From Chitinophagaceae bacterium (GTDB lineage Bacteria > Bacteroidota > Bacteroidia > Chitinophagales > Chitinophagaceae), in assembly GCA_013140985.1 (NCBI GenBank), contig JABFRU010000051.1:1-45231 (forward strand): DNA of 45,231 nt, written 5' to 3'. A program made the position numbers and the translations under genes. The notes under the pieces are model-generated. The model saw only the letters and a program-made list of their open reading frames with translations. It was not told the origin of the DNA and made no database searches. Positions 1 through 45,231 of the stretch are shown piece after piece (position 1 is the stretch's first letter; each line of letters starts with the position of its first letter).

Positions 1-1
1 T

Positions 2-377
2 TATAAATCGGTATTCGGTGGCGAGTTCCCATACATTGGTCGTTTTAAGGATATGCCTCCCGGTGAACATGGAAAAGTTTCGCCGGAAGAAGAGAACAGG
101 GGTGATGCATGTTTCTTTACCAATAAGTAAAGAAACAATGCTGATGGGCAGCGATACAGGCGGTGAGTGGGCATCCGGCTTTACACAGGGCAATAATTTT
201 TCTATTTCTATTACTGCCGGCGGTAAAGACGAAGCAGAAAAATTATTCAATGGTCTTTCAGCAGGTGGAAAAGTAATGATGCCGCTGAGCAAGACTTTCT
301 GGAGTGAATGTTTCGGAATGCTTACCGATAAATTCGGGATCAACTGGATGGTGAGTGTGGAAATGGCAAAACAATAA
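2..377 (+). pseudogene. VOC/PhnB-like protein, 5'-truncated by the window and frameshifted
   Basis: The reading frame that starts at base 2 encodes a typical VOC (glyoxalase/PhnB-like) segment, VFGGEFPYIGRFKDMPPGEH, and runs to about base 100. It then hits a stop at 128-130. From base 102 a second frame continues the same family pattern: VMHVSLPISKETMLMGSD, then a C-terminal FWSECFGMLTDKFGINWMVS block, ending with TAA at 375-377. The join lies in a GGGG run at 99-102. Removing one G restores a single continuous protein with NRVMHVSLPI across the join. The N-terminal beta-alpha unit lies outside the window. VOC proteins of this branch have unassigned substrates, so no reaction is proposed. It is either a real +1 frameshift or a homopolymer sequencing error; the sequence alone cannot decide. 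The family call is secure, the pseudogene status is not. Confidence 0.75.
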
Positions 378-534
378 GCCGGATCATTTTAGCGGGTCTG
401 GTATTTATTAACCGAATATTCTGTTTGCGAGGATGATAGTTGTGTAACCGGCGTTAATGGTTGATAAAATACCCTCAAAGTAGTATTGCTATGGATAAAT
501 AGTATCCTAACTTCATTGCATAAACTTTATTGCT

Positions 535-2076
535 ATGAGATCCCTCAGCACCAGAATTTCATTAATCAGCTTACTATTCGTTGTTATTTTTACCGGTTGT
601 AATGGCTGTAACCCAAAGACCGGTTTTCTTGCCATTATTATGACATCAGATGTACCTGCCGGGCAAACCTATACTTTCCAGGAACCGGTAGGAGGATTGA
701 ACACTGTTGATTTTATCGCAAGGATATTTTACCCGGCTACTGATTCATCGGGTACAGAAGTAGCCGGCACCGATCATCCATTGATCATTTTTGGTCATGG
801 ACGATTTAGTGGTCCCGGCAGCGGTTTCCCTAATAATTATTTACATGCTTCTTATTTGATGAAGCAACTGGCATCATGGGGTTATATTGTTGTAACGGTG
901 AATTTTGATGTAGTGCATAGTGCGGGCCAGGGTTTTGGCATAAGTGAGCGGGGGGAGCTTTTCCTGAAAGCCATTGATTTTATGACCGCAGAGAACGGTA
1001 ATGCATCTTCAAAATTTCATAACAAAATTGATCTGACAAAGATCGGTTTGATCGGTCATTCAAGAGGAGGTGGCGGTGCTACGTCAGCTGTGAACAGGAA
1101 TGTTTCGCAGGGATCGCCGAGAAGTATCAAAGCACTGGCAACTATTTCACCCACCGATGGGGCTACAACAGCAGTTGCCAATATGCCGCAGCTCATGATC
1201 TATGGTACATGGGATGGTGACCTGGACAATGCGCCGGGTTATAAACTATGGGACCCCGCACCCCGTAACCAGGATAAGATCTACGTCGAAGTATATGGCG
1301 CTAACCATTTCTTTTTCTCTGATGATCTTGTATTCAGCAGCGAGTTGAATGGCATATCAAGAGAGAATCACCAGAATATTGCCAAAGGGTTCATCAATGC
1401 ATTTTTTGATAAAGAGGTAAGAGGACTGAGCCGCTTTACCTGGCCCGAGTATCTTACTTTCGACAGGAAAGTAGATACAGTAGAATATTATGTGCAATAC
1501 ATGGACAAGAACCAGCGCCTCATTGATGATGGTGGTCCTTCGGGCACAGCAACAATCAATACATTGACCGGCACTAATACACCAACTTCTATGACATTGT
1601 TTGATGACGCCAATCTCGGCTCGGGTTCCGGGCAACATGGAAGTACAATAGGATTGCGAATGTCGTGGGATGCTGCAATGGATCGGGTTGAATTCAGTTT
1701 CCCTCCGCAGGATGTTTCGGGTTTTGATTTTATCAGTTTCCGGGCATCGCAGCGGCATAATGTGGCAGGCAATACATTGAATACATTTAAAACACTGAAG
1801 GTACAGTTGTTTGATGCCGCCAATAATTCTTTTGTGCTCCCGGTCAGCAATAGCATTTATAAAGGATTACAATACCCCGACACACCGGAATATCCCGGCG
1901 GGTCAGGCACACCTAAAAATATACCTTCTACCTTCCGGCTCAGGCTGAGTAATTTTACAGGTGTTAACCTGAACAGTATCGTGAAAGTGAGGATACTGTT
2001 CGATCACCCAAACAGCGCCGGTTTTGTAAATAATACAGGCGCCATTACATTCGATGATATTGAATTCACCAAATAA
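535..2076 (+). CDS. Secreted alpha/beta hydrolase lipoprotein with C-terminal beta-sandwich
   Basis: A lipoprotein signal peptide with lipobox IFTGC puts the acylated Cys at residue 22. Residues about 35-310 form an alpha/beta hydrolase of the dienelactone hydrolase / PET-hydrolase-like type. The oxyanion strand is IIFGHGRFSGP (residues 84-94), the nucleophile elbow is GHSRGG with Ser176, a probable acid lies in YGTWDGD, and the probable catalytic His is in GANHFFF. The remaining 200 residues look like a beta-sandwich or jelly-roll module (FDFISFRASQ and FDDIEFTK strands), as in substrate-binding domains, but I cannot name the family. The likely role is an esterase or lipase on the cell surface; the substrate is unknown. 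The next lipoprotein gene begins 7 bp downstream, so the two probably share a transcript. Confidence 0.8.
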   Translation: MRSLSTRISLISLLFVVIFTGCNGCNPKTGFLAIIMTSDVPAGQTYTFQEPVGGLNTVDFIARIFYPATDSSGTEVAGTDHPLIIFGHGRFSGPGSGFPNNYLHASYLMKQLASWGYIVVTVNFDVVHSAGQGFGISERGELFLKAIDFMTAENGNASSKFHNKIDLTKIGLIGHSRGGGGATSAVNRNVSQGSPRSIKALATISPTDGATTAVANMPQLMIYGTWDGDLDNAPGYKLWDPAPRNQDKIYVEVYGANHFFFSDDLVFSSELNGISRENHQNIAKGFINAFFDKEVRGLSRFTWPEYLTFDRKVDTVEYYVQYMDKNQRLIDDGGPSGTATINTLTGTNTPTSMTLFDDANLGSGSGQHGSTIGLRMSWDAAMDRVEFSFPPQDVSGFDFISFRASQRHNVAGNTLNTFKTLKVQLFDAANNSFVLPVSNSIYKGLQYPDTPEYPGGSGTPKNIPSTFRLRLSNFTGVNLNSIVKVRILFDHPNSAGFVNNTGAITFDDIEFTK

Positions 2077-2083
2077 CCTTTGT

Positions 2084-2656
2084 ATGAAAATGAAATATAT
2101 ATTATCCCTGCTGTTTGTTGCAATGCTGACAACAGTATTTGCCTGCCAGCAAAAAAAGACAACCGGACAAGGGCCACAATTGCCCAATGACACTACAGCC
2201 ATTTCTCCCAATACAATGGCGCCTGGTATGAAAGAGAAACCTGGTGATAAAACTGTAAGGATAGATACAAGCCGTGTTCCCCTGGCTGTTACCAAAGCAG
2301 ATGCACAGGTATTGGATGCCGGCACACAGATAGGGAAACCCGGTGATCTCTTACTCACTTTTACCGGTAGTGGTTTTATATTTACCAACAGCAATCCTGC
2401 ATTGATCGCAGGCGGTATAAGGTTTGATAACAGTTTTGCCAATGAAGCTAATACAGAATTGTATGTAGTCATACCTGCCGAGAGTAAAGCAAGATTGAGT
2501 ACTGCAGTAGCAAGAGGTGGATTACAACTCAGTAATCCCGGCAACCAGGTGATAGGAATAAAAGAACTCAGCGCCGACCAACTCAAAAGAGCCGATGAGG
2601 ATAAGAAAGTAAAGCTGATGTATGCGAAGTTTGGAGTGGAAAGGAGGGAGAGATGA
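2084..2656 (+). CDS. Lipoprotein of unknown function
   Basis: The start is placed at ATG 2084 (MKMKYILSLLFVAMLTTVFAC) because this gives a clean lipoprotein signal peptide with lipobox VFAC; an in-frame upstream ATG at 2054 lies inside the preceding gene. The mature 170 residues begin with a low-complexity linker (QQKKTTGQGPQLPND). A compact region of about 100 residues follows, with DLLLTFTGSGFIF and ELYVVIPAES strands, loosely reminiscent of an IPT/TIG immunoglobulin-like fold. The C-terminus is highly charged (EDKKVKLMYAKFGVERRER). It lies 7 bp after the hydrolase gene in the same direction, so it may be its partner at the outer membrane. No family was recognised with confidence. Confidence 0.6.
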   Translation: MKMKYILSLLFVAMLTTVFACQQKKTTGQGPQLPNDTTAISPNTMAPGMKEKPGDKTVRIDTSRVPLAVTKADAQVLDAGTQIGKPGDLLLTFTGSGFIFTNSNPALIAGGIRFDNSFANEANTELYVVIPAESKARLSTAVARGGLQLSNPGNQVIGIKELSADQLKRADEDKKVKLMYAKFGVERRER

Positions 2657-2660
2657 GTCG

Positions 2661-2690
2661 GGAGTCAGGAGCCAGGTCCTGGGATCCTGA
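2661..2690. repeat. Short GC-rich hairpin of the AGGAGCCAGG family
   Basis: Directly after the lipoprotein stop codon lies a purine-rich stretch with AGGAGCCAGG at 2667-2676. It folds as CAGGA (2666-2670) paired with TCCTG (2685-2689) around an inner CCAGG/CCTGG. The same 10-mer occurs inverted at 29669-29678, also immediately downstream of a gene. The following bases are T-rich but not a strong U tract, so terminator activity is uncertain. Confidence 0.4.
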
Positions 2691-2729
2691 GTGTTTTATA
2701 TATTCTTATCTTAGTTGTAAACACTCATT

Positions 2730-3134
2730 ATGAAGAAACTTATTTGCCCGGCACTGTTTCTATTTTTCTCTTTTGCTGCACGATCTCAAACTATTTCTAC
2801 TGCTGAAAAATTAGCACAGGAGCAATTGGACGCTTACAACAACAGGGATATTGAAGGTTTCCTGAAACCTTACTCCGATAGCGTCAGGATCTATTATTTT
2901 CCCAATCAGTTTGCTTACCAGGGCAAGGAGGAGATGCGTAAACAATATGCAGATATGTTCAAAAGGGCAACCGACCTGCATTGCACATTAAAGAGCAGGA
3001 TGGTGATCGGTAATAAAGTAATAGATGAAGAGTCTGTTGTATTTGATAAGAACCGGCCGGCATTGCATGCTGCTGCTATTTATACTATCGTTGGCGATAA
3101 GATCGTGTCGGTGCATTTTGTTGCGGAGAAATAA
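2730..3134 (+). CDS. Exported SnoaL/NTF2-like protein
   Basis: A Sec signal peptide (MKKLICPALFLFFSFAARSQ, probable cleavage after Ala-Arg-Ser) precedes a 110-residue NTF2-like cone fold. The opening helix is EKLAQEQLDAYNNRDIEGFL. It is followed by YSDSVRIYYFP, a substrate-pocket helix GKEEMRKQYADMF, and the closing strands HAAAIYTIVGDKIVSVHFV. These are hallmarks of steroid-isomerase-like SnoaL domains, whose members range from enzymes to ligand-binding proteins. No catalytic Asp/His pair could be assigned. The gene stands alone between two unrelated genes. A second, disrupted exported NTF2-like gene lies at 26501-26929. Confidence 0.75.
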   Translation: MKKLICPALFLFFSFAARSQTISTAEKLAQEQLDAYNNRDIEGFLKPYSDSVRIYYFPNQFAYQGKEEMRKQYADMFKRATDLHCTLKSRMVIGNKVIDEESVVFDKNRPALHAAAIYTIVGDKIVSVHFVAEK

Positions 3135-3183
3135 TGCAACGAAAAACCTTATTTTTCCGGTAATAAATCTTTAAACCGGTTAT

Positions 3184-4617
3184 ATGTTCCGTAAAGCAGT
3201 CATCGGCGGCATCTTCACAATTGGCCTTCTCATTTTTGGGTTTATCATGTTGCTGCGTTCATGTCTTTCACAATTTGATGAGAGAAGTGCTATTTCCAAC
3301 CCGGTGATAGTTGAAAGTAACGGGCAGACAGTAGTTTTCTCGCTGGTAAAATTTGAGAAGACAACCAGCTACAGCCGCCAGGGCGGTTTTGTCCGCAAAT
3401 CGGTTTCCACTTCATATTATGTGCAAAGCAATGATGGTATCAGCGGCTCTAAACTGCGGTCAAAAAAAATAAAGAAACATTCCCAGGTAAAATCTTTTCC
3501 CATTGAAGTGCTGGGAGTTTCAAACAACATAGCCTGGATATTTGCCGGGGAGTTGATGGCCTTCGATCCTTTTACATTGGAAAAAATTGCGGATGCTGCC
3601 GCTATCGAAGCAAAGAACCCTTCACTAAAAGGAAAACTTTCCAGCGAAAGGCGGTATTATGAGTATGATCACCAGTATGGCATTAAGCTAACTGCGAACG
3701 ATGGCAGCCGGTATGTATTGAACACTTCGACAATGATAGCATCTCCTTCGGAGGAAGAAACAGAAAAAGATCCCGGACTGGCCCGGATGAAAGAGCTGCA
3801 AAAACAGCAGGAATCATTACGCAAGGTGAGTGATTCAAATTATGCTCATTTCCGTAATGCCGGTAAGTTATACAATGAACGAAAAATATCGGGAGTCGCT
3901 TACCAGGACAGCTCGGATCGTTTTATGAAAGAGAGAAGCATTATTACAAAACTGGAAGACAGCCTCCGCAAACTGGTACAAAATGCAGATGAAGAAATGG
4001 ATGAGCTACGAGACCAGGAGCGGCTTGTTAATACACTGCAAAGCAGCAGGCATTTCTCACAGGTCAAAGTAAATACCGATAGCTTCAGTAATAAATGGTA
4101 TGGCATATTAACAGCCGAAGAAATTGAGAAATTGCCAGGACAGTTTGATTACCGGAAAACGTTTGGGGATGCCGACCGGAATAAATTATATGTTGCAACA
4201 ATTACGATAAAAGATCCTTCTAAAAAATTCAGCAAATGGATGATCGGCGCTGAGAAGCAAAAGATCTCGGATGCTGTATTCCTGCAGGGAGGTTTCCTGC
4301 TGGATATTACTACCGGTAAACCAATACATCTTTCCGGTCCGGATGGTTTCCTTGTTGTTTATAAGGAACAACTCGGAAGTGAAGCGAAGATAATGCTGAG
4401 CCGTGTTGGTATTGACGGCAAGCAAAACTGGTCATTGAATACAGGATTAAAAGAATTTTCATACTGGATCATCCACAAGCAAAGACTCTATGTGTTTGGT
4501 ACCGATAACAAAGAACTCAGCAGCGGTGATATAAATGTGATGCATATTGTTGACCTTACTACTGGCCGTATTGTCACGCATGATTATTTTAAGAACAAGA
4601 ACCGTTCCGTGAAATAA
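3184..4617 (+). CDS. Membrane-anchored protein with coiled coil and beta-propeller-like repeats (possibly PA2928 family)
   Basis: One N-terminal transmembrane helix (residues 5-26, AVIGGIFTIGLLIFGFIMLL) anchors a 450-residue extracytoplasmic region. Residues about 40-190 and 330-470 contain short strand motifs with NIAWIFAGELMAFDP, LLDITTGKPIHL and VDLTTGRIVTHDY, as in PQQ or WD-type propeller blades. Between them lies a charged, Lys/Glu-rich coiled coil (residues about 195-300, MKELQKQQESLRK and LEDSLRKLVQNADEEMDEL). The architecture resembles proteins annotated PA2928 family, of unknown function; this match is from memory and moderate. It sits 39 bp upstream of the YitT gene in the same direction. 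Confidence 0.6.
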   Translation: MFRKAVIGGIFTIGLLIFGFIMLLRSCLSQFDERSAISNPVIVESNGQTVVFSLVKFEKTTSYSRQGGFVRKSVSTSYYVQSNDGISGSKLRSKKIKKHSQVKSFPIEVLGVSNNIAWIFAGELMAFDPFTLEKIADAAAIEAKNPSLKGKLSSERRYYEYDHQYGIKLTANDGSRYVLNTSTMIASPSEEETEKDPGLARMKELQKQQESLRKVSDSNYAHFRNAGKLYNERKISGVAYQDSSDRFMKERSIITKLEDSLRKLVQNADEEMDELRDQERLVNTLQSSRHFSQVKVNTDSFSNKWYGILTAEEIEKLPGQFDYRKTFGDADRNKLYVATITIKDPSKKFSKWMIGAEKQKISDAVFLQGGFLLDITTGKPIHLSGPDGFLVVYKEQLGSEAKIMLSRVGIDGKQNWSLNTGLKEFSYWIIHKQRLYVFGTDNKELSSGDINVMHIVDLTTGRIVTHDYFKNKNRSVK

Positions 4618-4656
4618 TTTAGTACAACAGCCCTCTTTTTTTGTATCTTCAGACGA

Positions 4657-5595
4657 ATGACGAAAGCAAAAAGCATTGAGGCTATAAAAAAAATTGACTC
4701 CGCTTTTTATAAAGGAAAGCACTATTATGAAAGGAGGGTATCCGTTAAAGGGCATATCCGGTCTTTTGTGCTTATTGCCATTGGAATCGCCTGTGCTTCT
4801 TTTGGCCTTAAAGGTTTTTTACTCACCAACCAGTTCATTGACGGTGGCGTAACCGGTGTATCATTGCTTATATCGGCATTGACCGTTCTGCCTCTCTACC
4901 TGTTGATCATCTGTATCAACATTCCTTTTGTCATAATGGGCTATAAAACACTGGGACTGCAATTTGCTTTTAAAACTTTAATAGCTATTACCGGGCTTGC
5001 ATTGGTTCTTGTATTTGTTGAGTTTCCCAATGTTACTGATAATGATGTGCTGGTAGCTGTGTTCGGTGGTTTTTTCATTGGGGCCGGCATTGGGTTTACT
5101 ATCAGGGGGGGAGCGGTGATTGACGGCACAGAAGTGCTGGCCATTTATCTCAGTAAGAAACTAGGTACGACCATCGGCGATATCATTATTGGTATCAATG
5201 CACTTATTTTTTCAGCAGCGGCTTATTTTCTGTCAATCGATATTGCTTTGTTTTCCATGATCACTTATCTCGCTGCGTCAAGAACACTTGATTTTGTCAT
5301 TGAGGGTATTGAAGAATATGTCGGGGTTACTATTGTCTCATCGCACAGCGAAGAAATAAGAGAGATGATCATACAAAAAATGGGAAGAGGTGTTACTGTC
5401 TATATGGGAAAATCCGGGCATGGCAGAAGGGGGGAGAGCGGGGATGTAGATATTATTTATACCGTCATTACAAGGCTTGAACTGAATAAATTAAATACAG
5501 AGATAGAAAAAATAGAGCCCAATGCTTTTATTGTGATGAGCAGTGTAAAAGATACTAAAGGAGGCATGATCAAGCAAAGGCCCCTTAAGCATTAA
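4657..5595 (+). CDS. YitT family membrane protein (DUF161/DUF2179)
   Basis: This 312-residue protein has a charged N-terminus, about five hydrophobic segments between residues 30 and 220 (LIAIGIACASFGLKGFLL, GVTGVSLLISALTVLPLYLL, VAVFGGFFIGAGIGFTIRGG and others), and a C-terminal DUF2179 domain. That domain, with EIREMIIQKMGRGVTVYMG and the final IEPNAFIVMSSV strand, occupies about residues 222-300 and faces the cytoplasm. The conserved FIDGGVTGVS and RGGAVIDGTEVLA motifs are diagnostic for YitT proteins. The family is probably a transporter or regulator of unknown substrate. The TAA stop shares the bases TTAA (5592-5595) with the stop of the convergent peptidase gene. Confidence 0.9.
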   Translation: MTKAKSIEAIKKIDSAFYKGKHYYERRVSVKGHIRSFVLIAIGIACASFGLKGFLLTNQFIDGGVTGVSLLISALTVLPLYLLIICINIPFVIMGYKTLGLQFAFKTLIAITGLALVLVFVEFPNVTDNDVLVAVFGGFFIGAGIGFTIRGGAVIDGTEVLAIYLSKKLGTTIGDIIIGINALIFSAAAYFLSIDIALFSMITYLAASRTLDFVIEGIEEYVGVTIVSSHSEEIREMIIQKMGRGVTVYMGKSGHGRRGESGDVDIIYTVITRLELNKLNTEIEKIEPNAFIVMSSVKDTKGGMIKQRPLKH

Positions 5596-7913
5596 TGAAT
5601 AATAAGATTGGAAGAACCTACCGTTAATATGGATGAAGGAGGTAAGTTTAATCCTCCATAAAGTTCAAGTATCCCTGTTCCTAAAATTGCGCTGCAACCG
5701 CCATTCAACGATAATAAATTAAGCGAACGGGTAGCTGCTGATGCCTGGTTGAAGCTGATCGTTCCTGCATGACCGGCTATAACAAGATTAGATGTGGGAG
5801 AACCGGTCAATGTCCCTGTATTCTTTAGCACATTATTTAACGTAAGTGTATTGTTGCCGATAATGATGGTATTGCTTTCATTGATAGTAAGCGGTCCGGT
5901 TGTTATATCATTTTGCAACACAGGTTGATTGGATGCAACAGTAGCAATGGTTATATCAGCCCCATCCGGCGGTAGTTGAGAGGAAGACCAGTTTCCCGCA
6001 GTGTTCCAGTCAGTATTAATGGAGCCAAGCCATGTATAACTGTCAAGCCCCGGCACATTTACCGTACTGCCGGTTGATAATGTTCTTGCACTATCATCAT
6101 AGGCAACACTTGTTGGTGTAAATGATAAATAATAACTCAACCTGTTTCCACGCACAGGGATACTTAATCCATTACCGGCATAAGAAAGATCGCCACCACC
6201 CCAGTCAAAAAAACTAATAGTTGTATCATTCGCAGGAAGAGCTCCCCTGATATGTAATACAACGGGTCCATTAAAATAAGCAACATTGGAACCGGACGTG
6301 GTGGTTTGTGATGCCATCTGTACAACCAGTTTATTCGGCGATGGGCTATTCCAGTTTACAGTATTGACCGGGTTTCCTATTCCACCAACGGGAGTGGCAG
6401 CGCTGCCGGAACCACCTACATAATCATTGAAGAAAGAAGAAATGTCTTTTTCAAGAACGGCATTAAAAAAATTTTTCAACGAATCCGTTGTAGCAGTTTT
6501 TCCTGCCAGTGATGTTTGATAATTTTTCAATGCCTGGAAAAATTTCTGATCGCCACAAATAGCCCGCAGCATAGAGACGATCATGCAACCTCTTTCATAA
6601 ATGGCGCTGCCATAGTTGCTGCCCCATATCAAAGCAGATGTACCGGTATTTGCATCAGGTATCCATGTACTTACTGTAGTAAGGCTTAGTGCAGAGGTTT
6701 TAATAGTGTTCCTTATAGAATAGGCAGAACTAAAACCAAGTGTGGGTTCAAGTTCGGCAGCCAGCGATTCACTATAACGGGCAAAACCTTCCGCCAGCCA
6801 GAGGTCATTCCATGTAGCAAATGTTACATTATCACCAAACCATTGATGCATCAGTTCATGTGTCAGCGTTCGCAAGCTGGACAAAGAACCTGTTGCCATG
6901 CCGGACATGGTTTGATGTTCCATCCCGCTGGCGCCCATCAATCCATCATAATATCCATGTTTTTCATTCTTGAAAGGATAATCGCCAAACTTATTGCTGA
7001 ATGTTGTGATAATAGTATTCATTTTATCCATCGCATTAAGAATAGTATTGTATTGAGTGGTTGTTTTACCTCTGAAAAGGTTGTAAACAACCGGCACTTC
7101 GGTACCGCTGATATTTACCGAACGGTAATAACGATTGAACTTTGCTACTGAAACAAAAACAAGATAAGAAGCAATAGGATAACGGGTTTTAAAAATGAAG
7201 GTCCGGTTCGTTCCGGCAATGGTTGAATCAACCAGCTTTCCATTGGTGGCTACCCAAAAAGTATCGGCAGCAGTCGGGCTTGCCCATGGCACATTTACAA
7301 TGATATCCATCGAGTCAATTTTATCCTGCATGTCTGCTTTGCAGGGCCACCAGTCCCTGTCTTCATATGATTCTGATAAAGTAGTAATATAATTGCCGGC
7401 AGTGGAACTGGTTGGTCGCTGATAGCCATATGATGCGCCTGATGCAGCAGGCGGTATTCCCTGGTAATAAACAATAAATGAATCAATGAAATTATCGGTT
7501 AGTGTAGCACCGAGGGTCAGCGTTACGATATTACCGGAGCGAACAATACTTCCTCCCGGCAGTTGCGCTCCCCGGAAAACAACGGAATCAATTATCAACA
7601 CATTTCTCAGGTCAAAACTTATAGAAGAAACACTGTTTTGAATGGTTTTAAAGTTAGTTTGCACAAAACCTTTGATATATTTTGTTGAATCAGGGCTGAT
7701 ACGCCAATAGACCTTGTGATAGATAACATCAATATTAGCGCCGGTTCCGCTGGTGCCTGTACTTTCAGTTATTGGATCGGTTTTTGTAACAGCTACTGAT
7801 GTTTTTTTAGGCAGGCCATGATAGTATGGTTCATCCTGTGCCAGCAGATCGTTGGCAGAAAAAATAACAGTGAAAAAGAGCAGGATATAAATTTTCGGCC
7901 AGCTACGATTCAT
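5592..7913 (-). CDS. Secreted M1 family zinc metallopeptidase with C-terminal beta-solenoid-like region
   Basis: A signal peptide (cleavage near LLAQDEP) leads into an aminopeptidase-N-type domain. The zinc site is HELMH near residue 350, followed after exactly 18 residues by the third ligand Glu (LAEGFARYSE), so HEXXHX18E is intact. The GAMEN exopeptidase motif is replaced by GASGMEH, as in some Bacteroidota members. After about residue 620 the protein changes to Gly/Asn/Thr-rich strands (WNTAGNWSSSQLPPDGADI, TLTLNNVLKNTGTL) like the beta-repeat region that usually precedes a T9SS sorting tail. It stops abruptly at SSNLIIH with no sorting domain. The role is extracellular or periplasmic peptide degradation. 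The 3' end overlaps the YitT gene by 4 bp. Confidence 0.88.
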   Translation of the reverse strand: MNRSWPKIYILLFFTVIFSANDLLAQDEPYYHGLPKKTSVAVTKTDPITESTGTSGTGANIDVIYHKVYWRISPDSTKYIKGFVQTNFKTIQNSVSSISFDLRNVLIIDSVVFRGAQLPGGSIVRSGNIVTLTLGATLTDNFIDSFIVYYQGIPPAASGASYGYQRPTSSTAGNYITTLSESYEDRDWWPCKADMQDKIDSMDIIVNVPWASPTAADTFWVATNGKLVDSTIAGTNRTFIFKTRYPIASYLVFVSVAKFNRYYRSVNISGTEVPVVYNLFRGKTTTQYNTILNAMDKMNTIITTFSNKFGDYPFKNEKHGYYDGLMGASGMEHQTMSGMATGSLSSLRTLTHELMHQWFGDNVTFATWNDLWLAEGFARYSESLAAELEPTLGFSSAYSIRNTIKTSALSLTTVSTWIPDANTGTSALIWGSNYGSAIYERGCMIVSMLRAICGDQKFFQALKNYQTSLAGKTATTDSLKNFFNAVLEKDISSFFNDYVGGSGSAATPVGGIGNPVNTVNWNSPSPNKLVVQMASQTTTSGSNVAYFNGPVVLHIRGALPANDTTISFFDWGGGDLSYAGNGLSIPVRGNRLSYYLSFTPTSVAYDDSARTLSTGSTVNVPGLDSYTWLGSINTDWNTAGNWSSSQLPPDGADITIATVASNQPVLQNDITTGPLTINESNTIIIGNNTLTLNNVLKNTGTLTGSPTSNLVIAGHAGTISFNQASAATRSLNLLSLNGGCSAILGTGILELYGGLNLPPSSILTVGSSNLIIH

Positions 7914-8014
7914 ATTGTCCGGGTATTAAACGAAAATAAATCTTCATCTCCTAAAAATATAATATTAGAACGCCTGTCTGGCATGAATTTCTTCTATATA
8001 ACCTAAAACAAGTT

Positions 8015-8305
8015 ATGACCAATCCAAAAAAGGCGAATTCCCCTGAGAAAAATACGCCTCAAAAAAGAAAAAAGGGGAAAACAACGAAACAGCTCATGCA
8101 CCTGCACCTGCAGGATAAGGCTCATACAATAACAGCTGAGGATATTGAGACCCTTGATCTGAATTTAGATCACCCGGACAGAACTCCGCCTCCTCCGGAA
8201 GAGCTTCTGCCTTCTAAAGACGACAGGCCCGAAGAAGAAAAGTCGGAGGATATAGATCAAAAAGAACATAAAATAACAACCCCCTGGGATATAATAGGAG
8301 GCTAA
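8015..8305 (+). CDS. Small charged, probably disordered protein ending PWDIIGG
   Basis: This 96-residue protein has no hydrophobic segment. It has a Lys-rich N-terminus (residues 4-27), a central ITAEDIETLDLNLD segment, a Pro/Glu-rich linker, and a distinct C-terminal tail KITTPWDIIGG. The composition suggests intrinsic disorder, with the tail as a possible short interaction motif. It is preceded by an AT-rich intergenic stretch and followed after 26 bp by a lipoprotein gene with its own promoter. No function can be assigned. It is judged real because coding sequence fills the space between neighbours, the start is a clean ATG and the end is motif-like. Confidence 0.6.
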   Translation: MTNPKKANSPEKNTPQKRKKGKTTKQLMHLHLQDKAHTITAEDIETLDLNLDHPDRTPPPPEELLPSKDDRPEEEKSEDIDQKEHKITTPWDIIGG

Positions 8306-8318
8306 GCCTTCGCTCTTC

Positions 8319-8326
8319 TATCTTTG
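8319..8326 (+). promoter_or_regulatory. Bacteroidota -7 box TATCTTTG abutting a start codon
   Basis: TATCTTTG matches the TAnnTTTG consensus of the Bacteroidota housekeeping promoter. Only 5 nt separate it from the ATG at 8332, so transcription would start at or next to the start codon and give a leaderless mRNA. A convincing -33 TTTG is not visible. Confidence 0.55.
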
Positions 8327-8331
8327 CAGCC

Positions 8332-8766
8332 ATGCGTAAATTATTTTTTGCCGGGCTGCTGGTTGTATTGATACATTGTGGTCCTGCTGCAAAGAACAAA
8401 CAAAGTCTTTCTTCAATACCTGTTGAATTTATCGGGAACTTTAAAGATGATTATGGTATCAGTTATACGATCAGCAACAGTAAATGGATACAACACCCGG
8501 GTATCGTTTATCACCTGGTAAGTTATAATAGTAGTGAGAAATATTTTATAGCAAGGAATGATGATAAGAATCCCGGTGAAGCAGGGTTATACAGCCGCAT
8601 AGATGTGATGGATTTTCAGAATATGGAACCATTTCACTGGGGATTTTGCTTAACTGCCTATAAGGCAAAAACTCCTGAGGAAGCCATTGCTGCGGCCGCT
8701 GCTGATCGTAATAATCCGAAAAAAGGTTGCGGAGGTTTTCCTTTTAGCCGGATGAAAAGAGAATGA
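8332..8766 (+). CDS. Lipoprotein of unknown function
   Basis: This 144-residue protein has a short lipoprotein signal (MRKLFFAGLLVVLIHC, lipobox VLIHC, Cys16). The mature part has FIGNFKDDYGISYTISNSKWIQ, alternating strands, a small basic region ending in GCGGFPFSRMKRE, and two extra Cys residues that could form a disulphide. It looks like a small beta-rich lipid-anchored protein; DYGISYTISNSKWIQHP resembles the binding strands of lipocalin-like domains, but this is weak. The likely promoter is the TATCTTTG box at 8319. The gene ends 17 bp before the convergent dCMP deaminase stop. Confidence 0.65.
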   Translation: MRKLFFAGLLVVLIHCGPAAKNKQSLSSIPVEFIGNFKDDYGISYTISNSKWIQHPGIVYHLVSYNSSEKYFIARNDDKNPGEAGLYSRIDVMDFQNMEPFHWGFCLTAYKAKTPEEAIAAAAADRNNPKKGCGGFPFSRMKRE

Positions 8767-8783
8767 TTTGCAGGAAAGACCGG

Positions 8784-9281
8784 TTACACATCCTCTTCAT
8801 TAAATGAAAGGGTGATGCCTGCAATTTTTGGTTCTGCCTTCCTGCATTTTACCCCGGCTTTTTCTAACATGAATTTCGATGCTTTGAAAATATCTTTTGA
8901 TCCATGTTTGTCTGACAGGTAAATGACTTCTGTAATGCCTGCCTGGATGATCGCTTTTGCACATTCATTACAGGGAAAGAGGGCTGTATAAATTTTACAG
9001 CCACGAAGGTCCATCCCAATATTATTTAAAATGGCATTCAATTCTGCATGACATATATAAGGATATTTTGTCTGCAAAAATTCTCCCTGCTGGTGCCAGG
9101 GGAATTCATCATCATCACAGCCAATGGGTAATCCATTATAACCGGCCCCAACGATCTTGTTCTTATCGTTCACAATGCAGGCACCTACTTGTGTGCTGGG
9201 ATCTTTGCTGCGCCGGGCTGATAATAATGCAACACCCATAAAATATTCATCCCATGAAATATAATCTGTTCTTTTTTGCAT
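8784..9281 (-). CDS. dCMP deaminase (cytidine/deoxycytidylate deaminase family)
   Basis: The zinc-dependent deaminase motifs are complete: His78-Ala-Glu80 (CHAELNAI) supplies one zinc ligand and the proton shuttle, and PCNEC (Cys104, Cys107) supplies the other ligands. The N-terminal signature [24 protein letters not shown] and the [10 protein letters not shown] loop are typical of deoxycytidylate deaminases that convert dCMP to dUMP for thymidylate synthesis (ComEB-type). Length (165 residues) fits the family. The enzyme is cytoplasmic. The gene is transcribed alone on this strand, divergent from the SYLF gene. Substrate assignment rests on motif similarity. Confidence 0.9.
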
Positions 9282-9398
9282 AAACAGTTTGTGGTTTAGA
9301 TTAAAATTACGGTTTTACGCTTTGCGATTTGCAGGGTTTCTGGCAAACTCTTTGTTTAATATTAACGGGCCCGGTGATCTGAACTGCACCCCGTCACT

Positions 9399-9406
9399 TA
9401 GATTTG
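9399..9406 (+). promoter_or_regulatory. Bacteroidota -7 box TAGATTTG upstream of the SYLF gene
   Basis: TAGATTTG fits TAnnTTTG and lies 21 nt before the ATG at 9428. This leaves room for a short leader with an A/T-rich Bacteroidota-type ribosome-binding region. Confidence 0.5.
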
Positions 9407-9427
9407 TAATAAATAAAATATCTTTTT

Positions 9428-9964
9428 ATGAAAAAAGCAATTTATATATGTGTAGCAATGTTTTTTTTCGCTGCTATTTCTGCATCAGCACAAACAACTA
9501 AAAAGGATAAACGACTGGTGGAAGATGCTGCTGAGGCCAAAGAAGATTTTATAGAAACTGACGGCCTGATGTCAGATTTATTCAGCAGTGCATATGGGTA
9601 TGTGATTTTCCCGAATGTAGGTAAAGGTGGTATTGGCATCGGCGGAGCAGCAGGAAAAGGGATTGTCTATGAGCAGGGCTCAATGATTGGTAAAGCACAA
9701 CTTACACAGGTAAGTATCGGTTTTCAATTTGGCGGCCAGGCTTACAGGGAAGTTATTTTTTTCGAATCAAAAGCGGATCTTGACCGGTTCAAAGAAGATA
9801 AAGTTGAATTCTCAGCACAGGCATCAGCAGTGGCAGCAACCAAAGGCGCTTCGGCTAATGTAAAATATGCGAATGGAGTGATGATCTTTACCCAGCAAAA
9901 AGGGGGATTGATGTATGAAGCATCAGTAGGGGGACAGAAGTTCGATTTCAGCCAATTTGATTGA
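9428..9964 (+). CDS. Exported SYLF (YSC84-like) lipid-binding domain protein
   Basis: A signal peptide (MKKAIYICVAMFFFAAISASAQ) is followed by a SYLF domain that covers nearly the whole mature 155 residues. Diagnostic elements are FSSAYGYVIFPNVGKGGIGIGGAAGKG, the TQVSIGFQFGGQAYREVIFF block, the Ala-rich FSAQASAVAATKGASANVKY stretch, and GGLMYEASVGGQKF at the end. Eukaryotic SYLF domains bind phosphoinositides; bacterial exported versions are thought to bind lipids or the outer membrane, but their role is not established. The gene has its own promoter and ends 3 bp from the convergent GMP reductase stop. Confidence 0.9.
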   Translation: MKKAIYICVAMFFFAAISASAQTTKKDKRLVEDAAEAKEDFIETDGLMSDLFSSAYGYVIFPNVGKGGIGIGGAAGKGIVYEQGSMIGKAQLTQVSIGFQFGGQAYREVIFFESKADLDRFKEDKVEFSAQASAVAATKGASANVKYANGVMIFTQQKGGLMYEASVGGQKFDFSQFD

Positions 9965-9967
9965 TCG

Positions 9968-11008
9968 TTATTCCTGGAACCATTCGTTCTGCTGTTCTTC
10001 CACCCGGATGAAAGTGGTTCGCTTGCTTAATTCTTTCAGCGATTTTGCACCAACATAAGTACAGGCAGAACGAAGTCCGCCGAGAATATCCTGTACAGTG
10101 TCTGCTACATTTCCACGATAGGGGATCTGTGTTGTTTTTCCTTCGGAAGCCCTGTAATCTGCAACGCCGCCTGAATATTTATTCATTGCAGTCTCTGAAC
10201 TCATACCATAAAAGAGTTTGAATTTTTTTCCATCTTTTTCAACTAATTCCCCCCCGCTTTCTTCATGGCCTGCCAGCATACCACCCAGCATTACATAATC
10301 TGCCCCGCCGCCAAATGCTTTTACAACATCGCCGGGAACTTTACAGCCGCCATCAGAAATAATTTGCCCGCCAAGGCCATGTGCCGCATCAGCACATTCA
10401 ATAATAGCTGATAATTGAGGATAACCAACTCCTGTTTTTACTCTTGTTGTACAAACAGAACCCGGGCCGATACCAACTTTAATAATATCTGCTCCTGATA
10501 ATAATAATTCTTCCACCATTTCACCGGTAACTACATTGCCCGCCATTATCACTTTACCGGGATATTTATCTCTTGTTGATTTTACAATGTCAATGAATTT
10601 TTGAGCATAGCCATTGGCAACATCAATACAAATAAAACGGAGCGATGTATTTTCTTTTAAAATAGCATCTAATTTTTCAGCATCTGCATCGCTGGTCCCT
10701 GTGCTGACAGCGATATATTCAGTGATGTTTTTCCCATCAGCTTTCATGAAATCTTTCCATTGTGCTATTGAATAATGTTTATGAATGGCTGTAAAAAGCT
10801 GGAGAGATGCTAAGGCTTTGGCCATTTCCATTGTGCCTACTGTATCCATATTGGCTGCCATTACAGGAATGCCTTCCCAGGCATCACCGCCGTGGCGAAA
10901 TTTAAATTTTCTTATCAATGAAACTTCTGATCTTGAACTAAGGGTAGAACGTTTGGGCCGTAGCATCACATCTTTAAAACCCAGCTTAATGTCTGATTCA
11001 ATATGCAT
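9968..11008 (-). CDS. guaC: GMP reductase
   Basis: This TIM-barrel enzyme of the IMPDH/GMPR family has the catalytic loop [13 protein letters not shown], whose Cys forms the covalent purine intermediate. It lacks the CBS pair of IMP dehydrogenase and has the GMPR-type C-terminus ([32 protein letters not shown]). It reduces GMP to IMP with NADPH in purine salvage. The start at ATG 11008 ([21 protein letters not shown]) gives 346 residues, the usual length. An in-frame upstream codon at 11041 would add 11 residues unlike the family. It forms a minus-strand run with the DUF5916 gene, 58 bp downstream of it. Confidence 0.95.
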
Positions 11009-11066
11009 AGCGATTAATTTGAGCAGGCAAATTAATCCCATTTTTGCAGATAGCTGAAAATGGTTA

Positions 11067-13733
11067 TTATTTGAGGAAACGGTAGGTCCATTTGATCAAA
11101 AAGATATTCCGACCAGCATCTCCTGCAAAAGCATTATCGAATAAGCTATTGAAGATGGGGGAGCTAAGGTCGCTGAATGCATCAGGCGAATTTCCCTGCG
11201 ACCAGACAAGATATAATTCTGATCCCCGTTTGTATTCCCAGCGTACCACAAGATTGGAACGGAACTGTACGAAATTGAAATCGGGATCACCAAAACTGTA
11301 ATCAGTTACGGCATCATTATTTTCATCTACTAAATAAGAGCCATTACTATAGCTGATCTCATTCGGCGTGAAAACATGAAAGCGGTCGTTAAATTCTTTT
11401 GCCATAGGAGAGGATACATAAGCAAAGTTGCTGTACAGCGGACGGGTGATGAACGGTTGTCCATAATATTGCAACGTCAGGTCCGGCGTTATATTATAAT
11501 TGACCCTTGCCGTAAAGCGAAGCGTTTTTTGCTCTACTGAACTTACGATAGAACGGGTCATATTATTATAGGTGATGTTGCGGACAAACTGGTCCTGTCT
11601 TCTCCAGTAATAATTATAGCTGGCGCTAAGGTTTATATTGAGTGCATCCAGCGGTTGGAGAACAAGAGTGAGGCTGGCATTCTTGCTTTTCACAGTATTT
11701 TCAAAACCTACAAAGCCGTTTAAATTAATGCTTGCATATATTTTTTTTCTGAAGTCGCTGCTGACATTAAAATTTGGTCCAAAACCAATAGGCCTACGCA
11801 TGGCGGCGGCGCCTCTCAACGCATTGTTGGATATTTCAAAAGGATTATAAGAAATTCCGAAGCTGGCCTGCCAGTTGTTTGTAAAAGTTGCTCCTGTATT
11901 AAAGTTGATAAAATCAAAAAGAAATCTTCCGCTACCATCCCATTTGGCCCAATGATTAATGTTCAGTCTTGCGTTGCGGAAAATGGAAAAAGCTCTTTGA
12001 AAAGATAATCCAGCCCAGGTAAATTGATTGATCTCATTAGCTGTCTGCAGAAAACCCATATCATTTAATTCAAGAGAAGGAGAACGATAGGTGATTCCCG
12101 ATTCAAATCTGAATACCTGTCCGAGCTTTCCTGGTTTGCCGCCCTGCTTGCCAAATTTTATAGTACCACCGGTACCTGTTAATGAAGTACGGTCAGGATC
12201 AAGCTCTGATTCTTTGGCATCGGGTCGCTGAAAGAGATGTTCAAAAGCGGTTTGTGTTCTGTAAATAGCTTCTTTGGTTCCATTCACATTGCTGAAAATG
12301 AAATTACCACGGACATACCATGCCCTGTTCTTCCACTGGTGTTGAAAATCGAGACCTGCTGAATATGCACTGCGATGAAGGATGTCACTCAATCCTTTTT
12401 CACGGTTCACACCGGTGAAGATGCCGCCAATGATAGTATTGCCTCCATTATAATCCTGCTGCAATCTTGCTACAAAGAAATTGGTAAGCGGTTCCACCAT
12501 TTCTTTTCTTTTCTGTCCATTGTTATCAATCGTGGCCATTTCTCTTTCTGTAACACTTTCCAATATGCCGATACTAAATCCCTTTTTTGTTTTGCCACTG
12601 AATTTAGCTGCGCCGAGAATAGAAGTGTTCTGTGGATATTTTACAAATTCTCCGGGTGCAGTATTCGGAAACCCATGCGGTGAACTACCGATACGGCGGG
12701 AATAAAATAAAAGATCGCCATCATAATCACCACCCAACTGTGAACCAGTAAGCTGGTAATCAAAAATGTTTCGGCTCTCCACAAAGAAGGGTCTTTGTTC
12801 GGGAAAGAAATTCTGGAACCCATCGATACGAACCTGTGAAGGATCTGCCTCTACTTGTCCAAAATCAGGATTGACAGTAAAATCAAGTATAAGATCATTG
12901 GTGATGGCCAGTTTGCCATCAACACCGGCTGTAAATTTTCCGTCAAAACCTTTTGCAAATGGATTACCCGGTTGTTTTTTGTATTTATCAACTTGTGTTG
13001 TGATGTATGGAGCGATCTCGATCTGCTTATGTACAGGTATGTTATTCAATCCATGTAATTCACCAAAACCACTCACCCACATACTCGAGCCTACAGGTAT
13101 CCGTTGCCAGAGGCTTCGTTCTTCTTTCCGGAAAAGTCTTCTGTGCACTTGTATGCCCCACACTTTTTCTTTTTCATTACCATAACGTAATTGACTGAAA
13201 GGAATTTTTATTTCGGCGCTCCATCCCTTATCATGAACATGTGTTTTTGAATACCAGATAGGGTTCCAACTGGCATCCCAGTTATTGCCATCATTCGAAA
13301 TAAATTCATCGCCCCGAACACCTGATACGGAAATTGTAAAAGAAAAACCGGTGCGTTTGTCATGATAGCTGTCAATGTTTATTTCGATCCAGTCTCCCGG
13401 GAATTGGTCACGACGGCTTAGTCTTTTTACAATAGAATCGGGTGCATGATCATAACATTGATAGGCGACATATAAAAACTTGTCATCGTATAATATTTTG
13501 AAATTACTTTGAACTGAGGGGGCCTTTCCTTCACTGGGTTGCCATTGAACAAAATCGCCGGCCCATTCTACTTTATTCCAGGCATCTTCGTCAGGCTTGC
13601 CATCCAATGTGATGGTGCCGTTTAGTTTTTGCGTAAAATATTTTTTCCTTTCAACAGTGGAATCGCCGGGGTTAGCCGAACTGTTGATAAAATAAAAACT
13701 AAATAATGCAAACAGCAGGATGGCTTTGTTCAT
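11067..13733 (-). CDS. DUF5916 outer-membrane protein with CBM9-like N-terminal domain
   Basis: A signal peptide ([20 protein letters not shown]) precedes a CBM9-like beta-sandwich at residues about 30-220: [17 protein letters not shown], then [10 protein letters not shown] and [16 protein letters not shown]. The DUF5916 region follows with its hallmark [31 protein letters not shown] (in two blocks, near residue 285). From there to residue 888 the protein alternates amphipathic strands and ends in [11 protein letters not shown], a terminal aromatic strand typical of an outer-membrane beta-barrel. The function is unknown; the family is thought to act at the outer membrane, with the CBM9-like part possibly binding glycans. 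It sits upstream of guaC on the same strand. Confidence 0.9.
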
Positions 13734-13870
13734 TGGTCAATGATACAGTTTGTTTCAAAAAAGCAATTGGCAAAAATTAACAACGGTAATTTTTTCAATA
13801 TGTGCGGAGAGGGATCATTTGTCGCAGGAAAACAATTGTTAAAAAACGGCCAGTGAGAAAGGAAGCAATG

Positions 13871-14077
13871 CTATTTTTTTGAAACGGCCTGTTCTTGCAG
13901 CTGAGGGTTTGCCACCAGGAATTCAGGAGTAATATTCGGGTTACTATGGATGAGTTCCCGGTATTTTATTTTCAGGTTTCGTTTGAATTGGCCAAGATAG
14001 CCCGGCCGTTGAACTTGATCGGCTTGTACTTTGACCGATTCGATCAGGTCGTTGCCTATATACATCATTAATTGCAT
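13871..14077 (-). CDS. Small conserved-looking protein of unknown function
   Basis: The start at ATG 14077 gives 68 residues: MQLMMYIGNDLIESVKVQAD, then QRPGYLGQFKRNLKIKYRELI, ending PQLQEQAVSKK. The frame is open for another 18 codons upstream, but those residues (KIVCFVIVQI) do not resemble the rest. YIGNDLIES and PGYLGQFKR look like motifs I associate with short uncharacterised Chitinophagaceae proteins; I cannot verify this. The protein is basic, helical and probably cytoplasmic. It stands alone between two longer genes with about 140 bp on each side. Confidence 0.45.
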   Translation of the reverse strand: MQLMMYIGNDLIESVKVQADQVQRPGYLGQFKRNLKIKYRELIHSNPNITPEFLVANPQLQEQAVSKK

Positions 14078-14214
14078 GGGTGTGGATATTTGGACTATCA
14101 CAAAACAAACTATTTTTTCTTTTTTGTGCAATCCAAGAAGTACTCTTTTTAGACGGGTAGAATTACGAATTATTGGTTTATGGAAACAGGCTCTCTTGTG
14201 GTCTTAAAGATATT

Positions 14215-14982
14215 ATGATAAAGAATATAGCGGTTCTTTGGACAGTCTTACTGACAGGATGCGGGGAACCTGGCCAGCCCAATGTTGAACTGAAAAATCC
14301 GACTGAGATAAGACCCAGGTATGGAATTATCGAAGATATTCAAACTCCTGCGGGTTATAAAAGACTTGATGCGCCAGAAGATTCTTTTGGCGCCTGGTTA
14401 AGAAGGCTATCATTGAAAGAAAATAAAACAGTTTATCTCTTTAATGGATCAGTAAAACCCAATCAATTGGCTCAATTTGCTGTGCTTGATATAACTACAG
14501 GAGATAAAGACCTGCAGCAGTGTGCCGATGCAGTGATGCGACTAAGAGCAGAATACCTGTTTGCAACTAAAAAATTCGATTCAATCTGTTTTATAGATTA
14601 TAACGGAAAAAAATATCAATGGTCGGGTGACAGCGATAGAACAAAGTTTGGTCCTTATCTCGAAAATGTATTTGGATGGTGCGGTTCAGCATCGCTGGAA
14701 AAACAATTAAAACCTGTTCCGGATTATAATTCAATACAAATTGGAGATGTTTTGATCCGCGGTGGTTTCCCGGGTCATGCTGTTTTGGTAACGGATATGG
14801 CTATTAATGAGAAAGGAGAAAAAATTTATTTATTGGTACAGGGGTATCAACCTGCACAGGATATGCATGTACTCGTTAACCCGGTTGACAACTCATTAAG
14901 TCCTTGGTATAAAGTAACAGATTCAGGAGCGATCTATACACCGGAATGGACATTTGAAAGGAGCCAGCTGAGGAGATGGTAA
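14215..14982 (+). CDS. DUF4846 lipoprotein
   Basis: The start at ATG 14215 (MIKNIAVLWTVLLTGCGEP) gives a lipoprotein with lipobox LLTGC; an upstream in-frame start at 14173 adds 14 residues before the signal. The mature 235 residues carry the DUF4846 pattern: FGAWLRRLSLK near the N-terminus, then QQCADAVMRLRAEYLF, FGPYLENVFGWCGSASLEK, and the hallmark GDVLIRGGFPGHAVLVTDMA, ending with a WYKVTDSGAIYTPEWTF strand. The conserved GGFPGHA with His suggests an NlpC-like or hydrolase-type active site, but no reaction is known. It is surface or periplasmic. The tRNA gene follows 63 bp downstream. Confidence 0.85.
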   Translation: MIKNIAVLWTVLLTGCGEPGQPNVELKNPTEIRPRYGIIEDIQTPAGYKRLDAPEDSFGAWLRRLSLKENKTVYLFNGSVKPNQLAQFAVLDITTGDKDLQQCADAVMRLRAEYLFATKKFDSICFIDYNGKKYQWSGDSDRTKFGPYLENVFGWCGSASLEKQLKPVPDYNSIQIGDVLIRGGFPGHAVLVTDMAINEKGEKIYLLVQGYQPAQDMHVLVNPVDNSLSPWYKVTDSGAIYTPEWTFERSQLRRW

Positions 14983-15028
14983 TCTTCCTTATGGGCATTT
15001 TAATTTTTACGTTCTGGTATTTACATTT

Positions 15029-15036
15029 TACATTTG
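15029..15036 (+). promoter_or_regulatory. Promoter -7 box TACATTTG of the tRNA-Leu gene
   Basis: TACATTTG matches TAnnTTTG exactly and ends 9 nt before the first base of the tRNA, a natural distance for a stable-RNA promoter in Bacteroidota. The upstream region is T-rich. Confidence 0.6.
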
Positions 15037-15045
15037 CAGCCCGCT

Positions 15046-15129
15046 GCCCGAGTGGCGAAATTGGTAGACGCAGCAGACTCAAAATCTGCCGTCCGCAAGG
15101 ATGTGCTGGTTCGATTCCGGTCTCGGGCA
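15046..15129 (+). tRNA. tRNA-Leu (anticodon CAA)
   Basis: A complete class II tRNA cloverleaf is visible. The acceptor stem is GCCCGAG (15046-15052) with CTCGGGC (15122-15128) and discriminator A (15129). The anticodon stem GCAGA/TCTGC closes the loop CTCAAAA with CAA at 15080-15082, decoding UUG. A long variable arm (15090-15104) pairs TCC with GGA over GCAA. The T arm has loop TTCGATT. The CCA end is not encoded, so it must be added after transcription. Its own promoter lies just upstream and a terminator just downstream. Confidence 0.97.
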
Positions 15130-15130
15130 C

Positions 15131-15159
15131 AAAAAGCTCCGCTGAATGCGAAGCTTTTT
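15131..15159 (+). terminator. Rho-independent terminator of the tRNA-Leu gene
   Basis: The inverted repeat AAAAAGCTCCGC / GCGAAGCTTTTT (one mismatch) with loop TGAAT starts 1 nt after the tRNA and ends in a T run. The A tract on its 5' side makes it nearly symmetric, so it may also terminate hscB transcripts arriving from the opposite side, whose coding region ends 4 bp further on. Confidence 0.85.
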
Positions 15160-15162
15160 GTT

Positions 15163-15669
15163 TTATGCTGAAAGTTGTTTACTGAGCCGGTCTAAATATT
15201 TTTTCTTGTAATAATATTCTTTTACCTGCAGCAATTCTTTTTCGGTCGTAATGCCGTCTTTGTAATTTTCAACAGTTTCTTTAACAGGTTCATATATTTC
15301 TGATTGAAGATCATTTATTGCAGATCGTAATTTTGTTTTCAGGCCATCGTCATCCCCTGCATCCATCAGTTGTTCGTTTATTTCCAATACTTCCATTAAA
15401 AAAGCCGGGGGCAATTCATATTTTTCTTCTTCCTGTAACAGTTCTTTTAACTGCAGAACATATTTTATGTTCTCATCCGGGGTTTGAAATGTTTTGAAGG
15501 CTTTGTTTAATAAGGCTGATCTTTCCAGTGCATTGGTTTTGTCGTCTTCAGAACTATTTACAAAAAAATCAGGATGGTATTTCCGGCTGAGTTCAAAATA
15601 TTTTTTTGGCAAACCAGCCTTATCCACTTGCAGCTGCACAGGTATCTCAAATAATTCAAAATAGTTCAT
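15163..15669 (-). CDS. hscB: Fe-S cluster assembly co-chaperone HscB
   Basis: The N-terminal J domain (residues 1-70) has the HPD motif at 32-34 in KYFELSRKYHPDFF, needed to stimulate the Hsp70 partner. The C-terminal three-helix region contains LMEVLEINEQLMDAGDD and the segment leading to YYYKKKYLDRL, typical of HscB, which delivers the IscU scaffold to HscA. Length (168 residues) is normal. No hscA, iscU or fdx is present nearby, so hscB is isolated from its usual operon here. It is divergent from the sigma factor gene and ends beside the tRNA terminator. Confidence 0.9.
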   Translation of the reverse strand: MNYFELFEIPVQLQVDKAGLPKKYFELSRKYHPDFFVNSSEDDKTNALERSALLNKAFKTFQTPDENIKYVLQLKELLQEEEKYELPPAFLMEVLEINEQLMDAGDDDGLKTKLRSAINDLQSEIYEPVKETVENYKDGITTEKELLQVKEYYYKKKYLDRLSKQLSA

Positions 15670-15764
15670 AGCCTTTTATAAATAAGTAATGTTTTTGCCG
15701 GAAAATAATCCTTAGTTTGGGGTTACAAAACAGTATTACAGACTTACAAATCTACGAATTAAGC

Positions 15765-16370
15765 ATGGAGGTAATCAGAAACCTCCCGGATCAGGAACTG
15801 GTGGAAAACCTGCAGACCGGGAAGCGGATGGACGAAACAATTAAGGCTATTTACCGGAACCATTTTGAAAGCCTGGGCTGGTATATAATGAATAACAGCG
15901 GTACCCGGCAGGATGCTGAAGATGTGTTCCAGGAAGTGGTGGTGACGTTTATTGATCTTGTGCAGAAGAATAAATTCAGGGGTGAATCAACAGTGAAGAC
16001 ATTTTTATATTCATTGAACCGCCATGCCTGGCTGAATGAATTAAAAAAAAGAGGAAGAGCATTGGCCCGGGAAGAAAAATATGAAAAAGGAAAAGAACAA
16101 GCAGAACCTGATGCCGGTCATTTGATTGCGGACCGGGAAGGAAGATCGGAAATTATGAAATTGGTTGGCAGTCTTGGTGAGACCTGTAAAAAAATATTAC
16201 TCCTGTTCTATTATGAAAATCTTTCTATGAAAGAGATACTTAAAAGTATGCATTATGAAAATGAGCAGGTGGTAAGGAATAAGAAGTATAAATGCCTGAA
16301 GCAACTGGAGCAAATGCTGAATGAGAAACCACATTTAAAATCAACCCTGAAAAGTTTATTGAATGGATAA
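15765..16370 (+). CDS. ECF-type RNA polymerase sigma-70 factor
   Basis: Region 2 is visible as AIYRNHFESLGWYIMNNSGTRQDAEDVFQEVVVTFID (in two blocks, residues about 30-65), with the KFRGESTVKTFLYSLNRHAWLNELKK stretch for -10 recognition and core binding. Region 4 is ETCKKILLLFYYENLSMKEI followed by a helix-turn-helix ending in YKCLKQLEQML. The start at ATG 15765 (MEVIRNLPDQELVENL) is preferred; the frame is open from a TTG at 15717, which would add 16 unlikely residues. The stop overlaps the next start by 8 nt. It is likely held inactive by that membrane protein and may control the adjacent lipoprotein and CHAT genes; this is inference. Confidence 0.9.
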   Translation: MEVIRNLPDQELVENLQTGKRMDETIKAIYRNHFESLGWYIMNNSGTRQDAEDVFQEVVVTFIDLVQKNKFRGESTVKTFLYSLNRHAWLNELKKRGRALAREEKYEKGKEQAEPDAGHLIADREGRSEIMKLVGSLGETCKKILLLFYYENLSMKEILKSMHYENEQVVRNKKYKCLKQLEQMLNEKPHLKSTLKSLLNG

Positions 16371-17133
16371 TTCTACATCAAATATGTCCGAAAAACTTCT
16401 TCAATACCTGGATGGCGGGCTGGCGGGTGTTGAAAAAGAGAACATCGAACAACAACTGGCAACCGATCCCTCGCTACAGGCAGAACTGGAAAGCCTGAAA
16501 GAAACAAGGGAGGCTCTGAAACTCTATGGCCTGAAGCAAAAAGTATCCGGCATTCATCAGCAAATGATGACCGAACTGCAAACACCTGTTAAAAAAACAG
16601 GCCTTAAGCGCCGAATAATTCGTTATAGTATGGCAGCGGCAGCAAGTATTATATTAATAGCAGGGGGTATTTTTTTATACAGTTTTCTTAGCGTATCACC
16701 AGGCAAAGTTTTTTCATCCAATTATCGTTCTTATGAACTAAGCACTATGAGAGATGGGGACACCCAACAGGTTTCTTCAGTTGAAAAAGCTTACCGGGAA
16801 AAGGATTATACGAAGGCGATAGAAGCATACACACCAAATCCGTCAACAACAATTAAGGATAATTTTTTGGCAGCTATGTCTTATATTGAATTGGGAAACA
16901 GTAAAGATGCTATTGAACTATTCAAAAAGGTTTTGGAACAGGATGAATTGCAAAAGAGTAATTTTCTGAAAGATGAATCCGAATATTACCTGGCATTGAG
17001 TTATATCCGTAATAAAGAACCAAAAACAGCCCTCGAACTATTAAGAAAGATAAAAGACAATCCCAATCATCTTTATCATGAGAAAATTACTTCAAAACTT
17101 ATTCGGCAGGTAAAGATGCTGAAATGGCGCTGA
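16363..17133 (+). CDS. Membrane-anchored TPR protein, putative anti-sigma partner
   Basis: The ATG overlaps the sigma gene stop (ATGgaTAA), implying translational coupling. Residues 8-70 are a cytoplasmic anti-sigma-like helical region (EKLLQYLDGGLAGVEKENIEQQ, split here as a Leu/Gly-rich helix and an Asp-Pro-Ser-Leu-Gln segment). Residues 88-109 form one transmembrane helix (SMAAAASIILIAGGIFLY). The periplasmic part (about 130-250) has tetratricopeptide-like repeats: VEKAYREKDYTKAIEAYTP, AAMSYIELGNSKDAIELF and YYLALSYIRNKEPKTALELL. There is no Cys/His zinc motif, so it is not a ZAS-type anti-sigma. The topology fits a sensor that reads an envelope signal and releases the sigma factor. Confidence 0.75.
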   Translation: MDNSTSNMSEKLLQYLDGGLAGVEKENIEQQLATDPSLQAELESLKETREALKLYGLKQKVSGIHQQMMTELQTPVKKTGLKRRIIRYSMAAAASIILIAGGIFLYSFLSVSPGKVFSSNYRSYELSTMRDGDTQQVSSVEKAYREKDYTKAIEAYTPNPSTTIKDNFLAAMSYIELGNSKDAIELFKKVLEQDELQKSNFLKDESEYYLALSYIRNKEPKTALELLRKIKDNPNHLYHEKITSKLIRQVKMLKWR

Positions 17134-17245
17134 TGTTCTAAAAAGACCAATACTATCCTTCTTCAACAAAGAGGGATTTTTTATGCGTGGCCGGGTTACA
17201 ATTCTCTTACGGGGGTTTACTTATCAATGAAAATATATTCTGATC

Positions 17246-18091
17246 ATGAAAACTTTTTGTATGAAAAACATTATTCGTTTATCACTTACCCTGTTGCCAG
17301 CACTTGCAATTCTGATCTATTCCTGCCAGAAGGAAGCAGGAGGTAACAGCCAGGCTGATCTGAACAAACCGCATACGGCAGCTATTTACCTTACGGATCA
17401 TCAGACACCTGTCTTTGATAGTGTTTTCATTGATATTCAGAAGCTGGAAGTGAAACTGGAAGATGATACACTGGCCAATGGTGGTTGGGTGAACCTGAAT
17501 ATCCGGGCCGGAGTATATAATATTCTTCGTTTCAGAAATGGCATTGATACGCTATTTGCCACCGGCACATTACCCAATGCAAGGATAAAAAAGATCAGGC
17601 TTACGTTGGGAACACAGAACAGCGCAATGAAGAACGGACAAAGCTTTCCATTACAGGTGAAGGACGAGGACAGGCAGGTGGTAGCTAATCTGGAAAGCAG
17701 CAATTTCGAGATCAATAACGGCCAGGTATTGTTCTGGATTGATTTTGATGCAAGTCGCTCTATCCAGGTTGATAATAGCGGATCGGGAAATAATAATGGT
17801 TACCGGTTGAAATCACATATCAAAATATTTACCCGCAGCCATTCCGGAAGAATTGAAGGAAGAGTATTGCCCCGTGCTGCTGATGCCATTGTGATGGCGA
17901 TCAATGGAACAGATACGGCCATGGCTGTTCCCGATGACGATGATGGTGAATTTAAAATTGTGGGGTTAAATGCCGGCACTTACCGTGTCTTCATTGACGG
18001 GCAAAATAATTACAACGATACAACCATCAGCAATGTAATTGTAAGAAACAGGGAGGATACGCATTTGCCGACTGTGATCCTTCATCAATAA
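17246..18091 (+). CDS. DUF4382 lipoprotein
   Basis: A lipoprotein signal (IIRLSLTLLPALAILIYSC) puts the acylated Cys near residue 27; a second in-frame ATG at 17261 would work equally well as the start. Residues about 40-190 form a DUF4382 domain (YLTDHQTPVFDSVFIDIQKLEV, NLRAGVY-like and RIKKIRLTLG strands), an immunoglobulin-like fold. A carboxypeptidase-regulatory-like beta-sandwich follows (about 205-280, GRIEGRVLPRAADAIVMAIN and FKIVGLNAGTYRVFIDG). The function is unknown; it may be an exported adhesion or binding protein. It lies 112 bp after the anti-sigma gene in the same direction and may belong to the same regulon. A terminator follows. Confidence 0.85.
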   Translation: MKTFCMKNIIRLSLTLLPALAILIYSCQKEAGGNSQADLNKPHTAAIYLTDHQTPVFDSVFIDIQKLEVKLEDDTLANGGWVNLNIRAGVYNILRFRNGIDTLFATGTLPNARIKKIRLTLGTQNSAMKNGQSFPLQVKDEDRQVVANLESSNFEINNGQVLFWIDFDASRSIQVDNSGSGNNNGYRLKSHIKIFTRSHSGRIEGRVLPRAADAIVMAINGTDTAMAVPDDDDGEFKIVGLNAGTYRVFIDGQNNYNDTTISNVIVRNREDTHLPTVILHQ

Positions 18092-18134
18092 GAGACTGTT
18101 GTGAACATGCAGGATGCTTGCTATGAGAAGCCAG

Positions 18135-18155
18135 GCCCGGTTATTTTGACCGGGC
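18135..18155 (+). terminator. Terminator hairpin overlapping the 3' end of the CHAT gene
   Basis: GCCCGGT (18135-18141) pairs with ACCGGGC (18149-18155) across the loop TATTTTG, followed by TTTCTTTG on the plus strand. It should terminate the DUF4382 transcript. The hairpin contains the last codons (Ala-Arg-Ser-Lys) and stop of the convergent CHAT gene. On the minus strand it lacks a T tract. Confidence 0.75.
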
Positions 18156-20972
18156 TTTCTTTGTTATCACATACACAGATGTAATAATAATAATAGCAAG
18201 CGCAATTTTCCACCAATTACTTCTTGGGTGATCGGGTTCGTAATTGCCAATGAAAATAAGATGAGCCCAGTAAGAAGGTTTTTTAAAACGGGGATCCGTA
18301 TTCTTGTCTTTCAACAAGTCAATCTTGGCTTGTTGGAGTGCTTTATCTTTGGTCCGTCCTTTTGCCAGGTAATAATGTAGTCGTTGTGTGATAAAAGCCG
18401 TTGTTCTGTCTTCTGCTTTCCATAGTGAAGTGATGATATTAGGACAACCGGCATAAGCAAAAGCCCTTGACAAGCTCATCAATCCTTCTCCTTTTATCAA
18501 TTTGCCTGAACCCGTTTCGCAGGCACTCAGGATGATCAGGTTGGTGGAGTCAAGATCCATATCATAGATCTCCTGTGCATACAACATATAATTATCCGGG
18601 GCATTGTTACGACCGGGATAGAAAGCGATATATGACCGAAGCGGCATTTCATTATCCACACCGGCATGTGTGGCAAGATGAACAATATCATATTGATTGG
18701 CTAAGGAAAGAAATTTGTTTTTTACTGCGAGACTATCAGTTAATATTTTTCCTTCGAGATCTCCTGTTTCTTCTTTTGATGCAGGCAAAGATGAGAACCC
18801 GGCTCCGGTACTGTCATTGTAGCCGTTCGATACAAACGGAGCAAAAGCCAGTACACCCGACGACCTTTTTATTTTTTTTCTGTCCTCTGTATTCCATAAT
18901 GCAGTTGAATATTGATATTGGATGGAAAATTTTTCAACGAGATAGTTACCCTTACTGTCCTGTAATGCTTCAAAAGGGAGATAATTCAATTCATCATCGG
19001 GGATGATCACCAGCCGGTCAATTTGACTGAGCTTTGGCTCCAGCGGAGCGATCAATTCTTTATACATGGATTGTGCTATCTCTTTACCATTATAGCGGCC
19101 ATATGTATTTTCTTCATGTAATATTTTTTTTAGCGAGTCTGTCAGGATAAAAAAATCATTGCCCGTTTTTCCACGGTAAGGGATAAACTGTTTGGATGTG
19201 ATAAGCAGTACTACAAATTCATCGGCAGATAAATGATAAGAAAGAATAGCTGTCCGCTGATCCAGTTTTTTTTGCAGGCTGGCGATGGAAGGTATTTGCG
19301 TTATGAAATAACGATTGCGGTAATTCGGGTCTTCTTTTATTTTTTCCTGCAGTTTTTCCAGTTGAATCTCATGATCCCTGATGGAAGAATGAAGAGACTG
19401 TGCCTGAAGGCTATCCGTTGTCCGGGATAATTTCAGCAGCATTCTTGTTATGGCTGTTTTTACAGCGGTTTCTTCAGCTATAAGTTCTTTATCAGCCGGG
19501 TTGTTTCTTTTCAGTTCACTTTCAAATACATTCAGTGAAAGAATGGAGGCCTTATTTTGCTGGTCGAATGTATATGCTTTTTCAAGGTATTGTCTTTCCC
19601 CGGTAATGTCATAGAGCTGCAGGCTTATATCAATAGGTTTATTATGTACGGTATATTTTAATTTTCCGAGGAATAGCCGGGCCTCATCTGAGTTGTATGT
19701 TTTTTCAACATAATCCGCAAGGTTAAAAGCAGCGCTATATGCATCCAAAGAGGCCTGCAATAGGTTTGTTTCTTTTTGTTCTCCAAACAATAGTTCAATG
19801 GCATCCGCCTTTGCCACCAGTGTGTTGAACAAATTTATATAAGAAAAAACGGCGCTGAAGCTGGATGGATTTTTATTGAAATCAGGTTCATTAAAAGAAG
19901 CATCAAATTGCATGATGGCCTGCTGATACGCTTCAATAGCTTTTTTATATTCTTTTTGATTCACCAGTTCATCAGCCTGGAAGCGCAGAAGAACACCATG
20001 GGGCACATTTTTTCTTCGTCCATTCCATTTACTGTTTTCGGCCAGCGCTTGCTGAATGTAAAAGCCGGAAGAATCCTTTTCTTTTAGTCCTGACCATGCC
20101 ACGCCAAGATTATAGTAAAGGTCAATGATCTTGCCGCTGTTTTTATAATTTACTTTTTTAAAAGAAGCAATGGCGCTCTTGTAATCCTTCCGTCTCAGTG
20201 AAATAATGCCAAGATTATGATTTATTTCATCCGCAAAAAGATCATAAGGTAAAATACTTTCATACACGGACTGAGCACCGCTATAATCTTCCAACTTGAC
20301 CAGTAAGGAAGCGATATTGATCTTGTAGTTGATCAGCAGGTCTTTGTAAGAGGACTCTTTAAGGGGAAGTGTGGCGATGGCTTTTTCAAAATAATTTTTT
20401 GCCTGGCGGTAATTACCCGTTTCATAATAGAGAGCACCCAATGTATTATACAGGCGGTGTGCACCACTTAGCGGGGAAGGATAAAGGGCTGCTATCTTTT
20501 CTGCTTTTTTATAGTTGGATAAAGCGGAGTCAAATTCATTTGTACTATAATAAATACCCCCGCTGAAGACATAGGGCTTAAATAAAAAAGAATCTGCCAG
20601 CAAAGGAAGCTTTGATTTTAATGCAATAGCTTTTTGATAGGCTTGTTGTGCAGATCCAAGGCTGTCAAAATAATGATAAAGTGTTGCGATCCTGAACCAG
20701 CAGTGAAAAGCCAATGAATCATCCCCGGCTTTTTCGATAGCAGGAAGAATAATACTGAAACCCTGTAAGGCCTGCTCATTCATCCGGCTTTCCTGCTTTT
20801 CTGTTTCTTCATTATAATCTGGTCTTAAAGAAAGAGCTTCTGCGCCATGATAGATCTTGTCATAATTAAGATAGGCAGGCAGGTAGGGCCGGGATTGTAT
20901 ATCATACTTGCCTTGCGAAAAAGTAATTGTAATTACAAGAATTAGAAAAACAAAGAAGAGAATACGATTCAT
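18141..20972 (-). CDS. Exported TPR-CHAT protein (caspase-like peptidase)
   Basis: A signal peptide (MNRILFFVFLILVITITFSQ) is followed by about eight TPR-like helical pairs (residues 50-420, for example FSGGIYYSTNEFDSALSNYKK), a helical linker with coiled coil, and a CHAT domain (about 610-905). The caspase-type dyad is His769 in HLATHAG and Cys818 in SACETGSG. A C-terminal transmembrane helix (residues 920-936) with a basic tail KKARSK would anchor it in the membrane, the protease facing the periplasm. CHAT domains are clan CD Cys peptidases that cleave after specific residues, often upon TPR-sensed signals. Here the substrate is unknown. It is preceded, in a two-gene operon, by a lipoprotein gene 38 bp upstream, and lies next to the ECF sigma locus. 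Confidence 0.9.
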   Translation of the reverse strand: MNRILFFVFLILVITITFSQGKYDIQSRPYLPAYLNYDKIYHGAEALSLRPDYNEETEKQESRMNEQALQGFSIILPAIEKAGDDSLAFHCWFRIATLYHYFDSLGSAQQAYQKAIALKSKLPLLADSFLFKPYVFSGGIYYSTNEFDSALSNYKKAEKIAALYPSPLSGAHRLYNTLGALYYETGNYRQAKNYFEKAIATLPLKESSYKDLLINYKINIASLLVKLEDYSGAQSVYESILPYDLFADEINHNLGIISLRRKDYKSAIASFKKVNYKNSGKIIDLYYNLGVAWSGLKEKDSSGFYIQQALAENSKWNGRRKNVPHGVLLRFQADELVNQKEYKKAIEAYQQAIMQFDASFNEPDFNKNPSSFSAVFSYINLFNTLVAKADAIELLFGEQKETNLLQASLDAYSAAFNLADYVEKTYNSDEARLFLGKLKYTVHNKPIDISLQLYDITGERQYLEKAYTFDQQNKASILSLNVFESELKRNNPADKELIAEETAVKTAITRMLLKLSRTTDSLQAQSLHSSIRDHEIQLEKLQEKIKEDPNYRNRYFITQIPSIASLQKKLDQRTAILSYHLSADEFVVLLITSKQFIPYRGKTGNDFFILTDSLKKILHEENTYGRYNGKEIAQSMYKELIAPLEPKLSQIDRLVIIPDDELNYLPFEALQDSKGNYLVEKFSIQYQYSTALWNTEDRKKIKRSSGVLAFAPFVSNGYNDSTGAGFSSLPASKEETGDLEGKILTDSLAVKNKFLSLANQYDIVHLATHAGVDNEMPLRSYIAFYPGRNNAPDNYMLYAQEIYDMDLDSTNLIILSACETGSGKLIKGEGLMSLSRAFAYAGCPNIITSLWKAEDRTTAFITQRLHYYLAKGRTKDKALQQAKIDLLKDKNTDPRFKKPSYWAHLIFIGNYEPDHPRSNWWKIALAIIIITSVYVITKKARSK

Positions 20973-21010
20973 GATAAGCTGTAATGCTTATCAAATTTAG
21001 TGGCAGAAGT

Positions 21011-21775
21011 TTAATTAGCGATAATAATAATACAGGGGGGCCTGGGTTTGGCCGCTTGTTCATTTTTTAGAAAAACACCCTGCGTAGTACGATCATTCAA
21101 TATATCCCAAACATATTGAGGTACGTCAGCCATAGTATTGTACCAATAAAGAAGTACTTTAAGTTTGTTCAGTGATTTGCCGCTGCCGTCATTTATCCTG
21201 TATTTGATCTCAATTTCCTTCTTGTCGTCATTATTGGGATTGTTTCCAAAAACGCCATTCCGTATTGATTCTGCCAAATTGATCTTGCCGTTATCTGTTT
21301 TTACGGCACAGCCCCCGCCATTGGCCACATTCCCTTCGTCAAAATTGGAGCCGCTGAGTGGTAATACTCTTGATAAGCTTGCATTATAAACAGGATTGGC
21401 AACTGAATCACCCTGTGAAAGATGAAAAAAATGATCAGTGAATGTGATGCCTGATAAAACAACCATTGTTGTGGTCACCTTACCATCCGGGGCGGTATGT
21501 GAGATCCGATAACGCAAACCTGTTTCACTGTTATCAAGATTGATGGCACCGGTGATGTCATCAATTTCTATACCATCAGGGAAACCGGAATAAGTTCCTG
21601 CCCGTTGTTCGATCGGGTAAACAATGTTGGTTCCTGATGGCTTCATATAAAGAATGGAATCACCATAACTGATCTTGTAAGGAGCATCGGTACCATCGGC
21701 AGGTTTATTGCAACTTAACCATGCTGAAAATGAGATCAGCAGGAGCAACAGGAATATGAAAGGGTTTTTTCCCAT
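21011..21775 (-). CDS. Lipoprotein with putative Ig-like domain, upstream of the CHAT gene
   Basis: This is the first gene of a probable two-gene operon with the CHAT protein (38 bp gap). The lipoprotein signal is KNPFIFLLLLLISFSAWLSC, lipobox AWLSC. Residues about 55-95 carry GTYSGFPDGIEIDDITGAIN, similar to the putative-Ig motif SGLPpGLsInssTGvItG of cadherin-like modules. The C-terminus, rich in charged residues, ends in KPRPPCIIIIAN with a final Cys-Ile-rich tail that is unusual for a lipoprotein. No family was recognised. Proximity suggests it could be the substrate, sensor or regulator of the CHAT peptidase; this is inference only. Confidence 0.65.
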   Translation of the reverse strand: MGKNPFIFLLLLLISFSAWLSCNKPADGTDAPYKISYGDSILYMKPSGTNIVYPIEQRAGTYSGFPDGIEIDDITGAINLDNSETGLRYRISHTAPDGKVTTTMVVLSGITFTDHFFHLSQGDSVANPVYNASLSRVLPLSGSNFDEGNVANGGGCAVKTDNGKINLAESIRNGVFGNNPNNDDKKEIEIKYRINDGSGKSLNKLKVLLYWYNTMADVPQYVWDILNDRTTQGVFLKNEQAAKPRPPCIIIIAN

Positions 21776-21955
21776 TACAGTATTTTTTTTGAGTAAACGA
21801 TGAGAGGATAATTGTAACCTCTGGTAAATATAATTTTAATAATTTTCGAAGTTACAACAATAATTAAGCCGGAAAGGATGATTAAAATCAGTTTCTCTTA
21901 AATTGGTTTAAAAATTTACTTTGCGGCAACATTTTGAACAAAAGATTGCTTACCA

Positions 21956-23158
21956 ATGAAAATCGGACTGATAAAAGAAGGAAAAACACCAGCTGACAAC
22001 CGGGTGGCACTGACACCTGCCCAATGTAAATGGATACAAAAAAATGCTCCGGGCATTAGTATTATAGCCCAATCCTCCGGAGGACGTTGTTTTTCGGATA
22101 AGGAATATCACCTCGCAGGTGTAGAAGTGGCAGAAGACATGAGCAGCTGTGATATTTTATTGGGAATAAAAGAAGTACCTGCTGACCAATTGATTCCCGG
22201 CAAGACTTACCTGTTCTTTTCTCATACAAAAAAGAAACAACCACAGAACCAACTTTTGTTAAAAACAATTCTTGAAAAGAGAATTACCCTTATTGACTAT
22301 GAATGCCTCGAACATGAGGATGGCCAGCGCATCATCGGTTTTGGATTTTTTGCTGGTGTTGTTGGCGCCCATAATGGAATGATGGCTTATGGAAACCGGA
22401 CAGGTTTGTTTTCTTTGGAAAGAGTATATAAACAGCGAAGTTTCCGGGAATTGATCCACACTTATTTTGGATTGAGGCTTCCGAATGTAAAAATTGCGGT
22501 AACAGGATCAGGACGAGTGGCGCATGGAATACTGGAAGTAATGAACCTGATGGGTATCCATGAAGTGGAGCCGGATGATTATTTAAAACGAAGATTTTCC
22601 TATCCTGTTTACACACAACTCAAGGGACATGAACTGTATGAACATAAAGAAACACTCAACTACAGCCGTGAAGAATTTCATGCTCATCCGGAATTGTACC
22701 GGTGCAAATTTCTGCCGTATGCAGAGCAGACCGATATTTTAATGAACGGTGTTTATTGGGAAAAGAATAGCCCCCGGCTGTTTGAAAAGGACGATGTAAA
22801 GACTGACCATTTCATTATTCAAACCATTGCTGATATTACTGATGATGTGAATGGTTCTGTGCCGATCAATACCGGCGATCAGACCATTGAAGATCCGGTG
22901 TATGGGATTGACAAAGATACATTGGAGAAAACAGCGCCGTATTTAAAGAACTCCATTGATATAATGGCCGTAGGCAATCTGCCCAATGAATTACCAAGGG
23001 ATGCTTCAAGGTATTTTGGTGAGCAACTGATAAAGCATGTACTGGAAGATCTGTTGGGCAATAGTTCAGATATTATCAGGAGGGCTACCATGACAAAGGA
23101 TGGAAAATTAACAGAGCCATTTTTTTACCTGCAGGATTATGTTAATAGCCAATCATAA
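21956..23158 (+). CDS. Saccharopine dehydrogenase-like / AlaDH-PNT family NAD(P)-dependent oxidoreductase
   Basis: The N-terminal signature MKIGLIKEGKTPADNRVALTP belongs to the alanine dehydrogenase / transhydrogenase N-domain family, and the internal layout matches lysine-forming saccharopine dehydrogenases. The substrate-side motif is GQRIIGFGFFAGVVGAHNGM. The Rossmann motif is VKIAVTGSGRVAHGILEVM, near residue 180. The C-terminal domain has DITDDVNGSVPINTGDQTIEDPVYG. Length (400 residues) fits. In yeast-type enzymes the reaction interconverts saccharopine with lysine and 2-oxoglutarate; the role in Bacteroidota is likely lysine catabolism, but is not shown by context. The stop abuts the TrmN6 gene stop. 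Confidence 0.85.
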   Translation: MKIGLIKEGKTPADNRVALTPAQCKWIQKNAPGISIIAQSSGGRCFSDKEYHLAGVEVAEDMSSCDILLGIKEVPADQLIPGKTYLFFSHTKKKQPQNQLLLKTILEKRITLIDYECLEHEDGQRIIGFGFFAGVVGAHNGMMAYGNRTGLFSLERVYKQRSFRELIHTYFGLRLPNVKIAVTGSGRVAHGILEVMNLMGIHEVEPDDYLKRRFSYPVYTQLKGHELYEHKETLNYSREEFHAHPELYRCKFLPYAEQTDILMNGVYWEKNSPRLFEKDDVKTDHFIIQTIADITDDVNGSVPINTGDQTIEDPVYGIDKDTLEKTAPYLKNSIDIMAVGNLPNELPRDASRYFGEQLIKHVLEDLLGNSSDIIRRATMTKDGKLTEPFFYLQDYVNSQS

Positions 23159-23887
23159 GTGCAGGTAATAATCTCTCAGCAAATTTTTAAAGCCGTCGGT
23201 GTATTGTTGTTCCTCATCCCGGATCGTGATTTCATTGATCATTGTTTCATTTGACTCATCGGCTTTCAACTTTCCTGCAATCATAAAACGGGAAAAATCA
23301 TGATTGACGGATTGTCTTACAAAAATTATTTGCTGAATGAAAAGGCCAGTTTCCCGGATAAGCTTTTTTATCTCTTCATTTCTTTTATAAGGGAGTAATA
23401 AATAAAATGTTCCATCAGTGGAGAGATTATTTTTTATGATTTTCAGTAATTCTGATAAGGACAGATCGTCGCTGTGATGTGCAATATTTTTCTTTTTATT
23501 ATCTCCTTTTAATTCATTCTCATAAAAAGGGGGGTTGCTGATGATGATAGCATATTTATTTTCAGAAGAAAGATCTCTTGCATCTGCATGAATGACTTTT
23601 ATCCTGCCTGCCCATGGCGAAGCAGCAATATTTTCTTTGGCCTGTTCAAATGAATCTTTATCAATTTCAACCGCATCAAAATTTAATGCTGAGATCTTTT
23701 GCGACAGCAGTAATGGCAATAAGCCGGTCCCTGTTCCTATATCAAGGCAATTAGTAATTATTAATTTTTCATTCTTAATTTGTTCTGTTGTCCATGCTCC
23801 AAACAAACAGGCATCTGTTGTCACTTTCATTGCACAACGATCCTGGTGAATGATGAATTGTTTGAATTGAAAATAGGTGTTGGACAT
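23153..23887 (-). CDS. trmN6: tRNA1(Val) (adenine(37)-N6)-methyltransferase
   Basis: A class I SAM methyltransferase with motif I LDIGTGTGLLP (residues 48-58) and catalytic NPPF at 118-121, the N6-adenine methyltransferase signature. The N-terminal segment FQFKQFIIHQDRCAMKVTTDACLFGAW (in two blocks) is diagnostic of TrmN6/YfiC, with the conserved MKVTTDACLFG. It methylates A37 of tRNA1(Val). It is 12 bp downstream of tsaD on the same strand, so two tRNA-modification genes sit together, and its stop directly abuts that of the convergent oxidoreductase gene. Length (244 residues) is normal. Confidence 0.92.
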   Translation of the reverse strand: MSNTYFQFKQFIIHQDRCAMKVTTDACLFGAWTTEQIKNEKLIITNCLDIGTGTGLLPLLLSQKISALNFDAVEIDKDSFEQAKENIAASPWAGRIKVIHADARDLSSENKYAIIISNPPFYENELKGDNKKKNIAHHSDDLSLSELLKIIKNNLSTDGTFYLLLPYKRNEEIKKLIRETGLFIQQIIFVRQSVNHDFSRFMIAGKLKADESNETMINEITIRDEEQQYTDGFKNLLRDYYLHL

Positions 23888-23899
23888 AAACCAGGTAGC

Positions 23900-24943
23900 T
23901 CACCAATCAGCTCTTGCTGAAGCCGTAACCGACAGGTCAGTAAACTCTCCTGCAAGATATTTATAATAGCCGGTAATGGCTATCATGCCTGCATTGTCAG
24001 TACAATATTCAAATGCAGGGATAAAAGTTCTCCATTGATATTTTTTCCCGGCTTCTTCAAAAGCTTTTCTCAAACCGCTGTTGGCAGAAACTCCGCCGGC
24101 CAGGCAAATATCTGCTATACCCGTTTCAATGGCGGCCTTTTTTAATTTATTCAGTAGAATCGTAACGATGCGATGCTGAATGGAAGCACAGATATCTGCC
24201 AGATTATTTTGAATGAATCCCTGTTTCTCTTCTTCCGTGGCGTTGAATTCTTCTTTGTACAAATTGCTCTTGCCTGCATTTTGTAAAAAATAAAGGATAG
24301 AGGTTTTTAATCCGCTGAAACTAAAATTCAAACCGGGTATATGGGGCTCAGGAAATTTAAAACGATCCGCATTTCCATCTTTTGCATATTTATCTATCAG
24401 CGGGCCGCCGGGATAGGGGAGGCCCAGCAACTTTGCTGATTTATCAAATGCTTCACCGGCTGCATCATCAATGGTTTCGCCGATCACTTTCATTTTTATT
24501 GGCGATTCACATAAAACAATTTGTGTGTGGCCACCGCTTACTGTCAGACATAAGAAAGGAAAATTTGGTTTTGGGTTGTCAATCAAATTCGCCAGCACAT
24601 GTGCCTGCATATGATGAACGGCGATCAGCGGTTTGTTCAGTGATTGTGCTAATGATTTGGCGAACTGCGAACCAACCAGCAAGGAACCGATCAATCCCGG
24701 CGATTGAGTAAAAGCAATGGCATCCACAGTTTGCAGTTCACAGTTGGCATCTTTCAAAGCTTTATCTGCAACAGGAATTATATTCTGCATGTGTGCTCTT
24801 GATGCAAGCTCCGGCACCACACCTCCAAATTGCTCATGCACTTTTTGTCCTGCAATGATGTTGGAACGAATTTTTCCATCCATACAAACAGATGCCGATG
24901 TTTCATCGCAACTTGATTCAATAGCTAAAATAGTAACTGTCAC
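23900..24943 (-). CDS. tsaD: tRNA N6-adenosine threonylcarbamoyltransferase TsaD
   Basis: The Kae1/TsaD family is recognised by AIESSCDETSASV at the N-terminus, the metal-binding pair His111 and His115 in HHMQAHVL, FLCLTVSGGHTQIVL, the GEAFDKSAKLLGLPYPGGP loop and the late DICLAGGVSANSGLR and YCTDNAGMIA motifs. It transfers the threonylcarbamoyl group to A37 of ANN-decoding tRNAs, essential in most bacteria. Length (347 residues) is typical. The neighbour trmN6 begins 12 bp downstream. No other members of the complex (TsaB, TsaE, TsaC) are in the window. Confidence 0.97.
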   Translation of the reverse strand: MTVTILAIESSCDETSASVCMDGKIRSNIIAGQKVHEQFGGVVPELASRAHMQNIIPVADKALKDANCELQTVDAIAFTQSPGLIGSLLVGSQFAKSLAQSLNKPLIAVHHMQAHVLANLIDNPKPNFPFLCLTVSGGHTQIVLCESPIKMKVIGETIDDAAGEAFDKSAKLLGLPYPGGPLIDKYAKDGNADRFKFPEPHIPGLNFSFSGLKTSILYFLQNAGKSNLYKEEFNATEEEKQGFIQNNLADICASIQHRIVTILLNKLKKAAIETGIADICLAGGVSANSGLRKAFEEAGKKYQWRTFIPAFEYCTDNAGMIAITGYYKYLAGEFTDLSVTASARADW

Positions 24944-24985
24944 TTCAAATGTTTAATTGACTTTGCGAAGTTAAGGAGTCTTGTT

Positions 24986-25003
24986 AAGCCCCTTTAGGGG
25001 TTT
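24986..25003. repeat. CCCC-TTTA-GGGG micro-hairpin between the permease gene and tsaD
   Basis: CCCCTTTAGGGG (24989-25000) is flanked by AAG and TTT, so the hairpin extends as AAGCCCC...GGGGTTT with partial symmetry. It is located 3' of the permease stop on the minus strand. It resembles a motif often seen in Bacteroidota intergenic regions. Terminator function is possible but the downstream T tract on the minus strand is short. Confidence 0.35.
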
Positions 25004-25009
25004 GGGGTT

Positions 25010-26263
25010 CTAACTCCGCATCGCCACCACCGGGTCCATCCTGGCAGCCTGTCTTGCCGGGATGAAACCCGCCAGCACACCAACGATGATACAAATGACG
25101 ATGGCCAGTATCATATTATCAGTAGAAATAAAAACAGGAAAATTCAACACAGAAGTTAATAACTGTGAAAGAAGGAATACAAGAGTAAGGCCGATCAGCC
25201 CGCCGATGATGCAAAGGAAAGCTGACTCCAATAAAAATTCTGCCAGTATCACTCTTCGTTTGGCGCCAACAGCTTTTTTCAAACCGATCTGGTGGGTTCG
25301 TTCTCTTACCGACACAAACATGATATTAGCAACGCCAAACATACCAACAATGAGTGATAAAGCAGCAATCGCCCAGCCGCCCTGGTTCAAACCAACAAAT
25401 GCATCGCTGATAGCAGCGCTGAAATCATTTACATCATTCAGCGAAAAATCATCATCTTTTTTCGGGCTAAGTTTGTGAATAGCCCTCACCGTTCCGGTCA
25501 GTTCATTTTTCAATGCTTTACTGGAAAGATCATCTTGTCCCTGCACCATTATGAGCGGATCTGACCTTCTTTCATCCATGATGGTACGGGCAAATTTGTA
25601 AGGTAATATCACATTCTCATCAAAGTTCCAGCCGCCGATCATTTGCTTGCCCTGTTTTTTTATTACACCGATCACCTGCAATTTTTTTCCTCTTGCTACC
25701 ACCATTTTACCAATAGCTCTTTCAGGAACGCCAAATAATTTTTCTGCCACTGTAATGCCGATCACCATCACATTACTGCCATGGTTAAATTCTGCTTCTG
25801 AAATATACCGGCCTGTTATGATGTCAATGGGTTGAATAATGTTGAACTGTTCGGTGATGCCATACAAATTCACATTCGATAGTTGGTTATCTTCAAATTC
25901 AATATTGTCTTCCCGGTCAATTTTAAAAGCAGCGTACTTGGCAGAAGGAGTTCTTTCCATGATCTCTTTCATCTCAGCATATTTGGGCATAGGCCGCTTC
26001 ATATATTTCCAGTAAGGATAATCAGGTCCCCGGCCGGCGGTATAATCCCATTTGTCTAAGTAAATGGTATTGGTGCCGAGAGCTTTTATTTCATTCTGGA
26101 TGTTCCGTTCCAGGCTATTTACAACAGTCAGTACGCCAATGATGCAGAAGATGCCGATGGTAACGCCGAATAGGGAAAGGAAAGTACGGAGTTTATTTTT
26201 CCATAATTCCTGCAGCGCCATTTTAAAACTGCTGACAATGATTTCTATACTGCGGCGGACCAT
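25010..26263 (-). CDS. ABC transporter permease, MacB/FtsX type
   Basis: An N-terminal transmembrane helix (residues about 20-42, KLRTFLSLFGVTIGIFCIIG) is followed by a large periplasmic MacB core-like domain of about 230 residues, including VMVIGITVAEKLFG and GKKLQVIGVIKKQG. Three C-terminal transmembrane helices follow, with the family motif RERTHQIGLKKAVGAKRRVIL before helix 3 and FIPARQAARMDPVVAMRS at the C-terminus. Such permeases work with an ATPase and often a membrane-fusion protein to move lipids, peptides or macrolides. No ATPase is adjacent, so the partner must lie elsewhere. A TACCTTTG promoter box lies just 4 nt upstream of the ATG. Confidence 0.92.
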   Translation of the reverse strand: MVRRSIEIIVSSFKMALQELWKNKLRTFLSLFGVTIGIFCIIGVLTVVNSLERNIQNEIKALGTNTIYLDKWDYTAGRGPDYPYWKYMKRPMPKYAEMKEIMERTPSAKYAAFKIDREDNIEFEDNQLSNVNLYGITEQFNIIQPIDIITGRYISEAEFNHGSNVMVIGITVAEKLFGVPERAIGKMVVARGKKLQVIGVIKKQGKQMIGGWNFDENVILPYKFARTIMDERRSDPLIMVQGQDDLSSKALKNELTGTVRAIHKLSPKKDDDFSLNDVNDFSAAISDAFVGLNQGGWAIAALSLIVGMFGVANIMFVSVRERTHQIGLKKAVGAKRRVILAEFLLESAFLCIIGGLIGLTLVFLLSQLLTSVLNFPVFISTDNMILAIVICIIVGVLAGFIPARQAARMDPVVAMRS

Positions 26264-26267
26264 GGAG

Positions 26268-26275
26268 CAAAGGTA
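26268..26275 (-). promoter_or_regulatory. -7 box TACCTTTG abutting the permease start
   Basis: On the minus strand TACCTTTG ends 4 nt before the ATG of the permease gene (26261-26263). This predicts a leaderless or nearly leaderless transcript. The same geometry is seen at 8319. Confidence 0.5.
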
Positions 26276-26297
26276 GTTTGAGAAAGTGAATAAAGCA

Positions 26298-26427
26298 GTA
26301 GTGTTATGATTTGAAATTTGGAAAATAAATTATGGCCACAGAGATATTGAGAACCACAGAGTAGTTCTCTGCGAAACCCCTTTCCTCTGTGGTTCTCTGT
26401 GGGCTAATTTTCAAACCAGGACAGTAC
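26298..26427. mobile_element. Palindromic MITE-like element, copy A (CACAGAG subtype)
   Basis: The ends are GTAGTGTTATGATTTGAAA (26298-26316) and, inverted, GTACTGTCCTGGTTTGAAA (26409-26427), 15 of 19 identical. Each arm then carries two CACAGAG units (CCACAGAG at 26336-26343 and again at about 26353-26361; CCTCTGTGGTTCTCTGTGGG on the right arm). The whole unit can fold into one long hairpin. It occupies the space between the permease promoter and the interrupted NTF2-like gene. No target-site duplication is visible, so the insertion may be old. No coding capacity. Confidence 0.6.
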
Positions 26428-26500
26428 CAGACTAGTTTGGTTTCTTACATTTCACTTTATGAGTCTAAATTTGTCTTTCATTCAAGCGAAACATTTTTTT

Positions 26501-26929
26501 ATGGTTTTCATCCTGCATGTATTTGTAGCATTTGTCACTGCGGCTGCCTTTCAGCCGGGACAAGAACAGGACAGGGATGAAATAAAAATAGTGCAGGAAT
26601 TATTCAGGCTTCGAAATGAGCACAAGGCCGATTCCATCGAACAGTATTATGCCGATACAGTGAAAGTGTATATGAAGTACTTAAAAAATGTTCCCCGCAA
26701 GACTATCACACAAAGCGATAAAATTTTCTGGAAGGCCCATCCAAAAAATAAATTTGAAATAATAGGGCCATTACAAATTACAGATGCAGCAGGCATCGCA
26801 ACGGTCACCATTTTTGGTAAAGAATATCTTGACGGTGTAAGCTTTTAGTATGAAAAGATCGAAATAAAATTCAACCCGGATAAAAAAATATTTTCTTTCA
26901 GAGGATTTAAGTGGAAGAAAGAAAATTAA
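26501..26929 (+). pseudogene. Exported NTF2-like protein gene interrupted by an in-frame TAG
   Basis: The start at ATG 26501 gives a signal peptide (MVFILHVFVAFVTAAAFQPG); an in-frame ATG at 26459 is also possible. The reading frame encodes an NTF2/SnoaL-like cone fold (IVQELFRLRNEHKADSIEQY, VATVTIFGKEYLDGVSF) and meets TAG at 26846-26848. Translation in the same frame then continues with YEKIEIKFNPDKKIFSFRGF and KWKKEN to TAA at 26927-26929, exactly the missing last strands of the fold. This makes an amber mutation (for example from CAG or GAG) very likely; a sequencing error or stop readthrough are alternatives. Truncated, the protein would lack its closing strands. The final stop overlaps the convergent CDGSH gene stop by 3 bases. 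Confidence 0.7.
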
Positions 26930-27153
26930 ACAGTTTTCTTGGGCGGAAGATCAAACGCTATTGCTTCATGTTCAAAATGCCCGTTATGTGAACCATCGCA
27001 AAACGGTTTGTTTTTTGAAAGACCGCAACGGCAAAAAGAAACAATTTCTCTTCCTTGTAAATTATAAACGCCACCGTTCCTGTCCACTACTTCAAAATCG
27101 CCTTCTACTTTTAAAGACCCGTTATTGTTAACTGTGATTTTAGTTTTTGACAT
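26926..27153 (-). CDS. CDGSH-type iron-sulfur protein
   Basis: This 75-residue protein has a short basic N-terminus, a beta-strand pair (SLKVEGDFEVVDRNGGVYNL) and the complete CDGSH cluster ligation motif: Cys41-Arg-Cys43, then Cys52 and His56 in CRCGLSKNKPFCDGSH. It should bind a redox-active [2Fe-2S] cluster with the 3-Cys, 1-His coordination of mitoNEET-type proteins. Its role in bacteria is not established; electron transfer or Fe-S transfer is likely. The gene is monocistronic, followed at its 3' end by the convergent interrupted NTF2-like gene. Confidence 0.93.
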   Translation of the reverse strand: MSKTKITVNNNGSLKVEGDFEVVDRNGGVYNLQGREIVSFCRCGLSKNKPFCDGSHNGHFEHEAIAFDLPPKKTV

Positions 27154-27321
27154 TTTATTATTTTAAGTTATTAAGTGCAAAGTAATGGCATTAAATCAGT
27201 ATTGCTGCGGCTAAAAAAAAGAGTAGTCCTTATTTCATGTTGTTGGTGGAGGAAAACAGCAACCACAGCGAATTATTTTTTTGGAAATACCCCCTGCGAC
27301 GGAAAAAGGATTGGCAGCCTT

Positions 27322-27708
27322 TTAGTCGGCGCTGCTGGTATATTTATAAGTGTACCACTTATCAGTTGGCTTTACATATAACCGGAATGCAGAGTCATCA
27401 ATTTTTTCTATTGGCCATTCTGTTAGTCCTGCTAAAGACAATTCACCATTAATTATTTTCCAGGTACTTGGGTTTTTTCCGGATTTTAACTCATAGCCAC
27501 CGTCTGATTTTAGCTTGAGCAATGCCATGGGCGCCATGCTTTCCTCTGCTGTCCATATTTTACCTTTAAGCCATCCTTCCAGTTCAACATCTGCAGCAGA
27601 TTGAACGGGTTTTTCTTTCTTGACGAATTTTGGTTTGGCTTTTTCTTCACTACTGTTACAACTGTATATAATGAGCAGACTGAAAAAGATTACACAGGCT
27701 TTTTGCAT
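27322..27708 (-). CDS. Lipoprotein of unknown function
   Basis: The lipoprotein signal is MQKACVIFFSLLIIYSC (lipobox IIYSC, Cys17). A Lys/Pro-rich linker (EEKAKPKFVKKEKPVQ) leads to a 75-residue beta-rich domain with LKGKIWTAEE, LLKLKSDGGYELKSG, TWKIINGELSLAG and FRLYVKPTDKWYTYKY strands. This meander resembles a small lipocalin-like fold of the kind found in Bacteroidota lipoproteins; family assignment is uncertain. It is 168 bp upstream of the CDGSH gene on the same strand, and the interval in between holds no recognisable gene. Confidence 0.65.
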   Translation of the reverse strand: MQKACVIFFSLLIIYSCNSSEEKAKPKFVKKEKPVQSAADVELEGWLKGKIWTAEESMAPMALLKLKSDGGYELKSGKNPSTWKIINGELSLAGLTEWPIEKIDDSAFRLYVKPTDKWYTYKYTSSAD

Positions 27709-27815
27709 GATTTTTATTTTTAATAGTCAGGATTATTTTTTGATTGTGGCCATTCACAAAAATTACATACTTGTAAGATAATAGAATAATGGTGAAAGGT
27801 TGATATTTTTTTTTG

Positions 27816-27955
27816 GTAATGACTCAGTTTGAAACCTGTATTTGTAATATGTCCACAGAGTTGCACAGAGATCTTGAGAACCACAGCGCAATTCTCTGCG
27901 TAACTCTTATCCTCTGCGGCTCTCTGTGGGCCAATTTTTCAAAGTGAGTCACTAT
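27816..27955. mobile_element. Palindromic MITE-like element, copy B (CACAGAG subtype)
   Basis: The ends are GTAATGACTCAGTTTGAAA (27816-27834) and, inverted, ATAGTGACTCACTTTGAAA (27937-27955), 16 of 19 identical. Inner arms carry CCACAGAG-TTG-CACAGAG on the left and CCCACAGAG-AGCCGCAGAG on the right (inverted). The element is flanked by AT(9)G on the left (27805-27815) and AT(6)G on the right (27957-27964), which fits a target duplication in a T tract that later slipped. It fills most of the 303-bp gap between 27709 and 28011, with only the RF3 promoter beyond it. Non-coding. Confidence 0.65.
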
Positions 27956-27994
27956 AATTTTTTGGGCATTACAAAAATTGTAACAAAGAGGCGT

Positions 27995-28002
27995 TACCTT
28001 TG
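27995..28002 (+). promoter_or_regulatory. -7 box TACCTTTG of the RF3 gene
   Basis: TACCTTTG matches TAnnTTTG and lies 9 nt before the ATG at 28012. TTG at 27978-27980 is a possible upstream -33 element, though its spacing is short. Confidence 0.55.
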
Positions 28003-28011
28003 CGCCTCTTT

Positions 28012-29610
28012 ATGAAATATCACAGCGAAATACAACGAAGAAGAACATTTGCGATCATCTCTCACCCGGATGCGGGGAAGACAACACTCACTGAAAAATT
28101 CCTGTTGTTTGGCGGCGCTATACAAGTGGCCGGCGCCGTAAAAAGCAATAAGATCAAAAAGTTTGCGACCAGCGATTTTATGGAGATCGAAAGACAAAGA
28201 GGTATCTCTGTCGCTACTTCGGTGATGAGTTTTGAGTATAATAAGATTTTGATCAACCTGCTCGATACACCCGGTCACAAAGATTTTGCAGAAGATACGT
28301 ACAGAACATTGACGGCTGTTGACAGTGTTATATTGGTAATAGATAGTGTGAATGGGGTAGAAGCACAAACAAAGAGATTAATGGAAGTCTGCCGGATGCG
28401 GGATACACCGGTAATTGTTTTTGTAAATAAAATGGACCGGGACGGTAAGAACCGTTTTGACCTGCTGGAAGAAATAGAAAAAGAATTAAGCATTTCACTT
28501 CACCCGATGACATGGCCGATCAACAGCGGCAAGGAATTCAAAGGCGTTTATAATTTGCATGATAAGAATTTATTATTGTTCACCGCCAATACAAAAGCTT
28601 CAGATGAAGATGCGATCTCTATTTCCAATTTAAAAGATGCGATACTCGATGAAAAATTAGGTGAGAAAGATGCGGCTCAACTGCGGGAAGATGTGGAGTT
28701 GGTAGATGGAGTGCATGGCGAACTGAAATCAGAAGATTATTTAGCCGGTAAAGTGGCACCGGTCTTTTTTGGAAGCGCCATCAACAATTTTGGTGTGAAG
28801 GAAATGCTCGATACGTTCATCCATATTGCACCGACTCCGAGAAGCAGGGAAACAACAGCGAGAGTGGTAGATGTGGAAGAAGATAAACTCAGCGGTTTTG
28901 TTTTTAAGATACATGCCAACCTCGACCCCAAGCATCGGGATCGTATTGCTTTCTTCAGGGTTTGTTCCGGAAGATTTGAGAGAAATAAATATTTCCATCA
29001 TGTTCGTTTGGATAAAGATGTTCGTTTCAGCAATCCTTATTCTTTTATGGCAAGAGATAAGAGTATCATTGAAGATGCTTATGCCGGCGATGTGGTGGGA
29101 TTATTTGACACCGGAAATTTCAAGATCGGTGATACATTGACCGAAGGGGAAGATTTTTATTTCACCGGTATCCCTTCTTTTTCACCCGAGATATTCAAAG
29201 AAGTGGTGAATAAAGATCCTATGAAGACAAAACAACTGGAAAAAGGATTGTCGCAACTGACAGATGAAGGAGTGGCTCAGTTGTTCACACAGTTTGGCGG
29301 AAATAAAAAGATCATTGGTTGTGTAGGTGAATTGCAGTTTGAAGTAATTCAATATCGCTTGCTCCATGAGTATGGTGCTTCTGTTATTTTCAACAACCTT
29401 CCTTTTTATAAAGCATGTTGGTTGACAAGTAACGATCCGGCAAAACTGCAGGATTTTTTGCGATTCAAACAAGCCAATTCTGCTGAAGATAAGGATGGTC
29501 ATCCTGTTTACCTGGCACAGAGTGAATGGTTCCTGAATACAGAAATGACCAATAACCCGGATATTGTTTTTCATTTTACTTCAGAGATACATAAAGAAGT
29601 GAGTAGTTAG
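28012..29610 (+). CDS. prfC: Peptide chain release factor 3 (RF3)
   Basis: A translational GTPase with G1 SHPDAGKTT at residues 17-25, G2 [12 protein letters not shown]3 [16 protein letters not shown] and G4 NKMD. The [20 protein letters not shown] start and [19 protein letters not shown] are specific to RF3. RF3 recycles RF1/RF2 from the ribosome after termination. The start at ATG 28012 gives 532 residues; a TTG at 28000 in the same frame lies inside the -7 box and is rejected. The last residues VSS and the stop codon fall in GTGAGTAGTTAG, the first part of a repeated AGTAG-rich stretch, so the C-terminus may have been modified by that repeat. Confidence 0.97.
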
Positions 29611-29678
29611 TAGAGAGTAGCTAGTAGGGAGGTTTACAATAGCACGCAACCCCTACTTGCTACTCGTTCCTGGCTCCT
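29603..29678. repeat. AGTAG-rich hairpin after prfC with inverted AGGAGCCAGG
   Basis: GAGTAGCTAGTAGGG (29615-29629) pairs with CCCTACTTGCTACTC (29651-29665), 14 of 15 matched apart from one position, across a 21-nt loop. Downstream lies CCTGGCTCCT (29669-29678), the inverse of the 10-mer at 2667, then an A8 run. The repeat also supplies the prfC stop codon. Such GAGTAG and GGAGCCAGG strings look like dispersed low-complexity intergenic repeats. It could be a transcription terminator in the minus direction. Confidence 0.45.
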
Positions 29679-29702
29679 AAAAAAAAGGACAAAATCTATA
29701 GT

Positions 29703-30206
29703 ATGGTAATTTTCGAAACCAAAAGATTGATCGTCCGCCAATTCAACGAGAATGATAAGGACAATTTTTTTCTGCTGAGTGGCGATCCAACTGTTATGCA
29801 ATATATCAGGGAAGTAAGCACTAAGGAACAAAGCGATAAATTTTTACAGGAGAATATTGAAGCTTATGAAATCAATCCCCATAAAGGCCGTTGGGCAGTT
29901 ACGAGCAGGGGAGACGGATCATTTGTTGGTTCATTTGCGATCATACCATTACCATCAGAACCGGGTAAGATACAATTAGGTTATTCATTACGGATTGAGA
30001 ATTGGGGCAAAGGTTATGCAACAGAACTAACCAAAGCTGGATTGGAGTATTTTATGAATAATTATTCTTTACCTGAAATTTATGGTGTAACAGAAGTGCC
30101 GAATATTGCTTCGCAAAAAGTTTTACTGAAAGCAGGGTTTCAACCGGCAGGTTCTTTTATTGAGAATGAAAAGGAATTGCTGATGTTTGTGGTGAAAAGA
30201 ATTTGA
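29703..30206 (+). CDS. GNAT family N-acetyltransferase (RimJ/RimL-like)
   Basis: This 167-residue protein begins ETKRLIVRQFNENDKDNFF, the RimJ/RimL-type N-terminal strand, followed by a PTVMQYI helix. The acetyl-CoA-binding motif is IENWGKGYATELTKAGLEYF, with the GKGYATE pyrophosphate loop. The VPNIASQKVLLKAGFQ segment is the typical C-terminal loop and helix. It should transfer an acetyl group to a protein N-terminus or small amine; the substrate is not deducible. It lies 92 bp after prfC and ends 2 bp from the convergent surface protein gene. Confidence 0.9.
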   Translation: MVIFETKRLIVRQFNENDKDNFFLLSGDPTVMQYIREVSTKEQSDKFLQENIEAYEINPHKGRWAVTSRGDGSFVGSFAIIPLPSEPGKIQLGYSLRIENWGKGYATELTKAGLEYFMNNYSLPEIYGVTEVPNIASQKVLLKAGFQPAGSFIENEKELLMFVVKRI

Positions 30207-30208
30207 AC

Positions 30209-33200
30209 TTAGCGGATCAGCGCAAAAGTTCCTTTTCTGAAAACTTCCGGCTGACAAGTGGTTTTTGCTTTGACCATATAAACAAAAACATATGAGTCCT
30301 GTGGTATGCCTTTGTATGTTCCGTCCCAGCATTTATTTGGATCTGTAGTAAAAAAGACCCTTTCGCCCCAGCGATTGTAAATGCTGAACTCCAATTCTGT
30401 GATCGTTCCCCATTGTTTGATGCCGTAGCAATCGTTCAATCCATCGCCATTGGGCGTAAATGCAGTCGGCATTAAATAACCTCCGTTTGCATTCGGACTT
30501 ACTTTTACGATTACATTGGCAGAATTGCTGCACCCCGAAGCGTCCGTGCCAGTTACAATGTAAGTTGTTGTCGTCAATGGCGTCGCAACAGGGTTTTGGA
30601 GATTTGGATTATTAAGTGTTGCGCCGGGTGACCAGGCATAGGTGGATGCTCCATTTGCCGATAACTGGCTTTGCGAGATGCTGCAATCAATATCATTGGA
30701 TCTTGAAGCAGTGACGACGGGTAATTGCAAAACAGTTATTGTTGTAGAAAGATTACCGGTATTATTACATAAAGTATCAGATATCTGAACAGAATAAATT
30801 GTAGTTGTAGTTGGTGTTGCAACAGGATTGGCAATGGTCGCATTGTTCAATGATGCGGCAGGCGTCCAGCTATACAGGTCTCCGCCCGATGCCAGAAGTT
30901 GTATGTTGCCGTTCCTGCAAACATCGTCAGGTGGAGATATCGAAAAAGTGGCAGCAGTTCTGACATTGACTTGTACAGAATCCCTTTTAGTACAACTATT
31001 AGCCCCGGTCACTGTTACATAATACAAAGTGCTGGCAGCAGGAGTAGCAACAGGATTTGGAGCAGATGCATTGTTCAATGTTGCAGCAGGTGACCAGCTA
31101 TAAGTGCCTCCGCCGGATGCAAATAATTGTGCAGATCCGGCTGTGCAGATCGTTGTATCGTTGGATGTAGTTACTGCCGGTGCCGGGTTGACATTGATCC
31201 ATACTGAATCTTTTGCTGAGCATCCATTCGCATTGGTACCGGTAACTATGTATTGTGTGGTTGTTAATGGAGTAGCGATGGGGTTGGGGATATTTGCATT
31301 ATTGAGACCTGTTGCCGGAGCCCATGAATAAGTGGATGTACCTGTTGCATTCAGTTGGATACTTGTTCCTTCGCAGATCGGTGTGTCGGCATTGGTAACA
31401 ACACTGGCGGAATCGACGATCACATTCTTTGTAATGCTATCCGTGCATCCGTTGATATCGAACACGACCAATTTCACCGTAAATGTCCCGAGAGTAGAAT
31501 AAGTATGACTTGTATTTTGTGTGTTGGCTGTTCCGCCATCACCGAAATACCATTGCCAGCTTGCCATTGGATTGGTATTAGTATACCCGAAACCTTTAAA
31601 GTCAAATGTTTTGCAAGCTGTAGCGCTGTCTTTTATCCTCACGGAATCAATATTCGGCTTGAATGGAACAAGAGCAACAGGGACTGAAAGAGAAAAAACA
31701 TTTATACCGGGCAATCCGGGCGCTGCTCCATAAGCAGTATTTCCCCCCTGGACAATAACACCATTCAGTCCACCTGCATTGGTGGCAATAACATTGGCGG
31801 GCAATGAATTTTGTTTAACCCAAAGAACTCCACCACCACCACCTCCTCCTGGTCCTACAAATCCAGGCGCCACTGTATTGCCCATCATATTAGCACCTTT
31901 ACCTCCTGATACATCCACCTGCAAGTTATTGATATAATTATTAGTGTTGAGAAGTACTGTGCCACCGGCACCACCGCCGCCCATTCCGTCGTGTGTTACA
32001 TACGTTGGTGAAAATACCGGCTGATAAGCGCTGTCTCCTTTTGAAATAATCTTCCTGCTATTGTTTTTTATATAATCTGCATTAATGATAACCAATCCGC
32101 CACCGTTCCCTCCATTATAATCTGCATTGAAGGTTGGGTCATCAAATTGATTATTGCAATGACCTGCGCCACCACCACCTCCCATGAATATCTTATTATT
32201 GGTTGTGTTGTAAGTAAGACTGTTGCCTGGCCAGCCCCAGTTCTGTGAAGTAAGATAATTTGGACATCCATTATTCCATTCGTTTCCTCCTCTTCCTCCT
32301 TTGTTTCCGTTGGATCCTCCCGCACCACCTGAATTTGCATTCATCCCGCCACCACCACCATTGGCAGCAGGTCCTTTTCCTGAATTGCGGTTAGCGCTAA
32401 GGAATGTAATACCTTCTCCTTTTCCCGCAGCATCCAAAGTATTATTGGGGGCATAAAAATTAGTAACAGAGCAGGTGAAGGTATTGGAATTTGAATTAGG
32501 CATGATGCCTTTTAAAAAGCCTTTGCCACTCGTATTGATATCTGCATTCAATTCAAGCGTATCCCTCACATTCACTACCAATACACCTCCCTTACTGCCA
32601 TCCCATGGAAGACATGTCAGCGTTGAGTTAACCAAAGCACTTTGATAATATGGCACCCTGATCAGCTGGACTTTTCCAACAGGGACATCATACTGCCGGA
32701 TGATCGTGTTCATTAATTCAACAACATTTCCTGCCTTGCTTTTTACATAATTGAACTCATAGTTCCCGGCATTTTTGTAATCGGTGATGGTGCCAAAGGC
32801 AGCTGTATTGGTTGAGTCGATAACAGCGCCTTTCATCTGTATCATTAAAACAGTATCACCGGCATTGAATGCACTGGCATCTTCCACCGTAAGTAAGTTT
32901 TTACAAATATCAAATGCAAGAACAGGCGTATAATTATTAATGATATTACTGATCGGTACTAAACAGTTCGGAGTGACATTTATGGATAAACTGTCTTTGC
33001 AGCCATTGATATCTGTAACTACCAGTTTGACCGTATAGGTTCCCCCGGACGCATATGTATGAGAAGTATTTTGCGTGTTGGCTGTGCCGCCATCTCCGAA
33101 ATACCATTGCCAGCTTGCAATAGGATTTGTGTTAGTATATCCGAAACCTTTAAAGTCAAATGAATTGCAACTAGTGATGCTATCTTTTATTCTGACCGAA

Positions 33201-35251
33201 TCGATATTGGGTTTGAAAGGAACATTATCAATTGGGATAGAAAGATCAAATGAAGTCGAACCTAATTGCCCGGGAGTAGCTCCCCACGGATCATTGCTAT
33301 AGGCTGTACATACTCCGTTTTGTCCGCCACTAACAGTTACACTGGATCCAACTGGTTGGCTTGGACTTGAAAACCAAACCTTACCGCCACCGCCACCGCC
33401 GCCGGGACCAACTTTTAAAAACCCGGATGCAGTCATATTTCCCCCCTGACCTCCTTGTATTTGATAAAGTGAGACACCAATATAGTTGTTGACCTTTGAG
33501 AGAACAGTACCACCGGCACCTCCACCTCCCATTCCATCATGACAGCCGGAAGTGGTAGCACCACAAGCCGCAGCGGCATTTCCATTGGCGAGTACCTGGA
33601 AGCCATTCGGTTTAAATTTATCTGCCATTATAATGGCTATCCCGGCTCCATTTCCTCCTGTTGCAATAAAAGCTTCAGGATTATTAGTGTGACCGCCACC
33701 TCCGCCACCACCCATAAATATTTTATTGACAGCATTAGAGTAAGTCAATGCTTTTCCTCCAATACCACGGTTATCGAATGGGACAGTTGTATTGCAGGGC
33801 GATCCTTCAAAATTATAACCACCAAATCCTCCCAATGCAGAATTAGAACCACCACCGCCACCGGAGTTGTGAGAATTTCCACCACCGCCTCCATTGGCCA
33901 ATGCACCCTTACCAAATGATTTTGCTGCGGAAACTTCTGCTATTCCTTCTCCTTTTCCTGAAGCGAGGTCAGGATTCACAGGGTAATAAAAATTATTTTC
34001 ATAACAATAAAATGCAGGAGGATTAGTGAATGGATCAACTCCTCCTCTGAAACCTTTACCACTTACATCGATATTAGCAGCCAGTTGAATAGTATCCTGT
34101 ACATTTAATACCAATACGCCCCCTTTGTTTCCATCCCATGGCAGGCAGGTAAGTGTTGAAGTGATATTTGCATTCGGATAATAGGGAACTCTTATTAGCT
34201 GAACCTTGCCGGCCGGAATATCATATTGCCGGGTCATAACATTTTTCAACTCAATAATGTTTCCGGTTTTGCTTTTTACGTAGTTTATTTCATAATTGCC
34301 GGCATTCTTATAATCTGTAATTGTTCCGAAAGCGGCAGTATTCGTGGAATCAATAACCGCACCTTTCATTTGTATGATCATCACCGTATCTCCGGTGTTA
34401 AATGTACTGGCATCTTCTACGGTGATCCTGGTATTTGTGCATGGATCGTTTGAAAGTGCAATTACCGGAGTGTAGGTGTTAATGATGTTGCTGATGTTTG
34501 TACCTGTCAACGACAAGCAATCGCCATAAGCACTTACTTCACTTGCATTCAATGCCCTGTCATAAATGCGGACCTCATCCATTACACCATTGAGCCAATA
34601 AGGATACGATGAGTTATTCATTCTTCCTAAGAAAAGATCATGTGTGCCGTTGAAGGTAAGTCCGCCGGAAGGCGCCGATACTTTTAACTGGCAGTTCACA
34701 TACAGTTTGGCTGTTGTCCCATCATTGGTGTATACAACGCTGTACCATGTGCCGATCTGGATATTAGGAGAATAGCCCGGCGCCGGTGCCATGATATCTA
34801 CTCCATAGAAATTTTGATGGATCTGATCAGGAGAAGGGATTACACAATTCTGCATGTTAGTATAAGGGTTGTCATCAAACCGAAGCCCATAATTGCCTGG
34901 AAGATAATCCTGGTCGCCTCTCATTACTATACTATTGCCATGGCATGTACCATTATAAAAGCCACTTACTTTTACCCAGGCACATACCGATATTGTGTTG
35001 GCCGTATTGAGTGTGGGCGAATTCGGGATTCGCATATAATTATCAATCCCGTTGAATAAATAAGCACTGTTCGGATTGCCAAAACGATCTGTGGTCAGAG
35101 TAGCACTATTGAAAACCGGGTTATTATTATTACCGCTTACATCATTTGCATTTCCGTTAAACGGATAATGGGCCATTAGACCCTGGTTAAGGTTAACCTG
35201 GGCAATAGCAGCATTACTGGACAATAATAAAAGGAGTAAGACCTTTTTCAT
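30209..35251 (-). CDS. Giant T9SS type B (CHU_C) surface protein with LamG, duplicated Gly-rich/PKD modules and Ig-like repeats
   Basis: A signal peptide (MKKVLLLLLLSSNAAIAQ) precedes a concanavalin-like LamG domain (residues about 25-240, YLFNGIDNYMRIPNS and LNGVMDEVRIYDRAL). Two homologous modules follow, from residue 253 and from about 767. Each has a beta region (TVEDASTFNTGDTVMIIQMK), a Gly-rich linker with GGGGG runs, and a PKD domain (SWQWYFGDGGTANTQNTSHT). Then come four Ig-like units of about 75-85 residues with the pattern YxWxPaxxLNNxxxxNPvATP. The C-terminus (FTPNGDGLNDCYGIKQWG, IYNRWGERVFF) is the CHU_C type B sorting domain, which sends the protein through T9SS to the surface. 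It is likely an adhesin or matrix protein. Confidence 0.93.
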   Translation of the reverse strand: MKKVLLLLLLSSNAAIAQVNLNQGLMAHYPFNGNANDVSGNNNNPVFNSATLTTDRFGNPNSAYLFNGIDNYMRIPNSPTLNTANTISVCAWVKVSGFYNGTCHGNSIVMRGDQDYLPGNYGLRFDDNPYTNMQNCVIPSPDQIHQNFYGVDIMAPAPGYSPNIQIGTWYSVVYTNDGTTAKLYVNCQLKVSAPSGGLTFNGTHDLFLGRMNNSSYPYWLNGVMDEVRIYDRALNASEVSAYGDCLSLTGTNISNIINTYTPVIALSNDPCTNTRITVEDASTFNTGDTVMIIQMKGAVIDSTNTAAFGTITDYKNAGNYEINYVKSKTGNIIELKNVMTRQYDIPAGKVQLIRVPYYPNANITSTLTCLPWDGNKGGVLVLNVQDTIQLAANIDVSGKGFRGGVDPFTNPPAFYCYENNFYYPVNPDLASGKGEGIAEVSAAKSFGKGALANGGGGGNSHNSGGGGGSNSALGGFGGYNFEGSPCNTTVPFDNRGIGGKALTYSNAVNKIFMGGGGGGGHTNNPEAFIATGGNGAGIAIIMADKFKPNGFQVLANGNAAAACGATTSGCHDGMGGGGAGGTVLSKVNNYIGVSLYQIQGGQGGNMTASGFLKVGPGGGGGGGKVWFSSPSQPVGSSVTVSGGQNGVCTAYSNDPWGATPGQLGSTSFDLSIPIDNVPFKPNIDSVRIKDSITSCNSFDFKGFGYTNTNPIASWQWYFGDGGTANTQNTSHTYASGGTYTVKLVVTDINGCKDSLSINVTPNCLVPISNIINNYTPVLAFDICKNLLTVEDASAFNAGDTVLMIQMKGAVIDSTNTAAFGTITDYKNAGNYEFNYVKSKAGNVVELMNTIIRQYDVPVGKVQLIRVPYYQSALVNSTLTCLPWDGSKGGVLVVNVRDTLELNADINTSGKGFLKGIMPNSNSNTFTCSVTNFYAPNNTLDAAGKGEGITFLSANRNSGKGPAANGGGGGMNANSGGAGGSNGNKGGRGGNEWNNGCPNYLTSQNWGWPGNSLTYNTTNNKIFMGGGGGAGHCNNQFDDPTFNADYNGGNGGGLVIINADYIKNNSRKIISKGDSAYQPVFSPTYVTHDGMGGGGAGGTVLLNTNNYINNLQVDVSGGKGANMMGNTVAPGFVGPGGGGGGGVLWVKQNSLPANVIATNAGGLNGVIVQGGNTAYGAAPGLPGINVFSLSVPVALVPFKPNIDSVRIKDSATACKTFDFKGFGYTNTNPMASWQWYFGDGGTANTQNTSHTYSTLGTFTVKLVVFDINGCTDSITKNVIVDSASVVTNADTPICEGTSIQLNATGTSTYSWAPATGLNNANIPNPIATPLTTTQYIVTGTNANGCSAKDSVWINVNPAPAVTTSNDTTICTAGSAQLFASGGGTYSWSPAATLNNASAPNPVATPAASTLYYVTVTGANSCTKRDSVQVNVRTAATFSISPPDDVCRNGNIQLLASGGDLYSWTPAASLNNATIANPVATPTTTTIYSVQISDTLCNNTGNLSTTITVLQLPVVTASRSNDIDCSISQSQLSANGASTYAWSPGATLNNPNLQNPVATPLTTTTYIVTGTDASGCSNSANVIVKVSPNANGGYLMPTAFTPNGDGLNDCYGIKQWGTITELEFSIYNRWGERVFFTTDPNKCWDGTYKGIPQDSYVFVYMVKAKTTCQPEVFRKGTFALIR
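31413..32953 (-). repeat. Internal duplication, module 2
   Basis: This is the C-terminal copy, beginning ISNIINNYTPVLAFDIC and ending near VFDINGCTDSITKNV. Its end is approximate. It has the same order as module 1: beta region, Gly-rich linker (GGGGGMNANSGGAGGSNGNK), PKD domain. Equivalent points in the two PKD domains are 1554 bp apart. Confidence 0.85.
32954..34495 (-). repeat. Internal duplication, module 1
   Basis: This is the N-terminal copy of a 514-residue module in the giant surface protein, beginning ISNIINTYTPVIALSNDPC and ending with the PKD domain (VTDINGCKDSLSINV). Long stretches are the same as module 2, for example GAVIDSTNTAAFGTITDYKN and SWQWYFGDGGTANTQNTSHT. At DNA level some blocks differ at few third positions while others have diverged strongly. 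Confidence 0.85.
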
Positions 35252-35333
35252 CAGTTACGCAAAGATGTTAGGGTGCTTAAAACTACACAAAAAACCGCTG
35301 GAATACTGTGCGGCCTAAGTTGATGAGTGTCAA

Positions 35334-36677
35334 TTAAAATTTTCCGGAAATGCCGGTATAATTATGCGGAGTTACCTTCTTCAATTCTTTTTTTATATCG
35401 TTTCCGATCTTCAATCCATCAATAAAGTCATGGATCGTTTTTTTATCGATCTTCTTATTTCCTCTTGTAAGATCTTTCAGTGCCTCGTATGGATTAGGGA
35501 AATTCTCTCTTCTCAAAATTGTTTGTATCGCTTCCGCTACAACTGCCCAGTTATTGTCGAGATCTTCATACAACTTCTGGTCATTCACAATTAATTTGTC
35601 AAGACCTTTTTCAACAGATCGTAAAGCGATCATCGTATGTGCAACAGGCACACCAATATTGCGGAGCACTGTTGAATCGGTCAGGTCTCTTTGTAGTCTT
35701 GATATGGGAAGTTTGGAAGAAAGATGTTCGAATATCGCATTGGCCATCCCCAAATTCCCTTCTGCATTTTCAAAATCAATGGGATTTACTTTATGCGGCA
35801 TAGCAGAAGAGCCAACCTCGCCTTTCTTTGTTTTTTGAGTAAAGTATTCCATCGATACATAGGTCCAGATATCCCGGCAAAGATCAATGAGGATATTATT
35901 GATGCGTTTGATACAATCAAAATGGGCCGCTAAACTATCATAGTGTTCGATCTGGGTAGTGAATTGCTGGCGATGTAAACCCAGTTGCTCCATGAATTCA
36001 TTACCCAGTTTTATCCAATCGACTTTTGGAAAAGCGATATGATGTGCATTGAAATTGCCGGTAGCGCCGCCAAATTTTCCGGAGAAGGGAATATTGATGA
36101 ATTGTTCTACCTGGTTCTCTATTCTTTCAGCATAGACCATCATCTCTTTTCCCAACCTTGTAGGGCTGGCCGGTTGCCCATGTGTATGCGCCAGCATCGG
36201 GATGTCTTTCCATTTGTTGGCCAGTAGCTTCAATTCAGTATTCAGGTTCAATAGAGCAGGCAGGTATTCATATTCGATCGCATGTTTCCATAATAAAGGA
36301 ACGGCAGTATTGTTGATGTCCTGTGAAGTGAGTCCAAAGTGTATCCATTCCTTTGCTTCCTTGCCGCCGCATTTTTCCAGTTCATTCTTTAAAAAATATT
36401 CAACAGCTTTTACATCATGGTTGGTGGTAAATTCAATTTGTTTGATCTCCTGGGCATCTTCCGGTCCGAAATCTTCTGCCAGTTTTTGCAGATGTTTGAT
36501 CGCTTTGCCGGGAAGTTTGAAGAATTTTTTGTTCTCCAGGAATAACAAATATTCTATTTCAATATTGATCCTGTACTTCATTAAACCATATTCAGAAAAA
36601 TATTCATCAAGATGTTGTACATGTTTGCGATAGCGGCCATCAACAGGTGAAATAGAGGTGAGTGCTGTTAGTTCCAT
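35334..36677 (-). CDS. purB: Adenylosuccinate lyase
   Basis: This fumarase/aspartase superfamily enzyme begins MELTALTSISPVDGRYRKHV, the N-terminus of the E. coli-type PurB. The superfamily signature GEVGSSAMPHKVNPIDFENA carries the mobile catalytic Ser loop. HFGLTSQDINNTAVPLL and MLAHTHGQPASPTRLGKEM provide the substrate-binding Thr/Ser and the catalytic His pair. It acts twice in purine synthesis (SAICAR to AICAR, and adenylosuccinate to AMP). Length (447 residues) is normal. It is divergent from mqnA. The nearby minus-strand -7 candidate TATTTTTG (36720-36727) could drive it and would overlap the mqnA leader. Confidence 0.97.
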   Translation of the reverse strand: MELTALTSISPVDGRYRKHVQHLDEYFSEYGLMKYRINIEIEYLLFLENKKFFKLPGKAIKHLQKLAEDFGPEDAQEIKQIEFTTNHDVKAVEYFLKNELEKCGGKEAKEWIHFGLTSQDINNTAVPLLWKHAIEYEYLPALLNLNTELKLLANKWKDIPMLAHTHGQPASPTRLGKEMMVYAERIENQVEQFINIPFSGKFGGATGNFNAHHIAFPKVDWIKLGNEFMEQLGLHRQQFTTQIEHYDSLAAHFDCIKRINNILIDLCRDIWTYVSMEYFTQKTKKGEVGSSAMPHKVNPIDFENAEGNLGMANAIFEHLSSKLPISRLQRDLTDSTVLRNIGVPVAHTMIALRSVEKGLDKLIVNDQKLYEDLDNNWAVVAEAIQTILRRENFPNPYEALKDLTRGNKKIDKKTIHDFIDGLKIGNDIKKELKKVTPHNYTGISGKF

Positions 36678-36707
36678 GACTGGTTTTTAATGAAGCATTT
36701 GTTCCGT

Positions 36708-36715
36708 TACCTTTG
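36708..36715 (+). promoter_or_regulatory. -7 box TACCTTTG upstream of mqnA
   Basis: TACCTTTG fits TAnnTTTG. It ends 18 nt before the TTG proposed as the mqnA start (36734). An apparent earlier in-frame TTG at 36713 is part of this box and cannot be a start if the box is used. Confidence 0.55.
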
Positions 36716-36733
36716 CCCGCAAAAATAACTCAA

Positions 36734-37486
36734 TTGGGCAAGATTCGTGTAGGCATTGTTAATTACCTCAATACAAGACCGCTGATATATGGGTTGCAAC
36801 GACCACCTGTTTCAGACCTTATCGAATTGAAAGGTGATTATCCATCCAGGTTGGCGGATATGCTGATGAAGGATGAAATTGATGTGGGGCTCATCCCGGT
36901 TGCTGTTATTCCGCAGTTACCGTCCTGTCATATTATCGGGGAACATTGCATCGGTACTGAAGGTGAGATCGCTTCGGTGGCATTATTCAGCGAAGTACCG
37001 ATGGATGAGATCAAAAGAATTTATCTCGATTATCAGAGCCGCACTTCTGTTGCTTTGCTAAAATATCTTGCTAAAGAATACTGGGGAATCAATCCTGAAT
37101 TTGTGCAGGCTGTTGATGAAGATTACCGGAAAGAGATCAAAGGAACAACAGCAGGGCTGGTGATCGGCGACCGGGCTTTTGAACAACGGAAAATATCCAC
37201 TTTTATTTATGACCTCGGTTCTGAATGGAAAAAAATAACAGGATTACCATTTGTATTTGCTGTTTGGGTAAGTGTAAAGGAATTACCGCAGGATTTTCTC
37301 CGGGAATTTGATAAAGCCAATGGTCTTGGACTTCAATACATCGATGAGATCGTTGAACAAACCCCCTTCGGGCTGTACGATCTTTCCAAGTATTATAAAC
37401 TGCATCTCAGTTATCATCTTGATGAAAGAAAAAGAGCCGGAATGAAGCTATTTCTTAAATACATATCAGAATCCATCGTTGTGTAG
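36734..37486 (+). CDS. mqnA: Chorismate dehydratase MqnA (futalosine pathway of menaquinone synthesis)
   Basis: The protein begins KIRVGIVNYLNTRPLIYGL and continues with GDYPSRLADMLMKDEIDVGLIPVA, the MqnA/MqnD periplasmic-binding-protein-like fold. LDYQSRTSVALLKYLAKEYW and GLVIGDRAF lie at the hinge of the two lobes. MqnA converts chorismate to 3-enolpyruvyl-benzoate, the first step of the futalosine route. There is no ATG anywhere before the conserved Lys; the nearest plausible start is TTG at 36734, giving 250 residues. The TAG stop ends precisely where mobile element C begins, and the duplicated target includes the stop codon. Confidence 0.92.
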   Translation: MGKIRVGIVNYLNTRPLIYGLQRPPVSDLIELKGDYPSRLADMLMKDEIDVGLIPVAVIPQLPSCHIIGEHCIGTEGEIASVALFSEVPMDEIKRIYLDYQSRTSVALLKYLAKEYWGINPEFVQAVDEDYRKEIKGTTAGLVIGDRAFEQRKISTFIYDLGSEWKKITGLPFVFAVWVSVKELPQDFLREFDKANGLGLQYIDEIVEQTPFGLYDLSKYYKLHLSYHLDERKRAGMKLFLKYISESIVV

Positions 37487-37615
37487 GTAGTGTCTCATTA
37501 TGAAAAATAAAGGCGTCCCACAAAGACACAAAAACCACAAAGTGGTTAAGATCAATATGCCTTTTTTGTGTTCTTAGTGCCTTTGTGGGAAACAAAATTG
37601 AAACTGATACACTAC
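37487..37615. mobile_element. Palindromic MITE-like element, copy C (CACAAAG subtype), with 10-bp target duplication
   Basis: The ends are GTAGTGTCTCATTATGAAA (37487-37505) and, inverted, GTAGTGTATCAGTTTCAAT (37597-37615), 14 of 19 identical. The inner arms carry CCCACAAAG and CCACAAAG on the left and, inverted, CCCACAAAG and AACACAAAA on the right. The element is flanked by the perfect 10-bp direct repeat CGTTGTGTAG at 37477-37486 and 37616-37625. This is the hallmark of transposition. The left copy of the duplication ends with the mqnA stop codon. The element contains no gene. Confidence 0.75.
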
Positions 37616-37654
37616 CGTTGTGTAGTTTATCCCTTGTTTCTGGGGCTTTTGCAA

Positions 37655-37662
37655 TAAATTTG
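37655..37662 (+). promoter_or_regulatory. -7 box TAAATTTG of the glycan operon
   Basis: TAAATTTG matches TAnnTTTG, with a TTG at 37634-37636 placed 18 nt upstream as a -33 element. It lies 16 nt before the rfbF ATG (37679) and is the only good promoter seen ahead of the ten-gene co-directional run. It is 39 nt beyond the end of mobile element C. Confidence 0.65.
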
Positions 37663-37678
37663 CGCCTAATTATTAAAT

Positions 37679-38455
37679 ATGAAAGTAGTAATATTTGCCG
37701 GCGGCTTAGGTACCCGTATTTCGGAAGAGACCGAAGCCAAACCAAAACCAATGGTAGAAGTGGGTGGCAAACCCATTCTCTGGCATATTATGAAAATGTA
37801 CAGCCAGTATGGTTTCAACGAGTTTATCATTTGCCTTGGCTACAAAGGATATATCATCAAGGAGTATTTCATGCATTATTTCCTTCATAATTCTGATATC
37901 ACCATTGAACTGGGCAGTAATAAGGTTGAAGTGCATGGCACTAATACTGAATCATTCAAAGTCACATTGGTTGATACCGGGCAAAACACCAAAACAGCGG
38001 GAAGATTACAAAAGGTAAAAAAATACCTGGGCAATGAAGATTTTATGCTGACCTATGGTGATGGTGTAAGTGATATGAATATGCAGGACCTGCTGAAGTT
38101 TCATCAATCACATAAAAAAATAGCCACCGTTACAGCTGTTCAGATGGATGCAAGATTTGGCGGGATGGATCTGGCGGGGAGTGGCGAAGTCATCTCTTTC
38201 CGGGAAAAGGCCAAGGATGAAAGTAAATGGATCAATGGCGGATTCTTTGTACTAAAGCATGATGTTTTCAAATATCTTGATGGTGATATGACGGATATGA
38301 TGTGGGAAGATGAACCGTTGGAAAAGCTGACAGTGGATGATCAACTGGTGGCTTATAAACATAAAGGTTTCTGGAAATGCATGGATGCACTCAGGGATAA
38401 GTTAGAACTCGAAGCCCTCTGGCAGAATAACCAGGCTAAATGGAAGATCTGGTAA
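37679..38455 (+). CDS. rfbF: Glucose-1-phosphate cytidylyltransferase
   Basis: The nucleotidyltransferase signature is FAGGLGTRISEETEAKPKPM, followed by VEVGGKPILWHIMKMYSQYG and FIICLGYKGYIIKEYF. TYGDGVSDMNM supplies the metal-binding Asp and WINGGFFVLKHDVF and VDDQLVAYKHKGFWKCMDAL complete the RfbF pattern. Length (258 residues) matches. It makes CDP-glucose from CTP and glucose-1-phosphate. It is the first gene of the operon and its stop TAA overlaps the next start as TAATG. Confidence 0.97.
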   Translation: MKVVIFAGGLGTRISEETEAKPKPMVEVGGKPILWHIMKMYSQYGFNEFIICLGYKGYIIKEYFMHYFLHNSDITIELGSNKVEVHGTNTESFKVTLVDTGQNTKTAGRLQKVKKYLGNEDFMLTYGDGVSDMNMQDLLKFHQSHKKIATVTAVQMDARFGGMDLAGSGEVISFREKAKDESKWINGGFFVLKHDVFKYLDGDMTDMMWEDEPLEKLTVDDQLVAYKHKGFWKCMDALRDKLELEALWQNNQAKWKIW

Positions 38456-39519
38456 TGCAGGACATTCTCTCATACTATAAAGGGAAAAAGGTTTTCATAA
38501 CCGGGCATACAGGATTTAAAGGTTCCTGGCTGATGGCATGTTTGCATCTTGCCGGCGCCACGATAAAAGGATATGCATTAGCACCACAATATGAAGGACT
38601 CTTCAATGATCTTGAACCCCTGCATCTTGCTGACAGCATCATTGCCGATATAAGGGATAAGAAAAGATTGCAAGACGAGATCAATTCATTTCAACCCGAC
38701 TTTATCTTTCATTTGGCAGCACAACCATTGGTAAGAAGATCTTATGAGATACCTGCAGAAACTTTTGAAGTAAATGTTGCCGGTACTGCTACTATTTTAG
38801 AAGTTGCGGCCGGCCTGCCATCAAAGTGTACTGTTGTTGTAATTACTACTGACAAGGTTTATGAGAACAAGGAAAAAAATATTTTATACAAAGAAGATGA
38901 TGTATTAGGCGGATACGATCCTTACAGCGCCAGCAAAGCCTGTACGGAAATAGTCGTTAGCAGTTTTCGTAATTCTTTTTTTAATACTGATAAGTATTCA
39001 TCGCATCATAAAGCAATAGCAAGTGCAAGAGCCGGTAATGTAATAGGAGGTGGTGATTGGAACACAGACAGGATCATCCCTGATATTGTCCGGTCACTTC
39101 AAAAAAATGAAACGATCAATGTCAGAAACCCCAATGCAGTGCGGCCCTGGCAGCATGTGCTGGAACCATTGGCCGGTTATTTACAACTGGGAGCTTTATT
39201 GGATACAGATCCGTTGTATTTTTCAAAGCCATATAATTTTGGCCCGCAACCCGACGATCATCTTACTGTAAAAGAATTGGTGGAAATAGCGATACAAAAA
39301 TGGGGCTCGGGAAATTGGGTAAGTTCAGCGAATGCTGATCAGCCTCACGAAGCAGGTTTGCTGCAATTGGATATCAGCCGTGCAGTAAATGAATTGAAAT
39401 GGCAGCCTGTACTTTCTTCCAATGAAGCGATCGGTTGGACAATAGATTGGTATAAACAACCAGCGGATAAGAGATCAGGTTTTGTTTTTCAGCAGATCAA
39501 AAAATATTTTGCGCTATGA
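38455..39519 (+). CDS. rfbG: CDP-glucose 4,6-dehydratase
   Basis: An extended SDR with the NAD motif TGHTGFKGSWL (residues 16-26), the catalytic Tyr and Lys in YDPYSASKAC, and HLAAQPLVRRSYEIPAETFEVN typical of RfbG. VITTDKVYENKE carries the catalytic Thr-Asp-Lys. It converts CDP-glucose to CDP-4-dehydro-6-deoxyglucose. The start at ATG 38455 forms the TAATG overlap; an ATG at 38440 in the same frame would overlap rfbF by 16 nt and add five residues. It is the committed step for CDP-6-deoxy and 3,6-dideoxy sugars. The stop overlaps the next start (ATGA). Confidence 0.96.
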   Translation: MQDILSYYKGKKVFITGHTGFKGSWLMACLHLAGATIKGYALAPQYEGLFNDLEPLHLADSIIADIRDKKRLQDEINSFQPDFIFHLAAQPLVRRSYEIPAETFEVNVAGTATILEVAAGLPSKCTVVVITTDKVYENKEKNILYKEDDVLGGYDPYSASKACTEIVVSSFRNSFFNTDKYSSHHKAIASARAGNVIGGGDWNTDRIIPDIVRSLQKNETINVRNPNAVRPWQHVLEPLAGYLQLGALLDTDPLYFSKPYNFGPQPDDHLTVKELVEIAIQKWGSGNWVSSANADQPHEAGLLQLDISRAVNELKWQPVLSSNEAIGWTIDWYKQPADKRSGFVFQQIKKYFAL

Positions 39520-40061
39520 TCTTTACGCCTACCTCATTGGCAGGAAGCTATGTGATAGACCTGGAGACAACGTCTGATGAGAGGGGTTGGTTTGCCCGGT
39601 ATTATTGTAAAAAAGAATTTGAAAAGATCGGGCACACAAAAGAATGGGTGCAAATGAATCATTCTTTTACGGCTAAAAAAGCAACGATCCGGGGGATGCA
39701 TTTTCAATTGCATCCGTACAAAGAGATCAAAATGCTGCGCTGTATTGCCGGTTCGGTGTATGATGTGATCATTGACCTGAGAAAAGATTCGGAAACTTTT
39801 TTACAATGGGCAGGCGTTGAGTTATCAGCGGCAAACAAAAAGATGTTATACATTCCCGAAGGATTTGCACATGGATTTCAGTGTTTGGAAGATAATTGTG
39901 AACTGATCTATCATCATTCGGAGTTTTATAACCCCGATGCTGAATCAGGTATAAGATATAATGACCCGGCTATTACTATTAAATGGCCCTTGCCGGTGAC
40001 TGTATTATCGCCAAGAGATGAAAATCATTCATTGCTGACTGAAAATTTTAAAGGAATTTGA
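39516..40061 (+). CDS. dTDP-4-dehydrorhamnose 3,5-epimerase family protein (RfbC-like)
   Basis: A cupin of the RmlC family with SDERGWFARYYCKKEFEKIG, then ATIRGMHFQLHPYKEIKMLRC (in two blocks) with the catalytic His in GMHFQ, the GFAHGFQCLEDNCELIYHHS region with the second conserved Tyr nearby in EFYNPDAESGIRYND, and the acidic partner in RYND. Length (181 residues) is typical. Since it follows CDP-glucose 4,6-dehydratase rather than dTDP-sugar genes, its substrate is probably CDP-4-dehydro-6-deoxyglucose, epimerised at C3 and/or C5; this is inference. It overlaps rfbG by 4 nt. Confidence 0.92.
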   Translation: MIFTPTSLAGSYVIDLETTSDERGWFARYYCKKEFEKIGHTKEWVQMNHSFTAKKATIRGMHFQLHPYKEIKMLRCIAGSVYDVIIDLRKDSETFLQWAGVELSAANKKMLYIPEGFAHGFQCLEDNCELIYHHSEFYNPDAESGIRYNDPAITIKWPLPVTVLSPRDENHSLLTENFKGI

Positions 40062-40064
40062 TCT

Positions 40065-41300
40065 ATGCTATGTAGATTTTGTAATACTGAACTGCAACAT
40101 GTTTTTATTGACCTGGTGAATTCACCGGCTTCCAATTCTTTTTTAGCAGAAGAGCAATTGAATGAACCGGAAATCTTTTACCCATTAAAGGTCTATACTT
40201 GTCACAATTGTTTTTTGGTGCAGGTAGATGAGTATAAAAAATCAGACGCCATCTTTAACAGCGACTATGCTTATTTCTCTTCCTATTCATCGAGCTGGCT
40301 TGCACATGCAAAAAAGTATACAGAGAAGATGGTCGAACGGTTCGGGTATAATGAGAACTCACAGGTAATTGAGATCGCATCGAATGATGGATACCTGTTG
40401 CAATATTTTAAAGAAAAGAATATCCCGGTGATGGGTATCGAACCTACAGAGAATACTGCAAGGGTAGCGATTGAAAAAGGGATCAAAACGATCATTGAAT
40501 TTTTTGGGGTTGAACTGGCAGACAGGCTGGCAAATCATTGGGAAGTAAAAGCTGACCTGTTGCTTGGAAATAATGTATTGGCGCATGTACCGGATATCGT
40601 TGATTTTGTGCAGGGGATGAAGATCATTCTTGCTGATAACGGAGTTATCACCATGGAATTCCCGCACCTGATGCAATTAGTGGAGAATAACCAATTTGAC
40701 ACTATCTATCATGAACATTTTTCTTATTTATCATTTCATACAGTAAAGCAAATATTCGAAGCTGCTGATCTCGAACTGTTCGATGTGGAAGAGTTGCCTA
40801 CCCATGGCGGCTCATTAAGGATATATGCAAAACATAAAGAAGACAATTCCAAGGAGATCTCCCCGAATGTTTCCTTGTTGCTTGAAAAGGAATTGGGTAA
40901 AGGAATGGATCAGCTGGACTATTATCTCGGCTTTCCGCAAAAGGCATTGCAGGTAAAACTAGACATGACAAGCTTCCTGATTGACCAAAAAAGAGCGGGT
41001 AAAAAAGTAGCGGCTTATGGTGCTGCTGCCAAAGGAAATACATTGCTTAATTACTGCGGTATCAAGAATGATCTTATTGAGTTTGTAGTGGACGCTAACC
41101 CTCATAAGCAAAATAAATTTTTGCCGGGAAGTCATGTTCCTGTTGTTAATGAAGAGGTTTTAAAAAATGAACAGCCTGATTATGTTTTCATACTTCCCTG
41201 GAATATAAAAACAGAAATTATGGAACAATTAAGCTATATTAAAGACTGGGGAGGAAAGTTTGTTGTGGCTGTGCCATCATTGCAAATAATTGTTAGATGA
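40065..41300 (+). CDS. SAM-dependent sugar C-methyltransferase (TylC3/TcaB9-like)
   Basis: Three domains are visible. The N-terminal zinc-binding module has CRFC (Cys3, Cys6) and a second CHNC pair. The central class I methyltransferase has motif I VIEIASNDGYLLQYF and the catalytic region DTIYHEHFSYLSFHTV, with the Tyr-His-Glu-His cluster that serves as base in TcaB9-type C3-methyltransferases. The C-terminal Methyltransf_14-like Rossmann domain has VAAYGAAAKGNTLLNYCGI. Such enzymes add a methyl group to C3 of 4-keto-6-deoxy nucleotide sugars. Length (411 residues) is typical. It overlaps the acyltransferase gene by 4 nt (ATGA). Confidence 0.9.
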   Translation: MLCRFCNTELQHVFIDLVNSPASNSFLAEEQLNEPEIFYPLKVYTCHNCFLVQVDEYKKSDAIFNSDYAYFSSYSSSWLAHAKKYTEKMVERFGYNENSQVIEIASNDGYLLQYFKEKNIPVMGIEPTENTARVAIEKGIKTIIEFFGVELADRLANHWEVKADLLLGNNVLAHVPDIVDFVQGMKIILADNGVITMEFPHLMQLVENNQFDTIYHEHFSYLSFHTVKQIFEAADLELFDVEELPTHGGSLRIYAKHKEDNSKEISPNVSLLLEKELGKGMDQLDYYLGFPQKALQVKLDMTSFLIDQKRAGKKVAAYGAAAKGNTLLNYCGIKNDLIEFVVDANPHKQNKFLPGSHVPVVNEEVLKNEQPDYVFILPWNIKTEIMEQLSYIKDWGGKFVVAVPSLQIIVR

Positions 41301-41785
41301 ACCAGGTCTCACATACAGCCAGTATTTCAAAACTGGCCGACATAGAAGTCTCATCAAAAGGAAGCAGGCTGGTCGTGGGGGAGAATGTAATGATCGATGC
41401 TTTTGTAAAGATCAAATTCACCGGCGGCATAGGGGATATTGTTATTGGTGATGGCTCTTATATTAATTCCGGTTGTGTGCTCTATTCCGGCAATGGAATA
41501 ACTATTGGCAAAGATGTATTGATCGCAGCGAACTGTACCATCGCACCGGTTAATCATGCGTATATTGAAAAGAACAGAACGATCAAAGAACAGCGCTTCA
41601 AACCAACCAAAGGAGGGATCATTATTGAGGACGATACATGGATCGGAGCAGGGGTAATAATTCTTGACGGATCAGTCATAAAGAAAGGATCTGTTATTGG
41701 TGCAGGAAGTATTGTTAATGGTATAACGGAAGAATATGGAGTGTATAGCGGTAACCCTTTACAATTAATTAAAAAAAGGGAATAA
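41297..41785 (+). CDS. Hexapeptide-repeat acyltransferase
   Basis: A left-handed beta-helix protein of 162 residues with the hexapeptide rhythm VVGENVMIDAFVKI, VIGDGSYINSGCVL, TIGKDVLIAANCTIAP, IIEDDTWIGAGVIILDG and VIKKGSVIGAGSIVNG. The His in PVNHAY near residue 85 is the usual catalytic base. It resembles sugar O-acetyltransferases of the NodL/WbbJ type and could acetylate a glycan residue in this pathway. Substrate is not known. The gene overlaps both neighbours (ATGA and TAATG), implying tight translational coupling. Confidence 0.9.
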   Translation: MNQVSHTASISKLADIEVSSKGSRLVVGENVMIDAFVKIKFTGGIGDIVIGDGSYINSGCVLYSGNGITIGKDVLIAANCTIAPVNHAYIEKNRTIKEQRFKPTKGGIIIEDDTWIGAGVIILDGSVIKKGSVIGAGSIVNGITEEYGVYSGNPLQLIKKRE

Positions 41786-42588
41786 TGATAACAGTTTTGG
41801 GTGCAGGAGGATTTATCGGGTCTCACCTTGTGAAACTGCTCAAGGCAAGGGATATAGAGTATTATGGGCCTTCACGGGATGAGAAACTCGGAAAAACCTC
41901 TCTGGGTGATATCATTTATTGTATTGGTCTTACTGCCGACTTCAGGCAAAAGCCTTTTGAAACAGTAGAAGCTCATGTTTGCAGGCTCGCTTCTATCTTA
42001 CAATTTTGCGATTTTAATTCACTTACTTATTTGTCATCGGCAAGAGTATATATCAATTGTAAGCAAAAAAAGGTAGATGAATCAACCGTTCTTCCGGTCG
42101 ATATTTCCGACAGTGACGAATTGTATACATTAACGAAACTTACAGGAGAACGGATCTGTTTATCGAGCGGCAAAAAAGTCAGGATCGTTCGTTTATCCAA
42201 CGTATATAGCAATGATCTTGAACAGGAAAGTTTTATCACTGAAATAATAAATACCATTTCCTCAAAAAAAGAGATATCATTTAACTTGTCTCTTAGTTCG
42301 GGAAAGGATTATGTTCCTGTAGAGGATGCAGCTGATCTTATTGTCAGCATTGCAACCGGTGGTAAAGAAGCGATATATAATGTTGCTTCCGGTCAAAATA
42401 CAACCAATGAGGCGATCATTAACGAGCTAAAAAAATATTTTAATTTTTCGGTAGACATGTCGAGGGCCAACAAAGAAATACTTTTCCCCGAGATTGACAT
42501 CGCCAGGATAAAAAATGAGTTTAATTATGTTCCTTCGGATATTCTTAATTCCATTTCTAACTTAATTAATACCAGTAAGAATGTATAA
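41785..42588 (+). CDS. NAD-dependent epimerase/dehydratase family protein (SDR, probable C4-ketoreductase)
   Basis: A short extended SDR of 267 residues with the dinucleotide motif VLGAGGFIGSHLVKLL at the N-terminus, a Ser-rich LTYLSSARVY strand, the catalytic YTLTK (Tyr-x3-Lys), and C-terminal VEDAADLIVSIATGGKEAIYNVASG typical of nucleotide-sugar reductases. Given its place after the C-methyltransferase, it could reduce the C4 keto group. Its first codon overlaps the acyltransferase stop (TAATG), and its last eight nucleotides overlap the next gene. No exact family name is recognised. Confidence 0.85.
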   Translation: MITVLGAGGFIGSHLVKLLKARDIEYYGPSRDEKLGKTSLGDIIYCIGLTADFRQKPFETVEAHVCRLASILQFCDFNSLTYLSSARVYINCKQKKVDESTVLPVDISDSDELYTLTKLTGERICLSSGKKVRIVRLSNVYSNDLEQESFITEIINTISSKKEISFNLSLSSGKDYVPVEDAADLIVSIATGGKEAIYNVASGQNTTNEAIINELKKYFNFSVDMSRANKEILFPEIDIARIKNEFNYVPSDILNSISNLINTSKNV

Positions 42589-43342
42589 TGTAGATGTAGA
42601 GAATAAGACGATTACTAACAGCAAAACAAACGAGTCGGTTGTATTCGGCTCAAAAGAAGGATTTAAAATATTGTCCGACCTGTGGCTGATGTCAGGCTGG
42701 GATGCGAAGTATGTCTATAGCTTTGCATGGCTGGGTCGCCCGGTGATCCAGTTGCCCGATGATATGGTTCGGATACAGGAAGTGATCTTCGACCTGAAAC
42801 CGGATGTGATCCTTGAGACAGGCATTGCACATGGCGGTTCCCTTATTTATTACGCATCACTTTGTAAATTGATCGGGAAGGGAAGGGTTATTGGTGTTGA
42901 TATTGAGATCCGTCCTCATAACAGGAAAGCAACGGAAGAACATTTCCTGTATAAGGATTATATTACAATGATAGAAGGAAGTTCTGTAGATCCATCAATT
43001 GTGAAGCAGGTAAAAGACCTGGTAAAGCCGGGTGAGACAGTTTTGGTATTGCTCGATTCCAATCATTTCAAAGATCATGTTTTAAAAGAACTTGAAGCGT
43101 ACAGTCCGCTTGTATCCGTTGGGTCATATATTATAGCTACAGACGGAATAATGAAAATGGTGACCGGCCTCGATAGAACAACACCTGAGTTTGCCTGGAA
43201 CAATCCAAAGGATGCTGCTCTTGAATTTGTTGCAAAGAATACAGATTTTGTAATAGAACCTCCGAAATTTCCATTTAGCGAAAGTGTGGTTGATGAGATG
43301 GTAACCTATTGGCAGGGCGGTTATATAAAAAGAATAAAGTAA
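42581..43342 (+). CDS. CmcI / rhamnosyl O-methyltransferase-family SAM methyltransferase
   Basis: Cephalosporin hydroxylase (CmcI)-family protein of 253 residues. LKPDVILETGIAHGGSLIYY is the SAM-binding strand-loop, followed by GRVIGVDIEIRPHNRKATEEHF with the acidic ribose ligand, and VLVLLDSNHFKDHVLKEL with the Asp used for metal or substrate binding. Members methylate sugars and antibiotics, and in cell-wall loci methylate rhamnose or fucose residues. The N-terminus contains FAWLGRPVIQLPDDMVRIQE, another family mark. It likely O-methylates the deoxysugar or glycan made by this operon; that is an inference. The start overlaps the preceding stop by 8 nt. Confidence 0.88.
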   Translation: MYNVDVENKTITNSKTNESVVFGSKEGFKILSDLWLMSGWDAKYVYSFAWLGRPVIQLPDDMVRIQEVIFDLKPDVILETGIAHGGSLIYYASLCKLIGKGRVIGVDIEIRPHNRKATEEHFLYKDYITMIEGSSVDPSIVKQVKDLVKPGETVLVLLDSNHFKDHVLKELEAYSPLVSVGSYIIATDGIMKMVTGLDRTTPEFAWNNPKDAALEFVAKNTDFVIEPPKFPFSESVVDEMVTYWQGGYIKRIK

Positions 43343-43346
43343 TGCT

Positions 43347-44165
43347 ATGAAAGTTTTAGTAACAGGCTCAACCGGCTTTATTGGTAATTATGTGATCAAA
43401 GAATTACTCCGTCAACATATTGAAGTGATCGCAACCGACAGGGATGGTGAAAAGGCAAAGACGAAAGATTGGTTCGGCAGCGTAAGGTTTATTGCATACG
43501 ATATTAGGAACGGCGATGATAAAATATTCAATGATTTTCAGCAAGCCGATAAATTGATACATCTTGCCTGGGAAGGATTACCTAACTATACAGAATTGTT
43601 TCATTTTGAAGACAACCTGATGGTTCAATATAAGTTTTTAAAGAAAATAATTGAAGCAGGAGTAAAAGATGTTTCAGTGTCGGGCACCTGCTTCGAATAT
43701 GGAATGAGAGAAGGCGGGCTAAGCGTAGATATGCCATCTGATCCACAAAATCCTTATGCCCTTGCAAAAGATACTTTACGCAAGTTTCTTCAGCAGCTGC
43801 AAAAGAAAATTGATTACAAATTAAAATGGATACGACTGTTTTATACCTATGGGGAAGGCCAGTCAGGCAGTTCTATCATTTCACAATTACAAAAGGCGCT
43901 TGAAAATGGGGATGAAGTTTTTAATATGAGCGGGGGAGAGCAATTACGGGATTATCTCCCGGTAGAAAAAGTGGCTGAAAAAATTGTGTCAGTCTCTATT
44001 GATAATGAATTTGACGGGATCGTTAACTGCAGCAGTGGTGTCCCACTTTCTGTAAGAAAATTGGTGGAGACCTATCTAAAGAAACATGGCCAGGATATAA
44101 AACTCAATCTTGGCCACTATCCCTATCCCGACTATGAGCCGATGGCCTTTTGGGGAATAGAATAA
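43347..44165 (+). CDS. NAD-dependent epimerase/dehydratase family protein (SDR)
   Basis: An extended SDR with the NAD motif VLVTGSTGFIGNYVIKEL, an aspartate at TDRDGEK suggesting NAD use, a catalytic YALAK motif in NPYALAKDTLRKFLQQ, and the KWIRLFYTYGEGQ strand common in nucleotide-sugar epimerases. The C-terminal part has LRDYLPVEKVAEKIVSVSI, and ends at YPDYEPMAFWGIE. Length is 272 residues. It is the second SDR of the cluster, so the two probably do different steps, for example ketoreduction of different sugars. The gene lies 4 bp after the CmcI-like gene and 18 bp before the glycosyltransferase. Confidence 0.87.
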   Translation: MKVLVTGSTGFIGNYVIKELLRQHIEVIATDRDGEKAKTKDWFGSVRFIAYDIRNGDDKIFNDFQQADKLIHLAWEGLPNYTELFHFEDNLMVQYKFLKKIIEAGVKDVSVSGTCFEYGMREGGLSVDMPSDPQNPYALAKDTLRKFLQQLQKKIDYKLKWIRLFYTYGEGQSGSSIISQLQKALENGDEVFNMSGGEQLRDYLPVEKVAEKIVSVSIDNEFDGIVNCSSGVPLSVRKLVETYLKKHGQDIKLNLGHYPYPDYEPMAFWGIE

Positions 44166-44183
44166 AACCAACATCTTTGTACG

Positions 44184-45146
44184 ATGAGTGATACAGACAT
44201 GAATGAGATGCCATGGGCAAGCTTTTGTATGAGCACATATAAGCGACCGGGTTTTCTAAAAACGCAAATAGAGTCGTTACTTCAGCAAACTTTCAGAAAT
44301 TTTGAGATTGTCATCTCCGATAATGACCCAGATGCAAGTGGAAAAGCTATTGTTGAAACGTTCAATGATCTTCGAGTGAAATACTTCCCGAACGGTGAAA
44401 ACCTCGGGATGGTAAAAAGCTTTAATAAAAGTATTGATAGAGCAAGAAGTGAGTTCATTGTAATGGTGACAGATGACGATCCTGTCGATCCGCAATTCCT
44501 GTCATTTGTTCACGGACTTGTAAAGCAGTATCCCGGTCATTCTTTATATGCAGGGTTTAAAAGAAAAGGAAAAAGAGAAGAGGAAGTTGAACTACTGAAT
44601 AAGAATGTCTTTCTCAGAGAGATATTGGATACGGGTAAGACAACTAAATTGCTGTGGTCAAGCTGTTTGCTGAGAAAAGAAGCACTCGTAAAGATCGGTA
44701 AGCTGGCTGACTATGGCGGAGGGCACCTGGTAGATCATGCCATGATATCAATGACCGGGAGTATAAACGGGGGAGTGGTAGTTAATAAGATGTATAGCGA
44801 TGTTGTTTTACATGAAACCAACTATACCAAATCAAACCTTCCGGTGTATCCTCTCAGCTGTATTGGCTTTTATAATTTAGTAAGCACATTTTGCAAAGAG
44901 AATAACTCATTCAGGGAAAATGAAGTGGTTATAAAAAAACATTTGCATAAATGGTTTATCGATTGCATGTTCAATCTTAGAAGATTTTATTCTGCCGGAA
45001 ATATCAAAGATCAGAAAAGGATAAAGGAGGTTGATAGTATCGCAAAACAGATCATGGAATTCCCCTTTATGAAAAATATTATTCCAAAGTACAAAGTGAA
45101 ATATTTTATTTTCTGGATAAAAATGAAACTTGGAATGATCAAATAA
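44184..45146 (+). CDS. Glycosyltransferase family 2
   Basis: The GT-A fold begins WASFCMSTYKRPGFLKTQIESLLQQ (in two blocks), with FEIVISDNDPDASG carrying the sugar-nucleotide pocket, NLGMVKSFNKSIDRA, and VMVTDDDPVDPQFL with a DDD sequence in place of the usual DXD. The C-terminal half (VVIKKHLHKWFIDCMFNLRRF) is basic and probably membrane-associated. Length is 320 residues. It presumably transfers a sugar onto a lipid-linked glycan. It is preceded by an 18-bp gap with CATCTTTG, a weak -7-like box 4 nt before the ATG, so a secondary promoter is possible. Confidence 0.92.
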   Translation: MSDTDMNEMPWASFCMSTYKRPGFLKTQIESLLQQTFRNFEIVISDNDPDASGKAIVETFNDLRVKYFPNGENLGMVKSFNKSIDRARSEFIVMVTDDDPVDPQFLSFVHGLVKQYPGHSLYAGFKRKGKREEEVELLNKNVFLREILDTGKTTKLLWSSCLLRKEALVKIGKLADYGGGHLVDHAMISMTGSINGGVVVNKMYSDVVLHETNYTKSNLPVYPLSCIGFYNLVSTFCKENNSFRENEVVIKKHLHKWFIDCMFNLRRFYSAGNIKDQKRIKEVDSIAKQIMEFPFMKNIIPKYKVKYFIFWIKMKLGMIK

Positions 45147-45153
45147 CAACAAC

Positions 45154-45231
45154 TTGGCCAAATTCAGTATCATATTACCGACGAGAAACGGGGGGGAGCC
45201 CATAAAGCTTTGTGTAAAAAGTATATTGTCT
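45154..45231 (+). CDS. Glycosyltransferase family 2, N-terminal fragment (continues beyond window)
   Basis: The 26 codons from TTG 45154 to the window edge translate as a typical GT2 beginning, AKFSIILPTRNGGEPIKLCV then KSILS. The in-frame upstream sequence has no ATG before the stop at 45136-45138, so TTG is the only good start, 7 bp after the previous gene. It shows that the operon goes on past the window. Confidence 0.75.
   Translation, partial: MAKFSIILPTRNGGEPIKLCVKSILS

Follow-up and report, generated by a model that had tools for sequence, protein, structure and literature searches.

Three short palindromes lie between genes in a stretch of 45,231 nucleotides from a Chitinophagaceae bacterium (GCA_013140985.1), and they raise the question whether they are mobile elements and, if so, which enzyme moved them. 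The stretch, hereafter the window, is contig 6 of a 3.86-Mb draft genome of 83 contigs. A preliminary description had placed the copies at 26298-26427, 27816-27955 and 37487-37615, with 14–16 of 19 end positions identical inside each copy, and had interpreted them as intergenic miniature inverted-repeat transposable elements (MITEs). Each copy is indeed present there with ORFs on both sides, and a count by eye gave end identities of 15/19 (26298), 16/19 (27816) and 14/19 (37487). One further base belongs to the element at each end, and the copies and their parts are here delimited as follows.

26297..26428, plus strand: decayed MITE copy 1 with a CACAGAG core, 132 bp when the extra terminal bases are counted
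26336..26402, unstranded: internal CACAGAG hairpin of copy 1
27807..27814, unstranded: left flanking octamer tttttttt of copy 2
27815..27956, plus strand: MITE copy 2 with a CACAGAG core, 142 bp when the extra terminal bases are counted
27853..27929, unstranded: internal CACAGAG hairpin of copy 2
27957-27964: right partner octamer attttttg of copy 2, a 6/8 match of low complexity (T run)
37478..37485, unstranded: left 8-bp target duplication gttgtgta of copy 3
37486..37616, plus strand: MITE copy 3, CACAAAG core, 131 bp including one extra terminal base per end
37517..37589, unstranded: internal heptad hairpin of copy 3, CCCACAAAG...CTTTGTGGG
37617..37624, unstranded: right 8-bp target duplication gttgtgta of copy 3, an 8/8 match

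The three copies fall into two sub-families, one with CACAGAG cores and one with a CACAAAG core. The ends of the 37487 copy are GTAGTGTCTCATTATGAAA / GTAGTGTATCAGTTTCAAT. The predicted hairpins are strong, with minimum free energies of -40 to -51 kcal/mol for the native sequences, computed without a shuffled control.

The boundaries follow from the target-site duplications. In 27 two-ended copies, the eight bases on each side were compared at offsets 0 to 3; the borders of seven copies had been clipped by blast and were set by hand. At offset 1 the octamers agreed at 8/8 positions in 16 copies, 7/8 in seven, 6/8 in three and 3/8 in one. The last is the decayed copy 26298, which has no surviving duplication. 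Thus 23 of the 27 reached 7 or 8 of 8, solely at this offset, the best match at offsets 0, 2 and 3 being 6/8; about 2% of randomly re-paired flanks reached 7/8. The 27 copies represent fewer independent sites, since four of them share one tandem array (contig C37). Left out of the comparison were two loci with one recognisable end (L009, L036) and six whose ends are missing, decayed or unpaired (L037, L039-L043); the second MITE of L026 was found afterwards. The match at offset 1 defines the element as RGTAGTG...CACTACY flanked by 8-bp duplications. At the 37487 copy, the TA of the left gttgtgta and the first G of the element form the TAG stop codon of the upstream ORF 36713-37486; the reading frame is left whole because the inserted element completes this codon.

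Further copies, which the preliminary description had proposed to look for, are numerous in the source genome. A search with the 37487 copy (E up to 1) gave 76 matches. Counting the window copy itself, 25 of them had E values of 4e-25 or lower, and several of these were 94–98% identical to the query. For the 27816 copy, full-length relatives are present in C39 (94%) and C12 (89%), and C53 holds a partial one (84%). Three copies of the CACAAAG type (L015, L016, L017) are identical to each other although they are located on different contigs, a sign of recent movement. Including the extra bases, MITE copies measure 119–142 bp, carry inverted ends and lack a transposase gene. None of the 27 two-ended copies lies wholly within an ORF of a simple ORF call, and one (L021) overlaps an ORF end. 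Since relatives recur across the genome and the octamers match at one offset only, the three palindromes are not a chance resemblance. Searching the genome for the end pattern with up to three mismatches was uninformative, being swamped by chance matches (83 forward and 74 reverse hits; a reversed control gave 55 and 52). Two additional end matches with one mismatch were found: C79:4269, a palindrome that contains CACGAAG units and of which one end is recognisable, and C73:2365, which falls within an ORF.

The alternative that the copies are ancestral and non-mobile was examined at the 37487 site by searching the region 36713-38455 in 18 members of the genus. Both flanking genes were found side by side in two of them, G270 and G009, with intergenic gaps of 88 and 68 nt, respectively, versus 192 nt in the window (counted on translations). 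Inspection of both gaps revealed no such MITE. As both relatives that keep the neighbours lack the element, the 37487 copy is not ancestral at its site. The neighbour genes are only 68–80% identical between window and relatives, so the empty site says little about the age of the insertion. In a MAFFT alignment the empty sites were too diverged for a clean gap to be placed at the element, and the evidence hence rests on gene spacing.

At two sites copies are stacked. At C79:81347 two different MITEs, one per core type, stand in tandem with three copies of the octamer AGAAAAAG, and C37 carries four copies with CAGCGAAC between them and CAGCAAAC at the left edge. Slippage could account for the C37 array, but it does not explain two different elements at C79, where the arrangement agrees with a second insertion into that octamer. 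If true, two MITEs on one 8-bp target would indicate a transposase with a preference for the border of a resident copy; two sites do not make a rule.

The tandem CACAGAG or CACAAAG units noted earlier inside the copies are present in all three, but they are not specific to the element and also occur without these ends. The MITE interior consists of CACNRAG-like heptads in inverted arms. Scored on its own, irrespective of ends, a triple-heptad pattern was present in 39 genomes (29 genera), the home genome among them, out of 198 genomes (102 genera) of the phylum; the reversed control pattern appeared in four (G368, G409, G486, G508), with most of its matches in G486 and G409. Similarly built hairpins are found in the home genome (G000) and in G021, G390 and G539, most of these loci reading without recognisable GTAGTG ends. 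A blind duplication search around 44 heptad clusters in these four genomes gave inverted-repeat scores of 3–10 of 16, against 0–14 in the re-paired control, and since the scores lie within the control no duplications are claimed for heptad hairpins. The same test also missed two G021 copies (L260, L261) whose decayed ends were read by eye. No heptad hairpins were detected with a strict pattern in the transposase loci L158-L242. Conversely, similar ends within this family enclose other interiors, namely CACATAG heptads in G209 and a sequence in which no heptads were seen in G266. Ends and core thus look like separable modules, and the heptad pattern remains an unexplained repeat of its own.

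Full-length transposons with matching ends and a transposase, the other expectation attached to the MITE interpretation, were found in other genomes. An order-wide search of 348 genomes with the end pattern gave matches in 29, including two pairs of inverted ends with a spacing of about 3.8 kb. Transposons with such ends (GGTAGTGTCTCAGTTTGAAA) are L129 in G221 (duplication aaatcctg) and L130 in G106 (duplication gagaaaat); a third, L140 in G185, has slightly different ends and the duplication ataaaatt. Another end pair, L137, 4 kb apart, was not counted, as its duplication does not match. The transposases of L129, L130 and L140 are related (60–65% identity). Two of the three were scanned and matched the IS1 profile PF03400 (E 1.2e-10, 42 bits versus a cut-off of 24) and the NCBI IS1 family model NF033558 (E 4.9e-20), here with 72 bits, under the curated cut-off of 100. 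Matches to IS1595 and IS6 models were weaker.

A scan of GTDB contigs with the transposase alignment yielded 268 relatives, 80 of which were taken on; two of the 80 (L175, L197) are the query loci of G106 and G185. Their ends were sought blindly: identical octamer pairs astride the transposase were located first, and the inverted repeat just inside them was scored afterwards. In 53 of the 80 loci the best pair had an inverted repeat of at least 13/16, a score reached by none of the 80 when the right flank was taken from another locus or reversed, and all 53 carry GGTAGTG at one end at least. Such ends were not found in the remaining 27 loci, which may include cut contigs. The commonest bases of the 106 transposon ends read GGTAGTGTCTCAGTTTGAAATT, with positions 1, 2, 6 and 7 of GGTAGTG, that is a GGnnnTG terminus, at 99–100%. 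The MITE ends differ from this consensus at 1–4 of 19 positions (accepted pairs, for which the limit was 4). All 54 transposases compared retain D66, D138 and E207. The transposase is mostly encoded by a single ORF of about 275–310 aa, and 51 transposase elements are 1947–4908 bp long with further ORFs besides it. Hosts include isolates of Bacteroidota and Pseudomonadota, e.g. Flavisolibacter nicotianae, Mucilaginibacter gilvus, Roseovarius sp. 217 and Formosimonas limnophila; for Acidobacteria, Nitrospira, Anaerolineales and WOR-3 the loci come from metagenome-assembled genomes only, in which misbinning is possible.

The transposons resemble the IS1 family in a DDE transposase matching IS1 profiles (one above and one below its cut-off), GGnnnTG ends and 8-bp duplications; duplications of about 8–10 bp are usual in that family. 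Classical IS1 elements measure about 0.7–1.2 kb, contain transposase genes only and have a frameshifted InsA/InsB layout. In contrast, the transposons described here are 1.9–4.9 kb long and carry passengers, the InsA/InsB frameshift layout was not seen in them, and their transposase scores below the cut-off of the NCBI model. In PMC6807381, GGnnnTG ends are given for most of the IS6/IS26 elements treated and as common to the IS1 family.

Besides the transposase, 37 of 55 elements encode a small protein with the pattern KGGxARAxxLT...RSEIAxxAAxxRW (profile built from 30 of them), often close to an element end. Family scans covered 119 of 209 passenger ORFs (≥125 aa), some of which are perhaps not genes. 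By sequence similarity, 13 of the 119 match the PADLOC model PD-Lambda-2_B, 11 a P63C domain, and up to five an RmrA model, while Fic, MazF, PtuA, Abi_2 and NYN have between one and three matches each; judged by family name, some passengers are putatively defence-like. L146, an element of 3.15 kb whose 8-bp duplication is perfect, encodes a predicted Dcm-type methylase and a predicted Vsr, and similarity identified no transposase among its ORFs. The cassette L131 (the same as L114) is smaller still, at 390 bp, and its duplication is likewise perfect. Viral contigs contain at least 33 complete end pairs with 8/8 duplicated bases among the 120 exact-end stretches listed. In 22 of these 33 a transposase matched at E 1e-3 or better; four, of 396–454 bp and possibly copies of one element, have merely a weakly matching transposase fragment (E ~2e-5). 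Full transposon, transposase-less cassette and MITE form a series of decreasing size, as would be expected if internal loss gave rise to MITEs.

This series parallels that of transporter IS and mobile insertion cassettes (MICs), and MITEs, transposase-less cassettes and passenger-bearing IS are already known as kinds: the excerpts of PMC3129680 (ISsaga) describe IS copies with passenger genes as well as MITEs and MICs activated by a cognate transposase. No element named in those excerpts has the present ends or the conserved small accessory protein. A further parallel is BrickBuilt, a MITE of Porphyromonas gingivalis and thus likewise of Bacteroidota, in which ends and core also appear as modules; in PMC4596501 its authors state that it has trapped an internal tandem repeat, and its ends resemble those of IS elements in its host. 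It differs from the MITEs described here in its end (CCGAAAGG...) and its 23-nt repeat unit (PMC4596501). Literature listings contained no paper describing the present ends, and the matches listed for one full-text search with the end letters concern, by title, unrelated subjects.

The IS1-like transposase was not found in the home genome, neither with one sequence at E up to 1 nor with the alignment. The same alignment search gave strong matches in the source genomes G106, G185 and G221 and also in G258 and G137, which are outside the query. Among 24 other genus members the sole match was a weak fragment in G009 (E 2e-4). The home enzyme may have been lost, may lie on DNA outside the assembly or may have diverged. 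Other candidate mobilisers were looked for in the home genome; IS256 was rejected, as PF00872 had no match there and was positive in 6 of 14 control genomes.

Two resident transposases of the IS1595 family could instead have moved the MITEs. Both match PF12762 (C46:5303, E 6e-42; C9:990, E 2e-36), and each gene is enclosed by inverted repeats that are in turn bordered by identical octamers (C46:4007-9898, TCTTGATA; C9:194-3969, GGCATATT). However, the ends of these elements, GGTGACTATATACCTG and GGAGATGATATAGCAG, are unlike the MITE end GGTAGTGTCTCAGTTTGAA, whose best match anywhere in the two stretches is 14/19, and this alternative is unlikely. Structured RNAs or regulatory palindromes, kept for their function and copied by recombination only, would agree with the strong predicted hairpins and the intergenic position. 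Such an origin is very improbable, since the duplications, the empty site and the identical copies at unrelated loci point to insertion and Rfam gave no match at E up to 0.1 over 25900-37900; inserted copies may have acquired a regulatory effect later, as a secondary role. Target duplications are a hallmark of DDE transposition, and the 8-bp ones bounding the copies, the unit of about 130 bp with long inverted ends (versus 20–40 bp in REPs) and the IS1-like DDE gene in the full transposons make it extremely unlikely that the palindromes are GTAG-tagged REP/BIME elements moved by a RAYT tyrosine transposase. The likeness to that group lies in the intergenic position and in GTAG at the start of both MITE ends, a tetranucleotide that together with the palindrome recalls the REP super-family, hypothesised in PMC3733652 to be moved by RAYTs; GTAG-tagged REPs are shorter, and the MITEs here have 8-bp duplications and the ends of DDE transposons.

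The MITE interpretation is thus supported by further copies, by 8-bp duplications and an empty site, and by full-length transposons in other genomes whose ends match. Very probably the three palindromes are non-autonomous MITEs that an IS1-like transposase moved in trans and that carry a heptad hairpin in their interior. Their ends of about 20 bp, (G)GTAGTG..., would be bound and cleaved by an IS1-like DDE transposase provided in trans, which would insert the MITEs by an 8-bp staggered cut and so produce the 8-bp duplications. The interior would be a heptad hairpin that replaced the transposase and passenger genes of the parent and was presumably captured by the MITE. Mobilisation in trans is what we infer because searches of the home genome yielded no such transposase; the enzyme responsible would be the transposase found here or a close relative missing from the assembly.

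The family of MITEs thereby gains a likely enzyme, a mechanism and a testable model, and the home genome, with many copies and no detected enzyme, makes a case for mobilisation in trans and loss of the parent. More tentatively, and somewhat less likely than not, the MITEs may be the smallest members of an undescribed multi-phylum transposon superfamily with nearly invariant GGTAGTGTCTCAGTTTGAAA ends, an IS1-like transposase, the KGG...ARW protein and exchangeable passengers rich in toxin-antitoxin and anti-phage types, a superfamily that sheds transposase-less cassettes, also on viral contigs, and whose MITEs contain an independent heptad hairpin. The MITE is linked to gene-carrying transposons that share one set of ends across several phyla and bear cargo of a putative defence type, and the 20-base end, used as bait, could collect new mobile defence genes.

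Tandem CACNRAG heptads occur in 39 of 198 genomes of the phylum, dispersed over many genera. At most of the heptad loci read, which came from four genomes, recognisable terminal repeats or duplications were absent. One heptad hairpin possibly carries a different pair of ends:

G021:C7:234600-235700: heptad hairpin L256, possible ends GGCTACAAGC... / GCAGAACTTATC...

Read by eye, the octamer tcactatt flanks this hairpin on both sides; in the blind search for duplications, L256 lay within the range of the re-paired control.

The home genome (G000) contains two elements of the IS1595 family:

Contig 46, 4007-9898: transposon L451, 5.9 kb, ends GGTGACTATATACCTGTTAGACCA, octamer outside TCTTGATA
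Contig 9, 194-3969: second element, L452, ends GGAGATGATATAGCAGTGAACACA, octamer outside GGCATATT

Read by eye, L451 has two genes next to its transposase, one ABC/AAA-type ATPase-like and the other P63C-like. Additional ORFs lie inside L452.

MITE copies in the same genome are also found stacked or in tandem:

Around G000:C79:81347 (L026, 1500-1757): pair of different MITEs at a single 8-bp target
G000:C37:21960-22481 (L028): four MITE copies in tandem

The octamer AGAAAAAG is present three times in the stack, and the octamer CAGCGAAC stands between the tandem copies.

In two cassettes from other genomes the ends are IS1-like, and the 8-bp duplication around each is perfect:

G185:C96, 1829-4981: cassette L146, 3.15 kb
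G262:C4, 1104-1493: cassette L131, 390 bp

The shorter one, read by eye, seems to have a single ORF of ~105 aa on its reverse strand. L146 encodes a Dcm methylase, Vsr and a pair of related proteins of ~250 aa without a Pfam match.
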